The notes below the pieces were generated by a model. The model saw only the letters and a list, made by a program, of their open reading frames with translations. It had not been told where the DNA came from and did no database searches. This document shows positions 1 through 64,000 of a DNA stretch of 64,000 bases, in pieces. The number at the start of each line of letters is the position of its first letter. Positions within the stretch are counted from its first letter, which is position 1. Position numbers and translations under genes: made by a program. The DNA comes from Candidatus Cloacimonadota bacterium (GTDB taxonomy: Bacteria; Cloacimonadota; Cloacimonadia; Cloacimonadales; Cloacimonadaceae), in the NCBI GenBank assembly GCA_029781115.1, contig JAKOXG010000007.1, positions 1 to 64,000 on the forward strand, read 5' to 3'.

Positions 1-1893
1 CGGCCCATCACCGTTGGTGTCACCCCCATAGGCATCGTCGAGCGATGAGGTAAAGACCACGGGATCAGCGGTTGTTCCCTGCAAGTCAAGAATGCCATTA
101 ACCACTATTCTTCTTCGGCCATAATTACTGTCAGATGCCTCAAACTTGATGACTGTTCCGGCTGGTATCGTTAATGTCACATCAGAATTGATGGTAAGAT
201 CGCCTGTAACAAGGTAAACACAGTCAGAGACCCAGGTTGTGTTTTGTGAAATAGTTCCACTTACCCGCACTGTTCTGATAGATTCCAAAGCAGCGTGAGC
301 ATTTATCCTGCCCCAGCCCATGAATTGATCCCAGCCAGCAAGGTCTTCAGATGAATTACCCACTTGGTCTTCAGCGGTTGTTTCGATAATGTGCTGGACT
401 TCAGTTGCTGTTTTCTCTGGCCTGATAGAGAGAATAAGTGCAGCCAAACCGGCGACATGGGGAGCGGCAGCAGATGTTCCGGTAAAGTTGTTGTAGTAAT
501 CTCCAACGGCATCACCGTTAGCGGTAGTTCCAGCATTGTATCCGCCAGTTCCCGAGATATCGGTTGTCCAGATTCCATCTCCTGGAGCGACAACGTCAAG
601 TTCTGCTCCAAAACAACTGCCCTGCGGGTTTCCATCACCGTCATAGCCCCAATCTGAGGGCGTGCATCTCCTATCCTGATTGTTTGTTGCGCCAACGGCA
701 ATTACTTCTGGCAATCTGCCAGGATATTTGACGGCATTATTGGAATTACCGGCCGAAAAGACAACCACACAGCCTTTTCCATCTCTACCGTTTGCTTTTG
801 CGGTTTGAATGGCTGATGTAACAAAGTTCGAAGGAGCACTGCCTGCCCAACTGTTACTCAGGACATCAGCATCCCTGATCAGGGCGTTAAGAATTCCCAA
901 GGCAAACCATTCGTTGCTGCTTGTCCAAAGTTCACCAGGGGCTACGGAGTAAGCAACCCTGATAGGCAATATCCTGCAATTCCACGCCAAGCCCGTTATT
1001 CCGGTATTGTTGTTTGAGGCTGCGGCAATGATCCCTGCACAGGCTGTTCCGTGGCCATCCCAGGCATTGGGCTGTTGGTCATTGTCTCCATCAGTTGCAT
1101 CAAATCCTTCCTCAAGCTTACCTTGCAAATCGGGGTGGTAGATATCCACGCCACTATCCAGGACTGCAACTGTTATCGCATTGCTGCCGGTAGTGATGTC
1201 CCAAGCTAATGCTGCGCCTATATCAGCACCCGCGGTGCCTCCGTTTTGTCCTGTGTTGTTCAGTGCCCACATCTCAGGATAATAAGTGTCGTTGGGAGTC
1301 GTGGTGCTTTTTTGCATCTGGTATAGGAAGTTGGGTTCAGCCCACTCTATGCCGGTGTCTTTATTGAGGGCGGAGATTATCTCAAAAATGTTGTCAGATT
1401 TTGGGTTAGTGATTTTAAGGACATGGACACCTTTGAGGACATCAATGGATCTATCTATATAGCAAATGTTTTTGTCAATCAAGCCCTGAAGAGGGTATAA
1501 GGTATCGCCACGTAACTTTACCAGTATCTCATCGGTAGGGATACATCTGGTGCCATCATATAGCAATACCGGACTAACGTATTTAACGCCCGTAAGTTTG
1601 TTGTACTCCACAGTCAACTGGGTAATTTGTGCTGCTGATTTAGCTGATCTCAGCCTAATCAGAGTGATCTCGGGATTGGGTAAATTGGTTATTGCTTTTA
1701 CATCTTCCGAGTGTACACTCCTGATCAACCGCTCTTTGGAAGCAGGTGAGACATGGCTCTCAAACTTGATCGCCAGCTCGGATGTTGACAACTGGAGATC
1801 AATTGTCTCCTGTTGATGTAGATAAGAATACTGATAACCAAAAAGACAGCCAAATATGGTTGCCAAAAACACAAAAACCAATGCTTGCCTCAT
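1..1893 (-). CDS. Secreted subtilisin-like serine protease (S8), C-terminus cut off by window start
   Basis: The reading frame is open from ATG at 1893 to the window edge (631 codons), so the stop lies outside. GGAGGAAAG directly precedes the ATG. Residues 1-20 form a hydrophobic signal peptide. A propeptide-like region of about 200 residues follows, then the peptidase S8 domain. The catalytic triad is complete: Asp246 (AVLDSGVD), His281 (DGHGT) and Ser474 (GTSAAAPH), with oxyanion Asn383 in SAGN. After about residue 545 the sequence turns into beta-strand-rich repeats (GTVIKFE, NGILDLQGT) typical of parallel beta-helix domains in secreted proteins. The likely role is extracellular or surface proteolysis; the substrate is unknown. 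If it resembles other secreted proteins of this lineage, a C-terminal sorting domain should lie beyond the window edge. The family call is firm; the C-terminal architecture is incomplete. Confidence 0.9.
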   Translation of the reverse strand, partial: MRQALVFVFLATIFGCLFGYQYSYLHQQETIDLQLSTSELAIKFESHVSPASKERLIRSVHSEDVKAITNLPNPEITLIRLRSAKSAAQITQLTVEYNKLTGVKYVSPVLLYDGTRCIPTDEILVKLRGDTLYPLQGLIDKNICYIDRSIDVLKGVHVLKITNPKSDNIFEIISALNKDTGIEWAEPNFLYQMQKSTTTPNDTYYPEMWALNNTGQNGGTAGADIGAALAWDITTGSNAITVAVLDSGVDIYHPDLQGKLEEGFDATDGDNDQQPNAWDGHGTACAGIIAAASNNNTGITGLAWNCRILPIRVAYSVAPGELWTSSNEWFALGILNALIRDADVLSNSWAGSAPSNFVTSAIQTAKANGRDGKGCVVVFSAGNSNNAVKYPGRLPEVIAVGATNNQDRRCTPSDWGYDGDGNPQGSCFGAELDVVAPGDGIWTTDISGTGGYNAGTTANGDAVGDYYNNFTGTSAAAPHVAGLAALILSIRPEKTATEVQHIIETTAEDQVGNSSEDLAGWDQFMGWGRINAHAALESIRTVRVSGTISQNTTWVSDCVYLVTGDLTINSDVTLTIPAGTVIKFEASDSNYGRRRIVVNGILDLQGTTADPVVFTSSLDDAYGGDTNGDGP

Positions 1894-2405
1894 CTTTCCT
1901 CCAGCATGATAAAGACTACAATAAGGTCATAGCAACTTTTCGCTACTCCTTTAAATACTCAAGAACTGCACCGCGGCGACGAAGGTTTCTCTATCCATGA
2001 TGCAAGTTCCAAACTAACTTGATTACACTCATTTTCTGATGGCATTAAAAGTGGCTCACCATTCACATCTATACTAAGTCATGAACTTTGCGCTCAATTG
2101 TTATTGACTTGTGATATTAGTCAAGTACTTTTTCATTAACGGCTATAACATGCTGGGATTAGGTTGTAAGGATCAGGCTTGTTGCCTGAACAAAGAGATG
2201 GTGTTGTCAAAGCGATCTAAAAACAGGTGCAGTAGGATATAAGTTGCTGAATCTGGAGGATTGAAAGAAATGTAATTACCACTTAGCCAATATGTAGTCG
2301 ATGATTTTCTTTCTTCTAATCGATGTGATACCTTGATGAGCTTTGAGTTTTGCTTTTAGAGAGCTGTTTATTTCCTTTTAAATACCCGACACGAATGGCA
2401 TTTGG

Positions 2406-2599
2406 GGCAGTTGTCGTGGGTTAGCGATGTCGAAAGTGGAGAAGCTACTGTTGATACGGTTTGGCCGGTATGTCTATATCCACAAAAGTGGGTCAATATT
2501 TGCGCTATTTGTATAGCTATCCCTGTCAGTGGGTTACGAGACTATTATTTTGTATTTTTGAGCTCCAAGTGAGATCGTCAGTGTATATAGTGAAGGGTG
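2406..2599 (+). repeat. 194-bp dispersed intergenic element, copy 1
   Basis: It aligns along its whole length with the reverse complement of 23135-23328, which is also 194 bp, at roughly two thirds identity by eye. Well conserved blocks include ATCCACAAAAGT, TTTGTATAG, TTACGAGA and, at the end, ATCGTCAGTGTATATAGTGA. No protein is encoded in a shared frame that I can see. A fragment of the same motif (CACAAAAGTGGGT) recurs at about 2917-2929. Confidence 0.65.
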
Positions 2600-2707
2600 G
2601 CAGCTTCGCTGCAGTTGTGAGTTGTCAGTTGTGAGTTGTGAGTGGGAGGTAAGTCGTTGATTGGTATTGAATTGATGTCAATGAGTTGTCAGTTGTGAGT
2701 TGTTAGC

Positions 2708-2821
2708 GGCTGCGCTTTGCTTGGAGAAGTGCGTGCTCTTGGCGAAAAGCGAGACCGTGTGAAGCAGCGGCGGTTCAGCGACCGCCCGTACCAGCCAGTG
2801 GCTGCGCTTTGCTTGGAGAAG
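2708..2821. repeat. Direct repeat of a 22-bp module, copies 92 bp apart
   Basis: The block GGCTGCGCTTTGCTTGGAGA plus AG occurs at 2708-2729 and again at 2800-2821, both followed by a similar GYRCGTGCT sequence. Between them lies the REP-like hairpin at 2768-2786. The GGCTGCGC start is shared with modules at 35881 and 36074. Confidence 0.7.
2768..2786 (+). repeat. REP-like hairpin, class A
   Basis: CGGCGGTTCAGCGACCGCC is an imperfect palindrome able to form a GC-rich hairpin. The same element, in one or the other orientation, occurs at about 22866-22886 and 34798-34820, each time beside GTAC. It is always intergenic or at a gene junction. Confidence 0.65.
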
Positions 2822-2962
2822 CACGTGCTTATGGATGGATCCGTATGGCTCTGAGGCTTCTCTTTTCCAGGAATGAACACCAGTCTTATTTACCCGGTTC
2901 AATATGTGTATCTTTCACAAAAGTGGGTGGTTGGGTGTAGTCTGGTGAACTTAGTTGTTGTT

Positions 2963-2990
2963 TTGGAATCAATAGTGCTTAGCTTATCAT
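2963..2990 (+). promoter_or_regulatory. Candidate promoter for the 3024-12500 operon
   Basis: TTGGAA (2963-2968) and TATCAT (2985-2990) are separated by 16 bp and lie about 34 bp upstream of the first start codon. The match to the sigma-70 consensus is 4/6 and 5/6. This is pattern matching only; no other candidate in the gap looks better. Confidence 0.35.
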
Positions 2991-3023
2991 TCTACTTTAG
3001 AAATACAATCATGTGGAGCGAAC

Positions 3024-3302
3024 ATGAATACAGAGAAACTATCGAACCTGGCCATGAACGACAACGGTTTTATCTTTGACCCTGAATCCGGCTACAGTTA
3101 CACGGCCAACGAGACAGGCATCTTCATCCTGAAGCGGATGGCAGCGGGAATGAAACAGCAGGAGATCTTTGAACAGCTCAGCGAGGTTTATGATGTGAGT
3201 GAAGACAATTTCAACAGCGACTACAGTCACTATATGCTGATGCTGGAAGCATTGGGTCTGGTTGCCTTTGAGGGAGGTTCCCTTGAATCCGGATCTGAGT
3301 AA
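3024..3302 (+). CDS. PqqD-family small protein
   Basis: This 92-residue protein has the PqqD-family pattern: a short N-terminal strand with GFIFDPESGYSYTANETG, followed by helices with I-x-L-x-x-x-x-x-G-x-x-x-x-E-I and an acidic helix (YDVSEDNFNSDYSHYML) resembling the winged-helix fold of RiPP recognition elements. Known relatives bind leader peptides and present them to modifying enzymes. It is the first gene of a seven-gene operon, and its 3' end overlaps the ATP-grasp gene by 20 bp, so the two are probably translated together. The start ATG at 3024 has GGAGCG just upstream. The family is fairly clear. Whether it binds a peptide, and which one, is inference. Confidence 0.75.
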   Translation: MNTEKLSNLAMNDNGFIFDPESGYSYTANETGIFILKRMAAGMKQQEIFEQLSEVYDVSEDNFNSDYSHYMLMLEALGLVAFEGGSLESGSE

Positions 3303-4347
3303 GTTAGACATCACCATAGCCGTGACGGGACTCAAAACCGGGGATAACCCTCAACCTGGCGTGCCGGTTATCCGCAGCATCCGGTCAGCAGGATTCACCG
3401 GCAAGATGGTGGGTCTGGTGTATGATTCCCTGGAGAGCGGCATCTATCTGGATGACCTGGTGGATCAGGTTTATCAGATGCCTTATCCATCGGCGGGTGC
3501 GGATGCCTTCCTCAACAGGCTGGATCAAATTTTAGAGCGGACGCAGCTGGATGTGATCGTCCCCACGCTGGATTCCGAAGTCATCCTCTACATCCGCCTC
3601 GCTGAAGAGCTCAAGCGGCGCGGCATACACACCTTCCTGCCAACTGAAGAATGCTTCCTCTTGCGTGACAAGACCAAGCTGGAAAGCTTCTTCGTGCCTC
3701 AAGGAGTGCCGGTGCCCAAGACCGTCTTGCTTACCAGTATCTCGCAGCTGAACACCCTCCATGAAGAGATCGGCTATCCTTGCTTCATCAAAGGCAGATA
3801 CTACGAGGCATTCAAAGCCGGCACTTGGGAAGAAGCAGTCAAACACTTCTATGACATCCAGTCACGCTGGGGCTTGCCGCTGCTGGCGCAACAGATAGTA
3901 CCCGGCGAAGAGTATAATATCGTGATCGTGGGTGACGGCGAAGGCGGGACCATCGGTATGGTGCCGCAAAAGAAGCTGGTGATTACCGACAAGGGCAAGG
4001 GCTTCGGCGGTGTGGTGGTGAAGAGCCCCAGCTTGGAAGAATTTGCCCGCAAGATCATCTCCATCCTCAAATGGCGCGGACCTTGCGAACTGGAAATCAT
4101 CCGTGGTTACGATGGAACCCATTACCTGATTGAGATCAACCCCCGCTTCCCAGCCTGGGTGCGCCTGGCGGAAGGCAGCGGACAAAACCAGCCCGCAGCC
4201 GTAGTGCTCAAAGCTTTGGGCCAAAAAGTGGACGAGCTTCCCGCTTGCAAGACCGGCACCATGTTTGTGCGTCATGCGGAAGACATCATCGCCGATATCT
4301 CCGTGATGGGCGAAGTTTCCGCCAAAAGTGAACTAATAAGAAGGTAA
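3283..4347 (+). CDS. ATP-grasp superfamily carboxylate-amine ligase
   Basis: The protein has about 354 residues. I place the start at TTG 3283 because GGAGG lies 5 bp upstream (3273-3277); an in-frame TTG at 3262 lacks a good ribosome-binding site. The N-terminal half resembles the pre-ATP-grasp domain of carbamoyl-phosphate-synthase-like enzymes. The ATP-grasp part contains PCFIKGRYYEAF, a central LLAQQIVPGEEYNIVIVGDG segment, and the metal-binding end LEIIRGYDGTHYLIEINPRF. Such enzymes activate a carboxylate as acyl phosphate and couple it to an amine or thiol; the substrate here is unknown. Its neighbours, a PqqD-like protein before it and a PLP decarboxylase after it, suggest it works on a peptide or an amino acid. 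It is not CarB: it is far too short and stands alone. Confidence 0.85.
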   Translation: MNPDLSKLDITIAVTGLKTGDNPQPGVPVIRSIRSAGFTGKMVGLVYDSLESGIYLDDLVDQVYQMPYPSAGADAFLNRLDQILERTQLDVIVPTLDSEVILYIRLAEELKRRGIHTFLPTEECFLLRDKTKLESFFVPQGVPVPKTVLLTSISQLNTLHEEIGYPCFIKGRYYEAFKAGTWEEAVKHFYDIQSRWGLPLLAQQIVPGEEYNIVIVGDGEGGTIGMVPQKKLVITDKGKGFGGVVVKSPSLEEFARKIISILKWRGPCELEIIRGYDGTHYLIEINPRFPAWVRLAEGSGQNQPAAVVLKALGQKVDELPACKTGTMFVRHAEDIIADISVMGEVSAKSELIRR

Positions 4348-4353
4348 AGTATT

Positions 4354-5703
4354 ATGAAAAAGACATATATAGCCCCCAATATCGAGCGGAACTCCGCCGG
4401 GAATACAAATAAATACGGCGCCAAGAGCGTGGTGAGATATCAGGACAAGATCGACGGCATCCCCGTCAAAGAGATCGTTGAGCAGTTTGGCTCGCCGGTC
4501 TTGGTGCTTTCTGAAAGCCAGATCCGCCGCCGTCACCGTCGCCTCATGGACGCTCTGCAGATGCACTATCCCAAGGTCAGACTGGCCTGGAGCTACAAGA
4601 CCAACTACCTGGGTGCAGTCTGCAACATCTTTCATCAGGAAGGCTCATGTGCGGAAGTGGTTTCCGGCATGGAATATGCCATGGCACGCAGATTGGGCAT
4701 ACCCGGCAATGAGATTATCTTCAATGGCCCGGGCAAGAAGAGACATGAACTGGAGCTGGCTATCCGCGAGGGCGCCAGAATCCATATCGACCACCTGGAT
4801 GAGCTGTATCTGATCGAGAAGATAGCACAGGAGCTGGATCTGGTGCCGCAAGTTGCCATCCGCGTCAACATGGATACCGGCATCTATCCGCAGTGGGATC
4901 GCTTTGGCTTCAATTATGAGAATGGCGAGGCTTACCGCGCCATCAACCGCATCGTCTCGGGTAAAGCCATGAAGATCGTGGGACTGCACGCCCACATCGG
5001 CACCTTCATTCTGGATGCCCAGGCGTATTACTATGAAGCTAAAGCCTTGCTGGAACTGGCACAGAGGATGAAGGATGAGCTGGGTATCACGGTGGAATAC
5101 ATCGATATGGGCGGCGGCTTTGCCTCGCAAAACACCCTGTTGGGCTCCTATGCGCCGGGCGAATTTATCTCGCCTTCGTTTGACCAATATGCCGAAGCCA
5201 TCGGTGCGGCATTCAACGAATCGCACTTTGTGAGCCAGAACCTGCCCAAGCTGATCCTGGAGACCGGCAGAGCCCTCATCGACGAAGCTGGCTACCTGAT
5301 CTCCAGCGTGGTGGGCAAGAAGAACCTGCCCTCCGGCGAGCGTGCCGTGATCTTGGATGCGGGTGTCAATACCACCATCACCGCTTGGTGGTACAAGCTG
5401 AAAGTCACGCCCACCCGTCCCTTCCCCGGCGCTTATCAGAACACCATCTTCTACGGGCCACTGTGCATGAATATCGACATCATGCGTCCCGCAGTGCCTT
5501 TCCCCGATCTCCAAACCGGCGAACCGGTGCTGATCACACCCACCGGAGCCTACAACAACACCCAGTGGATGCAGTTTATCGAATACCGCCCGCCCGTGGT
5601 GTTGATCTCGGAGACGGGCAAGCTGGAATTGCTGCGTCCGCGAGAGGAACTGGATGACGTGATTGGCCGCGAGATGATACCGGAGCACCTTAGGAGTCAA
5701 TGA
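4354..5703 (+). CDS. Fold-type III PLP-dependent amino acid decarboxylase (LysA/Orn-DC family)
   Basis: This 449-residue protein carries the full set of alanine-racemase-fold decarboxylase motifs: PLP lysine Lys82 (AWSYKTNYLG), GLHAHIGT at 210-217, the glycine loop DMGGG at 251-255, LETGR at 302-306, and the cross-dimer active-site pair Cys371/Asp375 (YGPLCMNID) with GAYNN at 398-402. Relatives decarboxylate diaminopimelate, ornithine, arginine or carboxynorspermidine. The substrate cannot be assigned from the sequence, and no other lysine-pathway gene is nearby. It starts 6 bp after the ATP-grasp gene and overlaps the next gene by ATGA. An oddity is the about 30-residue N-terminal extension (MKKTYIAPNIERNS...), which looks like the leader of small modified peptides rather than part of the barrel. 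Confidence 0.85.
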   Translation: MKKTYIAPNIERNSAGNTNKYGAKSVVRYQDKIDGIPVKEIVEQFGSPVLVLSESQIRRRHRRLMDALQMHYPKVRLAWSYKTNYLGAVCNIFHQEGSCAEVVSGMEYAMARRLGIPGNEIIFNGPGKKRHELELAIREGARIHIDHLDELYLIEKIAQELDLVPQVAIRVNMDTGIYPQWDRFGFNYENGEAYRAINRIVSGKAMKIVGLHAHIGTFILDAQAYYYEAKALLELAQRMKDELGITVEYIDMGGGFASQNTLLGSYAPGEFISPSFDQYAEAIGAAFNESHFVSQNLPKLILETGRALIDEAGYLISSVVGKKNLPSGERAVILDAGVNTTITAWWYKLKVTPTRPFPGAYQNTIFYGPLCMNIDIMRPAVPFPDLQTGEPVLITPTGAYNNTQWMQFIEYRPPVVLISETGKLELLRPREELDDVIGREMIPEHLRSQ

Positions 5704-7913
5704 GCAGAAACAACGTCGGCTCCGCACTGATCAAACTGGGCAAATCCATACCCCACGCCTATGCCACGGTGATGTTTTCAGACAGCCTGTGGGTGGGGAC
5801 GGCCATGTTGCTGCTCACTCTGGTTTCGCCCATCGTGGGAGTGGCAGGACTGTTGGGACTGCTGGCAGGACTGCTTTCGGCTCGGATATTAGGCTTTGAG
5901 GGCTGGGACTCCTCCAGCGGGGTGATGGCTTTCAACAGCCTGCTGATCGGGCTGGCGATAGGTTATTACTACCCTTATGCCGGAGTGCTGGAAAGCCCTT
6001 GGAGCTTCATAGCCCTGATCATAATTGCCGCGGTGGGAACACAATTGCTCTATGCTGCGCTAAATTACCTGACCCAGAGCTGGTTCAGGATGCCTTCCAT
6101 GAGTCTGGCCTTTTCGCTGAGTGCCACTCTGGTTTGGTATTATTTGGTGCGCAGCGGCAACTTCACCGGCGTGGGTTTTGAAAAGCCCCTGCTCTTCAGT
6201 GTGCAGCTTGAATTGCCCTGGTTTTGGAAGGATTTCTTCCTCAGTATGGCGAGCATCGTCTTTGTGCCGGATGTCCTGGTCGGCATCCTGCTTACGGTGG
6301 TGCTGCTGTTTATCTCGCGCATTGCGTTTATGCTGGCTCTGATGGGCTGGTCGATCTGTTTTGCTCTGCTGCAAGTTAGCGCCGTAAGCAGCACCTACGG
6401 GATGTTTTTTCCGGGCTTCAACCTCATCCTGATCAGCATCGCCATCGGTTCCATCTACCTGATCCCCGGCAAGACTTCATACCTGCTGGCTGCTTTGGGA
6501 ACGGTGATCGGCTTTGTGTTTTCCTATGCGCTCTCCGGGCGCTACTACTATCCTGATGTGATGCCTGCCCGTCCCGGCGTGCTTTTTGTGCCAATGTTTG
6601 CCCTCCCCATGAACGTGGTGGTCATCGCTCTCATCTATTCCCTGCGCTTGCGACTGCGGCAGCGGGCAGCTGTGATCAACGACTATGGCATCCTGCACCC
6701 GGAAAAGGCTTTGGAGGCTTACATCTCCAGATATCAGCGCTTCTCCAGCGCCGGAGTGCCCCAGATACAGCTGCCGATAAATGGCGAATGGAAGATTACC
6801 CAATCTCACAACGGTGCCCATACGCACAAGCTGGATTGGGCTTATGCTTGGGACTTTGAGATTGAGGACAGGTTTGGCAAGAAATATCTGGAAAACGAAG
6901 CTGACGTCAGGGACTACTACTGCTTTGGCAAACCGGTGCTTGCGGCTGCTGCGGGATATGTGGCAAAAGTGGTAAATTCCATACCGGACAATCCCATAGG
7001 CAGCACCAATACCCAAGACAACTGGGGCAACTACGTCACTATCTCGCATGGTTATGGCTATTTTACGCTCTATGCGCACCTGCGGGAAGGCTCGGTGAAG
7101 CTGGCAGAAGGCGACTACGTGAAGCTGGGCGATAAGATCGGCATGGTTGGCAATTCCGGACGCTCACCCGTGCCGCACCTTCACTTTCAAGCGCAAAGTG
7201 GCGTGGACGCCGGCTCCCCCACCATCTTCAGCCACATTGTAAACTACAAGAGGCAGACCGAAGACGGCGGCTACGAGCTTTGCAGCAGTGGCGTTCCCGA
7301 AGAGGGTGAAGTGGTCTCTCCCTTGGTGCCGGAAAAGGATCTCGCTCCCATCCTGCAGTTTGGCTATGGGCAAAAACAGCGTTACGCCGTGCAAACGCCG
7401 CGCAAAGAATGGCGGGAAACCTGGCAGGTCGACCTGGACCTGACCGGCACGCATTCTCTGGTCAGCGACCACGGCAGCAAGCTGGAGTTTTCCATCTACA
7501 ACGGCATCTACAACAGCCTCAAGCTCTCCCACGGACGCAAAACCGCTCTGGCTGCTTTTGCCATGGTGGCTTCACGTTTGCCTTGGAACGAAAGCGGGAA
7601 ACTGACTTGGAAAGACGAGCCCAGCCTCTCCGTGCTGATGGGACCCTTCTGGAAAAACGTCACCCTCTTTCTGATTCCCTTCTTCCAACCCATCCGCGTC
7701 TATGCCAAAGCGGAACTGCAACCGCAAGACCAGAAGATCAAAATGGAGAGTGTTACCTCCCTCAGCGTGCTGGGCATAGTGATCAGAAAACTGGAGGGAA
7801 CCCTCACTCTCAGCCGCAGGGAAGGCATTATCGACTTCTCCCTGCGGGAAAACTCACAAACCCTGCTCAGTGCTGAACGCATGGAGCCGGAAGAAACAAA
7901 GGTAAACTCATGA
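5700..7913 (+). CDS. Fusion of urea-transporter-like membrane domain and M23 metallopeptidase
   Basis: This is a 737-residue inner-membrane protein. Residues about 15-325 contain many hydrophobic segments with two copies of a urea-transporter-type signature (MPSMSLAF near 130; VPMFALPMN near 300) and the motif GVMAFNSLLIGLAIG. Residues about 365-530 form a LytM/M23 peptidase domain: HTHKLDWAYAWDFE, then NYVTISHGYGYFTLYAHL and PHLHFQ, the zinc-binding and catalytic positions of peptidoglycan endopeptidases. The rest is beta-rich and unrecognised. It starts inside the stop codon of the decarboxylase gene and ends in an ATGA overlap with the next gene. A reasonable inference is a channel for a small amide or amine coupled to periplasmic cell-wall or cross-link hydrolysis. 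Urea itself as substrate is not shown. Confidence 0.85.
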   Translation: MSRNNVGSALIKLGKSIPHAYATVMFSDSLWVGTAMLLLTLVSPIVGVAGLLGLLAGLLSARILGFEGWDSSSGVMAFNSLLIGLAIGYYYPYAGVLESPWSFIALIIIAAVGTQLLYAALNYLTQSWFRMPSMSLAFSLSATLVWYYLVRSGNFTGVGFEKPLLFSVQLELPWFWKDFFLSMASIVFVPDVLVGILLTVVLLFISRIAFMLALMGWSICFALLQVSAVSSTYGMFFPGFNLILISIAIGSIYLIPGKTSYLLAALGTVIGFVFSYALSGRYYYPDVMPARPGVLFVPMFALPMNVVVIALIYSLRLRLRQRAAVINDYGILHPEKALEAYISRYQRFSSAGVPQIQLPINGEWKITQSHNGAHTHKLDWAYAWDFEIEDRFGKKYLENEADVRDYYCFGKPVLAAAAGYVAKVVNSIPDNPIGSTNTQDNWGNYVTISHGYGYFTLYAHLREGSVKLAEGDYVKLGDKIGMVGNSGRSPVPHLHFQAQSGVDAGSPTIFSHIVNYKRQTEDGGYELCSSGVPEEGEVVSPLVPEKDLAPILQFGYGQKQRYAVQTPRKEWRETWQVDLDLTGTHSLVSDHGSKLEFSIYNGIYNSLKLSHGRKTALAAFAMVASRLPWNESGKLTWKDEPSLSVLMGPFWKNVTLFLIPFFQPIRVYAKAELQPQDQKIKMESVTSLSVLGIVIRKLEGTLTLSRREGIIDFSLRENSQTLLSAERMEPEETKVNS

Positions 7914-8512
7914 ATATCCGTATATCTATCTTGACTTTAGCCCTCATTATCACCCTGCCGATGTTGGCTCAGACCCGCGACATTGCGCAGTCCTACGCCT
8001 TGGAAGGCCAGGCAAACTATGTTGGCTCGCTGGAAATCATGCGCGAGTTAGCCGCAACCGACGCAGCGGAACCATTTTACCAAGTGAGAATCGCTTGGCT
8101 GGAATACCTGTTGGGACGCTATGAAAGAGCCATCTCCAGCTATCGCAAGGCGATCAGCCTGCGGGACAATCTGGACGCCCGCATCGGTATCATCAACTGC
8201 CGTCTCGCCTTGGGAGACTATCGCTTAGCCCTCAATGCCGCAGACAGTCTGTTGGTGGAGCATAGCCATAACACGCAGGTGCTCACCAAGGCAGCTTATG
8301 CAGCCTACATGCTCAAGGAATACTCCCAAGCCGCAGACTACTACACGCGCATCATCCAGCTCTACCCTTGGGATATGGAGATCAGGGGCTATCTGGTAAA
8401 CAACCTTTATCTTGCCGGTAAGGTCAAGGAAGCGAAGGCGGAATACAAGCTGCTCAAGAAATACTATCCCCTGTCCGGAATCGTAGCCCAATACAAGGGT
8501 GTGTTGGAATAA
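7910..8512 (+). CDS. Secreted tetratricopeptide-repeat protein
   Basis: This 200-residue protein has an N-terminal signal peptide (ISILTLALIITLPMLAQT) followed by about four TPR-like helical pairs, for example EPFYQVRIAWLEYLLGRYE and AAYAAYMLKEYSQAADYY. TPR proteins act as scaffolds for protein complexes. Its start overlaps the transporter/peptidase gene and its stop is 3 bp before the next TPR gene, so it belongs to the same unit and probably works in the periplasm with the M23 domain or the following barrel-like protein. No catalytic motif is visible. Confidence 0.75.
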   Translation: MNIRISILTLALIITLPMLAQTRDIAQSYALEGQANYVGSLEIMRELAATDAAEPFYQVRIAWLEYLLGRYERAISSYRKAISLRDNLDARIGIINCRLALGDYRLALNAADSLLVEHSHNTQVLTKAAYAAYMLKEYSQAADYYTRIIQLYPWDMEIRGYLVNNLYLAGKVKEAKAEYKLLKKYYPLSGIVAQYKGVLE

Positions 8513-8515
8513 GCT

Positions 8516-9772
8516 TTGAAACAAGCCATCCTGGTTCTGCTGCTGCTCTGTCTGCTGCTCGGCGTGATGGCTGAGGAGACAGACTACCGCAAGCTGCTGG
8601 AAGCTTCCAGGCTGGCTCTGGCCTACAATCCCCTGGATGCCGGGGCGCAATTGAACCTCGCCTACAGCCATATGATGTTAGGCGAGACGGATGAAGCCTT
8701 AGCTCAATACCAGAAACTGCGCCAGCTGAATCCCCAACTTTCCGCTGCAGCTATCGGTATTCTCTGGGCACTTGCTGCCAAAGGGGACTGGAAGCAGTGT
8801 CAGCAGTTGGGGCGGGAGTTCCTTGCCGAATTTCCCCAAGAGGGCATGATCCACCACTATCTGGCGGCAGCTCAAGCATATGACCGGAAGCCGCAACGGG
8901 CCAGAGTGGGCTATCTGAAAGCCATCGCTCTATTGGAGACATCCCCGCTGCGGGCTTTACCGGAGGAGGGTGCCGCTTGGGCTTATCTGGCTCTGGACGA
9001 CTATCCCGCTGCGGCACGTCACTTTAGCCGCTTGGATACCCTCTCTGCGTCGCCCGGTAAACTGGCTGCCAAACTGCATTCCGGCTTCGCCATCAAAGGA
9101 GCTTCGGGGCGTTTCCTGAACCTGGGCACCGCACTCTCCCACCACTCCTGGCAAGTCGCACTGGACGCTGGGGAAATGTGGTGGAAAGGTGATCCCTTCC
9201 GCTGGCAGATCAAAGCGTCAGCCCGCAAGCAGTTGCCGCTCACCGACCTGAATCTCAGCCTGCAATATCTGGATGGCAAGGACGAGCGCATCTATCCCGG
9301 CAAGACAGTCTCGCTGGCACTCAGCCCCAGGATCTATACGGAAACCTTGATCATCCGACCCCGCCTGGCGCAACACTTTTCCAGCTGGCAACGGCACAAC
9401 AACTACCAGACCGACCTGGGCCTTAAACTGATCAAACAGCCACTCACCTTCACCTACGCAGCCTCTCGCATCTATCAGGACAACGAGGCTGTGGGCGCAG
9501 ACACCGCTCATTGGGTGCACAGCGCGAGCACCTCCCTGCGCATCTGGCGTGACTTCTGGTTAGCTGCCCACGCCGGTTTTGGCGATCTCGCTTTCTTCGC
9601 AAGTCAAGCCGGAAGCTACAACGACGACTTTGAACCGGGCAACGCCTACTATGGCCTTTCCCTGGATGCGCCCCTGCCCGGCAAGTTGCAACTGCATCTC
9701 TATCATCAAATTGGAATCAAAGATAATGACCCTACCTCCTTCACTTCGTTGGGACTTAGCGTTGCGCTATAA
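8516..9772 (+). CDS. TPR protein with C-terminal outer-membrane beta-barrel-like domain
   Basis: This is a 418-residue protein starting at TTG 8516. That start is needed to include the signal peptide (ILVLLLLCLLLGVMAE); the ribosome-binding site is weak, which suggests coupling to the gene ending 3 bp before. Residues about 25-185 are TPR-like (LNLAYSHMMLGETDEALAQYQKL). From about 200 to the end the sequence alternates short hydrophobic/polar strands with aromatic residues (WQIKASARKQLPLTDLNLSLQYL, LRIWRDFWLAAHAGF) and ends in GLSVAL, as expected of a small outer-membrane beta-barrel. The TPR-plus-barrel layout is known in outer-membrane proteins such as SlaM/YaiO-like families; I cannot assign a specific one. 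Confidence 0.7.
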   Translation: MKQAILVLLLLCLLLGVMAEETDYRKLLEASRLALAYNPLDAGAQLNLAYSHMMLGETDEALAQYQKLRQLNPQLSAAAIGILWALAAKGDWKQCQQLGREFLAEFPQEGMIHHYLAAAQAYDRKPQRARVGYLKAIALLETSPLRALPEEGAAWAYLALDDYPAAARHFSRLDTLSASPGKLAAKLHSGFAIKGASGRFLNLGTALSHHSWQVALDAGEMWWKGDPFRWQIKASARKQLPLTDLNLSLQYLDGKDERIYPGKTVSLALSPRIYTETLIIRPRLAQHFSSWQRHNNYQTDLGLKLIKQPLTFTYAASRIYQDNEAVGADTAHWVHSASTSLRIWRDFWLAAHAGFGDLAFFASQAGSYNDDFEPGNAYYGLSLDAPLPGKLQLHLYHQIGIKDNDPTSFTSLGLSVAL

Positions 9773-12500
9773 GCTCATCCTACTCCTGCTGTTTCTGGCT
9801 TTTCTGACAGCCTGCAACCTGCGTGAAAACGCACTGCTGCCGCCAAACCTTGACCCCAAGGAATACATCACGGAAAACACCATCAAGGTCTATTTTGACC
9901 ACCTGATCAAGTCCTCCAACGACGACAGCTACCTCTACATCCCCAAAGAAAGCATTTCTGAGGCAGGCCTCTGGTATGGAGACCGGGTGACGCTCACCCG
10001 CGTGAAGGCACTGGCAAACAGGGACAGCCTGGCTTTACCCGTGGGCAGCAAGGCTTATACAGACACCTACCGGATCTCCGTCCTGCGCTCCGGACAGGAA
10101 GTGATTATCGACTCCCTGCGCTCTTTTGCCACCCTCTACACCGGCCTCAAACGGGATGCCGAGCTCGGCTCGCTGCGCATGGTAAAGAGTGCCTGGACCT
10201 TGGGTGCACGGCGGGTTGAGGTCTATCCTTACGGCTCCGGACGTTGCTGGTTTGACCTCGACGGCAGCGGCGAACTCGCCTTGATCGACTTTAAAGATTC
10301 CAACGAGCTGCGTTTGCCGGCTACTTCCAAAGCCTTGCAAGCTTTGATGATCAACTCCGCAGATTCCCTGCGCTTATGGTTCCCTGCAGGCTCCCTGAGT
10401 TCTGAAGTAACTGTCAAGCTGGAGAAAAGCCTTTCCACCACCGAAATCAGCACCGTGCAGAACCTTTTCCCCGGCTTTACGTTGAACACCCCCATCCTTA
10501 CTTTGGAGGGGAATCTGGGTTCAGCTCCAGTGCCGATCGTCTACTATCGTATGCCCCAACCGCGCATGCTGCAGCGGCAATGGACGCGTTTGCATGGAGG
10601 CGAGGTGTATGGCTGGCCGCAGGGCGAAAACACCTGGCTCTGGCGGGATGGCGAACTGGTGAGCTTCCTCAATGGAGCGGGCAAGTTTTTCCTGCTCTCA
10701 CCTCTGGAAAGCCAAAACCGGCTTGATCTACCCCTGGACGGCTCACTTTCCCGGCTCTATCTGCAGGATCTCTGGATGGATCTGCGCGGTCTGAACCTAC
10801 CCGGCATCAATCTGTGCCTCGACCTGCAGCCCGATGCCCAAACCCTGCTGACAGACTATTTTAAGGGCAGCCCCTTCAAACTTTCATCAGACCGCCAAAT
10901 CTTCGACATCAGCTTCACTCAGGCAGGCACGTTGCTGGAGAATCTACCCTCGGAGGAGTGGGTCGAGTTTGGATTCCGTTCAAAGCTGCAGAACCGCAAT
11001 GCCGCCAAGCTGTTCCGTGCCTTCAGATCAGCGACTGCTGACAAGATCAGCTTCAAGTCTTTGGCAGACGGCTACGACGCCAACCATTACACCATCAGCG
11101 ATGGCTTTGTCTACAGCGGCGTCAGCTCCAGCGGTGTCTATATCTACGGCAGAGCCACGGAAGAAAGCAGCCGCCTGCGTGTTCCCTGCCTCAAGCCCCA
11201 ATTGCAGTTGCAGACTACCCGCAGCTATGTGAGCTACAACGATCCTCAGCCACCCTGCAGCAGCTTGGAACTGGAATACTCTGCCAGCGTGCCTTCCGGT
11301 CATCCCTGGCTCTCTGGTTCGCCCTATCAGTTAAACTCCAACCAAGCGCTGATGCGCATCTCCGCCTTCAACCGTGGCCGCAGTCAAGCCGAGCTGCCTG
11401 ACAATCTCTTCCTTTCCACCGCCTACGGCAAGACGCTGTCCAGTGTGGTAAATATCTGGCCTTCAACAGACTACCCTCAGTTTTACCGCTACATAGCTGC
11501 AACGACTTTCCAGCCCAACAGCTTCGTGCAAAGCGGTGGCAAGTTGCAGATCTATCCCACTTGTGCGGGTTATCTTTTGGACGGAGCGCAACTTAACTCT
11601 CGCTCCTCTGACAAAAATCTGGCTGTGTTTAACCGTATGGCTTTCGACGACTACGACTGGGAAGCCTGGCTCAATTCCGGCCTGGACGTGATCTCCGGCA
11701 CCACCATCAAGGTAAGCCCGAAAAACGCTCTCAGCGACGCCTACGGGGTGTTTGCCACCCAATACTCCCTCAGCCCGCTGGCGCAGATTTACAGCTTCCA
11801 GGCTGTGGGTGATCCCGAGTTCTACTCCAAATTCCAACCCCTGATCCGCCTCCGCCAAAGCTCACGCACCCAGAATCTGCTGTTTTCGGTCTCGGATGGC
11901 GATTTTTACCGCATCTATGCCTACAACCAGAGCAGCGAACTGGATGGCTGGCATTTTTACCTGGCAGACGGATATGCCTCCTTCTATCTGCTCTATGATG
12001 CCGAATATGCTGTCGTGCAAGACCTTGCGCCCCATACCGAAACGCAGGCTACCGTCACCGATACCAGCCGTGACCTGATCGCCTCGCTCTATCAAGCCCA
12101 GATAACCATGCCTTCCAAGCTTCTTGGCAACCTGCTGCCACTGGGATCACGCATAGAGCTCAGTCGTGTCTCCGCTCCACCTGTGCCAAACACCCTTTCT
12201 GCCTATCAGGTGCTCTTCCGGGATGCCCAACAGCAGCCCATTGCCACCAATTTCTACACCGATCCCACCGCCACCCGCTGGCCTTATCTCTACATTCCGG
12301 TTCCAAATTACACGCCGGGACAGCAGATTCGACTCTTTTTCCGCGATTCAGACGGCAACACCAGCGAGTTTAACCGGGTGCAGGCTTTCTCCGAGCTGCC
12401 AAATTACGAGTATACGCTGGTTGGCAACTGCGCTGTCTGCTTCATCGATAAGCCCGGGCTGTTCTACATTACCGGCACCTCTGGCAAACGCGGATACTGA
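9762..12500 (+). CDS. Large beta-rich lipoprotein of unknown function
   Basis: The product has about 912 residues. I choose TTG 9762 as start because it gives a textbook lipoprotein signal, MRYKLILLLLFLAFLTAC with lipobox LTAC; an in-frame ATG at 9726 would add 12 residues. The mature protein should be lipidated on Cys18. No family is recognised. The body is rich in beta-type segments, short repeats of Leu-Tyr-Asp and aromatic residues, and a run of surface-like domains. It overlaps the end of the preceding barrel-like gene by 11 bp and is the last gene of the operon. Context suggests it sits on the outer membrane or cell surface as part of the same envelope system. No enzyme motif is seen. 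Confidence 0.7.
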   Translation: MRYKLILLLLFLAFLTACNLRENALLPPNLDPKEYITENTIKVYFDHLIKSSNDDSYLYIPKESISEAGLWYGDRVTLTRVKALANRDSLALPVGSKAYTDTYRISVLRSGQEVIIDSLRSFATLYTGLKRDAELGSLRMVKSAWTLGARRVEVYPYGSGRCWFDLDGSGELALIDFKDSNELRLPATSKALQALMINSADSLRLWFPAGSLSSEVTVKLEKSLSTTEISTVQNLFPGFTLNTPILTLEGNLGSAPVPIVYYRMPQPRMLQRQWTRLHGGEVYGWPQGENTWLWRDGELVSFLNGAGKFFLLSPLESQNRLDLPLDGSLSRLYLQDLWMDLRGLNLPGINLCLDLQPDAQTLLTDYFKGSPFKLSSDRQIFDISFTQAGTLLENLPSEEWVEFGFRSKLQNRNAAKLFRAFRSATADKISFKSLADGYDANHYTISDGFVYSGVSSSGVYIYGRATEESSRLRVPCLKPQLQLQTTRSYVSYNDPQPPCSSLELEYSASVPSGHPWLSGSPYQLNSNQALMRISAFNRGRSQAELPDNLFLSTAYGKTLSSVVNIWPSTDYPQFYRYIAATTFQPNSFVQSGGKLQIYPTCAGYLLDGAQLNSRSSDKNLAVFNRMAFDDYDWEAWLNSGLDVISGTTIKVSPKNALSDAYGVFATQYSLSPLAQIYSFQAVGDPEFYSKFQPLIRLRQSSRTQNLLFSVSDGDFYRIYAYNQSSELDGWHFYLADGYASFYLLYDAEYAVVQDLAPHTETQATVTDTSRDLIASLYQAQITMPSKLLGNLLPLGSRIELSRVSAPPVPNTLSAYQVLFRDAQQQPIATNFYTDPTATRWPYLYIPVPNYTPGQQIRLFFRDSDGNTSEFNRVQAFSELPNYEYTLVGNCAVCFIDKPGLFYITGTSGKRGY

Positions 12501-12868
12501 TAGCGAAGATAACTACTGAAAGCTTATTGCATACCCGCATCTTCCTTGCTTAGCCTCCCGGATATTACTCGGAGCCTCCCGTAAAAAACCCGAGTATCTC
12601 CACGGCATCTCCCTGCGGGTGAGTAAGGGCCGAGTGAGTGATGAATCTATAAGGAGAAAGCCTCTTGCTTTCCTTGAGGCAAATCATCATAAATTGGTGA
12701 GCAGCATTCATATAAACGACGGAACTTGTCATCCGGTTCCACGTTATTAATACAGGCTTTCAAAGGGAATTGGGTGCGGAAAAACGCAAAAAAGTGCAAG
12801 CTTTTCTTGACAAAATACCATATCCAAATCAAGGTGCCTCCTTAAGAATAACCTGTCGGGAGACGCTT
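12501..12868. other. Intergenic region between lipoprotein and acyl-CoA synthetase genes
   Basis: It contains a diverged copy of an inverted-repeat element (12541-12631). The remainder, 12632-12868, is AT-richer and holds a TTGACA hexamer near 12808 that could belong to a promoter for the acyl-CoA synthetase; no convincing -10 was found. No gene is supported. Confidence 0.6.
12541..12631 (-). repeat. Miniature inverted-repeat element, diverged copy
   Basis: Read on the minus strand, this stretch matches 35741-35831 over about 90 bp. Shared blocks include ATGCCGTGGAGATACTCGGG followed by a T run, then GGGAGGCTCC and CCGGGAGGCT. The terminal inverted repeats that are nearly perfect in the other copy are degraded here. 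Confidence 0.65.
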
Positions 12869-14509
12869 ATGATACAAGAGAAACTGATCCCATATATTGT
12901 TGATTCTATTAAGACTTACTGGGATAGACCCGCTTTTACAGATTATCCTGGGCCGGCAATCAACTATTCGGAAGTTGGCAGAAGGCTCATCTGGCTGCAC
13001 CGTGTATTCAAGGCCTGCGGACAGACCAAAGGCAGCAAGATCGCCCTGGTGGGCAAGAATTGCGGAAACTGGGCTACGGTGTGGCTTTCCAGCGTTACCT
13101 ATGGTGCTTCCGTAGTTAGCATCCTGATCAATTTCTCACCCGAAGAGACTCATCACATCATCAATCACTGCGATGCCGAGGTCTTGTTTGTCTCTGCAGA
13201 CAAATATGAGACCTTGGATGATAGTCGTCTGCGCAAGGTGAAATACATCTTTTCTCTGGATGACTTCAGCCTCCTTTACAGCAAGGAAGCGTCTCTGGGA
13301 AAATTGATCAAGCCCTACTCCGAGACTCCGGACCTCAGGCAGCTCAAAGCTTCGGACATGAAGGTGCCGGATGTATGTGACAACGAGGATATTGCCACCA
13401 TCATCTACACCTCAGGCACCACCGGTTTTTCCAGAGGAGCGATGATCCCGCATCGCAGCCTGCTGGCCAACCTGATCGTGGCCAGAGAAAACCTCCTCTT
13501 CAAGGAAGGGGCGAATGTGCTGAACTTCCTGCCCCTGGCCCATGCCTATGCCTGCAGCTTTGATCTTCTCTATCCGGTTACGCGCGGTAATCATATCCAC
13601 TTTATGGCCAAGCTGCCGGCACCCAGAGTGCTGCTTTCTGCCCTGCAAAACCTCAAGCCGGATGTGTTCCTGGCGGTTCCCTTGCTCATCGAAAAGATCT
13701 ACAAGCGTCAGGTGCAACCCACCTTGCAAACGCCCAAGATGAAAGCCATGCTCAAGGTTCCCCTCCTCAAGACGGTGGTGGAAAAGAAGATCAGGGAAAA
13801 GCTGATCCAGGCTTTTGGCGGTCAGCTCCGGGAACTGATAGTGGGCGGAGCGCCCATGAATGCTGAGGTGGAGCGGTTTATGAAGCGCATCAAGTTCCCC
13901 TTCACCATCGGCTATGGGATGACTGAGTGCGGCCCCTTGATCTCTTATGCCAGCTGGAGTGATCATCGTTTTGAATCCAGCGGCCACCTGATCAAGTTTA
14001 TCCAATGCAAGGTGCAAAGCCCCGATCCCGTCAATATCCCCGGCGAAGTGCTGATCAAGGGACAGCAGGTCTTCAAGGGCTATTACAACAATGAAGAAGC
14101 CACCAATGAAGCCCTGATAGATGGCTGGTTGCACACGGGCGACATCGCCACTCTGGACGAAGACAACTACATCTATATCCGTGGACGCAGCAAGAACGTG
14201 GTAATCGGCCCCAGCGGCGAGAACATCTATCCCGAGCTGGTGGAGCAAAAGCTGGACAACCTGCCCTACGTCTCCGAAAGCTTGGTCTTGGAAAGAGATG
14301 GACAGCTGCACGCCTTGGTCTATCCAGACCTCGAAGCTCTCGATGCGGCAAGCATCCCGGTATCCAAGCTCCCAGAGCTGATGGAAACCAACCGGCAAGA
14401 GGTAAACAAGGTCTTGTCCGACTTCAGCCGCATCGCCAAGCTGCATATAGTGAACGAGCCTTTCCAAAAGACGCCTACGCAGAAGATCAAGAGATATCTA
14501 TACAGCTAA
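12869..14509 (+). CDS. Long-chain fatty acid-CoA ligase (AMP-binding enzyme)
   Basis: This is a 546-residue member of the ANL adenylating superfamily. ATG 12869 is preferred over an upstream in-frame ATG at 12770 because GGGAGA lies 5 bp upstream and the protein then begins at the usual family position (MIQEKLIPYIVDS). Motifs in order are TIIYTSGTTGFSRGAMIPH (ATP phosphate loop), GYGMTECGPLIS, GWLHTGDIATLDEDNYIYIRG (hinge) and the C-terminal lysine region TPTQKIKRYLY. It should convert a fatty acid, ATP and CoA to acyl-CoA, AMP and pyrophosphate at the cytoplasmic membrane face. Exact chain length is not readable. It stands alone between two gaps, so it is probably transcribed separately. Confidence 0.9.
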   Translation: MIQEKLIPYIVDSIKTYWDRPAFTDYPGPAINYSEVGRRLIWLHRVFKACGQTKGSKIALVGKNCGNWATVWLSSVTYGASVVSILINFSPEETHHIINHCDAEVLFVSADKYETLDDSRLRKVKYIFSLDDFSLLYSKEASLGKLIKPYSETPDLRQLKASDMKVPDVCDNEDIATIIYTSGTTGFSRGAMIPHRSLLANLIVARENLLFKEGANVLNFLPLAHAYACSFDLLYPVTRGNHIHFMAKLPAPRVLLSALQNLKPDVFLAVPLLIEKIYKRQVQPTLQTPKMKAMLKVPLLKTVVEKKIREKLIQAFGGQLRELIVGGAPMNAEVERFMKRIKFPFTIGYGMTECGPLISYASWSDHRFESSGHLIKFIQCKVQSPDPVNIPGEVLIKGQQVFKGYYNNEEATNEALIDGWLHTGDIATLDEDNYIYIRGRSKNVVIGPSGENIYPELVEQKLDNLPYVSESLVLERDGQLHALVYPDLEALDAASIPVSKLPELMETNRQEVNKVLSDFSRIAKLHIVNEPFQKTPTQKIKRYLYS

Positions 14510-14683
14510 ATAGCCCGAAAAGCTCGAAGCATTTGCCCGGCCTGCTGACCTCGGTTGGCAGGCTGAGGCGAGCCTTTCCCTCAAAGATAAATGTCCCTGC
14601 TTAGGAGGTGGCAATTGTTACATCTCTTGACACAAAACCCCTTTGCAAAGTATTGGTTACCCAAACGATAATAATGGAGCATA

Positions 14684-15958
14684 ATGATGGAACGTCATAT
14701 AAATGATCTACTTAGCTTCCTGGATGAAGGGCCCACACCCTTCAATGCCTCGCAGGCGATTACCCGGCGTTTGGAAAAAGCCGGCTTTGCCAAAATCCGG
14801 GAGCAGGATGCCTGGCAGCTGAAACCCGGCGGCAAATACTATCTGGTGCGGGGCGAGACAGCCGTGATGGCCTTTGTCATCGGCAGCCAGTCTCTTACGC
14901 AAAGCGGTTTTCAGATCGCCGCTTCCCACATCGATAGTCCCGCCCTCAAGCTCAAGGGTGCTTCGCAAAAGAATGTGGCCAACACCTCCAAGATAGGCGT
15001 GGAAGTCTATGGTGGGCCGATAGTTCACACTTGGTTGGACAGGGAACTGGGCTTGGCTGGCAAGGTGATGGTGAAAGAGAAGAAAGAAATCAAAACACAT
15101 CTCGTGAACATCCCGGAGCCCATAGCCATCATCCCCAATGCCGCTATCCACATGAACAGAGACCTCAACAAGGGCTTTCAATACAATGCTCAAATGCACC
15201 TGAATGCCATCCTGGCCACGGGCAGCGAAGAGCAAAATCCCGTGAAAGCTTTAGTGGCAAAGGAGCTGAAAGTAGACGTGGAGCAGATAGTCGATTGCGA
15301 GCTTTACTTTTATGACCTGGCCAAAGCCACCCGTCTGGGAGCGGATAAGAGCATGATCAGCAGCGGCCGGCTGGATAACCTGGCTATGACTCACGCCATC
15401 CTCACTTCCATTACTGAAGCAAAGAAGCCCAAGAGCACCTGCGTCGCCGCCTTCTTTGACCATGAAGAAATAGGCAGCACCACGCTTCAGGGTGCGGATT
15501 CCTCCTTCCTGGACATCGTGCTCAAGCGCATCTCTGCCCAACTGAAATGCAGTGCCGAAGACCATTTCCGCGCCCTCAGCCAGAGCTTCCTGATCTCGGC
15601 AGATATGGCGCACGCTCTGCATCCCTCTTACCTGGAAAAGTATGATCCGGACTACTCTCCCCTGATCAACAAAGGCCCGGTGATCAAGATCAATTCCAAC
15701 CATCGCTATGCCTCCACGGCTTCCAGCAGCCAATACTTCATCGGACTCTGCACCGAAGCCGGCGTCGGATTTCAAAAGTTTATGGTGCGCAGCGACATGC
15801 CCTGCGGCAGCACCGTCGGCCCCCGTGTCTCCGCGCTTTTGGGCATTCCCACCATTGATATCGGCAACCCCATGTGGGCCATGCACTCTGTGCGCGAGGT
15901 TTGTGGCGTGCAAGACCACGTCAGCCTCATCAAAGTATTGAATAAATATTACAGATAA
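14684..15958 (+). CDS. M18 family aminopeptidase
   Basis: This 424-residue protein matches the aspartyl/M18 aminopeptidase family in length and motifs: ASHIDSPALKLKG (metal His and Asp), the catalytic and metal pair in FFDHEEIGS, SSGRLDNL, and the C-terminal RYASTASSSQYF and MHSVREVCG metal-ligand region. It removes N-terminal residues, usually acidic or neutral, from peptides in the cytoplasm using two zinc ions. GGAG lies just upstream of tandem ATG codons at 14684/14687, and a TTGACA hexamer lies at 14627-14632. The DUF1015 gene follows 18 bp downstream and probably shares the transcript. This fits an amino-acid-fermenting lifestyle. Confidence 0.92.
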   Translation: MMERHINDLLSFLDEGPTPFNASQAITRRLEKAGFAKIREQDAWQLKPGGKYYLVRGETAVMAFVIGSQSLTQSGFQIAASHIDSPALKLKGASQKNVANTSKIGVEVYGGPIVHTWLDRELGLAGKVMVKEKKEIKTHLVNIPEPIAIIPNAAIHMNRDLNKGFQYNAQMHLNAILATGSEEQNPVKALVAKELKVDVEQIVDCELYFYDLAKATRLGADKSMISSGRLDNLAMTHAILTSITEAKKPKSTCVAAFFDHEEIGSTTLQGADSSFLDIVLKRISAQLKCSAEDHFRALSQSFLISADMAHALHPSYLEKYDPDYSPLINKGPVIKINSNHRYASTASSSQYFIGLCTEAGVGFQKFMVRSDMPCGSTVGPRVSALLGIPTIDIGNPMWAMHSVREVCGVQDHVSLIKVLNKYYR

Positions 15959-15976
15959 AAAAGGAGAAAAAGACTT

Positions 15977-17227
15977 ATGGCAGTATTCAAGCCCTTCAAA
16001 GCCCTCCGCCCTTTACCGGAATACGCTTCCGCAATCGCTTCACCACCTTACGACGTTTTGGATTCGGATGAAGCCCGTGCCATCGTGGCCGAGCAGCCTC
16101 TCAGCTTTTTACACGTTGAAAAGGCTGAAATTGACCTCCCCCTTGGCACCGATCTTTACGATGAAAAAGTCTATGCCAAAGCCCGCGAAAACCTGGATTC
16201 CTACGTGACCCGCGGCCTGATGGCACAAGACGAAAAGCCCATGTTTTATATCTACCGTCAGACGATGGATGGCCGTCCCCAGGTGGGTCTGGTTGGCCTC
16301 GCTTCTGTGGATGAATACATGGAAGGCAAGATCAAGAAACACGAATTTACCCGTGCGGACAAAGAAGCAGACCGCATCCGCCACGTTGACACCTGCAATG
16401 CGCATCCCTCACCCGTGTTTTTCACCTATCCCCACCAGGAAGAGATCGACAACGTGGTCAACAAGGTGATGGCCTCCAAAGATCCCGAATATGACTTCGT
16501 GGCAGACGATGGCATCGGACACACCCTCTGGTTGATGGATGACCCTGCAGACATCGCCTCTATCGAAGCCTCATTTGCCAAGCTTCCCTGCCTCTATGTG
16601 GCAGATGGACACCACCGCACCGCCAGTGCAGCCAAGGTCGGCCTCGTGCGCAGAGAGCAGAATCCAGACTACACCGGCGAAGAAGAATTCAACTTCTTTA
16701 TGACCGTGATCTTCCCGGACAACCAGCTCAAGATCTTTGACTACAACCGCGTTGTCCAAGACCTCAACGGCCACACCATCGAGGAATTCTTTGAAAAGGT
16801 GGAAGAGAAGTTTGAGATCGAAGCTCAGTTTGCCAATGGCGACCACTATCCCAAGAAGCTGCATGAGATCGGCATGTATATCAATAAAACCTGGTATATG
16901 CTCAGACCCAAGCCCGGCAGCTGGGACTTTATGAACGTCGTCGCCAGCCTCGACGTCTCCATCCTGCAAGACAATCTGCTGGACCCCATCTTGGGCATCA
17001 AAGACCCCAGAAAGGATCAACGCATCGACTTTATCGGTGGTATCCGCGGTCTGGATGAGCTGGAAAGACGCGTGGATAGCGGACGTGACGCAGTGGCTTT
17101 TGCCATGTATCCCACCAGCGTGGAAGAGCTGATCCGCATCGCCGATGCAGGCGAGATCATGCCGCCCAAATCCACCTGGTTTGAGCCCAAACTGCGCTCC
17201 GGGCTCTTCATTCATCCCCTTACATGA
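15977..17227 (+). CDS. DUF1015 family protein
   Basis: The protein has 416 residues and begins MAVFKPFKALRPLPEYASA followed by ASPPYDVLDSDEAR, the hallmark of DUF1015, a conserved but uncharacterised family in anaerobic bacteria. Further conserved segments are YVADGHHRTASAAKV near 205 (a ParB-like HHR signature) and MYPTSVEELIRIADAGEIMPPKSTWFEPKLRSGL at the C-terminus. AAGGAG precedes the start. The stop overlaps the rimO start (ATGA), linking it translationally to rimO and trpS. Biochemical function is unknown; the HHRT segment suggests a nucleotide- or phosphoserine-handling fold, which is inference. Confidence 0.9.
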   Translation: MAVFKPFKALRPLPEYASAIASPPYDVLDSDEARAIVAEQPLSFLHVEKAEIDLPLGTDLYDEKVYAKARENLDSYVTRGLMAQDEKPMFYIYRQTMDGRPQVGLVGLASVDEYMEGKIKKHEFTRADKEADRIRHVDTCNAHPSPVFFTYPHQEEIDNVVNKVMASKDPEYDFVADDGIGHTLWLMDDPADIASIEASFAKLPCLYVADGHHRTASAAKVGLVRREQNPDYTGEEEFNFFMTVIFPDNQLKIFDYNRVVQDLNGHTIEEFFEKVEEKFEIEAQFANGDHYPKKLHEIGMYINKTWYMLRPKPGSWDFMNVVASLDVSILQDNLLDPILGIKDPRKDQRIDFIGGIRGLDELERRVDSGRDAVAFAMYPTSVEELIRIADAGEIMPPKSTWFEPKLRSGLFIHPLT

Positions 17228-18513
17228 ACCAAACTTACTATATAGAAAGCCTCGGCTGCGCCAAAAACCTGGTAGATAGCGAGGCTTTCGCTTTTCTTTT
17301 GGAAAAGCACGGCTATGAATGGGTGAGTGATCCCCGCGAAGCGAACTTGATCCTGGTCAATACCTGCTCTTTCCTCCAGGACTCCCTGGACGAGCTCAGG
17401 CATCATCTCCAAGAGCTGAGCACCTTCCAAGACGCACAGCTCTGGGTTACCGGCTGCGTGATGAAGCGGGGCTTAAGCCAGTTTCAGCAGGAATTTGCCC
17501 AGGTGCATCAGTGGATCGGCCTCAAGGACTTTGCCGCCTTTGAAAAACTGCTCACAGGCGCCACCTCATCCACCCAACACCGTTACCTGGAAAGAGTCCC
17601 CGTCCAAGCCGGCTTCCACGCTTACCTGCGCATCAGTGACGGTTGCAACAACAACTGCAGCTATTGCACCATTCCCTCGATCCGGGGCCCCTTGAAGAGC
17701 GTTCCTATTGAGGACTTGGTGGCCGAAGCCAAGAGCTTGGCCAATAATCCCGACAGAGCCGCCCAGGAACTGGTCGTCATCGCTCAGGATACCTGCAGCT
17801 ACGGACTCGATCTCTATGGCGAAAAGGCGCTACCCCGCCTCTTGACCGCCCTGCACGACATCCCCGGGTTCAAGTGGATCAGGGTGATGTATATGCATCC
17901 GGATCACTTTGAACTATCCTGGCTGGAACTCTGGAAGAGCCTGCCCAAGCTCTTGCCCTTTTTTGAGATACCCATCCAGCACTGCCACGACGCCATCCTG
18001 AAATCCATGGGACGCCGGAAGGGCGAGCGCGAGCTGGAAAACCTCTTTACCAACATCCGTGAACGCCTGCCGGAAGCCGTCCTGCGCACCACCCTGATGG
18101 TAGGTTACCCCGGCGAAAGCGATGCCATCTTCAGCGCCCTCCTGGACTTCGTAAAGCGAGTCAGGTTCGATCAGCTTGGCGCTTTTGCCTATTCACAAGA
18201 GAGCGGTACGCCCGCATCACGCCTGCCAAATCAAGTTGCACTCGCCACCAAAGAAGAGCGCTACAACGCGCTGATGACTCTGCAGGAAGAGATCAGCGAA
18301 GAGTTGCTTCAGCATTATATCGGCACCGAATTGGAGGTGCTGATCGAGGATGAGGAAGTGCCCGAAGACGATCTTCCCGCCTCTGGCAGAGTCTGGTTTC
18401 AGGCACCGGATCTGGAAACCAAAACCTTTTTAACCGGCTCAGAGATGCCCTTGGGCAGCCTCGTCAGAGCCAACATTTACGATTGTGACCCCATCAGCCT
18501 CTATGGAGAATAA
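17224..18513 (+). CDS. rimO: Ribosomal protein S12 methylthiotransferase RimO
   Basis: This is a 429-residue radical-SAM methylthiotransferase. The N-terminal MTTase domain begins YYIESLGCAKNLVDSE, with further cysteines in NTCSF and TGCV for the auxiliary 4Fe-4S cluster. The radical-SAM motif is CNNNCSYC near residue 140, followed by IPSIRGPLKS. The C-terminal 65 residues (EELLQHYIGTELEVLIEDEE...) form the TRAM RNA-binding domain. GCAKN and the sequence around it favour RimO over MiaB, so the expected reaction is methylthiolation of the conserved aspartate of ribosomal protein S12. It overlaps DUF1015 by 4 bp and abuts trpS. Confidence 0.93.
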   Translation: MNQTYYIESLGCAKNLVDSEAFAFLLEKHGYEWVSDPREANLILVNTCSFLQDSLDELRHHLQELSTFQDAQLWVTGCVMKRGLSQFQQEFAQVHQWIGLKDFAAFEKLLTGATSSTQHRYLERVPVQAGFHAYLRISDGCNNNCSYCTIPSIRGPLKSVPIEDLVAEAKSLANNPDRAAQELVVIAQDTCSYGLDLYGEKALPRLLTALHDIPGFKWIRVMYMHPDHFELSWLELWKSLPKLLPFFEIPIQHCHDAILKSMGRRKGERELENLFTNIRERLPEAVLRTTLMVGYPGESDAIFSALLDFVKRVRFDQLGAFAYSQESGTPASRLPNQVALATKEERYNALMTLQEEISEELLQHYIGTELEVLIEDEEVPEDDLPASGRVWFQAPDLETKTFLTGSEMPLGSLVRANIYDCDPISLYGE

Positions 18514-18514
18514 A

Positions 18515-19522
18515 GTGACAGACACTAAAAAGAAAATCGCCCTCACCGGCATCAAGCCCACCGGCATCCCGCACCTGGGCAACTACCTTGGTGCCATCCG
18601 TCCCGCCTTGGAGCTTTCCAAAACCTGCGAAGCCAGATACTTTATCGCAGATTACCACGCTCTCAACGCCTGCAAAGACCCCGCCATGCTCAGGCAAATG
18701 ACCCTGGAAGTGGCCGCAACCTGGCTTGCTGCGGGCCTGGATCCCGACAAAGTGCTCATCTACAAGCAATCCTTGGTGCCGCAAACCCATGAACTGCTCA
18801 CCATCTTGCTGGCTTTTACGCCCAAGGGTTTGATGAATCGCGCCCACGCCTACAAAGCTATGTTGCAGAACAATGCCGAAGCCGGCAAGGATCCCGACGA
18901 CGGCGTAAATATGGGACTCTTCACCTATCCGGTGCTGATGGCGGCAGACATCCTGCTCTTTGATACCGACTTTGTTCCCGTGGGCAAAGACCAGTTTCAA
19001 CACGTGGAAATGGCCGTCGACATCGCCCAAAGCTTCAACCACGTCTATGGCTGCGAAGCACTCAAGATACCGCAAGCCCTCAGCTCAGACGTCTCCAGCA
19101 TCCTCCCCGGCCTGGATGGACGCAAAATGAGCAAGAGTTACGACAACACCATCCCCCTCTTCGAGCCGGAAAAGCAGCTCCGCAAGCATATCATGCGCAT
19201 CATCACCAATTCCCAAGGCGTGGAAGAACCCAAAGACCCGGATAGCTGCACCATCTTCAGCATCTACAAAAACTTTGCCACCCCAGAGCAGATCCAAGCC
19301 CTCAGGGAAAGATACCTGGCGGGCGGCATGGGCTGGGGACACGCCAAGCAGGAGCTCTTTGAGGTGATGAATGCCCACTTGAGCCCCATGCGTGCCCGCT
19401 ATGACGAGCTGATGGCCAATCTCGCTGAAATAGACCGGATCCTGGAGGAAGGCTCTGCCAAAGCCAGAGACTTGGCCGCTGAGAAGATCAGATACCTGCG
19501 CCAGGTAATCGGCGTGGTCTAA
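18515..19522 (+). CDS. trpS: Tryptophanyl-tRNA synthetase
   Basis: The protein has about 335 residues, normal for bacterial TrpS. Class I signatures are present: TGIPHLGNYLGAI (HIGH-type) and GRKMSKSYDNTI (KMSKS). Other family segments are FIADYHALN, TYPVLMAADILLFDTDFVPVGKDQFQHVE and a helical C-terminus. I take GTG 18515 as start because GGAGA lies 5 bp upstream; in-frame GTG 18485 and ATG 18503 would overlap rimO and lack that spacing. It charges tRNA-Trp with tryptophan. It is the last gene of the DUF1015-rimO-trpS group; an imperfect hairpin lies about 45 bp downstream. Confidence 0.93.
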   Translation: MTDTKKKIALTGIKPTGIPHLGNYLGAIRPALELSKTCEARYFIADYHALNACKDPAMLRQMTLEVAATWLAAGLDPDKVLIYKQSLVPQTHELLTILLAFTPKGLMNRAHAYKAMLQNNAEAGKDPDDGVNMGLFTYPVLMAADILLFDTDFVPVGKDQFQHVEMAVDIAQSFNHVYGCEALKIPQALSSDVSSILPGLDGRKMSKSYDNTIPLFEPEKQLRKHIMRIITNSQGVEEPKDPDSCTIFSIYKNFATPEQIQALRERYLAGGMGWGHAKQELFEVMNAHLSPMRARYDELMANLAEIDRILEEGSAKARDLAAEKIRYLRQVIGVV

Positions 19523-19566
19523 TGGCCTAACCTTTACAGAGCCAAGCTATTAGCCTTATATAAGCA

Positions 19567-19607
19567 AAGGGAGTGCAACCCTGACTCGGCGTGAACCGCA
19601 TTCCCTT
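19567..19607 (+). terminator. Possible hairpin terminator after trpS
   Basis: AAGGGAGTGC (19567-19576) can pair with GCATTCCCTT (19598-19607), with one G-U pair and a 21-nt loop. Only a short, interrupted T stretch (CTTTTATC) follows 9 bases later, so termination is plausible but not strong. Confidence 0.35.
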
Positions 19608-19683
19608 AGATGGACTTTTATCACTCTGGCCTTGACAAATACAGCCTTTGGATTAACCTGTCTCCTTAAGGAAGAATTGTTAA

Positions 19684-21078
19684 GTGAATAAAGACAAAAT
19701 ATACGTTTTGGAAAGCATGCCCGTAACGCGTGCGATCATCACCCTATCCATCCCAAGCATTCTCAGCATGCTGGTCACTGTCCTCTACAATCTCGCGGAC
19801 ACCTTTTATATTGGTAAGCTTGGTGACCCCGACCTTGTGGCTGCGTTATCCATTTCCATGCCGCTTTTCACGCTGCAGATGGCAACTGCCGGCATCTTTG
19901 GTCATGGAGGCGGGAGCTATGTGTCCCGGCTTTTAGGCCGAAAAGACTATGTGACTGCCCATGAAACCGCCACTACAGCCTTGTTTTCCATGGGGATAGC
20001 CTCCATCCTCTTTGGTCTCTTGGGCGTATTCGGCATCCCCCTCTACCTCAAGATTGTGGGAGCCAGCCCCAACATCTATCCCCACGCCTATAAATACATG
20101 TTTTGGATCCTCTTGGGCACTCCCTTCACCATGGCCAAATTTGCACAGGTTCAGCTCTTACGCGCAGAAGGAGCCGCCAAGGCTGCCATGGTGATACTCA
20201 TGATCGGCACGGTGACCAATATCATCCTGGATCCTCTCTTTATCTTCGTCTTCAAAATGGGCGTCACTGGAGCAGCTGTCGCCACCGTCATTGGACAGGC
20301 CTTCGCTTCCATCTATGCCGCCTGGTATTACACTTCCGGACGCACCATCATCACTCCCAAGCTCAAGTATCTACGCCCGAGATTGGAAACCTACAAGCAG
20401 ATCTTTTACATTGGCATCCCTTCTTCCTTGTCCCAGATCACACTGGCTATCGGCAACACCGTTGCTTACAACATGGCCAGCCGCTTTGGTGATGCCCACG
20501 TAGCGGCGATCGGAGTGGCGGGACGCGTCTTCAGCATTGCCACTTTCGTTTTCATCGGCACCTCGGTGGGCGTGCAGGCCTTGATCGGCTTCAACTATGG
20601 AGCCCGCAATTATACGCGCATGAAGCGGGTGATCCGCACCGCCATGTTTCTCTCACTCTCTTACGGTGCCGGGCTTACCCTTATCTTTGCCCTCATACCG
20701 GAGGCTTTGATCTCCATCTTCATCCAGGATTACGCCGTGAAGATCTATGGCGCCCTGACGCTGCAAGCCTATGTATTTGCGATACCTACGGCTTCTGTGG
20801 GCATGATCCTGATGTCCAGTTTGCAAGCCATGGGCAAGGCATTACAAGCCTTCTTTGTAGCCATTTCCAGACAGGGAATCATCTACATCCCACTTCTCTA
20901 CATCCTCACCCACTTCTTCGGCTTCCAGGGCTTGGTGCTGGCCATGCCCGCCTCAGATTTCCTCACCACCTCCATGTCCTTCTTCTTTGTCTTAGGCGTG
21001 GTGAGAAAGCTGAAACACACTGAGACTGTGGACTTTGATCCCGCCAAACTGGAGACTTCCGACCTCCTGGGAACCTGA
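19684..21078 (+). CDS. MATE family efflux transporter
   Basis: This 464-residue integral membrane protein has twelve predicted transmembrane segments and MATE-type features: PSILSMLVTVLYNLADTFYIGKLGD in the first helices and the second-half equivalent PSSLSQITLAIGNTVAYNMASRFGD, showing the internal two-fold repeat. Such proteins exchange cations (Na+ or H+) for organic drugs or metabolites across the inner membrane. The start is GTG 19684 with AAGGAAG upstream. A TTGACA hexamer at 19632-19637 could belong to its promoter, but no good -10 was found. It is a single gene between two gaps. Substrate unknown. Confidence 0.9.
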   Translation: MNKDKIYVLESMPVTRAIITLSIPSILSMLVTVLYNLADTFYIGKLGDPDLVAALSISMPLFTLQMATAGIFGHGGGSYVSRLLGRKDYVTAHETATTALFSMGIASILFGLLGVFGIPLYLKIVGASPNIYPHAYKYMFWILLGTPFTMAKFAQVQLLRAEGAAKAAMVILMIGTVTNIILDPLFIFVFKMGVTGAAVATVIGQAFASIYAAWYYTSGRTIITPKLKYLRPRLETYKQIFYIGIPSSLSQITLAIGNTVAYNMASRFGDAHVAAIGVAGRVFSIATFVFIGTSVGVQALIGFNYGARNYTRMKRVIRTAMFLSLSYGAGLTLIFALIPEALISIFIQDYAVKIYGALTLQAYVFAIPTASVGMILMSSLQAMGKALQAFFVAISRQGIIYIPLLYILTHFFGFQGLVLAMPASDFLTTSMSFFFVLGVVRKLKHTETVDFDPAKLETSDLLGT

Positions 21079-21111
21079 GCCCACCCCTCTTATTTATAAA
21101 AGGACTTGACC

Positions 21112-21151
21112 AAATAGTGCCTGATCCAAAGCTTGGGATCAGCGACTATTT
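21112..21151 (+). other. Long hairpin between MATE and ComM-like genes
   Basis: AAATAGT (21112-21118) pairs with ACTATTT (21145-21151) and TGATCC (21122-21127) pairs with GGATCA (21136-21141), separated by a symmetric 3-nt internal loop and closed by an 8-nt loop. There is no T run after it on either strand, so it is not a classic terminator. It ends 23 bp before the next start codon. Confidence 0.5.
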
Positions 21152-21174
21152 ACACTAAGCAAGGATAGATCTCA

Positions 21175-22719
21175 ATGGTTGGAAACGTTTTTACCTATGC
21201 CACCTTCGGCATTGATGCACTGCAACTCAACGTGGAATGTGACACCTACGGCTCTGCCTTTGGCGTCACCATCGTTGGTATGGCCACGCGTGCGGTTCAG
21301 GAGAGTAAGGAAAGGATTTTTGCCGCACTTCGCAACTCTGGGATTCACATCCCCACCCGCTTTTATACCATCAATCTTGCACCCGCAGACGTCAAAAAGG
21401 ATAGTGCTACTCTGGACCTGCCGGTAGCGATCTCCGTTTTGCAGGCCATTGAAGCTGTGCCCATCAGCGCCACCAAAAACATCGCCATCGTGGGCGAGCT
21501 CTCTTTGGATGGAAACCTGCGTCCCATCAATGGTTCTCTGCCTATCGCCATCTCTGCCAAGCGTGACGGGATGGATGTGCTCATCGTTCCCATCGAAAAT
21601 GCCGAAGAAGCTGCCATCATCGACGGCATTGAAGTGATCGGCGTTACCTCCATCAAGGAAACTATGGGCTACCTGCGCGGTGAATACCACATCCCGCCCA
21701 CCCAGGTGGATAGAGACCGCATCTTTGACGTGCTCAATACCTTTGGCGTGGACTTGCACGACGTGAAAGGCCAATATCAGGTGAAGCGTGCCCTGGAAGT
21801 TGCCGCCGCTGGAGGTCACAACCTGATGATGATCGGCCCTCCCGGCTCCGGCAAAACCATGTTAGCCCGCCGCGTTCCCACCATCTTGCCCGAACTGAGC
21901 ATGGACGAAGCCTTGGAAGCTACCAAGATCCACTCCGTTGCCGGCTATTCCCGCAATTTCAAAAACGGCATCCTCACCGCCCGTCCTTTCCGGGCTCCGC
22001 ACCACTCTTGCAGCGATATTGCGCTGGTCGGTGGCGGCGCCTTCCCAAAACCGGGTGAAGTCAGCCTCGCCCATCGTGGCGTGCTCTTTTTGGATGAATT
22101 GCCAGAATTTAAACGCGGTGTGCTGGAAGTGCTGCGTCAACCCTTGGAAGACGGTATGGTCACCATCTCCCGTGCTGCCACGTCCCTCACCTTTCCCGCT
22201 GAATTTATGCTCATCGCCTCCATGAACCCCTGCCCCTGCGGATATTTCGGCGCCAAGATCCCCAACCACCAATGCAATTGCGATTTCGGTGCCATCCAAC
22301 GCTACCGCAACAGGATCTCCGGCCCGCTCTTGGACAGGATAGATATCCACGTGGAAGTCCCCGCCGTCACCTATGCAGACCTCAGTTCCCTACCCGCTGG
22401 TGACAATTCCGCCCAGGTGAGAGCCCGCGTCAATAAAGCCCGCAGCATCCAGCTTGAACGCTTTAAAGAGCACGACGGCATCTATTGCAACAGCCAGATG
22501 AGCTCTAGACTCCTGCGCAAGTATTGCATTATGGATAAAGACAGCCAAGCCCTGATGGAAGACGCCATCGACCGACTTGGCTTTTCTGCCCGCGTCTTTG
22601 ACCGCATCCTCAAAGTGGCACGCACCATCGCCGACCTCGAAGGCCTCAAAGACATCAAAGCTGAACACATCAGCGAAGCAATTCAATACCGCAGTCTCGA
22701 TAGGAAGTATTGGAATTAG
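21175..22719 (+). CDS. YifB/ComM family Mg-chelatase-like AAA+ ATPase
   Basis: This 514-residue protein has the three-part YifB/ComM layout: an N-terminal Lon-protease-like domain (VTIVGMATRAVQESKERIFAAL... KDSATLDLPVAISVL), the AAA+ core with Walker A GPPGSGKTML (about 222) and Walker B LFLDELPEF (about 304), and a C-terminal Mg-chelatase-type helical domain (SARVFDRILKVARTIADLEG). A four-cysteine cluster (NPCPCGYFG...CNCDF) sits near 350. In naturally competent bacteria ComM is a branch-migration helicase that promotes integration of incoming DNA; a role here is by homology. It is the last conventional gene before the CRISPR island. Confidence 0.92.
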   Translation: MVGNVFTYATFGIDALQLNVECDTYGSAFGVTIVGMATRAVQESKERIFAALRNSGIHIPTRFYTINLAPADVKKDSATLDLPVAISVLQAIEAVPISATKNIAIVGELSLDGNLRPINGSLPIAISAKRDGMDVLIVPIENAEEAAIIDGIEVIGVTSIKETMGYLRGEYHIPPTQVDRDRIFDVLNTFGVDLHDVKGQYQVKRALEVAAAGGHNLMMIGPPGSGKTMLARRVPTILPELSMDEALEATKIHSVAGYSRNFKNGILTARPFRAPHHSCSDIALVGGGAFPKPGEVSLAHRGVLFLDELPEFKRGVLEVLRQPLEDGMVTISRAATSLTFPAEFMLIASMNPCPCGYFGAKIPNHQCNCDFGAIQRYRNRISGPLLDRIDIHVEVPAVTYADLSSLPAGDNSAQVRARVNKARSIQLERFKEHDGIYCNSQMSSRLLRKYCIMDKDSQALMEDAIDRLGFSARVFDRILKVARTIADLEGLKDIKAEHISEAIQYRSLDRKYWN

Positions 22720-23410
22720 GGCTGTTCTTCTACGGATGCACACGGATTAACACGGATGGCGGTCCGCCACCGCTGGCAGTTTAGACTTTCCACAAATGAA
22801 CACGAATTTCCACGAATGGGGCCAGCGGGGCTTGGGCAGTTGTCAGTAGTCAGTCGGCCCTGTACGGGCGGTCGCCGAACCGCCGCTGTCTCACATTGTC
22901 TCGATCCATACCTCAGAGCTTTCTTGATCTTATGAAGTCTACCCATTATATCCCCATATCACATCATTCGTGTTAATTCGTGTAATTCGTGGAAAAACAA
23001 GAAAGCTCAGAACCATCCGGATTGTCACCAAAAGCATGCGCATTTTCGCCACCTGCGTCAGCTCTAACACCTAACACCTAACACCTAACACCTTGCCGAA
23101 GGCACAGCTCTAACACCTAACACCTTGCCGAAGGCACCCCTCACTATATACACTGACGATGTTGCTGCGACCCCAAAAACACGAAAAAATAATCTCGTAA
23201 TCCCTTGATGGCTAAACCTATACAAAGCAGTCAAATGTTAGCATACTTTTGTGGATGCAGAAATACCTGATAGCCAGCACCAACAGTGGCTTATCTGTTT
23301 TAGCCACTCCTAACCCATGATCATGCCAATAGTTACCGAAGAGGTAGCCGGCGGTTGCCACACCTCCGCAAGTATGGTCGCTTGCCATAGCGACCTCAAA
23401 CTAATTCTGT
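22720..23410. repeat. Repeat-mosaic region between comM-like gene and CRISPR trailer
   Basis: No gene is supported. Modules recognised are: degenerate ACGAATT/CACGAAT repeats (22740-22820 and 22965-22995), a class A REP-like hairpin (about 22866-22886), tandem TAACACC octamer-like runs (23065-23125) interrupted by CTTGCCGAAGGCA, the 194-bp element copy 2 (23135-23328), and a class B hairpin GGTCGCTTGCCATAGCGACC (23376-23395). Several recur at 2.4-2.8 kb and at 35.9-36.3 kb. Confidence 0.7.
23135..23328 (-). repeat. 194-bp dispersed intergenic element, copy 2
   Basis: The reverse complement aligns end to end with 2406-2599 and has the same length. The most conserved part is the end ATCGTCAGTGTATATAGTGA. 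The element is directly followed, in its own orientation, by TAACACC-type low-complexity sequence, while copy 1 is followed by a CAGCTTCGCTGC palindrome. Confidence 0.65.
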
Positions 23411-23673
23411 CCTTGGTGTGTTGTAAAACTGTATGGTCGCTTGCCATAGCGACCCCAAACTAATTCTGTCCTTGGTGTGTTAGGTGGATGTTGTAAAGGT
23501 TGTACGGGCGCTTGCCATAGCGCCGCTTGTTGTTGGTTTAAATCCTTGTTTTGCCAGATGGGGTTTGTAAAGCTAACACCTAAAACCTAACACCTAACAC
23601 CTGCAGCTTGCTGCCATTTAATCCTTGGTGTGTTGTAAAACTGTATGGTCGCTTGCCATAGCGACCCCAAACT
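23405..23673. repeat. Eroded trailer end of the CRISPR array with REP-like hairpins
   Basis: Four degenerate CRISPR repeats can be seen at about 23405-23428, 23464-23500, 23537-23572 and 23618-23640. The first and last lack exactly 12 bp of the repeat. Class B hairpins (GGTCGCTTGCCATAGCGACC) occupy the spacer positions at 23435-23454 and 23647-23666, and a variant GGCGCTTGCCATAGCGCC sits near 23508-23525. The 56-bp segments 23411-23466 and 23623-23678 are identical. Confidence 0.75.
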
Positions 23674-26473
23674 AATTCAATCCTTGGTGTGTTGGATGGG
23701 TGTTGTAAAGGGATTGTCCCACTATGAAGCTGTTGTGTATGCAAGTTTCAATCCTTGGTGTGTTGGATGGGTGTTGTAAAGCTCATGGAGACCGCCGCCC
23801 TCACCTTTACCGATTTGTTTCAATCCTTGGTGTGTTGGATGGGTGTTGTAAAGGCTGCTGAACAGACGCACCAAGGCGTCTGATGAGCAGTTTCAATCCT
23901 TGGTGTGTTGGATGGGTGTTGTAAAGGATGCTGCCCAGGATGTCGGCGATCTCGTCAGCTTCGTTTCAATCCTTGGTGTGTTGGATGGGTGTTGTAAAGG
24001 TAAGCTAACCTTTTTTTCCACCACGAGCCCCGACGTTTCAATCCTTGGTGTGTTGGATGGGTGTTGTAAAGGCCTGGGTGGAGCGCAAGGGCTTAGCCTG
24101 GGTGGAGTTTCAATCCTTGGTGTGTTGGATGGGTGTTGTAAAGGCGCCGCAGAGGTCGAGAAAGCCGCCCACAGCTTCGCGTTTCAATCCTTGGTGTGTT
24201 GGATGGGTGTTGTAAAGACGGGTTCCGTAAAGTAGTGCGGAAAGTAGGTCTTGGGTTTCAATCCTTGGTGTGTTGGATGGGTGTTGTAAAGAATCCCTCT
24301 CTGCCTTCGCCTTTATATTCTATCCTGGGTTTCAATCCTTGGTGTGTTGGATGGGTGTTGTAAAGAGATACCACCGCTCACCCACCACTATTACCGCTTG
24401 CTGTTTCAATCCTTGGTGTGTTGGATGGGTGTTGTAAAGGCCAGCTCCATCACCAGGGCGATCAGCAAGAGCATGTTTCAATCCTTGGTGTGTTGGATGG
24501 GTGTTGTAAAGAGCCAGGATCGCCTTCCAGGAATCGTCAGACGCCAGTTTCAATCCTTGGTGTGTTGGATGGGTGTTGTAAAGAATCCTTTCATAAAACG
24601 GGTATCGCTCTGCGCTTGAAGTTTCAATCCTTGGTGTGTTGGATGGGTGTTGTAAAGTCGGAAGTGATCCATCCCACCACTAAATATGCCTAGTTTCAAT
24701 CCTTGGTGTGTTGGATGGGTGTTGTAAAGGCTGGCGAGATCGAGAAGATCAATCAGAAAGTGGAGTTTCAATCCTTGGTGTGTTGGATGGGTGTTGTAAA
24801 GAGAATCCGGATATTACCAGTGGCGCAAGAAAGAGAGTTTCAATCCTTGGTGTGTTGGATGGGTGTTGTAAAGAATGCTTGTATTGTGCTATCTGCCATA
24901 TTTATCTCCGTTTCAATCCTTGGTGTGTTGGATGGGTGTTGTAAAGCAGATGGGTACGAAGACGGTTACATTTGCCGGCACTGAGTTTCAATCCTTGGTG
25001 TGTTGGATGGGTGTTGTAAAGCCATAAAACTTGGCCTGGCTGATGGGCGGGTGCCAGTTTCAATCCTTGGTGTGTTGGATGGGTGTTGTAAAGCTCTTTC
25101 TCTACCATATGCGCCAGGCTGAAGCCCTGTTTCAATCCTTGGTGTGTTGGATGGGTGTTGTAAAGCCGTAGTTATAGCCTGATTTCTCGTTCAAGTCCTG
25201 GAGTTTCAATCCTTGGTGTGTTGGATGGGTGTTGTAAAGATCTGCCTATCCTGGGCGGTTTGCCGTAAGTTTCTGGTTTCAATCCTTGGTGTGTTGGATG
25301 GGTGTTGTAAAGAAACATAACCATTATTCTGGCTCCAAAAGACATAAGTTTCAATCCTTGGTGTGTTGGATGGGTGTTGTAAAGCCTGGGCATAGCTGCC
25401 GGTATCGCCTTCCTGGGTAGGTTTCAATCCTTGGTGTGTTGGATGGGTGTTGTAAAGCTTGTCTCGTTGCTGATCCTCTTCACTTACATACTGTTTCAAT
25501 CCTTGGTGTGTTGGATGGGTGTTGTAAAGGCAAAGATCATGGTTTTGACTTCCTCTGTCAATCGTTTCAATCCTTGGTGTGTTGGATGGGTGTTGTAAAG
25601 AATATCAATATCCTCTGCGCTCTTCTTACTGCCCGGTTTCAATCCTTGGTGTGTTGGATGGGTGTTGTAAAGAACTACCCTGACTTTTTACTATTTCATT
25701 GGTTGGTTTCAATCCTTGGTGTGTTGGATGGGTGTTGTAAAGCTTCTCGCTTCCGGATGGCCTGTCCAGCCCCGGCAAGTTTCAATCCTTGGTGTGTTGG
25801 ATGGGTGTTGTAAAGCCACTCTGAACGAGATAGACGTCTTAAGACAGGCCGTGTTTCAATCCTTGGTGTGTTGGATGGGTGTTGTAAAGACAACGCCAGG
25901 GACTATCCGGGCGAGACGTTTGTCAGGTTTCAATCCTTGGTGTGTTGGATGGGTGTTGTAAAGCATTCGGCAATGAATCCCCTCGGATTATATGCTTTGT
26001 TTCAATCCTTGGTGTGTTGGATGGGTGTTGTAAAGTCCATTGCTTCCAACCACTCTGGCTCCTGAAAGTCGTTTCAATCCTTGGTGTGTTGGATGGGTGT
26101 TGTAAAGTTGTCTCGTCACTCCGACACTTCTTCAGCTCCCGCTGTTTCAATCCTTGGTGTGTTGGATGGGTGTTGTAAAGCAGGTACGCCTCAACTTTCT
26201 TTTGCATCTTTGCCTTAGTTTCAATCCTTGGTGTGTTGGATGGGTGTTGTAAAGAATGTGTGATTGACATTTATACTACTCCTTCTCCTAGTTTCAATCC
26301 TTGGTGTGTTGGATGGGTGTTGTAAAGTTGCCTTCAGCAGGTCCATTCTTGCATCCTGCATCCGTTTCAATCCTTGGTGTGTTGGATGGGTGTTGTAAAG
26401 TGAGGCCGGAGTTGAGCGGTATTTCCAATTGATGGAGTTTCAATCCTTGGTGTGTTGGATGGGTGTTGTAAAG
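23674..26473 (-). CRISPR. CRISPR array: 39 repeats of 37 bp, 38 spacers
   Basis: The repeat begins GTTTCAATCC and ends TGTTGTAAAG on the plus strand; 38 copies look identical and the first (23674-23710) has two changes at its left end. Spacers are 33-38 nt, mostly 35-37. Read on the minus strand the repeat ends in ATTGAAAC, the usual 8-nt crRNA 5' handle of type I systems, so transcription should run from about 26.5 kb down to 23.7 kb, co-directional with the cas genes. The degenerate repeats lie at the far (old) end, which agrees. The repeat has no strong palindrome, as in many I-B systems. All 38 spacers appear unique. Confidence 0.98.
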
Positions 26474-26657
26474 AGCAATTGATGTGTATTTGCCTCACTG
26501 ATAGTAAGATAACCCGAAATCTGGGAAGGCGAGATTTGGGTAAACAGGAGCCTTCTTAACGACAAACGACTCATATTTGCACTCTCGGGTAAGGCATAAA
26601 CACGCTATACGACTGATAAAGAGCTATATTGGCAGCAGAAAATCCGATAAAATGCGC
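26474..26657 (-). promoter_or_regulatory. CRISPR leader region
   Basis: These 184 bp lie between the first (newest) repeat and the stop codon of cas4, in the position where a leader with the array promoter and integration-guiding sites is expected. The sequence has no open frame of note. A perfect GGGTAA pair (GATTTGGGTAAAC and CTCGGGTAAGG) and an ATCTGGG/AGATTTGGG pair are visible, but I could not assign a promoter with confidence. Confidence 0.6.
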
Positions 26658-27248
26658 TCAGGAGCGGCAGAGGTTTCTATAGGTGCAGTCCTCACATTTT
26701 CTTTGGTTTCTGATTGCCTTTGGATAATACGACTGATTTATAATTTCAAAGATTTCGTCAAGCATTATTTTGGCTTTCTCGCACATTTCTTGAGTTATGG
26801 GCAGCTCAATGAGTTTATTCTTGCTGCGGATGTAGACGATGAAGGCTCTATCAACTTTGACATCAAAGTTTTCCATGATCAAAAGCGCATACAGGGTTTG
26901 TTGGTATTTGTGGGTTTTATAGATTTTATCTTCCCAGTAGGCATATTTATAATCCAGTGGTGCAGCGGTGCCATCGCTCAAGAAGAGCACTTCATCCACC
27001 TTGCCCACCAGCCTCAGTTTTTCGCTGGACATATAGACGTCCAGGGCTTTGTCCACAGCACCGATCTTTTTCCTCAGGTAGTCCTTATTCTCCACCAGCT
27101 TCAGAGCGTGCATCTCTCTTCCTTTATTAACCAAAGCGCGACGATGCTCATGTTGACTTATCTTCATCACATTCAGGAAATAAACGAAGCGTGGGCAAAA
27201 GAGATATTCCATCACGTCTGAAGGTGTGATATAGGTAAAGTCATTCAT
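26658..27248 (-). CDS. cas4: CRISPR-associated exonuclease Cas4
   Basis: This 196-residue Cas4/RecB-family protein has the four-cysteine iron-sulfur ligand set: Cys18 (LFCPRFVYFLN) and three near the C-terminus (CEDCTYRNLC). RecB nuclease motifs include LDYKYAYWED near 113 and the QTLYALLI helix. Cas4 trims prespacer ends and helps choose PAM-adjacent spacers with Cas1-Cas2. Its ATG overlaps the cas2 stop (ATGA). It is the last cas gene, next to the leader, whereas in most I-B loci cas4 precedes cas1. Confidence 0.93.
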   Translation of the reverse strand: MNDFTYITPSDVMEYLFCPRFVYFLNVMKISQHEHRRALVNKGREMHALKLVENKDYLRKKIGAVDKALDVYMSSEKLRLVGKVDEVLFLSDGTAAPLDYKYAYWEDKIYKTHKYQQTLYALLIMENFDVKVDRAFIVYIRSKNKLIELPITQEMCEKAKIMLDEIFEIINQSYYPKAIRNQRKCEDCTYRNLCRS

Positions 27249-27535
27249 ATGAAAAAGGCTTTTACTTCGTCTGTAATCAGTTCTGGATCAAAGGCTTGTC
27301 CCATCAGTTCGCAGGCTGAGAAGTCCTCTCTGCACATGGGGAAGATGTAGACTTTATCCGTTTCTGCATCGATGAGGTCTTCAATTACGCATTTCAGTTC
27401 CTTTCTCTGCGTCTTGTTCAGGTCTCCCAAAAAGACGGAATATTGCACCCTATAGATGCCGGCTTTTTCACATGCTTTTGCCACTTTGGTGCGGGCTTTA
27501 TCCTCTACGATGTCATACATTACCCAGGTGAGCAT
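27245..27535 (-). CDS. cas2: CRISPR-associated endoribonuclease-fold protein Cas2
   Basis: This is a 96-residue Cas2 of normal size with the ferredoxin-like start MLTWVMYDIVEDKARTKVAK, including the conserved Asp8, then YRVQYSVFLGDL and the VYIFPMC strand. In complex with Cas1 it is the structural core of the spacer integrase. Its start overlaps the cas1 stop (TAATG) and its stop overlaps the cas4 start, so the three adaptation genes are translationally coupled. Confidence 0.95.
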   Translation of the reverse strand: MLTWVMYDIVEDKARTKVAKACEKAGIYRVQYSVFLGDLNKTQRKELKCVIEDLIDAETDKVYIFPMCREDFSACELMGQAFDPELITDEVKAFFI

Positions 27536-28587
27536 TATTCCTCCATGTCCTCGGTATCTTCAGAGTTCAGAAAGTTGTCCAATCTGGTAGCCACCGTGCT
27601 ATCCAGATAGCTTTTCCTTCTATTTATGATAAAGTTGGCAAAGGCATGGGCATCACTGCGGATCATGTCTATACGTTTCCGGTTTTTGTTGTGATGGCGG
27701 ATCTTGGTATCAAAATGTTCCAGGATCAGAGGAGCCAAGAATTTCTTTCCCGCCGTGGTGAGCACCACTCCCTTGTGGATGGGCTCTATGTAGCTGGAAT
27801 CAAACTTATGACGTGAGAAGATATAAAACACAGGCTCATCGATCAGGATGCGGTAGGGTTCGATAAAGTCGAAGACAAAGGACTTTTTATTGTAATTATC
27901 ACAGTGCAAAAGCCCGATATACGGATCCAGCCCGGCGATGACCAGAGCTCGCTCCACCTTGGAATACAGGATGCCATATCCATAATTGAGCATGGCATTG
28001 AATGCGTCTTTTGCAGGCCTGTAACTGCGGCCTGAAAACCTATGCACTTCTGGGATGAGCTCGGCCAAGATGGAAAAGTAGCTTTTGGATGCAGTGCCTT
28101 CCCAGCCCATAAAGGAACCGGAAAGCTCATCCAGTGAGCCTTCAGCTTCCATCACCTTGATGGCAGAATCCCGCATGGTGTCCAGCTTTGCCTGAAATGA
28201 TTGCGGATCGATATCCCTCTTGGAGATCAGCTTCTTGATAAAGCGATGTTGATTCATGATCTTAAGGACAACCCGCTCCTTGATAAACTTCAAACCGGTA
28301 GCATCGGTGAGCATCTCCAATTGCCTTCTACGGATGGCCACGGTGCTGCCCATCTTGGGAAACCATACCCTGCCATAGGGATCGCCATACTTATCCAGAA
28401 ACACAATGTCGATATTGTGTTCCATCGCCAGACCGATGGCGTCCGTGCTGATCAAAGCAGCGTTGGAGATGACGATGGAAGATATCTTCAGGGGCGAGAG
28501 CTTGACCTTTTTGCCCTCTACGCCCAGCTCAAACATCTCATCTTTTTTCTTGAGCCAACTGCCGTAGGTGTTTAGATAGAGTTCCAT
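27535..28587 (-). CDS. cas1: CRISPR-associated integrase Cas1
   Basis: This 350-residue Cas1 has an N-terminal beta domain and a C-terminal helical catalytic domain. The metal-binding residues are recognisable: Glu163 (GWEGTASKSYF), His228 (GLLHCDNY) and Asp240/Glu243 (FDFIEPYR). It integrates new spacers at the leader end of the array. The ATG directly abuts the cas3 stop codon. Confidence 0.96.
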   Translation of the reverse strand: MELYLNTYGSWLKKKDEMFELGVEGKKVKLSPLKISSIVISNAALISTDAIGLAMEHNIDIVFLDKYGDPYGRVWFPKMGSTVAIRRRQLEMLTDATGLKFIKERVVLKIMNQHRFIKKLISKRDIDPQSFQAKLDTMRDSAIKVMEAEGSLDELSGSFMGWEGTASKSYFSILAELIPEVHRFSGRSYRPAKDAFNAMLNYGYGILYSKVERALVIAGLDPYIGLLHCDNYNKKSFVFDFIEPYRILIDEPVFYIFSRHKFDSSYIEPIHKGVVLTTAGKKFLAPLILEHFDTKIRHHNKNRKRIDMIRSDAHAFANFIINRRKSYLDSTVATRLDNFLNSEDTEDMEE

Positions 28588-31071
28588 TTAAAACTGCCAC
28601 TGCTCATGGGCGTGTTCAACTTCTTTCTTAAAGCCCATGTCTTCACTATAGATGGTATCAATATGTTCTTTTTTTACGTAAAATTCATTCTCACTCAAAG
28701 TAATAAGGTGGGGGTTTTGCCCTTTTTGAGTGCTTAGATCCCTGTGGTGCAAGCTTATTTGGAAGTTGGCCAAACGGTTTCGCAATCTCTTCAAGTCCAT
28801 TATCAAACGATCTCTGCCTTCGCTATCTCCATCATGTGCTTTCAGGGCTTTTTCGGTGTTGGTGTATTCAACCATCATATCTTGAGCTTCATCGTTGACC
28901 AGAACAAACAGTGTGGTGTCTTGGTAGTTATCCACAATCAATTTAAATTCAGATACAGGTGTTTCTCCCACTCTATCGTCATTATCATAATTCAGGTTTG
29001 CAATGGCGGCAAGATGCATTATGCTCCGGGCATCAGATTGAAGTGAACCGAAGTATTGATTGGATAGCTCAAAAAAGTCTTTGCTGAACCACTCTTGTTT
29101 TTCGCTTAAAGCGGCATCTGTCTGCTGGAGCAGATATTTGTCATAGATCCGATAAGCATATTCCTTTTCGTTATTGTCAGTAAGCCGCACTAACCGCATT
29201 TCTCCACCCAAAACACCATATTCACCACTACGGTTGCAGCGTCCCGCTGTTTGAACAACACTGTCCAGGGGTGCAAAATCTCTTATTACCAGTTTGAAGC
29301 TGATATCCACTCCCGCCTCAACCAGTTGCGTGGAGATAAGGACGACCTTTTCTTTATTCTTCAGCCTTTGGACAACCTTAGCTATGATTTGACTCCTGTG
29401 CAGAGGTATCTGGCTGGTGCTGAGGCAGTATATCTCAAACTCGTTTCCATATTCTTCGGAGAGGGTGTCATAAGCTTGTTTCACGGCAGCTTTGGTGTTG
29501 AGTATGAGCAGCAGATTGTCAAATTCTAAAGTGCCTATTGTCTCAAGGTAGTCGGACAGCTTCACTTTTTCAGGATTATAGGTCATTTTTACCCTGTTAA
29601 CCACTGGATTTTGAAAATATGCCAAGTCGCTCAGCTCTTTATCGCTATCACCATCGGAAGTGGATTCAAACAGAAAAGGACGTGTAGCCGTGCAGAGCAC
29701 GATATAGGTTTTAAACCTCTCAGCCAAAACCTTAAAAAGCACTCTCAACAGATAATAGTAGTCCGGACTAACGTTTTGAACTTCATCCAAGATAATGATG
29801 GAATTGATGATATTGTGCAGCTTTTTCAGGGTCTTATTTCTGTTGCCGATCAGGGTATGGAACAACTGCACAAAGGTAGACACCACCATGGCACTTACCC
29901 AGGATTCAACTATGAGCAGGTCGTTCATATAATCCCAATAATCATAGTCTGGATCATCCTTGCTGAGTTTGTAATAATCCTGCAGGTGATGGTGACGAAT
30001 GATGTACTTGTAGCTCTCGTCCTTTAGCTCCCGGTGGTTATGCTGGAATACGTCCTGATAAACCTCGTAGTTTTGGTCTATAATTGACGTAAATGGCAGG
30101 CAATAGATGATGCGTCTCATGCGATCCAGCTTGCTCTGCAGTGTGCTGACAAATTTCATACAGGCCAAGGTCTTTCCTATGCCCGTGGGTGCTGTGATGG
30201 TGTATTGATACTGATCGCTTGAGATGATCTCATTTGTGCCACATTTAGCGTAGAATTCGGTGCGCAGCCTGTTTACAGGTGTATCCTTAGCTGTTTTGAA
30301 TTTGGCTTTCTTATAGGGATCTGGGTTCATGTCCAGCGTTTCAATACTTTTATCAAACCAAGCTTGATCCAAGCGGGCCGCATCCATCTTATCCTTGGTT
30401 ATCAGGATAGAAAAGAGCAAGTTGGCAATGATGAACAGCTCCATAGAGTTTTCTTCAGCGATACCCTTGGACTCAGCTTGAGTGTGGTCACTGAATTCAA
30501 ACTCAGCGATATCTTCTATAAGTTCCTTAAGCCCTCTCTTGGATAGTGGTTCAAGCTGAACCCCATTGTCACCTAAGAACTTCTTAAACAAAGGATGGGA
30601 GCGCACATTTGAGCAGATGTCTTTGTAGACATCTACCAACCGTAATAAGGCAGCATTACTACACGTCAAACTATACAAGTGCTCATAGGAATCAAGGTTC
30701 CCGTGATGGCGTTGGATGATTTTGAAGGCTAAAGGTGCCGCGAAATCAGGCAAATCTTTCAGTCTCTGCATGTTTTGATATGCTATAATAGCTGAGATCA
30801 GACTGTGATTTGCCATTTGACCCTGGGATTCATCTCCACCCAGTTTCTTTTGGAAATAAGTAGAGGCTTTGCCGATGTCATGCAACAAACCAATACGAAA
30901 GGCAAGCTCTGCAAGTGAACTTTTGTCGATCAAGTGCAGGTTCAGGTCCAGATCTTCAACAATTCTCTTGCAAGAGCTCGCCACATTTAGGAGGTGATCA
31001 GCAAGATAGATTCCCGCGAATCCTTTGAATTCGGGGTGTGAATACAATCTTTTCTCGCCAGCCAATCTCAT
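28588..31071 (-). CDS. cas3: CRISPR-associated helicase-nuclease Cas3
   Basis: This 827-residue fusion has an N-terminal HD nuclease domain (His26 in ADHLLNV; His64-Asp65 in GLLHDIGKAS; KIIQRHHGNL) and a superfamily 2 helicase core: Walker A TAPTGIGKT near 290, Walker B ILDEVQNV near 428, and motifs LISTQLVEAGVDISF and QTAGRCNRSGE. It is recruited by Cascade to unwind and degrade the non-target strand. It starts 4 bp after cas5 and ends exactly before cas1. Length and domain order are normal for type I-B. Confidence 0.96.
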   Translation of the reverse strand: MRLAGEKRLYSHPEFKGFAGIYLADHLLNVASSCKRIVEDLDLNLHLIDKSSLAELAFRIGLLHDIGKASTYFQKKLGGDESQGQMANHSLISAIIAYQNMQRLKDLPDFAAPLAFKIIQRHHGNLDSYEHLYSLTCSNAALLRLVDVYKDICSNVRSHPLFKKFLGDNGVQLEPLSKRGLKELIEDIAEFEFSDHTQAESKGIAEENSMELFIIANLLFSILITKDKMDAARLDQAWFDKSIETLDMNPDPYKKAKFKTAKDTPVNRLRTEFYAKCGTNEIISSDQYQYTITAPTGIGKTLACMKFVSTLQSKLDRMRRIIYCLPFTSIIDQNYEVYQDVFQHNHRELKDESYKYIIRHHHLQDYYKLSKDDPDYDYWDYMNDLLIVESWVSAMVVSTFVQLFHTLIGNRNKTLKKLHNIINSIIILDEVQNVSPDYYYLLRVLFKVLAERFKTYIVLCTATRPFLFESTSDGDSDKELSDLAYFQNPVVNRVKMTYNPEKVKLSDYLETIGTLEFDNLLLILNTKAAVKQAYDTLSEEYGNEFEIYCLSTSQIPLHRSQIIAKVVQRLKNKEKVVLISTQLVEAGVDISFKLVIRDFAPLDSVVQTAGRCNRSGEYGVLGGEMRLVRLTDNNEKEYAYRIYDKYLLQQTDAALSEKQEWFSKDFFELSNQYFGSLQSDARSIMHLAAIANLNYDNDDRVGETPVSEFKLIVDNYQDTTLFVLVNDEAQDMMVEYTNTEKALKAHDGDSEGRDRLIMDLKRLRNRLANFQISLHHRDLSTQKGQNPHLITLSENEFYVKKEHIDTIYSEDMGFKKEVEHAHEQWQF

Positions 31072-31075
31072 TACC

Positions 31076-31864
31076 TCAGAGGAAGTAAATCACTTCTTCT
31101 TGTTCATTCTTGATTTTGCAACAATCCTTGAAAATGCCTTCAATGCGTTGACCTGAAATATGGAAAAGTATCTCCTCTGCCCTTATCAGGCGACGCACTT
31201 GCTCATTATTTATCTTCTCTTGACTTTGCTCTAAAGGCATCCTCTCGATTTGCAACACGCCCTGCTCATCCAAGTTGGGCTTTGCTTTTCCCAGGGCTAT
31301 GGCACTATCCACATAGGCAGATTCACTTACCATCTCAAACTCAGATTCATCATACCGGTTTACAATTTCCAGGTCAGCTCTGAATTGCCTCTGTCCCAGA
31401 TAAATACCATAACCGAAGTTTCTGTCTGAGAGCAGCTTTTCAATTCCGGCCAGCTTTTCATTTTGGGTATGGAAACCAAGCCAAATCCGGTAGCTGATAT
31501 CTTTGTCATCACCGCCAGTGAGCAATTCAAAACGGCATTGGCTGTGTACCGAGACATCATTTATAGGGTTTTGTTTGGATTTGTCTTTGATATAATTCAA
31601 GGTTTGCATAAACTTACGCGGCTGGACTCCTCTTTTTACCGCAACTGCTACGAAGAGCTTATCCGAGCTGAGAGCTTCGTAATAAGAATCCCTAGAACAC
31701 TTAAGTACAGAAGCGATCAGGCCAGCCACGGCTGTTCGGGGCGGAATAGTAAAGGTAAGCGAGGAAGCGTTGGTGTAAAACTTGCGAAAATGCGCAAATT
31801 TGCCGCTTAACTCCAGCTCTAATATCCTATTGGGGTGACCTCTTGCATCCATTGTCAACCCCAT
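31076..31864 (-). CDS. cas5: Type I-B Cascade subunit Cas5
   Basis: This 262-residue protein has the Cas5 N-terminal RAMP fold: LELELSGKFAHFRKFYTNASSLTFTIPPRTAVAGLIASVL, with the PPRTA.GLI motif that is diagnostic. In the complex Cas5 caps the 5' handle of the crRNA and contacts Cas8. The ATG shares a base with the cas7 stop (TAATG); a second in-frame ATG 12 bp downstream is also possible. The gene order cas7-cas5-cas3 supports I-B. Confidence 0.93.
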   Translation of the reverse strand: MGLTMDARGHPNRILELELSGKFAHFRKFYTNASSLTFTIPPRTAVAGLIASVLKCSRDSYYEALSSDKLFVAVAVKRGVQPRKFMQTLNYIKDKSKQNPINDVSVHSQCRFELLTGGDDKDISYRIWLGFHTQNEKLAGIEKLLSDRNFGYGIYLGQRQFRADLEIVNRYDESEFEMVSESAYVDSAIALGKAKPNLDEQGVLQIERMPLEQSQEKINNEQVRRLIRAEEILFHISGQRIEGIFKDCCKIKNEQEEVIYFL

Positions 31865-32727
31865 TAGTAAGTGAGCTTAGATACATCATTTTCGAGGTTA
31901 TTAAAATTCGTAAGTTCCAATTCGCTATCTTGCCATAGATGGATTTCGTTGATTAGATCCTTGTTTTCGTTTAGATAAGCTACAAGCTTACTCATATCCA
32001 GCCGGTAATCATCTATCTTTCTGATCAGATGCAAGTCATCGCCTATATGATCTTTGGGGACAAAGTCGATCATGGAGCGCAGGTCCTTTAGAAAGCTTAG
32101 TTTGTCTTTCATCTCTACCCTCATGTAGAGCCTCGGATATTGCCCAATCTTACTGCGGGTTCTGAAGAAAGGAATTGACTTTAACATCGCCTCATCCAGC
32201 AGCTGCAGGTCTTCAGGGGTCATTTTAGTGCCTTTCGCAATATTGGCATTGATGCTACCGGAAAAGGCGATCAAAGAATAGTAAAGCCGATAGTCTTTGC
32301 CTACCCCTTCTCTGCTGGAAAAGCTGGAGGTTATAGTTACAGAGTCTACCAGTTCGACGGGATGTAGTGAGTATCCCCAGTTGAATTGAACAGGTCCGGT
32401 ATAGTGTCCTTCGGTAGTTTTTTCTTCTGCAGTAACCGCGCCGAAAAGTCTCACATCAATGAGGTCGAAATGGGTGATCTCCTGTTTCTTGATCTGCTTG
32501 TTGCGGTCCTTGGCATCCTTGGCAGACGAGGTGATGAAGATATTCTTCTCTAAGCCAGTTTCAAAATAATCACGTAGATAACGTTTTAAGCGAACATCAG
32601 ATACGAGATTGGTGTTGGTGTCAAAATCCATGCGGGGTTTGTTTTCATTGTCCATGTCTCCGTTGGGGTTGCACATCTGTGCGTCGTAAAGGAAGAGTAT
32701 CTCGGAATTGTTTTTAATTGTCTCCAT
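31864..32727 (-). CDS. cas7: Type I-B Cascade backbone subunit Cas7 (Csh2 family)
   Basis: This 287-residue protein begins NNSEILFLYDAQMCNPNGDMDNENKPRMD, the Csh2-type signature, followed by SDVRLKRYLRDYF and FDLIDVRLFGAVTAEE. Several copies coat the spacer part of the crRNA in Cascade. The start overlaps the cas8 3' end by 14 bp, with GGAG 8 bp upstream inside cas8. Assignment to I-B rests on this Csh2 signature together with cas8 and cas6. Confidence 0.95.
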   Translation of the reverse strand: METIKNNSEILFLYDAQMCNPNGDMDNENKPRMDFDTNTNLVSDVRLKRYLRDYFETGLEKNIFITSSAKDAKDRNKQIKKQEITHFDLIDVRLFGAVTAEEKTTEGHYTGPVQFNWGYSLHPVELVDSVTITSSFSSREGVGKDYRLYYSLIAFSGSINANIAKGTKMTPEDLQLLDEAMLKSIPFFRTRSKIGQYPRLYMRVEMKDKLSFLKDLRSMIDFVPKDHIGDDLHLIRKIDDYRLDMSKLVAYLNENKDLINEIHLWQDSELELTNFNNLENDVSKLTY

Positions 32728-33190
32728 TGTTTAGCTCCTGTGTTTGTTGTTCTTGTTCTTTGTTTTTGCCGTAGTATATACGTAAATAGCTTTCGTAAGC
32801 TTTGCCAGCCAAGATATAAAAAACCACTTCCTGGGGCAATAGATCTGAAGATTCAATACCTATCATGGACTCAGTACAGTAGGCCAATAGCTGGTCGTCT
32901 CTCCATACATCACGAATCTTAAGGTATTCTTCCACTGTGCCATAAAGGGACTTCACCTTTCTGGGCGAGATGCCTCTAAAGTTAAGTCGGATTGAAAATG
33001 TCTTTTTGTCTGTTTTCTTCCATTCTGCATGTTCGATTCGGTCAATCAAGACTCCCAGCAAAAAGAGCCCTCGATGATATTGGCTCTTTTCTGCCTCATT
33101 GAATATATGTGCATGATTGTCGAAGTAGTTCAGATAGTCCTTATGCGCCTTGGGATCTAACTGAGTGGTTAGATTCTGCTCATTTGTCAT
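32714..33190 (-). CDS. Predicted Cas11b small subunit, internal in-frame translation within cas8b
   Basis: Inside cas8b, AAGGAG (33199-33204) stands 8 nt upstream of an in-frame ATG at 33190 (codon 523). The resulting 158-residue protein begins MTNEQNLTTQLDPKAHKDYL and is largely helical, with a charged, Gln-rich tail. In other type I-B systems Cas11 is known to be made from an internal start in cas8, as a free small subunit of Cascade. The position, size and very good Shine-Dalgarno match here fit that closely. Independent translation in this organism is inference. Confidence 0.75.
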   Translation of the reverse strand: MTNEQNLTTQLDPKAHKDYLNYFDNHAHIFNEAEKSQYHRGLFLLGVLIDRIEHAEWKKTDKKTFSIRLNFRGISPRKVKSLYGTVEEYLKIRDVWRDDQLLAYCTESMIGIESSDLLPQEVVFYILAGKAYESYLRIYYGKNKEQEQQTQELNNGDN

Positions 33191-34756
33191 AGTATTTACT
33201 CCTTTTAATTGATTGTAGTTTTTGAGATGTTTTAGATATAGTGTGAGTATAAAGGCAGCCAAATCATGGTCAGGATATATCTGTTTTTTGTTATACTCAA
33301 TCCTCGACCACACATCTATGAATGACCGGATCAGGTTCTGGTAATCTACGGCTACACCATTCACGTAATCTGATACAAACTGGGATACTTGTTTTGCCAC
33401 TACTTTGTGTTCTTTGAGCTTATGTGAGCGTATAGAGGGCAAGACCATCATTCTAAGCCCATTTAAAGACAGATCCAGTCTATTAATAATTCTGTATAAA
33501 GAATAGTCCTCACATATTGCCTCCAAATCCTGGGTTTTATCTGCCAGATACTTGTAATCCACATTTTCAATCAGCTTAAATACCACAAACTCCTGTTTTA
33601 ATGGCTCTTTATTGTAGAAAAGCATAGAGAAATTGGGACTCTTTTCTGATAACCTCATCAGGGTATCAATATCCTTTGTTATAGTATCCCTTCTGTATGC
33701 ACCACTGTTCAACACTCTTTCAACAGCTTGCATTTCGCTTGTTTCGATCAATCCGGTGTTTTTGTTAATTGTGGGAAGGACAATACACGGCAGCCTCATG
33801 ATCTGGAAAAGTAGTCCCTTCATCGCATGGCCCATTCCAACCGCGAGATTCAAATTACATTCTTTGCAAATTCCAAAAGATGTATAGGTTCTGTTTTTGC
33901 TCGCTCCATCAAAGTAAAGCGGATTGGTGCTGCCGTAAAACTTCTGGCGCATTGATGTGTCCTTACCAACAATACCCTTAACTGAGCACAAGTGGCAGGT
34001 TCCCTTGAACGTTTTATCATATCTTTTGCCTTCAGTTATCCTGTTGAACAGAAAGTCAATATACTCAATCCAGTATTCGCCCTGGTGCAGATACTTGCCA
34101 TCAATTGCAAGAGCAAAACCTTGTGTTTCACAGTAAAAAGCATTCAGTTTTTCTTTATGGAAGTCTGCAAGATCTTTCTTTAAGTCTTTGGTCTTAGTTT
34201 TTTTCGGCTCCGCATTGTCGTTGTTATCAACTAAGGGTTGTGGGAATCCATCTGCCTGTGAATCAATTATTCTATCCTTATTCAGGAGGTATCCTTTAGG
34301 AGTTTTGACAAAGAAAGTATCCCTGATTGATTCAAGATATGCTTTGAACTCCTTGGCTTTTTCAGGTCTTGTCCAAATCCCCTTTTTATCAATCACTTCT
34401 TCTAACTTATCCCATAGATTGAAACACAAAATGTAATCTATAGAGTTGGTAACGCCGTAGATATTTGGATCACCAGAATAGATATCACTTTTTCTAATAA
34501 GCATTATCTTGTTGGCAGAAGCGGGAATGAGCTCCTCTGCCAGAGAAAACTCGGCTTTTCCAGTGCTTCTATCCAAGTTTAGTTTTAGCAGCCTGCCAAT
34601 CGTACGTTTCCCTGTCGTTTCGTCTGTGGTAACAAACTCCCTTAAATCAGAACAATAATACTGCAAGACGTAGCGCTTGAACTCGGTAGAATTCCTGTCC
34701 TGAAAACCTGCTTTCTCAATCAGCAACTTGCCGATATTCCAGTAATTTAGGATCAT
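32714..34756 (-). CDS. cas8b: Type I-B Cascade large subunit Cas8b (Csh1 family)
   Basis: This 680-residue protein occupies the large-subunit position between cas6 and cas7. A zinc-finger-like set of cysteines (CHLCS near 270 and CKECN near 313) matches the Csh1/TM1802 family. Cas8 recognises the PAM and helps open target DNA. The C-terminal 158 residues, from Met523, form a helical region equivalent to a small subunit and carry their own translation start. The ATG at 34756 lies just behind AGGAGGAAAG, which is part of a duplicated cas6 end. The large-subunit call relies on context and the Cys pattern, because Cas8 sequences are poorly conserved. Confidence 0.9.
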   Translation of the reverse strand: MILNYWNIGKLLIEKAGFQDRNSTEFKRYVLQYYCSDLREFVTTDETTGKRTIGRLLKLNLDRSTGKAEFSLAEELIPASANKIMLIRKSDIYSGDPNIYGVTNSIDYILCFNLWDKLEEVIDKKGIWTRPEKAKEFKAYLESIRDTFFVKTPKGYLLNKDRIIDSQADGFPQPLVDNNDNAEPKKTKTKDLKKDLADFHKEKLNAFYCETQGFALAIDGKYLHQGEYWIEYIDFLFNRITEGKRYDKTFKGTCHLCSVKGIVGKDTSMRQKFYGSTNPLYFDGASKNRTYTSFGICKECNLNLAVGMGHAMKGLLFQIMRLPCIVLPTINKNTGLIETSEMQAVERVLNSGAYRRDTITKDIDTLMRLSEKSPNFSMLFYNKEPLKQEFVVFKLIENVDYKYLADKTQDLEAICEDYSLYRIINRLDLSLNGLRMMVLPSIRSHKLKEHKVVAKQVSQFVSDYVNGVAVDYQNLIRSFIDVWSRIEYNKKQIYPDHDLAAFILTLYLKHLKNYNQLKGVNTMTNEQNLTTQLDPKAHKDYLNYFDNHAHIFNEAEKSQYHRGLFLLGVLIDRIEHAEWKKTDKKTFSIRLNFRGISPRKVKSLYGTVEEYLKIRDVWRDDQLLAYCTESMIGIESSDLLPQEVVFYILAGKAYESYLRIYYGKNKEQEQQTQELNNGDN
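33199..33204 (-). promoter_or_regulatory. Internal Shine-Dalgarno for Cas11b
   Basis: AAGGAG in an A-rich context (AAAAGGAGTAAATACTATG) inside the cas8b coding sequence. Its strength and 8-nt spacing equal or exceed those of most gene starts in this window. Confidence 0.75.
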
Positions 34757-34848
34757 CTTTCCTCCTGTTGTTTTGATAACACCAAACCGCCGCTGTACGG
34801 GCGGTCGCTGAACCGCCGCTTATTGATCATCTTTCCTCCTGTTGTTTT
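34751..34848 (-). repeat. Tandem duplication with REP-like hairpin at the cas6-cas8b junction
   Basis: A 24-bp block (GATCATCTTTCCTCCTGTTG plus TTTT on the plus strand) occurs at 34751-34774 and again at 34825-34848, 74 bp apart. It encodes the last residues of cas6 (KQQEER), the Shine-Dalgarno and the ATGATC start. The class A REP-like hairpin (about 34798-34820) lies between the two copies. Confidence 0.85.
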
Positions 34849-35501
34849 ATCACCACCCCAAAGCCGCGGGCGCTTTGTTTGCCCAGCCCTAAGTATTGGG
34901 GGATGTGAAAGTTGGTGGTAAAATCGCCATAGAAGCACTGCATGGCTTGGTTGTGAAAGTTTACGTTTACGCCTCTGAACCAGCCATCTACGTTGAGGTT
35001 TTCCACATTGGGGATCCAGTAGTCAAAGGCCTTGGAGAGTGTCTTGAGGTTGTTTTTGAGGATGGTTTTGAGCAGTTGTTTGCGCTCGTAGTCGTCGTAA
35101 GAATCGTAAAGCCGGTGGTTCTCCTGGTTTAGAGCCATCCAAGGGCTGGCGAAGCGGTATTGATGATACTCCTCACAGCGACCGAAGTCCTCTTCCCGCA
35201 GCGAGATTTCCCGCTCGTTGGAGCGCAGAGTGCGGCCATTGATCTCCAGTTCGTCCACCTCCATAAACACCATTTTCAATAGATCGATACCTTCGCCGAA
35301 GGCCAAAAGAGCGGGATGGGAGTCAATAAGGCGATACTGGATCCTGGGCGCAGCATAATTGAAACCACGGCCCGGAGTGTGATTGTGGAACAAGGGGAAA
35401 TCCGCAAATTTATGCGCAAAGAACCCTCTCAGCTTCGGGATCTCCCGAGGCTGTAGCCGGATGTCATTCCAGCTAACTAACAAATAACGTATCTTTTTCA
35501 T
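34827..35501 (-). CDS. cas6: CRISPR repeat-processing endoribonuclease Cas6
   Basis: This 224-residue RAMP protein, first gene of the cas operon, ends with the glycine-rich loop GLGKQSARGFGVV that defines Cas6, and begins with a beta strand typical of the ferredoxin-like fold (KKIRYLLVSW). It cuts the precursor crRNA within each repeat, leaving the ATTGAAAC handle. His29 and nearby histidines in the N-terminal part could be catalytic. The stop overlaps an ATG (ATGATC) that now leads nowhere useful; the real cas8b start is the duplicated copy 74 bp further on. Confidence 0.9.
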   Translation of the reverse strand: MKKIRYLLVSWNDIRLQPREIPKLRGFFAHKFADFPLFHNHTPGRGFNYAAPRIQYRLIDSHPALLAFGEGIDLLKMVFMEVDELEINGRTLRSNEREISLREEDFGRCEEYHQYRFASPWMALNQENHRLYDSYDDYERKQLLKTILKNNLKTLSKAFDYWIPNVENLNVDGWFRGVNVNFHNQAMQCFYGDFTTNFHIPQYLGLGKQSARGFGVVIKQQEER

Positions 35502-35740
35502 AGTTCCTTCTTTGATAATTGTCTCTTATAAAGAACGACCTCAGGTGCAAGTGAATACCAAGTCCTTTTTTTGTCAATACCTTTTAAACGATAATATGTG
35601 TTTTTGTAGCAGAAGTCTGACATTTATTTCCAAGTTGAGTTCATGCTTGGGTAGTTGATGCCCAATCTGCACCCTGCAATTCGGTCAAGTCAGTGCAGAG
35701 CTTTCTCGAACATATCTCTTGGTCGCTACGGCGAGTGCCC

Positions 35741-35831
35741 CTTCCTTACTCAGCCGCCCGGTGATGCCGTGGAGATACTCGGGTTTTTCCCGGGAGGCTC
35801 CGGGTAATCACCGGGAGGCTCAGTAAGGAAG
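35741..35831 (+). repeat. Miniature inverted-repeat element, well preserved copy
   Basis: The 25-bp ends 35741-35765 and 35807-35831 are inverted repeats with 23 of 25 positions pairing. The 41-bp centre contains ACTCGGGTTTTTCCCGGG, which can form its own small hairpin. A diverged copy is at 12541-12631. The structure resembles a MITE or a stable RNA hairpin. Confidence 0.7.
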
Positions 35832-35875
35832 AGGTAGGTAAGGGCGCCAGGCAGCTTCGCTGCAAGTTGTCAGTT

Positions 35876-36263
35876 GTGAGCGGCTGCGCCGCAGGTTTTA
35901 GGTTTCAGGTGCTAGGTTTTAGTCGCTGCGCTGGTTTCGGGGATACGCGTGCTATCTGCTTGGCTCCGTATGGTTTTATGGCTGATGTAGCAAACTGCGC
36001 CTGCTGGCGGCGGTATGGCAACCGCCGGCTACCTTCTTTGGGTCGCTATGGCAAGCGACCATACTGGTGTGAGCGGCTGCGCCGCAGGTTTTAGGTTTCA
36101 GGTGCTAGGTTTTAGTTGCTGCGCCGGATTCGGGGATACGCGTGCTATTGGTATAGATGTGGTTAGTTTTGGGGTTGTGTTGGAAAGCAGGCTGCGCCTG
36201 CTGGCGGCGGTATGGCAACCGCCGGCTACCTTCTTTGGGTCGCTATGGCAAGCGACCCTACAG
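35876..36263. repeat. Tandem duplication of about 195 bp with hairpin modules
   Basis: The unit starts with GTGAGCGGCTGCGCCGCAGG and contains TTTTAGGTTTCAGGTGCTAG, GGGGATACGCGTGCTAT, a class C hairpin (GGCGGTATGGCAACCGCC; near 36008 and 36205) and a class B hairpin (GGTCGCTATGGCAAGCGACC; 36041-36060 and 36238-36257). The two copies are offset by 193-197 bp and are about 90 percent alike in the shared blocks. Confidence 0.75.
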
Positions 36264-36301
36264 CGTGCGGCAGCGACTAACACCTAAAACCTAACAGCTA
36301 A

Positions 36302-39300
36302 CTACTTCATCAATATCATCTTGGAGGTCTTGTGGTAGCCAGGTGCCTGCATCCGGATGAGATACACGCCGTTAGAGATATTGCGGCCTCTGTCATCCCG
36401 CGCATCAAAGATCTGTTTGTAGTGGCCGGTGGCGTGCGCTTCATCCACCAAAGTGCGCACCAGTTGCCCTTTGATGTTGTAGATTTGGATCCTCACCATT
36501 CCAGGTTCTTTGACACTGTAGCTGATGGTGGTTTCGGGGTTGAAGGGGTTGGGGTAATTGCCACTCAGGGCAGTAGCGGTCACGGGGATCCGGGGATCGT
36601 CTACAGATGTAGCATCCAAGACAAAGTTTACTGTGGCAGTGAGGTCTTGTTCAACCAACACATCTTCCACGGTTTGATCACCAAAGCCGGCAGCGGATGC
36701 AGTCACGGAGTGGCAGCCCACGGGAACTGAGAGAGCGTAGACTCCGGCAGAGTTGGTGGTGGCGGTGAAAGTGCCGTTGGTCACAGTTGCAGCGGCGATG
36801 GGGGTGCTGTCAACGCTTCTCACTGTGCCCACGATCATCCCCATGGGCACATCCTTGTAGATGATATTTGAGAAACTGGGCACAGAGGTAACGCCGCTGG
36901 TGTAAATGGCTTTGACCGCCCAGCGGTAGCCTCCATTGGGGACGGTGAGCCAGCCGGTATCGACGAGGCTGAGAGCCGTGACCGGAGCTGCGGAAAGAGG
37001 GTGCCAAGAGGCTTGATTTTGTTCCTGTCCTGTCGGCAGCCTGTAAACCAGGTAGCCTGTGTGCACTCTTGAGTGTGTGTCTTTCTCGAGGTGGGAGCTT
37101 GTTTCAGTGGGCCAGGTGGACTTTTCCTCCCAGCCTGAGCTCATCGCGGTGGTGCTACTGCCGATATGGAGGTTGTCGATAAACCAATAATATCTGAGAC
37201 CTGAGTTTTCAAGCCCACCTACGGCATGGAAGGCAATCTTGAGAGCGTTGCCGCTGTAGCTGCTGAGGTCTGCGCTTATGGGTGCGGCATATTCGTTCCA
37301 GCCGCCGGTCTGTTCGGAAGCATCCCAGAGAGGTGTCCAAGTATTGCCGTTGTCTGTGGATAGTTTCAGGTAGTAGTGGTCGCCATGGTCAGAGCCGAGG
37401 AATACGTGGCTGTCAAAGGTGAGCCAGGCGTTGGGTGGGCAGATGAAGCCAGGTGAGATCAGCCATTCATCCTGATGGCTGTTGCTCCAGAAGATGCCGG
37501 CTTGGTAGCTTCCATCCGTGGGATTGATCTCGTCTCCGGCGATGCTGAGATTTGCCGCCCTGCACCAAGTGGGATAGAGGTCATAGGCATTGGCAGGTCC
37601 GTTGTTGGTAGTGATCTGAATCCAGCCTGCGGGTGGGAAGGTGGCGCCTTCAAAACTCTGAGCAAATTCCTGTGTGTCGGGATCGGGAGCCAGCCAAGTG
37701 ATGTTCACGGCGTCGCCGCCATCGTTTTCCGCTGCTGCCACGCCCAAAGGAGCGTAAGCCGCTTCGCTGAGGGTGATGATACCCATATCGTGGTCTGTGA
37801 AGCCCAAGGTTATCTGACTGTTGAGCGTGGAATATCCGGGGGCACTGATGTTGTAAGCGTAGGTATGATCGGCAAAGACTGCGGCGATGGTGAAGTTGCC
37901 CGCTATATTTGTGGTGGCGCTGTAAGGCTCATAGCCACTGAGCCTGATCCGGGCACCGGGGATTCCCACTCCCGTATCACTGGCCAGGATAGTTCCGGTC
38001 ACACTCACCCGGGACATGGGTTGCAGGGTTACGTCAATGGTGAGATCATCGTCTGTTTGGATTGTGACGGTCTGGGTGTGGCCATAATAGCCGTATAAAT
38101 TGAAGGAGAGGGTATAGGTGCCCGCGATGACGTTGCTCAGTTGGTATTGTCCGGATGTATTTGTTATGGTGTAGTTTATTCCATTGTTGAGGCTTACTGC
38201 CACGCGGCTGAGGGGTTGGTTGTTGGCATCCGTCACGGTTCCTGAGATGCATCCCAACATGCTGGGGATCAACACAAAGGTGGTCTTGGGGAACAGGCCT
38301 GTCCTCATTCCAACAGGAGGGTCAGCGGGGTCAAGGTCGTCATCGTCTGAAACTTCCATCCTGCTGGGGAATGTTGGTGCAAGCTGACATTTGAATTTGT
38401 TGATCAGGGATTGCGCATCGGTATCAACTTTATTTACCATCATCACCAGATTGTTGTCACCCAAATACAAATATGGCTCATCGAATACGATGGTGGTGAT
38501 GCCTTCGCCGTCGGGGAAGTGCACGGGTCCACTATGTACCAAGGTGAGCTGCGTGGATGGGATAAATGCATCAAGCAAATGGGGTTGTGAGGTGGTGCCC
38601 AGCCAGATGGAGACAGGAACATCCGATACACTGTTTTTGAACTTGTTGTAGAACCTTATACCTGTGATCTCTCCGATAAATCCACACATTTCATCCTGCC
38701 GATAAATGGTTTGGTAGAGGGAGTGATTCCAGGAGAAGTCTACAGGAATATGGCCAATGAGGTTGCCATCACCCACCGTGAGAGCTATCACTCCTTCAGG
38801 GTTGACGATGAGATCGAAAGGCGGAGTAAGGTTGTTGGTGGCGACCTGATCGCCGTTAAGCTCCACTTTGCCATAGATGGCGTAGTTTCCTGAGGTGGCG
38901 GGCGTCCAGGGAAGTGACAGTTCCAGAATCTGCTGGGCAGGGATTGCCGGTCCGGTCGCACTGGCAAGCTCCACATCGTTTTCATCCACCAGTTTCACGG
39001 TATAGCTGTCCTGGATTGCAGTGCCGTTATTTCTGATACGGACTGTGAAGGTGGATTCGGTACCCACGGTTGGGCTACTGTTGCCGACAATAGTCAGAGC
39101 GCCGAGGTCGTTTTGGAGCAGATCCGGGGTATAGTAAAAAGTGATCTTGGGAAATTGGCCGGTAAGCGAGCCTGCAGGTGGGTTGTAGGGATCATAACTG
39201 ACATAATTGTCATAGATATTGCGGGCACGGTTGGTGCCCGATGTCTGGCATTTGAAGAAGTTATTTGTACTATAGGCGCTTGAATCCATGGGACGGTTAA

Positions 39301-39772
39301 CCATCATTACCAAGTTGCCGCCTGTGTAGAGATAGGGTGTGCGCAGGGTGATGAGGATGGTGTTGTTTCCGTCCGGGAAGTCTACATTTCCCTCAAAGAC
39401 CAGGGTCAGCTCTGAAGCAGGGATCCAGCCATTGCTGAGGTTATGTTGCCCGGTGCTTCCCAGCCAGATTTTGATGGGTGAATTGAGTACTGGGAAACTG
39501 AACTGGTTGTAGAGAGCGAGGGAGGTGATGGTTCCAGCGGTAAAGCCCAGCTCATGGGATAGATACAGCGTCTCGTAAAGCGAGTTACAGTAGTAGAAAT
39601 CCAGTGGAAGGCGGGCATTTTGCGTTCCTGCACCTATGGTGACAGTTTGGATATCCCTGTCCCGGTTCTGTAACTCCAGGGCAGGGGGTGCTGTGCCGGT
39701 CGCTGCTGTGGAATTAAGGCTTACAGCCAGCCCCAGCGCCAGCAGCGCAGTCAAGGTGGCAAGTCGTCTCAT
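36302..39772 (-). CDS. Giant modular secreted protein with type IX-like C-terminal sorting domain (paralogue 5 of 5)
   Basis: The protein has 1156 residues. A signal peptide (about 1-24) is followed by a roughly 190-residue beta module (TVTIGAGTQNARLPLDFYY...YTGGNLVMMV), a CARDB-like domain, a second copy of the module, two carboxypeptidase-regulatory-like domains (GCISGTVTDANNQPLS and a following GTILASDTG unit), a choice-of-anchor/MAM-like domain (SFEGATFPPAGW), a third regulatory-like domain, and the FlgD-Ig/type A sorting domain in the last 85 residues. It is the last gene of a five-gene tandem run, 19 bp after its neighbour. The expected location is outside the cell. Function unknown; modules suggest adhesion or glycan binding. 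No catalytic motif is seen. Confidence 0.85.
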   Translation of the reverse strand: MRRLATLTALLALGLAVSLNSTAATGTAPPALELQNRDRDIQTVTIGAGTQNARLPLDFYYCNSLYETLYLSHELGFTAGTITSLALYNQFSFPVLNSPIKIWLGSTGQHNLSNGWIPASELTLVFEGNVDFPDGNNTILITLRTPYLYTGGNLVMMVNRPMDSSAYSTNNFFKCQTSGTNRARNIYDNYVSYDPYNPPAGSLTGQFPKITFYYTPDLLQNDLGALTIVGNSSPTVGTESTFTVRIRNNGTAIQDSYTVKLVDENDVELASATGPAIPAQQILELSLPWTPATSGNYAIYGKVELNGDQVATNNLTPPFDLIVNPEGVIALTVGDGNLIGHIPVDFSWNHSLYQTIYRQDEMCGFIGEITGIRFYNKFKNSVSDVPVSIWLGTTSQPHLLDAFIPSTQLTLVHSGPVHFPDGEGITTIVFDEPYLYLGDNNLVMMVNKVDTDAQSLINKFKCQLAPTFPSRMEVSDDDDLDPADPPVGMRTGLFPKTTFVLIPSMLGCISGTVTDANNQPLSRVAVSLNNGINYTITNTSGQYQLSNVIAGTYTLSFNLYGYYGHTQTVTIQTDDDLTIDVTLQPMSRVSVTGTILASDTGVGIPGARIRLSGYEPYSATTNIAGNFTIAAVFADHTYAYNISAPGYSTLNSQITLGFTDHDMGIITLSEAAYAPLGVAAAENDGGDAVNITWLAPDPDTQEFAQSFEGATFPPAGWIQITTNNGPANAYDLYPTWCRAANLSIAGDEINPTDGSYQAGIFWSNSHQDEWLISPGFICPPNAWLTFDSHVFLGSDHGDHYYLKLSTDNGNTWTPLWDASEQTGGWNEYAAPISADLSSYSGNALKIAFHAVGGLENSGLRYYWFIDNLHIGSSTTAMSSGWEEKSTWPTETSSHLEKDTHSRVHTGYLVYRLPTGQEQNQASWHPLSAAPVTALSLVDTGWLTVPNGGYRWAVKAIYTSGVTSVPSFSNIIYKDVPMGMIVGTVRSVDSTPIAAATVTNGTFTATTNSAGVYALSVPVGCHSVTASAAGFGDQTVEDVLVEQDLTATVNFVLDATSVDDPRIPVTATALSGNYPNPFNPETTISYSVKEPGMVRIQIYNIKGQLVRTLVDEAHATGHYKQIFDARDDRGRNISNGVYLIRMQAPGYHKTSKMILMK

Positions 39773-39791
39773 AACTCTCTCCCTGTTTAGT

Positions 39792-42302
39792 CTATTGCAT
39801 GAGTATCATCTTGGAGGTCTTGTGGTAGCCGGGTGCTTGCATCCGGATGAGATACACGCCGTTGGAGATATTGCGGCCTCTATCATCCTGCGCATCAAAG
39901 ATTTGTTTGTAGTGGCCGGCGGCGTGCGCTTCGTCCACCAAAGTGCGCACCAGTTGGCCTTTGATGTTGTAGATTTGGATCCTCACCATTCCAGGTTCTT
40001 TGACACTGTAGCTGACGGTGGTTTCGGGGTTGAAGGGGTTGGGGTGGTTGCCGTTCAAGGCTGTAGCCACTACTGGGACTTGGGGGTCATCATTGGGCAA
40101 CTCGCACAAAATAAAGTTTAAAGTGGTGGTTTCATCGGGGTTGATCAAGACTTGATGATAGCTTGTGGTATCAAAGCCTGGTGCATATGCTGCGATCTGG
40201 TAGTGATAACCTGCGGGAAGGGTGAGGCTGTAAGCTCCTTCGGCGTTGGTAGTGGTGTCACGTATTCCGTTGGTCACGATTGCTCCGGCGATGGGATTGT
40301 CATATCTATCTTTCACCGTACCCGCCAAGGTGCCGGACTGCACAGACTTGGTATAGATCCTTGAGAGGGTGGCTGCGGAAGTGAGACCGCCGGTGTAGAC
40401 GGCTTTGACCGCCCAGCGGTAGTCCCCATTGGGGAGGTCATACCAGGCTAAATCGGTGATGGTGAGACCGGTGGTGGGTTCGTCAGTCACAGATACCCAT
40501 GTGGATTCATCCTCCTCTTGCCCAGCTTCCAGCCTGTAGACGAAGTAGCCTGTGAGTGCTCTTGATCCTTTGGGCGGCTGGTCGGCAAAGCCCAAGCCCG
40601 CTGAGACAGTGAGATCGCTGACGTAGATACCGGTGATAAACCATCCGTAACTGAGCCCGTGGTCTTGCCCACTTCCCAAGGCATGGAAGGCAATCTTGAT
40701 TTCATTGCCGTAGTAATCACCCAAATCTATGGCGAAGGGAGTGTTATATTCGTTCCAGCCACCTGTTTGCTCGGAGGCATCCCAGAGTACGGTCCAGGTG
40801 GCTCCATCATCTGTAGATATTTTCACATAGTAGTGATCACCCTGCAAAGAGCCCAAATACACGCGGCTATGAAACCCGATAAATGCTTCGGGCGGGCAGA
40901 TGATGGACGGTGTGATCAGCCACTCATCCTGGTGTTGGTTGTCAACACGCAGGCCGGCTTGGTAGCGTAGATATGGAGGATCGTTGTTAAGAGGGCCTAA
41001 TTTGCACCAAGTGGGATAGACGCCATGAAGATTGGCAGGGCCGTTGTTGGTGATAATCTGAGTCCAGCCTGGGGGTGGGAAGGTCTCTTCTTCAAAGGTC
41101 GTAGCGATGTATATAGCGCTGGGGTTGGGCTCCAGCCAGTGGACATCCATGGCGTAGACCTGCTCATTTGCCTCAGCATATACATACTCAGGTTTGTAAA
41201 GTGCTTCATCCAGGGTGAAGGTGCCCATGTCAATATCCGTAGTTCCCACGCTAATCTGGCCGTTTACAGAAGCATAACCCCAAGCATCGATGTTGTAAGT
41301 GTAAGTATGACCGGAATGGACTCCTTCGATGGTGAAATTGCCGGCAGCGTCTACGGGTGAGAGATAGCCTTGATAACCTCCGAGTTGGATCCGTGCGTTG
41401 GGTGGTGCAACTCCAGTGCTGCTGGTCAGGACAGTTCCAGTCACGCTTACCTGGGGCAGAGGTTGCAGGGTGGCATTGAGGGTGAGATTGGCGTCTGCTG
41501 CCAGTGTAAAGCTCTGAGTGTGTTCAAAGTAGCCATGTACGTTGAATGAGATGGTGTAGGTGTCGGCAACGATATTGGTCAGAGAGTATTGTCCGGCGGT
41601 ATTGGTGGTGGTGTGGTGGATGTTGTCGCTGAGGCACACAGTTGCGCCACTGAAGGGCTGGTTGTTTGCATCTGTTACAGTTCCAGAGATGCTTCCCACC
41701 GGAAGGGGAGTGAGCACAAGGGTGGTCTTGGGAAACTGTCCGGACAGCGTACCCGAATTCAGGGGAGCATAGGGATCATCGTTTACAGTATCGGAGTATG
41801 CGTGACGGGCACGTGTTGAACCTATCGTTTGACCCTTAAAGCGGCACATATTTGAACCGATATAAAAGCTGATCGGGGGTCTCTTATACATAATCACCAG
41901 GTTCTTACCCCTGTAGGGAAAAGGCGTCTGCAAGGGGAACACAATCTCGCTTTCACCTACGGGGAAGGTAACTGTGCCATCAAAGACGAGTGTCATCTGG
42001 TCGGCAGTAATCCAGCCACCGCTAAGGTCGTCCAGATCAGTGTTACACATCCAGATTTTCACCGGCATGTCTTCCAGGATGGTCTGGAATTGACTATAAA
42101 GAGCAAGGCTGTGGATGGTGCTGGGCGATCCGATTTCATCCGCATAATACATGCTCTGGAAGAGGTTGTTCCTGTAGTAGTAATTAAGCGGCACAAGAAC
42201 GTCCTGATCTCCGACACCGATGGTGACCTCCTGGGCGTTCAGCATAGAAACAGCCGGCAAGAGCACGGCCAAAACCACGACTAATATGAAAGTTTTGTGC
42301 AT
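39792..42302 (-). CDS. Modular secreted protein with type IX-like sorting domain (paralogue 4 of 5)
   Basis: At 836 residues this is the smallest of the five paralogues. It has a signal peptide, one copy of the beta module (EVTIGVGDQDVLVPLNYYY...YRGKNLVIMY), two carboxypeptidase-regulatory-like domains, the anchor/MAM-like domain (TFEEETFPPPGWTQI), another regulatory-like domain and the C-terminal sorting domain, which differs from that of its downstream neighbour by only a few residues. It looks like a shortened version of paralogue 5. It lies 13 bp after the 1980-residue gene. AGGAG upstream of the ATG supports the start. Confidence 0.85.
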   Translation of the reverse strand: MHKTFILVVVLAVLLPAVSMLNAQEVTIGVGDQDVLVPLNYYYRNNLFQSMYYADEIGSPSTIHSLALYSQFQTILEDMPVKIWMCNTDLDDLSGGWITADQMTLVFDGTVTFPVGESEIVFPLQTPFPYRGKNLVIMYKRPPISFYIGSNMCRFKGQTIGSTRARHAYSDTVNDDPYAPLNSGTLSGQFPKTTLVLTPLPVGSISGTVTDANNQPFSGATVCLSDNIHHTTTNTAGQYSLTNIVADTYTISFNVHGYFEHTQSFTLAADANLTLNATLQPLPQVSVTGTVLTSSTGVAPPNARIQLGGYQGYLSPVDAAGNFTIEGVHSGHTYTYNIDAWGYASVNGQISVGTTDIDMGTFTLDEALYKPEYVYAEANEQVYAMDVHWLEPNPSAIYIATTFEEETFPPPGWTQIITNNGPANLHGVYPTWCKLGPLNNDPPYLRYQAGLRVDNQHQDEWLITPSIICPPEAFIGFHSRVYLGSLQGDHYYVKISTDDGATWTVLWDASEQTGGWNEYNTPFAIDLGDYYGNEIKIAFHALGSGQDHGLSYGWFITGIYVSDLTVSAGLGFADQPPKGSRALTGYFVYRLEAGQEEDESTWVSVTDEPTTGLTITDLAWYDLPNGDYRWAVKAVYTGGLTSAATLSRIYTKSVQSGTLAGTVKDRYDNPIAGAIVTNGIRDTTTNAEGAYSLTLPAGYHYQIAAYAPGFDTTSYHQVLINPDETTTLNFILCELPNDDPQVPVVATALNGNHPNPFNPETTVSYSVKEPGMVRIQIYNIKGQLVRTLVDEAHAAGHYKQIFDAQDDRGRNISNGVYLIRMQAPGYHKTSKMILMQ

Positions 42303-42315
42303 GAAAAACTCCTCG

Positions 42316-45300
42316 CTATTTAAGTAGCATCATCTTGGAGGTCTTGTGGTATCCCGGCGCCTGCATCCGAATCAGATACACTCCGTTAGAGATGTTGCGG
42401 CCTCTGTCATCCAGGGCATCAAAGATCTGTTTATAGTGTCCGGCAGCGTGCTCTGAGTCCACCAAAGTGCGCACTAATTGCCCTTTGATATTGTAGATTT
42501 GCAGCTTTACCTGCCCCGGCTCCTTCACGCTATAGCTGACGGTGGTTTGAGGGTTGAAAGGGTTGGGATAGTTGCCGTTGAGGGCGGTGGCAACCACGGG
42601 TGGGCTGCCGTCATTGTGCGGGTCTCTGGGCAACACACAGTTCACGATGGTGGCAAGATTGCGGTAGACCAAAACATTGGATTTGATCAGTGTTTCATAG
42701 CCCGTGGCAGATACTATCACCACGTTGACCCCCGTGTGAGCTTCCAACTGATAGGCTCCCTCAGAGTTTGTGGTGGCGGTAAAGGTGCCATTGGTCACGG
42801 TTGCACCGGCGATGGGTTCGTCGTTCTCATTCTTGATCGTGCCCTCGATGGTTCCCATTGGCTCACCCTTGCTGAGCATGTTTGAGAGAACGGGCATGGA
42901 GACGAGACCACCGGAATAGATGGTTTTGACAGCCCAGCGGTAGTCTCCATCGGTGAGGTCAGCCCAGGCTGAATCTGTAAAGTTGAGGGCGGGGGTGGGT
43001 TCTGAATTGAGGGAGACCCAGGCGGCTTGATCCTGTTCCTGGTTGACCTTTAGCCTGTAGACCAGGTAACCGATGAGGGCTTTCGAGCCTCCGTCTTTGG
43101 CTTGGCGGGAGCTGGGGCGCAGGGGCAGACCGGTCAGGGCGCCAGTGTCAGAGCGCAAGGAACTGTCCTCGGCAGCGATGTGGACATTGTCTATAAACCA
43201 GGCAGGTCGGACGCCCGGGAGCTGAACCTCGCTAAAGGCGTGGAAGGCAATTTTGAGCTGGGTGCCGCTGTAGTCGCTCAAGTCTATGGAGATGGGTGTG
43301 GTGTATTGGTTCCAGAAGGCGGCTTGCCCGGCAGCATCCCAGAGCACCGTCCAGGAGGCGCCGCCATCTGTGGAAGCTTTGATAAAGTAGTTGTCTCCCA
43401 AGGGGGAACCGAGATAGACGTAGCCGTCAAAAGTAAGCCAGGTATTGGGCTGGCAGTTGATCAGCGGTGTGATCAGCCATTCATTGAGGGTGTAGTTGCT
43501 CCAAGTCAGGCCGGCCTGGAAGTTTCCATCCGTGGGGATGATATTGAAACTGCCGATGTGGGCTGTGGCGGCTCTGCTCCAGGTGGGATAGATGTCAGAG
43601 TGGGGCAGGGCAGAGTTGTAGCTGATCCGAGTCCAGCCCCGGGGCGGGAAGGTCTCGCCTTCAAAGCTCTCGCTTATCTGCTGAACGCCTGAATCTGGAG
43701 CCTGCCAAGAGACTTCAATCTGATCTGCATCGTTTTCTACAGCCAAAACACTCACAGGGGCGAAGCCAAGTTCTTCGAGCGTGAAAGTGCCTAAGTTGTG
43801 GTTTGTGGAGCCCACTGTCACTTCGCCGCTTGCCGAGGTATAGCCCGGGGCGGTGATGGAGTAGGCGTAGCTTTGGTCTGCAAAGACTCCCGCAATGGTG
43901 AAGACGCCTGCTGAGTTGGTGCTTGCCTGGTATGATTCATAGCCGCTGAGCCGGATCAGCGCATTGGAGTGTCCGCATCCGGTATCGTTGGCCAGGACGG
44001 TTCCGCTTACGCTTACCTGAGGCAGAAGTTGCAGGCTGACATTGATGATGAGCTGTTCATTCGCTTCCAGGGCAAACTCTTGAGTGTATTCCTGATAGCC
44101 ATGTGCGTTGAAGCGGATGGTTTGAGTGGTGGCAAGGACGTGAGGAAGCAGGTATTGTCCCGCATCGTTGGTGGTGGTATGGATTGTGCCACTATCGAGG
44201 CTCGCCGACACGCCGCTGAGGGGCTGGTTGTTTGCATCGGTCACGGTTCCACAGATTTGTCCCATTGCACTGGGAACCACGCTGAAAGTGGTCTTGGGGA
44301 AGAGGGTAGTGAGTTCTCCGGCGGGTGGAGATGATGCTTCAAAGGGGTCAAAATTGGTCCATTTGTAGAGACTGCGGCGCTTTTCACTTCGCTGACACTT
44401 GAAGAGGTTTTGATAGTAATAGGTGGGTGGGTGATCTTTGTAGACCAGCATCACCAGGTTGTTGCCATCCGCGTAGGGGTAGGGCTCGTCCAAAGGGATA
44501 TTGATGATGTTTGTTCCGAAGGGGAAATCTACCGTGCCGCTAAACACCAGGGTGAGCTCATCGGGGAGAATCCAGCCCCCGCTGAGATCATTCTGCGTGG
44601 TTGTGCCCAACCAAATGGATATGGGCACGTCAGTCATGTCGAAGTCGAAGTTATTGTCAAACTGCAAAGCGTTGATCAATCCGGTGAATCCGCCCATTTC
44701 ATCCGGATAGTAAAGGGTTTCAAAGAGGCTGGTTTCCACCTCCGTAATCACGGGAAAGCTGTTCTCTTCATTTCCGGCACCCACCGTCACTTCAGAGACA
44801 CCGGTGGGTTTGATTTCAAGATCGAGGCTGGCGGTGCAGTTGTTGATGGGGGCTTCATCCGCAGCAAACTCTATCTTTCCATAGATGGAGATGGGGCCTT
44901 GTGTGGTGGGCGTCCAGGGGATGACCGCTTCCAAGCTCTGCTGGCTGCTGATGGGAGGTCCGGCCAAGCTGGCCAGCTCGATGTGGTTGGAATCCATGAG
45001 CTTGAGGGTGTAGTTGCTCTGGGTTGCTTCTCCATTGTTGGTGAGGTGGAAGGTATAGTTGGTGGCTATGCCGGTGGTGGGAGTGAGGTTTCCAGTGATG
45101 GCCAGAGCTTTAAGATCGTTTTGGACAAAGCCTGTGGTGTAAGAAAAGGTGGTTTGCGGTGCTATGTTAAAGGGCCGGCCGAGGTTGATATTGTTTATAT
45201 CCACCAAATTATCATATCCCCAAACACAGCGAGAGCGGAAGCTGCCCATGTCTTGACACTTGAAAAACTGATTCTGATGGAAGTAGTCAGGGTCGTCCCA

Positions 45301-48258
45301 GGTGTGGTGGAAGAAGAGCACCAGGTTGCCACCCGTATACATGTAGGGTGTCTGCAGGGGGATGTTGATGGCGTTTTCACCCTGTGGATAGCCTATATAG
45401 CCATCGAAGACCTGGGTGAGCTCGGAAGCCTGGATGGGGCTTAGAGCCAGGTCAAGCTGGTCTGTGCTGCCCAGGTAGATGGCGGTGTGTTTGCTGCCCA
45501 CGTCGATAGTGAAGTGGTTGTAAAGGGTGATGGAGGTGATGGTGCCGCTGTCAAAGCCCAGTTCATCCGCCCTGTAGATAGTTTCAAAGAGGCCATTGGA
45601 GGAGCCGAAGTTCATGGGATGGCATTCAAGCTCATCACCTGCGCCAATGGTGACGGTGTGGTTGTTTTCAGGCAGGATGGTGAGCTGCAGGGGGCGGGTC
45701 TGGTTGTTGGCTGCAAAATCGTCGTTATCCAGCTCCACTTTGCCATGGATAGCGTATGTCCCCGTGGTGGTGGGCGTCCAGGGGATCTGGTAATCTACGC
45801 TCTGCAGGCTGTTGAGCGGGTCTCCCGTTCCGCTGAAGAGTTCAGTCTCATCTGGCCCGATGAGCTTGACGGTGTAATTGCTCAGAGTCTGGAGGCTGTT
45901 GTTGCGGATGCGCAGGCTGTAGAGAGAAGTTTCTCCCACTGCGGGCAGATGGTTGCCGGTGAGGCTCAGGGCTGCCAGGTCAGCCGTCTGATTGGAGGCC
46001 AGGTGTAGCATGACGTTTGGCACGCGGCTATCTAACTCGCCACTTACTTCGGGATTGTAGACTTCCCGCCTCCAAAGCTGATGTCTCATGGCTACACCGG
46101 AGTCTGTGTATCTAAAGCTGTGGTTCCCATAACCGTTGCTGCCGTAGTTGGTTTCCACGGCGATGATCAGATTCCCGCCGGTGTAGGCAAAGGGGGTGTC
46201 CAGTTGAAATTCTTGCCAGCCAGTGGTGTTGGCTGTGAAAGTGCCTTCTTTGACCAACGTCAGATCGGCGACAAATGACTGCCACATTACCGATTCCATG
46301 GCGGTGGCGGTGGTGTTCCGGGCCCAAATCCTGTAAGGGATGATCCTGTCTGAAGTGGTAGCACCATTCCAGGCGATCATATCTATCAAGCCGGGGCCGG
46401 CGATCTGATCCGCGGTGTAGATGGCGGCAGAGCGTTCACTGGGATAATCCACTCCAAAAGGATGCCTCTGCGTTGCGCTGCCGGAGCCGATGATGATATT
46501 GCCTGCAGGCATGACCATGGCAGTCAGGACTATATCATGCTGCTCATCAGCATAGGTAATGCGCAGGGTGGCAGAAATCTCACCTTCGGTAAGACCCGTG
46601 ACATAGACGGGGATCTGCAGCCGCTGCATGGGTTCTATGGCTGCGGGTAGGATTGAGTTATCGAAGGAGAATTCAGACGCATTGGGGCCGAGGAAGCTGA
46701 TATCGCTCTGGGTGAGGGTCAAGTTTCCCGCTCCATAGTTGAGAATAGTTACATTCAGAGGGGTTGAGGGGCAGTTACACATGACCGAACCAAAGTTTAA
46801 GGTGGGGGTTTCCACCCTCAGGATGGGAGCGGTGGGCAAGGGAGCCATGATAATCCTGGTGTTGGGTCTTGCAGCTGCCAAATCTCCCCACGGAGTTGCA
46901 GTAGGGAAGGGATCATCGCTCCACTCATCGTTGTAGTAAATGCTGCGGTTTTGGCCCGCGGTGAGGGTATTGTAAAAGTTACATAACCACCACTCGGGGC
47001 TTCTTTTATAGACGGCGATCACCAGGTTGTCTGTGTTGTTGTACAAAAAGGGAGTATCCAGCTCTATTTCCATCCAGGGATTGTCTGAACGGCCCGGTAA
47101 AGTGACGTAGCCATCGAAGACTTTCACCAGGTTGGTAAGGGGAACCCAATCCCGATCATGGGCAAAGGTGGCTTTGGAGGTGTGTCCCAGATAAATCACC
47201 CAGTCACTGGTGAAACTGTCGCTATTTTGTCTACCCCAATAGTAGCCCAGCTTCTCAATACGCTGGTTGCTGAAGTCGATTTCCGGCTGCAAATAGATGC
47301 TTTGAGAGTAGGTGTAGCTCCATTCGCCGGCGGGGAGTGGATAGTCTTGATAGCCGCTGCCTATCTGAGCACCTGCGATCACCTCAAAAGTGCCCGTCTC
47401 CGAAGTTGGTGAAGTGCCGATGGCGTTGTGAGCCACCACTCTCCAGGTGTGGGTGCCTGGAGTCAAGTCATTGAAGATATAGCGATTGGGCACCTGGTTT
47501 TCGCTTACCAGGTTTTCATCTATGTAGAGGTCATAGCCATCTGCATCTGCGCTGCCCTGCGGCAATTGCCACTTCAAATAATGACCGTTGAAAAGAGCAG
47601 TATTGTCTTCCGGGTAGACCAAAACGGGTGCCTGCGGTGCCTGGGTATCCGGAAATACGAGTTGCAGAGCGGCTATCCTGGTTTCCAGCCAGTTGGCGAT
47701 GGGGGGATCGGTGAGGTCTGGGTTGATGGTGGAGCTGCCAAAATATAAGCCGGAACCCACGCCGGTATCAATGCGCCCCCAATATACGCTCGACTGATTG
47801 CCGGGGAACATCGCATGGATGGCTATGATCAGGTTGTCTGTATTGTTGTAGAAAAAGGGAGTATCCAGGCTGATTTCCATCCACTCGCCTGCAAGCGGGA
47901 GCAAGTGGGTGGGGATGGTGCCGGCAAATACCTGGGTGAGGTTGCCTATGGGCTCCCAGTCTGTTCGAGATGCAAAGCAATCCCGCGTGGTGTGTCCCAT
48001 GTAAATCGCCCAATACTGGCCTCCCTCAAAGGAGCTGTTTCCGCATCTATCGTGGAAGAACCTGATCTTGGAGACATTACCCGAGTAATTGATCAGCGAC
48101 CTCTGGTAGAGCTGTTGAGTATAGCCGTCATAAGGCCTGGTGTAGACCGGAAAGCTGGAGGTGGTGCCCGTAATCTCGCCCACGGTGACGGTATGAGCAG
48201 TGAGGCTGCCGGCAAGGCCAAGCAGCAGCAACAGGATCAAAACGTTCAGTTTTCTCAT
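42316..48258 (-). CDS. Giant modular secreted protein, 1980 residues (paralogue 3 of 5)
   Basis: The start is placed at ATG 48258 because AAGGAG stands 7 nt upstream; an in-frame ATG 18 bp earlier would put that Shine-Dalgarno inside the gene. The protein then begins with a clear signal peptide (MRKLNVLILLLLLGLAGSLT). Two long N-terminal modules flank a fibronectin-III-like domain. An ASH/choice-of-anchor-D domain (PTLNFGSVMCN) comes next, then three more beta modules separated by CARDB-like domains, regulatory-like domains, an anchor/MAM-like domain (SFEGETFPPRGW) and the sorting domain. It is the longest gene in the window. Extracellular; function unknown. Confidence 0.85.
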   Translation of the reverse strand: MRKLNVLILLLLLGLAGSLTAHTVTVGEITGTTSSFPVYTRPYDGYTQQLYQRSLINYSGNVSKIRFFHDRCGNSSFEGGQYWAIYMGHTTRDCFASRTDWEPIGNLTQVFAGTIPTHLLPLAGEWMEISLDTPFFYNNTDNLIIAIHAMFPGNQSSVYWGRIDTGVGSGLYFGSSTINPDLTDPPIANWLETRIAALQLVFPDTQAPQAPVLVYPEDNTALFNGHYLKWQLPQGSADADGYDLYIDENLVSENQVPNRYIFNDLTPGTHTWRVVAHNAIGTSPTSETGTFEVIAGAQIGSGYQDYPLPAGEWSYTYSQSIYLQPEIDFSNQRIEKLGYYWGRQNSDSFTSDWVIYLGHTSKATFAHDRDWVPLTNLVKVFDGYVTLPGRSDNPWMEIELDTPFLYNNTDNLVIAVYKRSPEWWLCNFYNTLTAGQNRSIYYNDEWSDDPFPTATPWGDLAAARPNTRIIMAPLPTAPILRVETPTLNFGSVMCNCPSTPLNVTILNYGAGNLTLTQSDISFLGPNASEFSFDNSILPAAIEPMQRLQIPVYVTGLTEGEISATLRITYADEQHDIVLTAMVMPAGNIIIGSGSATQRHPFGVDYPSERSAAIYTADQIAGPGLIDMIAWNGATTSDRIIPYRIWARNTTATAMESVMWQSFVADLTLVKEGTFTANTTGWQEFQLDTPFAYTGGNLIIAVETNYGSNGYGNHSFRYTDSGVAMRHQLWRREVYNPEVSGELDSRVPNVMLHLASNQTADLAALSLTGNHLPAVGETSLYSLRIRNNSLQTLSNYTVKLIGPDETELFSGTGDPLNSLQSVDYQIPWTPTTTGTYAIHGKVELDNDDFAANNQTRPLQLTILPENNHTVTIGAGDELECHPMNFGSSNGLFETIYRADELGFDSGTITSITLYNHFTIDVGSKHTAIYLGSTDQLDLALSPIQASELTQVFDGYIGYPQGENAINIPLQTPYMYTGGNLVLFFHHTWDDPDYFHQNQFFKCQDMGSFRSRCVWGYDNLVDINNINLGRPFNIAPQTTFSYTTGFVQNDLKALAITGNLTPTTGIATNYTFHLTNNGEATQSNYTLKLMDSNHIELASLAGPPISSQQSLEAVIPWTPTTQGPISIYGKIEFAADEAPINNCTASLDLEIKPTGVSEVTVGAGNEENSFPVITEVETSLFETLYYPDEMGGFTGLINALQFDNNFDFDMTDVPISIWLGTTTQNDLSGGWILPDELTLVFSGTVDFPFGTNIINIPLDEPYPYADGNNLVMLVYKDHPPTYYYQNLFKCQRSEKRRSLYKWTNFDPFEASSPPAGELTTLFPKTTFSVVPSAMGQICGTVTDANNQPLSGVSASLDSGTIHTTTNDAGQYLLPHVLATTQTIRFNAHGYQEYTQEFALEANEQLIINVSLQLLPQVSVSGTVLANDTGCGHSNALIRLSGYESYQASTNSAGVFTIAGVFADQSYAYSITAPGYTSASGEVTVGSTNHNLGTFTLEELGFAPVSVLAVENDADQIEVSWQAPDSGVQQISESFEGETFPPRGWTRISYNSALPHSDIYPTWSRAATAHIGSFNIIPTDGNFQAGLTWSNYTLNEWLITPLINCQPNTWLTFDGYVYLGSPLGDNYFIKASTDGGASWTVLWDAAGQAAFWNQYTTPISIDLSDYSGTQLKIAFHAFSEVQLPGVRPAWFIDNVHIAAEDSSLRSDTGALTGLPLRPSSRQAKDGGSKALIGYLVYRLKVNQEQDQAAWVSLNSEPTPALNFTDSAWADLTDGDYRWAVKTIYSGGLVSMPVLSNMLSKGEPMGTIEGTIKNENDEPIAGATVTNGTFTATTNSEGAYQLEAHTGVNVVIVSATGYETLIKSNVLVYRNLATIVNCVLPRDPHNDGSPPVVATALNGNYPNPFNPQTTVSYSVKEPGQVKLQIYNIKGQLVRTLVDSEHAAGHYKQIFDALDDRGRNISNGVYLIRMQAPGYHKTSKMMLLK

Positions 48259-48276
48259 GATATTCTCCTTGTCCAT

Positions 48277-51168
48277 CTATTGCATGAGCATCATCTTGGA
48301 GGTTTTCCGGTATCCGGGTGCATCCATCTTTATCAGGTAGATGCCGCTGGCGAGGCTGCGTCCTTGGTCATCGCGGGCCGCAAAGATGCGCTTGTAGTGG
48401 CCGGCGGGCTGCTCTTCATCCACTAATGTGCGCACCAACTGGCCTTTGATATTGTAGATGGTCAGCTTTACGCGTCCGGGCTGTGCAAGGCTGTAGCTGA
48501 TGGTGGTCTGGGGGTTGAAGGGATTGGGGTAGTTGCCGTTTAAGGCGGTGGTTAGTGCGGGAGTCTGAGGGTCATCATTGGGTGTATAGGTCAGGATAAA
48601 GTTGATGATGCTATGCTGGTTGAGCTGAACAGGCACATTATAATAGGATTGGTTGGCGTAATCTGCAGCTTTTGCGGTGATCGTGTGAAGTCCCACGGGA
48701 AGACCGAGGATGTAAAGACCGCCGGAGTTTGTGGTAGTTGTGACGCTGCCATTGGTGAGGATGACCTCGCTGAGAGGGTTGCCATCTGAATCCATCACGG
48801 TTCCGGTGACGTATCCCAGTTCGGCAGGCGGTATGATGAAGGAGGTCTTGGGAAACTGACCTGAAAGGAAACCGTCCGGCGGATCATCGAGGTCCCATTG
48901 TTCTTGGGCTGAGGAGGTGTAGGTTTGCCTGCTGCGGCTGGTTCCCAGTGTCTGACACTTGAAGTAGTTTAAATAGTCGTACCTTTGGGTTGACGACCTG
49001 TAGACCATCATCACCAGGTTGCCACCCTGATGGAGGTAAGGTTGGTCGAAGGGGATGGTGACGACGTTTTCTCCACTGTCAAAGCTAAAGGAGCCATCGA
49101 AGACCACCGTCAGTTGTGATGCGGGGATATAGCCGGCGGATAGATCGTCTTGTGTGGTGCTGCCCAGCCAGATGCGGAAGGGCAGATTCTGCACACTGCT
49201 ATAAAATTGGGTGTAGAAGCTCACTCCAGTGATCTCGCCGGTGTAGCAGCCCAGTTCTTCCGGGAAGTATAGGGTTTGGAAGAGAGATTTCTGGTATGTC
49301 AAGTCAATCGGGATTCTGGCATCTTGATCTCCATAGCCTATCGTAAGGGCCAAGGTTTCGGCAGGATTGACGGCCAGATTTAGGCTGGCAGTGCGGTCAT
49401 TTGAGGCGATTTCATCATCAGCGAGTTCCACCTTGGCAAAGATGCTGATGGGCTCCACGGTGGTAGGCGTCCAGGAGACCACCGCCTCAATAGTCCTGCC
49501 GCTGTGGATGGGCGGGCCATTGATCGCTGCCAGCTCGATGTTATCTGCGGACATCAGCTTGACCTGATAATTGCTCTGAGTGTTGCTGCCGTTGTTGCGC
49601 AGGCGCACGATATAGTTTGAGGCATTCCCTACCGTGGGTGTGAGGTTGCCGTTGAGGCTGATGGCTTCGAGGTCGTTTGCCATGCTCCGATTGAAGTGCA
49701 GCATGATATTGGGCACGGAATCTGTCAAACGTCCTCCAGAGTAAGTTCCATACCAATACACGAACCTGGGGGCTGCGGTGATAGTGAACCAAAAGTCGTG
49801 GACATAGCCAAAGCCATAGCCGCCACAGCTTGTTTCCACTGCGACAATCAAGTTCTCGCCCTCATAGGCAAAGGCTGTGTCCAGCTCGAAGGTGTGCCAG
49901 CCCGTGGTGTTGGGTCTGAAGATGCCCTCTTTGACCAAGGTCATATCATAGACGAAGGTCTCCCAGCGAACTTCGCTCAGAACGGTAGCAGTGGTGTTTT
50001 TGACCCAAATCTTGTAGGGAACGGCTACATAGGAGGGGCGCGCACAATCCCAGCCAATCAGGTCCAAAATACCGACGGAGCCCAGCTCAGCCGCTGTGTA
50101 GAGCGTGGCAGTGCGCACGAGAGGCTCGCTCGTTGCAAAAGGATGCTGCTGATAGGTGGTGCCGCTACCGATGGTGAAGGTTTCAGCGGGCAAGACCTCT
50201 GCAGTCAAAGGCAGATCATGGTTCACTCCGTCATAAGTGATGCGCAGGGTAGTGGAGAGCTCGCCTGCGCTGAGACCCGTCACTGTGACGGGGATAAACA
50301 CACATTGGCCAGCTTCCAGGTTTGCGGGCAGGCTGGAGAGATCCAGGGAAAATTCGGAAGCATGAGCGCCGGTGATGCTGATGAAAGCTGTAGCCAGGTT
50401 GATGCTTCCCGTGCCGGCATTGGAAAGCATCAGTTGCATTGTGGTGGGTTCTTCATGGAAAACCAGGCCAAAATCCAGGGATTGAGGCGTGATGCTCAGG
50501 ATGGGCTCAGCGGGCAGGGCGCCAAAGCTGAGCTGGATATTGGGGATGGCATTGATCAACACGCCAAAAGGCGGGTTGTCCGGCTCAGGATAGACATAAT
50601 CATAACAGATCAGGCTGCGATGCTGATTGGGGGTGTAGGTGCTGTAAAAGTTGCGACGTCCACGATCATAGCGGGGTGTATGTTCCTGCACGGCGATCAC
50701 CAGGTTGCCCGTATTGCTATACATAAAGGGAGTATCCAGCTCTATCTCTATCCATCCGGGGACGGCAGGGATATTCAGGTAGCCGGCAAAGACCTGCATC
50801 ATTTCACCCACGGGAATCCAGTCTGTATTACCGGCAAAGCTCGCCCTGTCCGTGTGACCCATATAGACGTTCCAGCCACAGCTATTGTCGCCGCCTCCGG
50901 CACCATTCCAATAGTAGGCGATGCTCTCGATCAGGAAAGGCGTGCTCTGCCCACCGGGGTTGATCTCGCTCTGCAGAAAGATGCTTTGAGTGTAATTGTA
51001 ACTGAAGCGGGGATCAATGGGTAGGTGGTAGTTTTGATTGCCGTCACCGATGGTTACAATGTTGGAAGACAGCGTTTCGCAAAGCGACGCCGAGTCTGCG
51101 GTCAAGGCGTTGGCACAGAGGCTCAAAACGAGCATTAACAATGTGGCTGAAGCCGCCAGTCGTTTCAT
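48277..51168 (-). CDS. Giant modular secreted protein, 963 residues (paralogue 2 of 5)
   Basis: A signal peptide (RLAASATLLMLVLSLCANALT) is followed by a beta module, an ASH-type domain (PQSLDFGLVFHEEPTTMQL), two further modules with a CARDB-like domain between them, one carboxypeptidase-regulatory-like domain (GYVTGTVMDSDGNPLSEV) and the sorting domain. Unlike the others it lacks the anchor/MAM-like domain, and its sorting domain is the most divergent of the five (SLAQPGRVKLTIYN, GYRKTSKMMLMQ). CAAGGAGAGACCC precedes the ATG. It lies 18 bp after paralogue 1 and 18 bp before paralogue 3. Confidence 0.85.
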   Translation of the reverse strand: MKRLAASATLLMLVLSLCANALTADSASLCETLSSNIVTIGDGNQNYHLPIDPRFSYNYTQSIFLQSEINPGGQSTPFLIESIAYYWNGAGGGDNSCGWNVYMGHTDRASFAGNTDWIPVGEMMQVFAGYLNIPAVPGWIEIELDTPFMYSNTGNLVIAVQEHTPRYDRGRRNFYSTYTPNQHRSLICYDYVYPEPDNPPFGVLINAIPNIQLSFGALPAEPILSITPQSLDFGLVFHEEPTTMQLMLSNAGTGSINLATAFISITGAHASEFSLDLSSLPANLEAGQCVFIPVTVTGLSAGELSTTLRITYDGVNHDLPLTAEVLPAETFTIGSGTTYQQHPFATSEPLVRTATLYTAAELGSVGILDLIGWDCARPSYVAVPYKIWVKNTTATVLSEVRWETFVYDMTLVKEGIFRPNTTGWHTFELDTAFAYEGENLIVAVETSCGGYGFGYVHDFWFTITAAPRFVYWYGTYSGGRLTDSVPNIMLHFNRSMANDLEAISLNGNLTPTVGNASNYIVRLRNNGSNTQSNYQVKLMSADNIELAAINGPPIHSGRTIEAVVSWTPTTVEPISIFAKVELADDEIASNDRTASLNLAVNPAETLALTIGYGDQDARIPIDLTYQKSLFQTLYFPEELGCYTGEITGVSFYTQFYSSVQNLPFRIWLGSTTQDDLSAGYIPASQLTVVFDGSFSFDSGENVVTIPFDQPYLHQGGNLVMMVYRSSTQRYDYLNYFKCQTLGTSRSRQTYTSSAQEQWDLDDPPDGFLSGQFPKTSFIIPPAELGYVTGTVMDSDGNPLSEVILTNGSVTTTTNSGGLYILGLPVGLHTITAKAADYANQSYYNVPVQLNQHSIINFILTYTPNDDPQTPALTTALNGNYPNPFNPQTTISYSLAQPGRVKLTIYNIKGQLVRTLVDEEQPAGHYKRIFAARDDQGRSLASGIYLIKMDAPGYRKTSKMMLMQ

Positions 51169-51186
51169 GGGTCTCTCCTTGTTTGA

Positions 51187-54100
51187 CTATTGCATGAGCA
51201 TCATCTTGGAGGTCTTGTGGTAGCCGGGTGCCTGCATCCGAATCAGATACACGCCGCTGGCGAGCCTACGGTCTCTGTCATCCCGCGCATCAAAGATCTG
51301 TTTATAGTGGCCGGCAGCGTGCTCTGTATCTATCAAGGTGCGCACCAATTGGCCTTTGAGGTTATAGATTTGCAGCTTTACCTGCCCCGGCTCTTTCACG
51401 CTGTAGCTGATGGTGGTTTGAGGGTTGAAGGGATTGGGGTAGTTGCCATTGAGGGCGGTAGCTACCACTGGGGTTTGGGGGTCGTCTGCGCCCGTTTCTC
51501 TGTGCAAGACTATGTGCAGTGTGACAACCTGATTTTGATGGATGATTACATTTGTCTTGATCACGGTTTGATAGCCTTCCGCAGAGACTCTCAAGGCGAT
51601 GGGGCCGGTGGGAACTTCAAGCGTGTAAGCACCCTCGGAGTCTGTGGTCGTGGTGGTGGAATAGGTGCCCGAAGTGTTGGTCAGGATTGCACCGAATATC
51701 GGCTCTCCTTCTTCATTTTTCACCGTGCCTGTTATCGTTCCCATAAACATGCCACGATTGACGCTGTTTGAGAATACGGGCATGGAGATGAGGCCGCTCG
51801 GGTAGGTGGTTTTGACAGCCCAACGGTAGCCTCCATATGGCATGGACTCCCAATCGGTGTCAGAAAGGGTGAGCTCTTGGATGGGCTGAGAGTTCAGGCA
51901 GACCCAATTTGCTTCATTCTGTTCTTGGCCGGAGCGCAGCCTGTAAACCTTGTAGCCGGTGGGTTCTCTCGAGGTTTTGGTGGGTGGATTGGTGTAGTCT
52001 GCACCGATGTAGATATTGTCTATAAACCAAGTTGAACCGAGGATATTGTAGTTATCCGTGTAGGCATGGAATGCTATTTTGAGCTGGGTGCCGCTGTAAT
52101 CACCCAGGTTAATAACGATGGGGGTTTCATACAGATTCCAGCCACCGGCTTGGTTGGCGGCATCCCAGAGTATATTCCAGGAAGCACCGCCATCTGTGGA
52201 GGCTTTCACATAGTTGTGACAACCATTGGTGGCACCCTGCAATACGCAGGTATCAAATCTGAGCCAGGAATCCGGCTGGCAGTTGATAAGCGGCGTGATC
52301 AGCCAATCATCCTGGGGGTGGGCTATGCCGGAAATGCCGGCATGGAAGCTTCCATCTGTGGGAGTGAAGCCGTAACCTGCTGAAGACGCTCGGTGCCAAA
52401 AAGGTATGATATGATCGATGATCACTGCCCCGGGATTGAAAACCTCTTGAGTCCAGCCCGCCGGAGGGAAGGTCTCGCCTTCAAAGCTCTCGATCACTTC
52501 TTGAATGCCGGGGTCTGGAGCCAGCCAGGAGAGCTGCACCTGGTCTTCGGCGTCACCTTCCACAGCAAGCACGCTCACCGGAGCGTAAGGCATTTCGTTG
52601 AGAGCGATTTCCCCCATGTTGTAGTCTGTGGAGCCTATCGTCACTTCGCCGCTTGCGTCAAGGTAGCCAGCTGCGGTGATGGTGTAGGAGTAGGTTTGAT
52701 CGGCAAAGACTTCTGCGATGGCGAAAACGCCGGCAGCATTGGTGGTCGCTTGATATGGATGATAGCCGCTGAGCTGGATTTGGGCGTCCGGGATTCCGGA
52801 ATTGGTGTTGGCGTCCAGGATGGTTCCGCTCACGTTCACCTGAGACATGTGCTGCAAGGTGGCGTCTATAGTTACCTGATCGCCTTCCACCAGTGTAAAA
52901 TCCTGCGTGTGGCCATGGTAGCCATGTTTTCTGAAGGAGATGGTGTAGTCGCCGGGGAGGATGTTGAGCAGCTGGTATTGTCCTGCGGTGTCGGTGGTGG
53001 TATAATGGAAGCCATCGCTGAGGAGCACGCTCACAGCAGCGAGGGCTTGATTGTCTGCACCCGTCACGGTTCCAGCGATGTTGCCCGTGGCAAAGGGAGC
53101 TATCATGAAGGTGGTCTTGGGGTAGCTTGCCGAGAAGGTTACACCCGGATGATTGGTTCGATTGGGGTCGATATCTATGCCATCAAAGGCTGCAAAGCGG
53201 GCACGGGTAAATGTGGCGGTTTGACCCTTGAAGCTGCAATTGTCATATATGGTGCCCATGGCTCTCTTAAACAACACCACCAGGTTGCCGCCCATGTAGG
53301 AAAAAGGCGTCTGCAAGGGGATAATGACCTCGTTTTGCCCCATCGGGAAAGTCACGTTGCCATCGAAAACGAGCGTCAATTGGTTGGCAGGTATCCAGCT
53401 GGCAACGAGGTCTTGCTGATCGGTGACACCCATCCAGATTTTCACGGGCATATCTGACAGGTTTGAGGCAAAATCGTTGTAAAGGACGAGCTTGTAGATG
53501 TTGCCGGCTGTGCCAATTTCATCGGCAAAATACAGGTTTTGGTAGAGACTGCACTCGTGGCTGTAATCAAAGGGCACAGAGAGAGTTTCACTGCCGTTGC
53601 CGATGATGATGGGCGTAAGTGCTGCCGGCGTGACATTGAGGAGCAGGGCTGGGGTTTGGTCGTTGAAACTGTATTGATCGCCGACAAAAGCCACCTTTCC
53701 ATAGATATTCATCTGGGTCACGGCGGGGGGCGTCCAGGCGATGCTTACCTGCAGGGTCTGTTGCGGTTCTATAGAGGGGCCGGCGATGCTGGCAAGCTCG
53801 GTTCCCGCTTCATCCACCAGTTTGACCTGATAGTCGTTTTGGGTGTTGACGCCGTTATTTCTCAGGGTAATGGTATAATTTGTCTGCTCTCCCACCGTGG
53901 GCGAGGGGTTGCCAACAATGCTCATGGTGCCGATATCTTCCAGATCCGGGTTCAGGTGCAGCATCACGTTTGGCATCTTGCCGTTGACATTTCCGATGCC
54001 CGTGGGCGGTTCTACATCACTTTTCCAGAAACGGTGTCTGTCTGCATCGACTTCGGTATATCGATAGCTGTTGCTGCCTCCCGCACCGTTGCCGCCATAG

Positions 54101-56214
54101 TTGCTTTCCACGGCGATGATCAGGCCGTCTCCGGTGTAGGGGAAGGGCGTGGTCAGTTGAAAGTTGTGCCAGCCGGTGTTGTTGGGTCTGTATCTACCCT
54201 CTTTGAGCAGCGTCATATCCGTGATGAGTTCTTGCCAGCTTTGAGGTGTCAGCGTGGTTTCAGTGGTGTTTTTGGCCCAGATCCTGTAGGGAATAATCGA
54301 ATTGGAGGGCGTAACACAATGCCAGCTGATCAAATCGATAAAGCCGGTGGTGCCGATCTGATCCGCCGTGTAGAGGGTGGCGGAGCGTTCATGACCGTAA
54401 AGCAATCCAAAAGGATGCCTCTGCCTTTGCGTGCCGTCTCCTATCACGACCATGCCGGGGGGCAAGACATTGGCGCTCAGGGCAACATCATGGTTTTGTC
54501 CGTCATAGATGATGCGCAGGGTGGCGGAAATCTCGCCGGTGCTGACGCCGGTAACGCTGACGGGTAGATGCACACTCTCTCCCGGTCCCAGAGCTGCGGG
54601 CAGATTGAGCGGCTGAAAGGAGAACTCAGCCGCATGCGTGCCGATGATGCTGACATCGCTCTGAGAAAGGTTGAGAGTTCCACCGCCGGCATTGGCAATC
54701 ATCACCGTGGTAGGAGGGCTGGGCTGAGCATTCAGCACCGTGCCGAAGTCTATGCTTGGAGGAGAAACACTTATAATGGGGTTGGTGGGCAAGGCTCCAA
54801 ATTGCAGCATGATATTGGGATATGCGTCCAAGGCATTGCCAACGGCAACCGTGGCGGGGTCAATATTGTAGCCATTGGAATACATGATTTTGCTGCGATT
54901 TTGGCCTGGGGAAGAGGTGTTGTAAAAAAACAGATTGCTGTCGTCGCTTCCAGGCGTATTCTCATCCACGGCAACCACGAGGTTGTCCATGTTGTTATAG
55001 GCAAAGGGGGTGTCCAGCTCTATCAATATCCAACCGGGTGTGGCGCTGAGATCAACCTGGCCGGCAAAGACTTGCGTCAATCCATTCACCGGAATCCAAT
55101 CATCGCCACCTGCAAATTCCGTCCTCTGCGTATGTCCCATATAGATCACCCAATCACGGCTGTAATTTGCCGCACCGGCTCCGTTCCAGTAGTAGGCGAT
55201 GCTTTCGATGCGGTGGTTGCCGATGTTGATTTCCGGCTGCATATAGATGCTTTGGCTGTAACTGTATCTAAATGCAGGGTAGATGGGTGTCATGTTGACG
55301 GGGGCGCCCGTGCCGGTGCCGATCACGATGCCCTCAGCAAAATTGAAGTTGCGGATTTCAGAAGCAGCCGAGGTGCCAATATTGTTGCGGGCTACCACCT
55401 GCCAGGTGTGGGTGCCGGTGGCTAAATTGCTGACTGTATAATGAGTTGCCGCCTGGTTGTTGCTCACAATGACGCCGTCAATATAGACGTCGTAGCCGGA
55501 AGCATCCGCACTACCGGCAGCTGAAGTCCAGCACAGATCCTGGCCATTCACGATGGAGGCGTTGTTCTCAGGGAAGACCAAGACAGGTGCCAAGGGAACT
55601 TCGGTATCCGGGAATACGAGCTGTATCGCATTGATATGGCGGCTCCTTCCCAAGGCGGCAGGTGGGTTGTTGACGTCTATTTCGTTGAAAAGCTCATAAT
55701 AAACCAGACCGGTAAAGTTGTTGGTTTCAAAGGCGCCCCATTCTGCGGCCAGGGTATTGTCCCAATAGGGGGTGCTTTCGTGGATGGCCACGATCAGATT
55801 GTTTACGTTGTCGTAGTAAAAAGGCAGATCCAGCGTGATTTCCATCCAGTTTCCGGGAGCAGGGAAGTTGTCGAGAACGCTGCCCGAAAACACTTGCGTG
55901 AGGTTGCTAACAGGCTCCCAAGCTGAATTATGAGTAAATTCACTGCGGCCGGTGTGCCCCATGTAAATCGTCCAATCGTTGCCGCAATCCAGGCTGCCGA
56001 TGTAACCACGATAAAACCTGATCTTTGAAATCTCGCCCTGGTGGTTGATCTGAGGCTGAGTGTAGAGCTGTTGGGTGTAGCTGTATTCAAAAAAGGTATT
56101 AATCGGAAAGCTGTCCACCATATTTGTAACCGTTCCTACATTAACGGTATGAGCACTCAGGCTTGCGAAAAGTCCAAGCGCAAGCAGCAAGGTCAAAGTT
56201 GCCAATCGTTTCAT
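51187..56214 (-). CDS. Giant modular secreted protein, 1675 residues (paralogue 1 of 5, first of operon)
   Basis: A signal peptide (MKRLATLTLLLALGLFASLS) is followed by the same order as paralogue 3 with one unit fewer: module, fibronectin-III-like, module, ASH domain (PSIDFGTVLNAQPSPPT), module, CARDB-like, module, two regulatory-like domains, anchor/MAM-like (SFEGETFPPAGWTQ), regulatory-like and sorting domain. It is the first gene of the run, with AGGAGAG before the ATG and a 460-bp gap upstream. The five genes probably form one transcript and one functional set, for example an outer surface layer or extracellular glycan- or protein-binding complex. Confidence 0.85.
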   Translation of the reverse strand: MKRLATLTLLLALGLFASLSAHTVNVGTVTNMVDSFPINTFFEYSYTQQLYTQPQINHQGEISKIRFYRGYIGSLDCGNDWTIYMGHTGRSEFTHNSAWEPVSNLTQVFSGSVLDNFPAPGNWMEITLDLPFYYDNVNNLIVAIHESTPYWDNTLAAEWGAFETNNFTGLVYYELFNEIDVNNPPAALGRSRHINAIQLVFPDTEVPLAPVLVFPENNASIVNGQDLCWTSAAGSADASGYDVYIDGVIVSNNQAATHYTVSNLATGTHTWQVVARNNIGTSAASEIRNFNFAEGIVIGTGTGAPVNMTPIYPAFRYSYSQSIYMQPEINIGNHRIESIAYYWNGAGAANYSRDWVIYMGHTQRTEFAGGDDWIPVNGLTQVFAGQVDLSATPGWILIELDTPFAYNNMDNLVVAVDENTPGSDDSNLFFYNTSSPGQNRSKIMYSNGYNIDPATVAVGNALDAYPNIMLQFGALPTNPIISVSPPSIDFGTVLNAQPSPPTTVMIANAGGGTLNLSQSDVSIIGTHAAEFSFQPLNLPAALGPGESVHLPVSVTGVSTGEISATLRIIYDGQNHDVALSANVLPPGMVVIGDGTQRQRHPFGLLYGHERSATLYTADQIGTTGFIDLISWHCVTPSNSIIPYRIWAKNTTETTLTPQSWQELITDMTLLKEGRYRPNNTGWHNFQLTTPFPYTGDGLIIAVESNYGGNGAGGSNSYRYTEVDADRHRFWKSDVEPPTGIGNVNGKMPNVMLHLNPDLEDIGTMSIVGNPSPTVGEQTNYTITLRNNGVNTQNDYQVKLVDEAGTELASIAGPSIEPQQTLQVSIAWTPPAVTQMNIYGKVAFVGDQYSFNDQTPALLLNVTPAALTPIIIGNGSETLSVPFDYSHECSLYQNLYFADEIGTAGNIYKLVLYNDFASNLSDMPVKIWMGVTDQQDLVASWIPANQLTLVFDGNVTFPMGQNEVIIPLQTPFSYMGGNLVVLFKRAMGTIYDNCSFKGQTATFTRARFAAFDGIDIDPNRTNHPGVTFSASYPKTTFMIAPFATGNIAGTVTGADNQALAAVSVLLSDGFHYTTTDTAGQYQLLNILPGDYTISFRKHGYHGHTQDFTLVEGDQVTIDATLQHMSQVNVSGTILDANTNSGIPDAQIQLSGYHPYQATTNAAGVFAIAEVFADQTYSYTITAAGYLDASGEVTIGSTDYNMGEIALNEMPYAPVSVLAVEGDAEDQVQLSWLAPDPGIQEVIESFEGETFPPAGWTQEVFNPGAVIIDHIIPFWHRASSAGYGFTPTDGSFHAGISGIAHPQDDWLITPLINCQPDSWLRFDTCVLQGATNGCHNYVKASTDGGASWNILWDAANQAGGWNLYETPIVINLGDYSGTQLKIAFHAYTDNYNILGSTWFIDNIYIGADYTNPPTKTSREPTGYKVYRLRSGQEQNEANWVCLNSQPIQELTLSDTDWESMPYGGYRWAVKTTYPSGLISMPVFSNSVNRGMFMGTITGTVKNEEGEPIFGAILTNTSGTYSTTTTTDSEGAYTLEVPTGPIALRVSAEGYQTVIKTNVIIHQNQVVTLHIVLHRETGADDPQTPVVATALNGNYPNPFNPQTTISYSVKEPGQVKLQIYNLKGQLVRTLIDTEHAAGHYKQIFDARDDRDRRLASGVYLIRMQAPGYHKTSKMMLMQ

Positions 56215-56677
56215 GGTTCTCTCCTAATTTTCAAATCTCTATCGTTTCTCTCATGCAACGCTTGCTAAAAGCTATGCATAGTCTATAAAATCTCCCGGCG
56301 ACGCCGGGCATTGAGCCAAGAATAATAGCGGAATCAGCGCATAATCAGCCATCAGGACAGGCGATAGCGCATCTGCAAAACCAATTCAACATCAGATCAT
56401 AAATACTGCTGATCATTGGGGATGCACATATCGTTCCAAACTTTTGGGAATGTTGATGTTTGGGGCAGGGATCACGAAAAGCTCTGCAATCCCGGGCACA
56501 AAAAAAACGTGGAAGCTACCGGGGTGGTACTCCCACGTTTCGGAGGGCATTCTATGTAGGGTCTGTATGCTATAGTTAATATAACCTGATTATCGCAGGA
56601 GGCAAATCCTTTTTTGGCGCTCAGGATAAAACAGGCGTAAAGGGTTGACTTAATTGTGTCTTATATATGTGTGTTAC
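56215..56677. other. Intergenic region between parB and the surface-protein operon
   Basis: Besides the parB terminator (56499-56540) it holds the palindrome CCCGGCGACGCCGGG (56294-56308), about 80 bp upstream of the surface operon start on the minus strand, where it could influence transcription. No gene or repeat shared with the other gaps was recognised. Confidence 0.5.
56499..56540 (-). terminator. Rho-independent terminator after parB
   Basis: On the minus strand AAACGTGG pairs with CCACGTTT, with an inner TACC/GGTA stem, followed by a run of eight T (complement of 56500-56507). It lies about 140 bp after the parB stop and should end the transcript of the 61395-56678 gene group. Confidence 0.8.
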
Positions 56678-57526
56678 TCAAGTTTCTCTGAGTTTGTTGA
56701 GCAGCTTTTTCAGCTCCATCAATTCTTCCTGGCTGTTGTAGCTGATGTTGATGCTGCCCTTGTGGATGTTTCCCTTGATTTTGGTGGGCAGTCCCACGAT
56801 GCGTGCGATGTCATTTTGCATGCTTTTGATCAGCGGCGTGGTGGCGCGCTTGGCTTTGGGAGCATCGGGGTTGAAGCTCTGTGCCTTTTCTTCCGCTTGG
56901 CGCACGCTAAGTCTATATTTGAAGATATGTTGGGCAAAAGCCAGCTGATGCTCTTCACAGACGCTGAGGATGGCTCTGGCGTGTCCGGCGCTGATCTCGC
57001 CGTCGTTGATGAGTTCCCGGATTTCGGGTTGGAGCTTGAGCAAACGGATGCTGTTGGTGATGGTGCTGCGGTTTTTACTCACCACGGTGGCGATTTCGCT
57101 GTGTGTGAGCTGAAAGTCTTCGGCCAATGCCTGGTAGGCCATCGCTTCCTCGATGGGGTTAAGGTCTTCACGTTGCACGTTTTCCACGATTGCGAGTTGC
57201 AGCAGTTCTCTGTCGCTGACGCTGCGGATCACCACGGGCACCCTGTCCAGTCCGGCAAGTTTGGCAGCTTGCAGACGCCTTTCTCCGGCGATGAGCATAT
57301 AATCCGAGCTCTGGGTTTTGCTCACGATCAGGGGTTGGATGATGCCGTTTTCCTTGATGGACTCGGCCAGTTCATTGAGTTTCTCTTGGTTGAAGCTCTT
57401 GCGGGGTTGGTGTCGATTGAGGCGGATCACCTCAATGGGCAGAGTGCTGAGCCCCATGTTGGAGAGGCTTTGCTCCTGTGCTTGCGGGATGAGGGCATCG
57501 AGGCCGCGTCCAAGGCGTTGGTTCAT
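56678..57526 (-). CDS. parB: Chromosome-partitioning protein ParB (Spo0J family)
   Basis: This 282-residue protein carries the ParB/Spo0J landmarks: an N-terminal RLGRGLDALIP ParA-stimulating peptide, IRLNRHQPRKSF, the nuclease-like CTP-binding region with GERRLQAAKLAGLDRVPVVIR, ENVQREDLNPIEEA, and the helix-turn-helix LTHSEIATVVSKNRSTITNSIRLLKL. The C-terminal 40 residues form the dimerisation domain. It binds parS sites near the origin and loads the segregation machinery. AAGGAG precedes the ATG, and parA ends 13 bp upstream. Confidence 0.95.
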   Translation of the reverse strand: MNQRLGRGLDALIPQAQEQSLSNMGLSTLPIEVIRLNRHQPRKSFNQEKLNELAESIKENGIIQPLIVSKTQSSDYMLIAGERRLQAAKLAGLDRVPVVIRSVSDRELLQLAIVENVQREDLNPIEEAMAYQALAEDFQLTHSEIATVVSKNRSTITNSIRLLKLQPEIRELINDGEISAGHARAILSVCEEHQLAFAQHIFKYRLSVRQAEEKAQSFNPDAPKAKRATTPLIKSMQNDIARIVGLPTKIKGNIHKGSINISYNSQEELMELKKLLNKLRET

Positions 57527-57539
57527 TTTTGTAAGCTCC

Positions 57540-58304
57540 TTATTTGCTCCGTTCTATCACTTCCGTAGCGAGTTCCAGGTAGCTCATGGCACCGGGAGAG
57601 CGGATGTCGTATAGAAAGATTGGTTTCCCAAAGCTGGGTGCTTCGGTGAGTTTGATGTTGCGCGGGATGATGGTGCGAAACACCTTTTCCTTGAAGTAGC
57701 GCATCACTTCTTTAGCCACTTGCGTAGAGAGGTTTACGCGTTTATCAAACATGGTGAGCAGCACTCCGATGATGCCCAGCGAAGGGTTGAGGTTCTTTTG
57801 GATGAGGCGGATGGTAGAAAGCAGCTGGCTCACGCCTTCAAGTGCGTAATATTCGCATTGGATGGGCACCAAAAGATCGTGGCTGGCGGTCATGGCATTG
57901 ACGGTGAGCAAGCCCAGCGAGGGCGGGCAATCTATGATGATGTAGTCAAAATCATCCACGATGGGTTCCAATGCCTCTTTGAGCCTGTGCTCGCGGGCAA
58001 ATTCCTGGACCAATTCTATCTCTGCGCCCGTGAGGTCCACGTTTGAAGGGATGCAGTAGAGGTTTTTGGTTTCGGTGGGGTAGATGGCGTCCACGATAGG
58101 CGTTCTGAGCACCAAAGCGTGATAGATCTGCTTGGCATCGGCATCTTTGTCCAGTCCAACTCCGCTGGTGGCATTACCTTGCGGATCAAGATCCACCAGG
58201 AGTGTCTTCTTTTCAAGCACTGCCAAGGCAGCAGCCAGATTCACGGCTGTGGTGGTCTTTCCCACACCACCTTTTTGGTTTACGATCGTAATTATCTTTC
58301 CCAT
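57540..58304 (-). CDS. parA: Chromosome-partitioning ATPase ParA (Soj family)
   Basis: This 254-residue deviant-Walker ATPase begins IITIVNQKGGVGKTTTAVNLAAALA, with the signature lysine, followed by LLVDLDPQGNATSGVG and YIIIDCPPSLGLLTVNA. It binds DNA nonspecifically as an ATP dimer and moves ParB-parS complexes. It sits between rsmG and parB, the arrangement found near the replication origin in many bacteria. Confidence 0.95.
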   Translation of the reverse strand: MGKIITIVNQKGGVGKTTTAVNLAAALAVLEKKTLLVDLDPQGNATSGVGLDKDADAKQIYHALVLRTPIVDAIYPTETKNLYCIPSNVDLTGAEIELVQEFAREHRLKEALEPIVDDFDYIIIDCPPSLGLLTVNAMTASHDLLVPIQCEYYALEGVSQLLSTIRLIQKNLNPSLGIIGVLLTMFDKRVNLSTQVAKEVMRYFKEKVFRTIIPRNIKLTEAPSFGKPIFLYDIRSPGAMSYLELATEVIERSK

Positions 58305-58326
58305 GTTTGTCCTAATATATCTATTG

Positions 58327-58946
58327 TCATGCCAAAGCTTTGCGAGAAACTTCCCAGAGGCTGCGAGAACCCCAGGGGTGTTGCTCCTTCAGCAAAAGCT
58401 TGGGCTGGTAATCATCCAGATCAGAGCTTTGGATAGCCTTGAAAAAGACCACCTTGCCGCCGTCGTTGAGCAGCCGGTAAAGCGGGTAGCGGTAACGCTC
58501 TTCCATCTTTACCGCACGGCAAAGGATCAGGTCGTAGCCAATGCCTTGCGTCGCATGGTCTTCCAAGCGGGCGTTGACCACGTGAACTTTGTCCAAACCA
58601 AGCTCAGCGGTCATCGTTTGCATGGCGCGGGCTTTTTCCCAATGCTGTCCAGAAGCGTGATCCTGATACTCGGCACGGCAAGCTTGAGCGGAATACCCGG
58701 CAAACCTGCTCCCGAGCCAAAATCTAACGCTTTTTGCCCTGTTAAGTCCAAACATTTCAAAAGCAGTAGGCTGTCAAGGAAATGCTTCGTCCACCATTTT
58801 TCTGAAGGCTCGGCGCGCGATACCAGATTCACCATCCTGTTCTGCTCTTCCAGCAGCTTGTGATAAGCTTCAAAACGGCTCAGGAGCTCTGCCGGAAGCT
58901 CCAGTTCCTTCAGGAACTCAGCAAATTCACGTTTCTCAGGGCTCAA
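58327..58946 (-). pseudogene. rsmG: 16S rRNA m7G527 methyltransferase RsmG, interrupted by a one-base frameshift
   Basis: Two overlapping frames together make a complete RsmG (about 206 residues). The first (58946-58611) carries the start TTG with AGGAGG 6 nt upstream, and the SAM-binding loop ALDFGSGAGLPGIPLKL, up to LLDSIGKK. The correct continuation, ARAMQTMTAELGLDKVHVVNARLED, is in the other frame and runs to the stop at 58327. The switch falls at GGGAAAAAGCCC: one more A would restore a single frame. Either the gene is mutated, the assembly lost a base, or ribosomes slip -1 on the AAAAAG. Location beside parA-parB is typical for rsmG. I label it pseudogene only because the frame is broken as given. 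Confidence 0.8.
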
Positions 58947-61395
58947 GGTTTTCCTCCTCTTTCAGGGTGCGTACCACGCTCTTGACCAAAAATGAGGGAT
59001 CGTTGCGCTTCTGCCGCAAGCGTTGCCTGGCTTCGGGTAGGTCGATCTGTGCCATGCTCCGGGCGGCGATGTAGCGGTAACGCTCCAAGTCGTGATCCAG
59101 CCAGGGGCTGAGCAGTTCCAGCGCCTCCACGGTGTCATACAGCCCTAAGATTGACAGGCAAGTAGTTATGTATTTATCTTGATTCAAAAGCTGTTTCAGC
59201 TCCGGGATGAGCAGGCTGTCTGCATCGGTGGCCAGTAGCGAGAGGGCGTTTTTGGCTTTCAGGCTATCCGCATGATGGATATAAGGATAGAGCTGAAAAG
59301 CCATCTGCGGCGCACTCTTGAGCAAAGCTTCCAAGGCCCGGTATTCCAAGCCTGACTTGGTGCCCAGCTTGTGTTCCAAAACGTAAGGGATGGCTTCAAT
59401 ACTGCGCTCAGCCATGATGGAGCGGGCTTTTCTCACGCGCTGAACTGCGCTGCCCACCTCCCACTCTGAGGCAATGGCGAAGATTTCATCTATGGGAGCA
59501 TCCTCAGCCGGCATCTCTGCGCTCTCGGCCAATTCTTCCTCTTTGGTTTTCACTTCATCATAAAAGTTCAGGTCTCTGCCCAAGCCGTAACTGCCGCGCA
59601 CCCAGGTGCTGTCGTTTTCGGTGACGCTCAGAGGGTAGCTGTCTTTGCCGCCCAAATCCAGGAATAGCCCGATGCTGCCTGTGCCTCGCGAGAAGGCGCC
59701 CCAACCATAGTTTTTGTCGTAATTGCGTTCGTAGCGGTCATTTCCGCTTTTATCCACAAAGATGCCCACGCTGTTGGAAAGCCCCACGCCCTGGCCGCCC
59801 TCAATGGAATAGGCATCGTTGCCGGCTCCGTCGATAAAGACGCCCAAACCCCAGTCGTGTCCGGCTCCTTGACCCGGCCCATGGCGGCTGTAATAGGCAT
59901 CATCGCCTTCCGCATCGTAGAGGATGCCCACAGCCAGATGAATCCCGGAGCCTTGGGGATAGTAAACTGCGTTGTAGACGTCGTTGCCTGCCAAGTCGAT
60001 CAAGATGCCGGTGCTATACCAATAGCCTGTGCCTTGAGCATATACGCCACCCAGATAGCGGTCGTTTCCATCGGCATCAAACAAGACGGCGATGCCGCCG
60101 GCATAGTCCGGACGCAGCCCAAAACCGGCTCCCTGACCCAAAGTCCTGTGATCCAGGGGCATCAGCGGAGCGTGATAGTATTTGCCACCCAGATAGTAGA
60201 GGTCGTCGCCCTTTTGGTCATAAAGCAAAGCCACAGAGCGCGTCATGGCAAAGGCTTGCGACTGACTGGGCGCATCATAGCGATCATTCCCTTCGGCATC
60301 AATGAGCAGCGCAACTCCAAACAGAGCCGCCGCCTGGCTGAAGGTGCCGCATTGGTAGATGTCGTTGCCGCCCAAATCCTGATGCAGACTCAAACCCAGA
60401 TAGGCGGCAAAAGAGAAGTCGTCACCTTGGTAGAAGTCGTTGCCGCCAAAGTCCTTGCTGTAGGAAATGCCCATACTGGCAGCCATCAGCTCGCCCGGTG
60501 TGGAGGCCAGATAGCGGTCGTCTCCCTCAAAATCCAGCAGCGAGAAGAAAGGATGGCTAAAGCTGGCCTGCATAGGGATTTGATAGGTGTCAGCGCCGGC
60601 GGGATCGAGGATGAGACAGACTCGTTCCTCGCCTCTGTAGACGTCGTCCTTATTCGAGCCAAAGATGATGAGCCCATAAGGCGTTTTATAGCTCTTGGGT
60701 TTCCTGGGATACTTGAGCTTGGGTGCCTGTATATTCACCGCTTCACAGAGCTCCAGGTATTCCGAAATCGCACTGTGCAGGGCGTAAAAGTCTATCTTTT
60801 CAAACAGGGTGGCAAATTGAAGCAAATCCACCTTTTCCAGCTTGGGCAGGCCGCGCTGCGAGACAAACTCATCATACTTGTCGCTATCTTCGCCCTCAGA
60901 ACAAACCTGAAACCAAAAGCTCTGCAAGCTGTCCATCTGCGCTTCGCTTAGCTGGGCAAAGGCCTCCTTGAAACAGGGAGCGATTTCATCCAGATTATCC
61001 CGATATATCTTGGCAAACTTGGCGATTGAGCTGCCGGCTTTGCCGAGACGGGAGAGGTATTTGCTTTCCTTGGGCTTGATCGGGTCTTCCAACTGCCAGG
61101 CTTCCAGCATGCAGGCATCGGCCAAATCACGTTCAGAGCTGTGCACCTGCCCACGCCAACGGGCGATTTCATCCAGACTCTGCCAAGGGTCTTGCAACAC
61201 CCTGAGCTGGCTCTGCATCTTGAAACGTGTGGACAGATCCCAATCCTTTTCAAAAGCGAGGTCGCTGCTCTGCAGTTCCGCCTCCTCAAGCAGCTGCACC
61301 ATTTGGCTGATATCCTCCGGTTCCAATGGCTGAAAACCACTGGCAAGCAGCTGGCTAACCATCAGCAAAGACAGGGCAATAAGTATGTTTTTCAT
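58936..61395 (-). CDS. Secreted GND-repeat protein with C-terminal HEAT-like repeats, unknown function
   Basis: This 819-residue protein has a signal peptide (NILIALSLLMVSQLLASG), a helical region to about 230, and then around a dozen repeats of some 25-30 residues of the form DxxGNDxYxxxxxSQGxGxxxxxGxLxDxxG (for example LGGNDIYQCGTFSQAAALFGVALLIDAEGNDRYD) to about residue 610. The last 190 residues form HEAT-like helical pairs (AIPYVLEHKLGTKSGLEYRALEALLKS; SLLIPELKQLLNQDKY). The regular Gly-Asn-Asp turns suggest a calcium-binding or beta-helical solenoid. No enzyme motif is recognised. It overlaps rsmG by 11 bp, so a secreted repeat protein leads the rsmG-parAB transcript. Confidence 0.8.
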   Translation of the reverse strand: MKNILIALSLLMVSQLLASGFQPLEPEDISQMVQLLEEAELQSSDLAFEKDWDLSTRFKMQSQLRVLQDPWQSLDEIARWRGQVHSSERDLADACMLEAWQLEDPIKPKESKYLSRLGKAGSSIAKFAKIYRDNLDEIAPCFKEAFAQLSEAQMDSLQSFWFQVCSEGEDSDKYDEFVSQRGLPKLEKVDLLQFATLFEKIDFYALHSAISEYLELCEAVNIQAPKLKYPRKPKSYKTPYGLIIFGSNKDDVYRGEERVCLILDPAGADTYQIPMQASFSHPFFSLLDFEGDDRYLASTPGELMAASMGISYSKDFGGNDFYQGDDFSFAAYLGLSLHQDLGGNDIYQCGTFSQAAALFGVALLIDAEGNDRYDAPSQSQAFAMTRSVALLYDQKGDDLYYLGGKYYHAPLMPLDHRTLGQGAGFGLRPDYAGGIAVLFDADGNDRYLGGVYAQGTGYWYSTGILIDLAGNDVYNAVYYPQGSGIHLAVGILYDAEGDDAYYSRHGPGQGAGHDWGLGVFIDGAGNDAYSIEGGQGVGLSNSVGIFVDKSGNDRYERNYDKNYGWGAFSRGTGSIGLFLDLGGKDSYPLSVTENDSTWVRGSYGLGRDLNFYDEVKTKEEELAESAEMPAEDAPIDEIFAIASEWEVGSAVQRVRKARSIMAERSIEAIPYVLEHKLGTKSGLEYRALEALLKSAPQMAFQLYPYIHHADSLKAKNALSLLATDADSLLIPELKQLLNQDKYITTCLSILGLYDTVEALELLSPWLDHDLERYRYIAARSMAQIDLPEARQRLRQKRNDPSFLVKSVVRTLKEEENLEP

Positions 61396-61573
61396 CTGTG
61401 ACTCCTTCCAAGAAGGCAGTTTAACAAAGTGCGGTTTTTTGTCTATAACTTTGTCGTTTCTATGTTGAAATCACGTTCAGATGGGCAGATTGAACTGTAT
61501 CCTTCCCAAATCCTTGGACGTTCTTATCCAGTCTCAGGCTCCCCTCTATCTATCGCTGAGCCAAACAATTATC

Positions 61574-61601
61574 TTGACAAATATGTGTTATCAATTATAA
61601 T
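61574..61601 (+). promoter_or_regulatory. Consensus sigma-70 promoter
   Basis: TTGACA (61574-61579) and TATAAT (61596-61601) match the consensus perfectly, with a 16-bp spacer. Transcription would start near 61608 and leave a leader of about 450 nt before the ATG at 62056. Confidence 0.75.
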
Positions 61602-61822
61602 GCGCCCCATCGTCTGACAAGCTCCGCTATCTCAACTGACAGCAGGGTTTAGCCAGCTTATTTGAATTTAGATGATGCTTGTGCAGCATGAAGGAGACAC
61701 TATGGATTCTGGGGTCTATACCCGGATGGGAGTCAGAGGCTTGGGACAAACTGTCCTACAGAGGAGTCGTGCCCACTCATTTGCCACCTTGCTGCACTCA
61801 ACCTGCCTTTGTCAAAATCTTA

Positions 61823-61942
61823 CCCCGCAGCCAATCAATGGCGTTGGCTGGTGTATACTGATGTTTATTAATAATCGTCGCACATTATTCTTTTTCGCCG
61901 CTGTATACACCAGTCAGGGCCATGTTTATGCGCTGTGCGGGG
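61823..61942 (+). other. Potential structured leader RNA
   Basis: CTGGTGTATAC (61848-61858) is the exact reverse complement of GTATACACCAG (61903-61913), and outside it CCCCGCA (61823-61829) is the reverse complement of TGCGGGG (61936-61942). Together they could fold a long coaxial stem with a 44-nt apical loop. Confidence 0.5.
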
Positions 61943-62055
61943 CAAAACAAGACCAAACCCATTTTTCAAACAGGACTTTGCCTGTGATCCCATAGAGCTG
62001 AGCCGGACAAAGCCCCACAACCATTAGATACTCAAAATTTCAGGAGAAAGACACC

Positions 62056-64000
62056 ATGAAAAGACATCTTTTACTTGTTGCACTGCTGGCTCTGATGCTG
62101 TTCAGCTTCACCCTGCTCCAGGCCCAACTCCAGACTGTAACGATAGGCAATGGAACAGAAATCCAATATTTCCCTTTCAATGCCTACTATGGCTATGGCC
62201 GCTCCCTGGGGCTTTACACTCAGGAGCAGATTCAACTGTTTGGCAAAATCTCCAGACTGGCCTGGCAAGTAGCCAACTCCAGTTCTGTTACCGTCCCCTA
62301 CAAGATTTATATCAAGACCACCACCGAAAGAGACCTTACCAAGCTGACCTGGGCCCAGTTTACCAGTGGGACCACTCTGGCGGCTCAGGGAAGCTACACC
62401 TTCAATACTCCGGGCTGGCATGAGCTCCTCTTGACTACCCCCTTCGTTTATACCGGCGGCAATCTGCTCATTGGTGTGGAAACCAACTATGGTGGTGGAG
62501 GAGGCGGAGACTATTGCCCCCAATTCTATTACTCAAACGGTGATGTCAAGTCACACCAGTCTTGGCAGAAAGATGGTTCTGCGCCCACGGGCGGAGGGTT
62601 CGTGCACCGTTGGCTGCCCAACGTGAGATTGAAGATCGCACCTGCTGATAACCACCCTATCCTTTCCGTCTACCCCCTGGCACACAATTTTGGCAACACC
62701 GTAGTCAACTGCACCTATCGCAAGACCATCACCATCGGCAATTCCGGCAATGGAAATCTCACTGTCAGCAGCTTGACTCCCAGCTCATCCGGCTGCTTCA
62801 GTGTGGAGTCGGGGTTCGTCTTCCCCTTTATCTTGCCCGCCGGCAATACTGTAAACTTCACCATCAAATATACGCCCACATCTGTCGGCAACCATTCAGC
62901 AAGCTTCACCGTCACCAGTTCAGTCGGGGGTGAGGTGCCCAAAACCGTTACGGTCAGCGGCTCAGCCCAAGATGTCACTATCTCCACCCTGCCCTGGATG
63001 GAGGATTTCAGCTCGGAAACCTTCCCGCCTCCAAACTGGGCTCGCTACAAGGGCTGGTATCCCACCCAATCTCTTATCCCTGTCACAGTAGAATGGGGAA
63101 GGCACAACTTTGCCAACATTAGCGATCCCGCCAATCCCGCTGCCTGCATTACTGTTTGCGATATTTCCACCCGCTACTGGTTGGTATCCCCTCCCATCTC
63201 CATTCCCGCTGGCGGAGACTATCAATTGGATTTTGATCTGGCTCTTACCACAGCAACCGTCCCCGATCCCGTTCCTCCGGACAATCAACAATCCTATAGA
63301 TTCATAGTTCTCACCTCTGACCAACCCTATATGGAAAACGCCACGGTGCTGAGGGAGTGGAACAATACCGGCTCGCCCTATGTGTTTAACAATATCGCCA
63401 CCTATGGGGAGCACCTGACTTTCAGCCTGGATGGCTACACGGGCACCAGGTTCTTTGCCTTCTACGCAGAATCGACCGTAGCCGAAAGAGCTGCCAGCGT
63501 TCATGTGGACAATGTGTGCGTGAGAGAAGTTCCCGCTTCCATCACTCCCGAGGCTCTTGATTTTGGCACTGTGATGATCAATTCCACCAGCCCGGCAATG
63601 AACGTCACCGTCACAAACCTGAGCTCCAGCATCCTCAATCTCAGTGCTGCGGATATCAGCATCAGCGGGCCCAACGCGGCTGACTTTGCCTTTTCCGCCG
63701 CCAACCTGCCCGCCAACCTGGCAACGGGACAATCCGTAGTCATCCCCGTGACCGTGAACAGCAGCACCGAAGGCGATATCTCCGCCACCTTGTGCATAGT
63801 GTGCCAAGGATTTAGCTACCACGTTGCTTTGACAGCCCATGTGACGCAGCAGAGCACTGTATCTATCGGTAATGGCACGCTCCATAACTCAGGAGTGCAC
63901 TATCCGGCCGTTTACGGAGGCTACTACAGAAACGCCCGCGAGCAATACATCGTGACCGCCGCTGAATTGACCGCCGCCGGAGCCCAGGCGGGACTCTTCA
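62056..64000 (+). CDS. Modular secreted protein, C-terminus cut off by window end
   Basis: The frame is open for 648 codons from ATG 62056 (AGGAG 9 nt upstream) to the window end. A signal peptide (HLLLVALLALMLFSFTLLQAQ) is followed by the same beta module as in the five paralogues (TVTIGNGTEIQYFPFN...YTGGNLLIGVETNYGG), an ASH-type domain (PLAHNFGNTVVNCTYRKTI), an anchor/MAM-like domain (WMEDFSSETFPPPNW), a second ASH-type domain (PEALDFGTVMINSTSP), and the start of another module (TVSIGNGTLHNSG). A C-terminal sorting domain is expected outside the window. It has the opposite strand from the five-gene run and its own promoter, so it is regulated separately. Confidence 0.85.
   Translation, partial: MKRHLLLVALLALMLFSFTLLQAQLQTVTIGNGTEIQYFPFNAYYGYGRSLGLYTQEQIQLFGKISRLAWQVANSSSVTVPYKIYIKTTTERDLTKLTWAQFTSGTTLAAQGSYTFNTPGWHELLLTTPFVYTGGNLLIGVETNYGGGGGGDYCPQFYYSNGDVKSHQSWQKDGSAPTGGGFVHRWLPNVRLKIAPADNHPILSVYPLAHNFGNTVVNCTYRKTITIGNSGNGNLTVSSLTPSSSGCFSVESGFVFPFILPAGNTVNFTIKYTPTSVGNHSASFTVTSSVGGEVPKTVTVSGSAQDVTISTLPWMEDFSSETFPPPNWARYKGWYPTQSLIPVTVEWGRHNFANISDPANPAACITVCDISTRYWLVSPPISIPAGGDYQLDFDLALTTATVPDPVPPDNQQSYRFIVLTSDQPYMENATVLREWNNTGSPYVFNNIATYGEHLTFSLDGYTGTRFFAFYAESTVAERAASVHVDNVCVREVPASITPEALDFGTVMINSTSPAMNVTVTNLSSSILNLSAADISISGPNAADFAFSAANLPANLATGQSVVIPVTVNSSTEGDISATLCIVCQGFSYHVALTAHVTQQSTVSIGNGTLHNSGVHYPAVYGGYYRNAREQYIVTAAELTAAGAQAGLF

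Follow-up and report, generated by a model that had tools for sequence, protein, structure and literature searches.

The window, that is, the whole 64,000-nt stretch of DNA that was analysed, carries between positions 3024 and 12500 seven open reading frames (ORFs), all on the same strand and with gaps of at most 6 bp, here named genes A to G (Table 1). The frames overlap by 4 bp at C/D and D/E and by about 20 to 47 bp at A/B and F/G. Pfam matches over cut-off were found for PqqD (PF05402), ATP-grasp (PF15632 and PF02655), Orn_Arg_deC (PF02784/PF00278), M23 (PF01551) and TPR domains. A first-pass annotation of this DNA had described seven same-strand genes in one tight unit with PqqD, ATP-grasp, decarboxylase and M23 families, and both descriptions stood; its transport/peptidase set does contain domains of both kinds, but they reside in a single protein, D.

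Table 1. Positions in the window of the genes of the cassette and of features within them.
Feature	Position	Strand	Description
Gene A	3024..3302	+	Discrete PqqD-like RRE (RiPP recognition element)
Gene B	3283..4347	+	ATP-grasp ligase, PRK12767/PF15632-like; ORF opens at TTG 3262
Gene C	4354..5703	+	Fold-III PLP decarboxylase with N-terminal leader-like tag; 449 residues
Leader-like tag of C, MKKxYxxPxIxxxxxGxxNKYG	4354..4419	+	YxxPxI, putative RRE-binding motif, at 4366-4383
Gene D	5700..7913	+	Urea-transporter (UT, PF03253) domain fused to M23
UT-fold channel of D, residues ~1-318	5700..6653	+	PF03253, 130 bits; AF2; Foldseek
M23 zinc peptidase domain of D, residues ~360-510	6777..7229	+	PF01551, 69 bits
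C-terminal beta-rich domain of D, residues ~511-737	7230..7913	+	AF2 model, mostly strands, pLDDT ~90
Gene E	7910..8512	+	TPR protein (TPR_19 etc.) with N-terminal signal-like hydrophobic segment
Gene F	8516..9772	+	N-terminal TPR and ~14-strand outer-membrane beta-barrel (AF2)
Gene G	~9726..12500	+	Large lipoprotein, lipobox-like LTAC

Since a ribosome site (GAGGGAGG) precedes TTG 3283 and most orthologues start near there, translation of gene B likely begins at this codon rather than at TTG 3262. Downstream of G lie genes for an AMP-ligase (12770) and an M18 peptidase (14684), whose neighbourhood with the cassette is kept only within the genus, so the unit was taken to end at G. Promoter and terminator scans of the operon gave signals near shuffle expectation. 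The intergenic DNA upstream of the operon (2610-2710) contains short imperfect repeats of 'gttgtgagttgtcagttgtgag'. Elsewhere in the window are a Type I-B CRISPR-Cas operon (Cas1b, Cas3, Cas5b, Cas7b, Cas8b and Cas6; 27535-35501, minus strand) with an array of ∼38 repeats, GTTTCAATCCTTGGTGTGTTGGATGGGTGTTGTAAAG (23645 to ∼26400), and, at 36302-56214 on the minus strand, five consecutive very large ORFs (836-1986 aa). All five contain CarboxypepD_reg repeats, end in a Por_Secre_tail and are probably T9SS-type surface proteins.

Inheritance of the cassette

Genes A and B occurred in an identical set of 26 of the 61 related genomes compared, and D in the same 26 together with two genomes in which the contig begins within D or shortly before it. 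The order and strand of A-B-C-D were constant in loci from the host's own order, with E, F and G next in most. Across the phylum, B was found in 34 of 125 genomes, each with E < 1e-160, and its presence was patchy even inside genera, so that the genes seem to be gained and lost together.

A profile of C, searched against a collection of genomes from 84,980 species, returned at least 584 relatives. The best 80 of these at least 584 relatives bear record titles from about 20 phyla, a count in which certain MAG labels may be mis-binned. Going by the record titles, from which we assigned the phylum names ourselves, they include Aquificota, Thermodesulfobacteriota, Campylobacterota, Bacteroidota, Gemmatimonadota, Pseudomonadota, Myxococcota, Planctomycetota, Cyanobacteriota, Elusimicrobiota, Armatimonadota and Fibrobacterota. 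At nearly every untruncated locus among these best 80, A-B-C-D stood in order. Whole-genome searches of six genomes without D at the locus found D elsewhere in five, and the same search of six genomes without A at the locus found A elsewhere, again in five, indicating that the link between the genes outlasts the break-up of the operon. In three Aquificota loci (L070, L076 and L069) the cassette is scattered or inverted, and the missing members that were searched for are still in the genome. In several unrelated phyla (L063, L105, L106, L109, L118, L128 and L131) two-component histidine kinase/response regulator genes, or genes resembling them, are found a few genes upstream of the cassette and might be a pointer to its regulation.

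The first-pass annotation had proposed a dedicated system, to be supported by conserved order in several lineages and refuted if the homologues lay mostly apart. They clearly do not lie apart, being inherited together in the relatives and, across ∼20 phyla, kept in the order A-B-C-D at nearly every untruncated locus, well beyond what chance would give. As a seven-gene unit the proposal is too wide: A to D, the TPR gene E and a barrel gene are widely conserved, but G, which is syntenic in related genomes and has no Pfam or NCBIfam match, was observed only in cassettes from the host's own order. Its remark that no named pathway has this combination was borne out, as no named counterpart was found. 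The open-licence literature that was searched yielded no paper describing this gene set, which is not proof that there is none; there, PqqD, ATP-grasp and decarboxylase were met together solely in one unrelated review, and nothing was found on a urea transporter with peptidase M23 or on PqqD with a urea transporter.

A leader-type RRE and a tagged decarboxylase

Gene A scored 39.6 bits against PF05402 (cut-off 23.4), and its best relatives in the PDB are the lasso RREs TbiB1 (E=9.6e-9) and TfuB1 (E=1.2e-7). Residues N29 (3108-3110) and D66 (3219-3221) are present in 71 and 70, respectively, of 73 homologues, and in the alignment the corresponding profile positions fall on N51 and D88 of the 9x8z chain. 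We take this entry to be LppB and these residues to be its N33 and D70, assuming from their spacing an 18-residue offset. LppB N33 and D70 hydrogen-bond the backbone of the leader's Pro and its Tyr, and when they are mutated leader binding is weakened or nearly abolished (PMC13381572). With a PqqD profile match over cut-off, kinship to lasso RREs and both the Asn and the Asp, A belongs with the discrete RREs. No second PqqD gene was found in the host genome.

The N-termini of 81 C proteins read [Y/W]xxPx[I/L/V/M/F], usually followed by ...GxMNKFG. The proline (P8), the aromatic residue at position 5 (Y in 73, W in 8) and a hydrophobic residue at position 10 are present in all 81, and the second half of the tag is kept somewhat less strictly (G16 in 74, N19 in 71, K20 in 76 and G22 in 74), certain lineages being without the GxMNKFG half. 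Since the solved relatives (FslC, LysA, BtrK and DokD) lack the tag and align only from model position 30 or beyond, the tag is an addition to C. The region that follows it is conserved in the manner of a linker, not variable as in a RiPP core. No NCBIfam family matched any of four 33-34 aa tags scanned.

Discrete lasso RREs recognise leaders with [Y/W]xxPx[L/V/I/F/A] (PMC13381572). The cassette thus shares with the RRE-leader pairs of lasso/LPP systems (TbiB1, TfuB1, PbaB1 and LppB-LppA) a discrete PqqD-fold RRE, a [Y/W]xxPx[hydrophobic] tag and the gripping Asn and Asp, but differs in that the tag sits on a 449-residue enzyme and that its seven genes include neither a lasso cyclase (Asn-synthase-like) nor a B2 protease. 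In the 80 cross-phylum loci no short precursor peptide having a leader and a variable core was found beside the RRE, and a motif search of both strands of these loci for a separate precursor peptide with the tag gave, besides C, a single chance match. Given a tag that is the leader motif of lasso RREs, an RRE nearest to those of lasso systems with its gripping residues kept, and no separate precursor, A most likely docks C itself through the leader-like N-terminus of C. The earlier view of the PqqD protein as a peptide presenter therefore holds as regards a leader-type RRE, but the likely partner is the decarboxylase's own N-terminus and not a separate peptide, of which the 80 loci have none.

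Covariation of the tag's Tyr/Trp with D66 of A was considered and set aside as too weak: D66E occurs in two of the eight W-type loci against a change in one of the 65 others, the eight W-type tags being mostly paired with intact D66, and the A-C coevolution signal is weak. In Francisella sp. SYW-9 (L126), C has YSKPII without GxMNKFG, and A seems shortened in the region of the last helix (match 3-63 in a 71-aa frame).

Predicted chemistry of B and C

The closest solved relative of C is the N-citrylornithine decarboxylase FigC/FslC. Pocket residues T343, Y347, C371 and M372 of C match T327, Y331, C354 and M355 of FigC, and are kept in 79, 79, 81 and 80 of the 81 C proteins. At these positions ODC-type enzymes use acids and DAPDC an Arg, reading the free distal end of the substrate, and the relatives of FigC in its clade, SbnH, AcsE, MccE and BtrK, take conjugated amino acids as substrates (PMC7857480). 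Judged by the pocket residues, the probable substrate of C is an amino acid whose side chain has already been joined to a partner. The citrate-binding residues H357 and R387 of FigC are replaced in C by I374 and Q404, which argues that the conjugation partner is not citrate, and FigC T330 corresponds to W346; the partner is probably uncharged. As an ATP-grasp ligase, B is the most natural candidate for the coupling step.

Assignments of C to known families were rejected. As LysA (TIGR01048) it scores 216 against 297.9 bits, with Arg replaced by T343 and Glu by M372 at the positions that read the D-centre; as FslC/FigC (NF041039) it scores 226 against 500 bits and lacks the citrate-binding residues; and as DokD its score is below the family cut-off. 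A pathway to a carboxylate (citrate-type) siderophore resembling rhizoferrin, which the nearness of FslC/FigC to C might suggest, is accordingly highly improbable: besides that shortfall in score and the replacement of H357/R387, family search found no NIS synthetase among the seven genes. What C shares with FslC/FigC, and with SbnH, AcsE, MccE and BtrK, is a fold-III PLP decarboxylase with the Thr/Tyr/Cys-Met pocket and a probable conjugated substrate, the extra tag and an ATP-grasp coupling enzyme in place of an NIS synthetase setting it apart. The cassette is also reminiscent of BtrI-BtrJ-BtrK of butirosin biosynthesis, where BtrJ serves in the coupling; the scheme proposed here has in common with it that an amino acid is coupled at the expense of ATP and, once tethered, decarboxylated by a fold-III enzyme, but the cassette has an RRE and a tagged decarboxylase where the butirosin system has an acyl carrier protein.

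Gene D combines a channel fold with a peptidase domain

In the AF2 model of D (pLDDT 85.7), residues 1-318 correspond to the dvUT fold over its full extent (Foldseek, 3k3g, target-normalised TM-score 0.80), while M23 peptidases are matched by the domain that follows. As in dvUT and other UT/SLC14 urea transporters, the UT fold is complete and the aromatic pore residues (F26 and F188) are mostly kept; unlike dvUT, D is fused to M23 and a beta domain, and it falls below the urea_trans_yut cut-off (62 against 275 bits). The equivalent of Q24 is variable and that of E187 mostly Ala or Ser. In the dvUT structure these are the polar residues of the urea site, and since they are not conserved the solute of D is probably not urea. 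The beta-rich domain at the C-terminus (∼225 aa) has no Pfam match, and none of the structural matches listed is distinct to it; most aligned homologues of D continue through this domain, similarity being low in the most distant of them.

The M23 residues H376, D385, H460, H493 and H495 (zinc ligands and catalytic His) are present in all 66 D homologues, the first motif having a longer His-to-Asp spacing than usual. In UT proteins both termini lie at the cytoplasmic face of the membrane. The mean net charge of D is +1.4 in the N-flank, +1.8 in the C-flank and -0.8 in the mid-linker, and no segment after the UT domain, including the stretch ahead of M23, looks hydrophobic enough for another membrane crossing. 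From the full UT fold with both ends on one side, the flank charges and the lack of a further transmembrane segment, we predict that the M23 domain lies in the cytoplasm, unlike peptidoglycan hydrolases. The same prediction makes it distinctly unlikely that M23 cuts peptidoglycan while the other genes install an amino-acid-derived group there, even though the active site is intact and E to G are envelope proteins; the envelope remodelling put forward in the first-pass annotation is thus not supported.

The intact peptidase site bears also on a RiPP-like scheme, in which B would aminoacylate the N-terminus of C (e.g. at K20), C would decarboxylate the tethered group and M23 of D would free the peptide. 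The leader motif and conserved GxMNKFG segment on C, an M23 site that is fully conserved and probably on the same side as C, the lack of a separate precursor in the loci searched, and the activity of the clade relative BtrK on carrier-bound glutamate all fit such self-modification. However, K20 is missing in five of the 81 C proteins, the region after the tag resembles a linker and not a variable RiPP core, and whole lineages without GxMNKFG have a D with all five M23 residues, which makes cutting of the tag at NKFG by M23 unlikely as well; taken as a whole, the scheme is improbable.

Envelope proteins E and F

The product of gene E is predicted to be periplasmic. Among 51 loci with enough sequence downstream, 42 had a TPR gene like E no more than three genes away from D, and at least 30 had a barrel-like gene at that distance. 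The AF2 model of F (pLDDT 90.9) has a TPR part followed by ∼14 strands, and its top Foldseek matches are BcsC (9b8a) and OmpG (2f1c). The TPR domain followed by an outer-membrane barrel is shared with exporters of the BcsC/PgaA type, but F is much smaller, the cassette has no glycosyltransferase, and other phyla often split TPR and barrel into separate genes.

A transport route of this kind could in principle run inwards, with F, E and D importing a small urea- or amide-like compound for processing by A to C. UT proteins are passive bidirectional channels, and transport by a TPR and barrel pair could run in or out; against uptake or salvage, the polar urea-site residues are not kept in D and an ATP-grasp enzyme followed by a decarboxylase has a biosynthetic logic, so that we regard this reading as unlikely.

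A proposed RRE-organised pathway

The gene set, its order and co-inheritance, the conservation of the tag, the gripping and pocket residues and the folds of D and F were computed directly, and they are consistent with an RRE-organised system of diderm bacteria for small-molecule biosynthesis (A to C) and export (D to F), a reading to which we give about an even chance. In the cytoplasm, the stand-alone RRE A would grip the leader-like N-terminus of C and keep C next to the ligase B, so forming a small assembly line. B, spending ATP, would couple an amino acid via its side chain to an uncharged partner, and C would then remove the alpha-carboxylate of this conjugate. The product, or a processed piece of it, would cross the inner membrane through the urea-channel-like pore of D, after which E (TPR) and F (barrel) would carry it over the periplasm and the outer membrane. 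Since the solutes that UT channels let through are very small and neutral, a large conjugate would have to be trimmed to fit; the probable role of the M23 domain of D is to trim or hydrolyse an intermediate at the cytoplasmic face of the channel. The binding of C by A, the order of the reactions, the direction of transport and the location and role of M23 are inferred; export in particular is assumed, and import is a less likely alternative. Of the division first proposed, with three genes for chemistry and four for export or remodelling, cytoplasmic chemistry by A to C and passage through the envelope by D to F are plausible, while the remodelling is not retained.

Many RRE matches lie outside known RiPP clusters (PMC7470986, PMC12710340). 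The new point here is that an enzyme carries a leader-like tag, which a stand-alone RRE apparently reads. That the cassette represents a new class, RRE-guided with no precursor, in which the leader has become a permanent address tag on an enzyme, the RRE gathers the ligase and this decarboxylase at the channel-like transporter D with its cytoplasmic M23 domain, and a metabolite is made and exported in ∼20 phyla, is a tentative proposal that we hold at slightly less than even. A set of genes inherited together over ∼20 phyla normally means an important uncharacterised function, and no name was found for the A-B-C-D cassette. Taken together, these data suggest that RREs reach beyond RiPP precursors and may organise ordinary enzymes wearing a leader-like tag, which, if true, would alter the interpretation of PqqD-like genes that lack a precursor peptide when genomes are mined.
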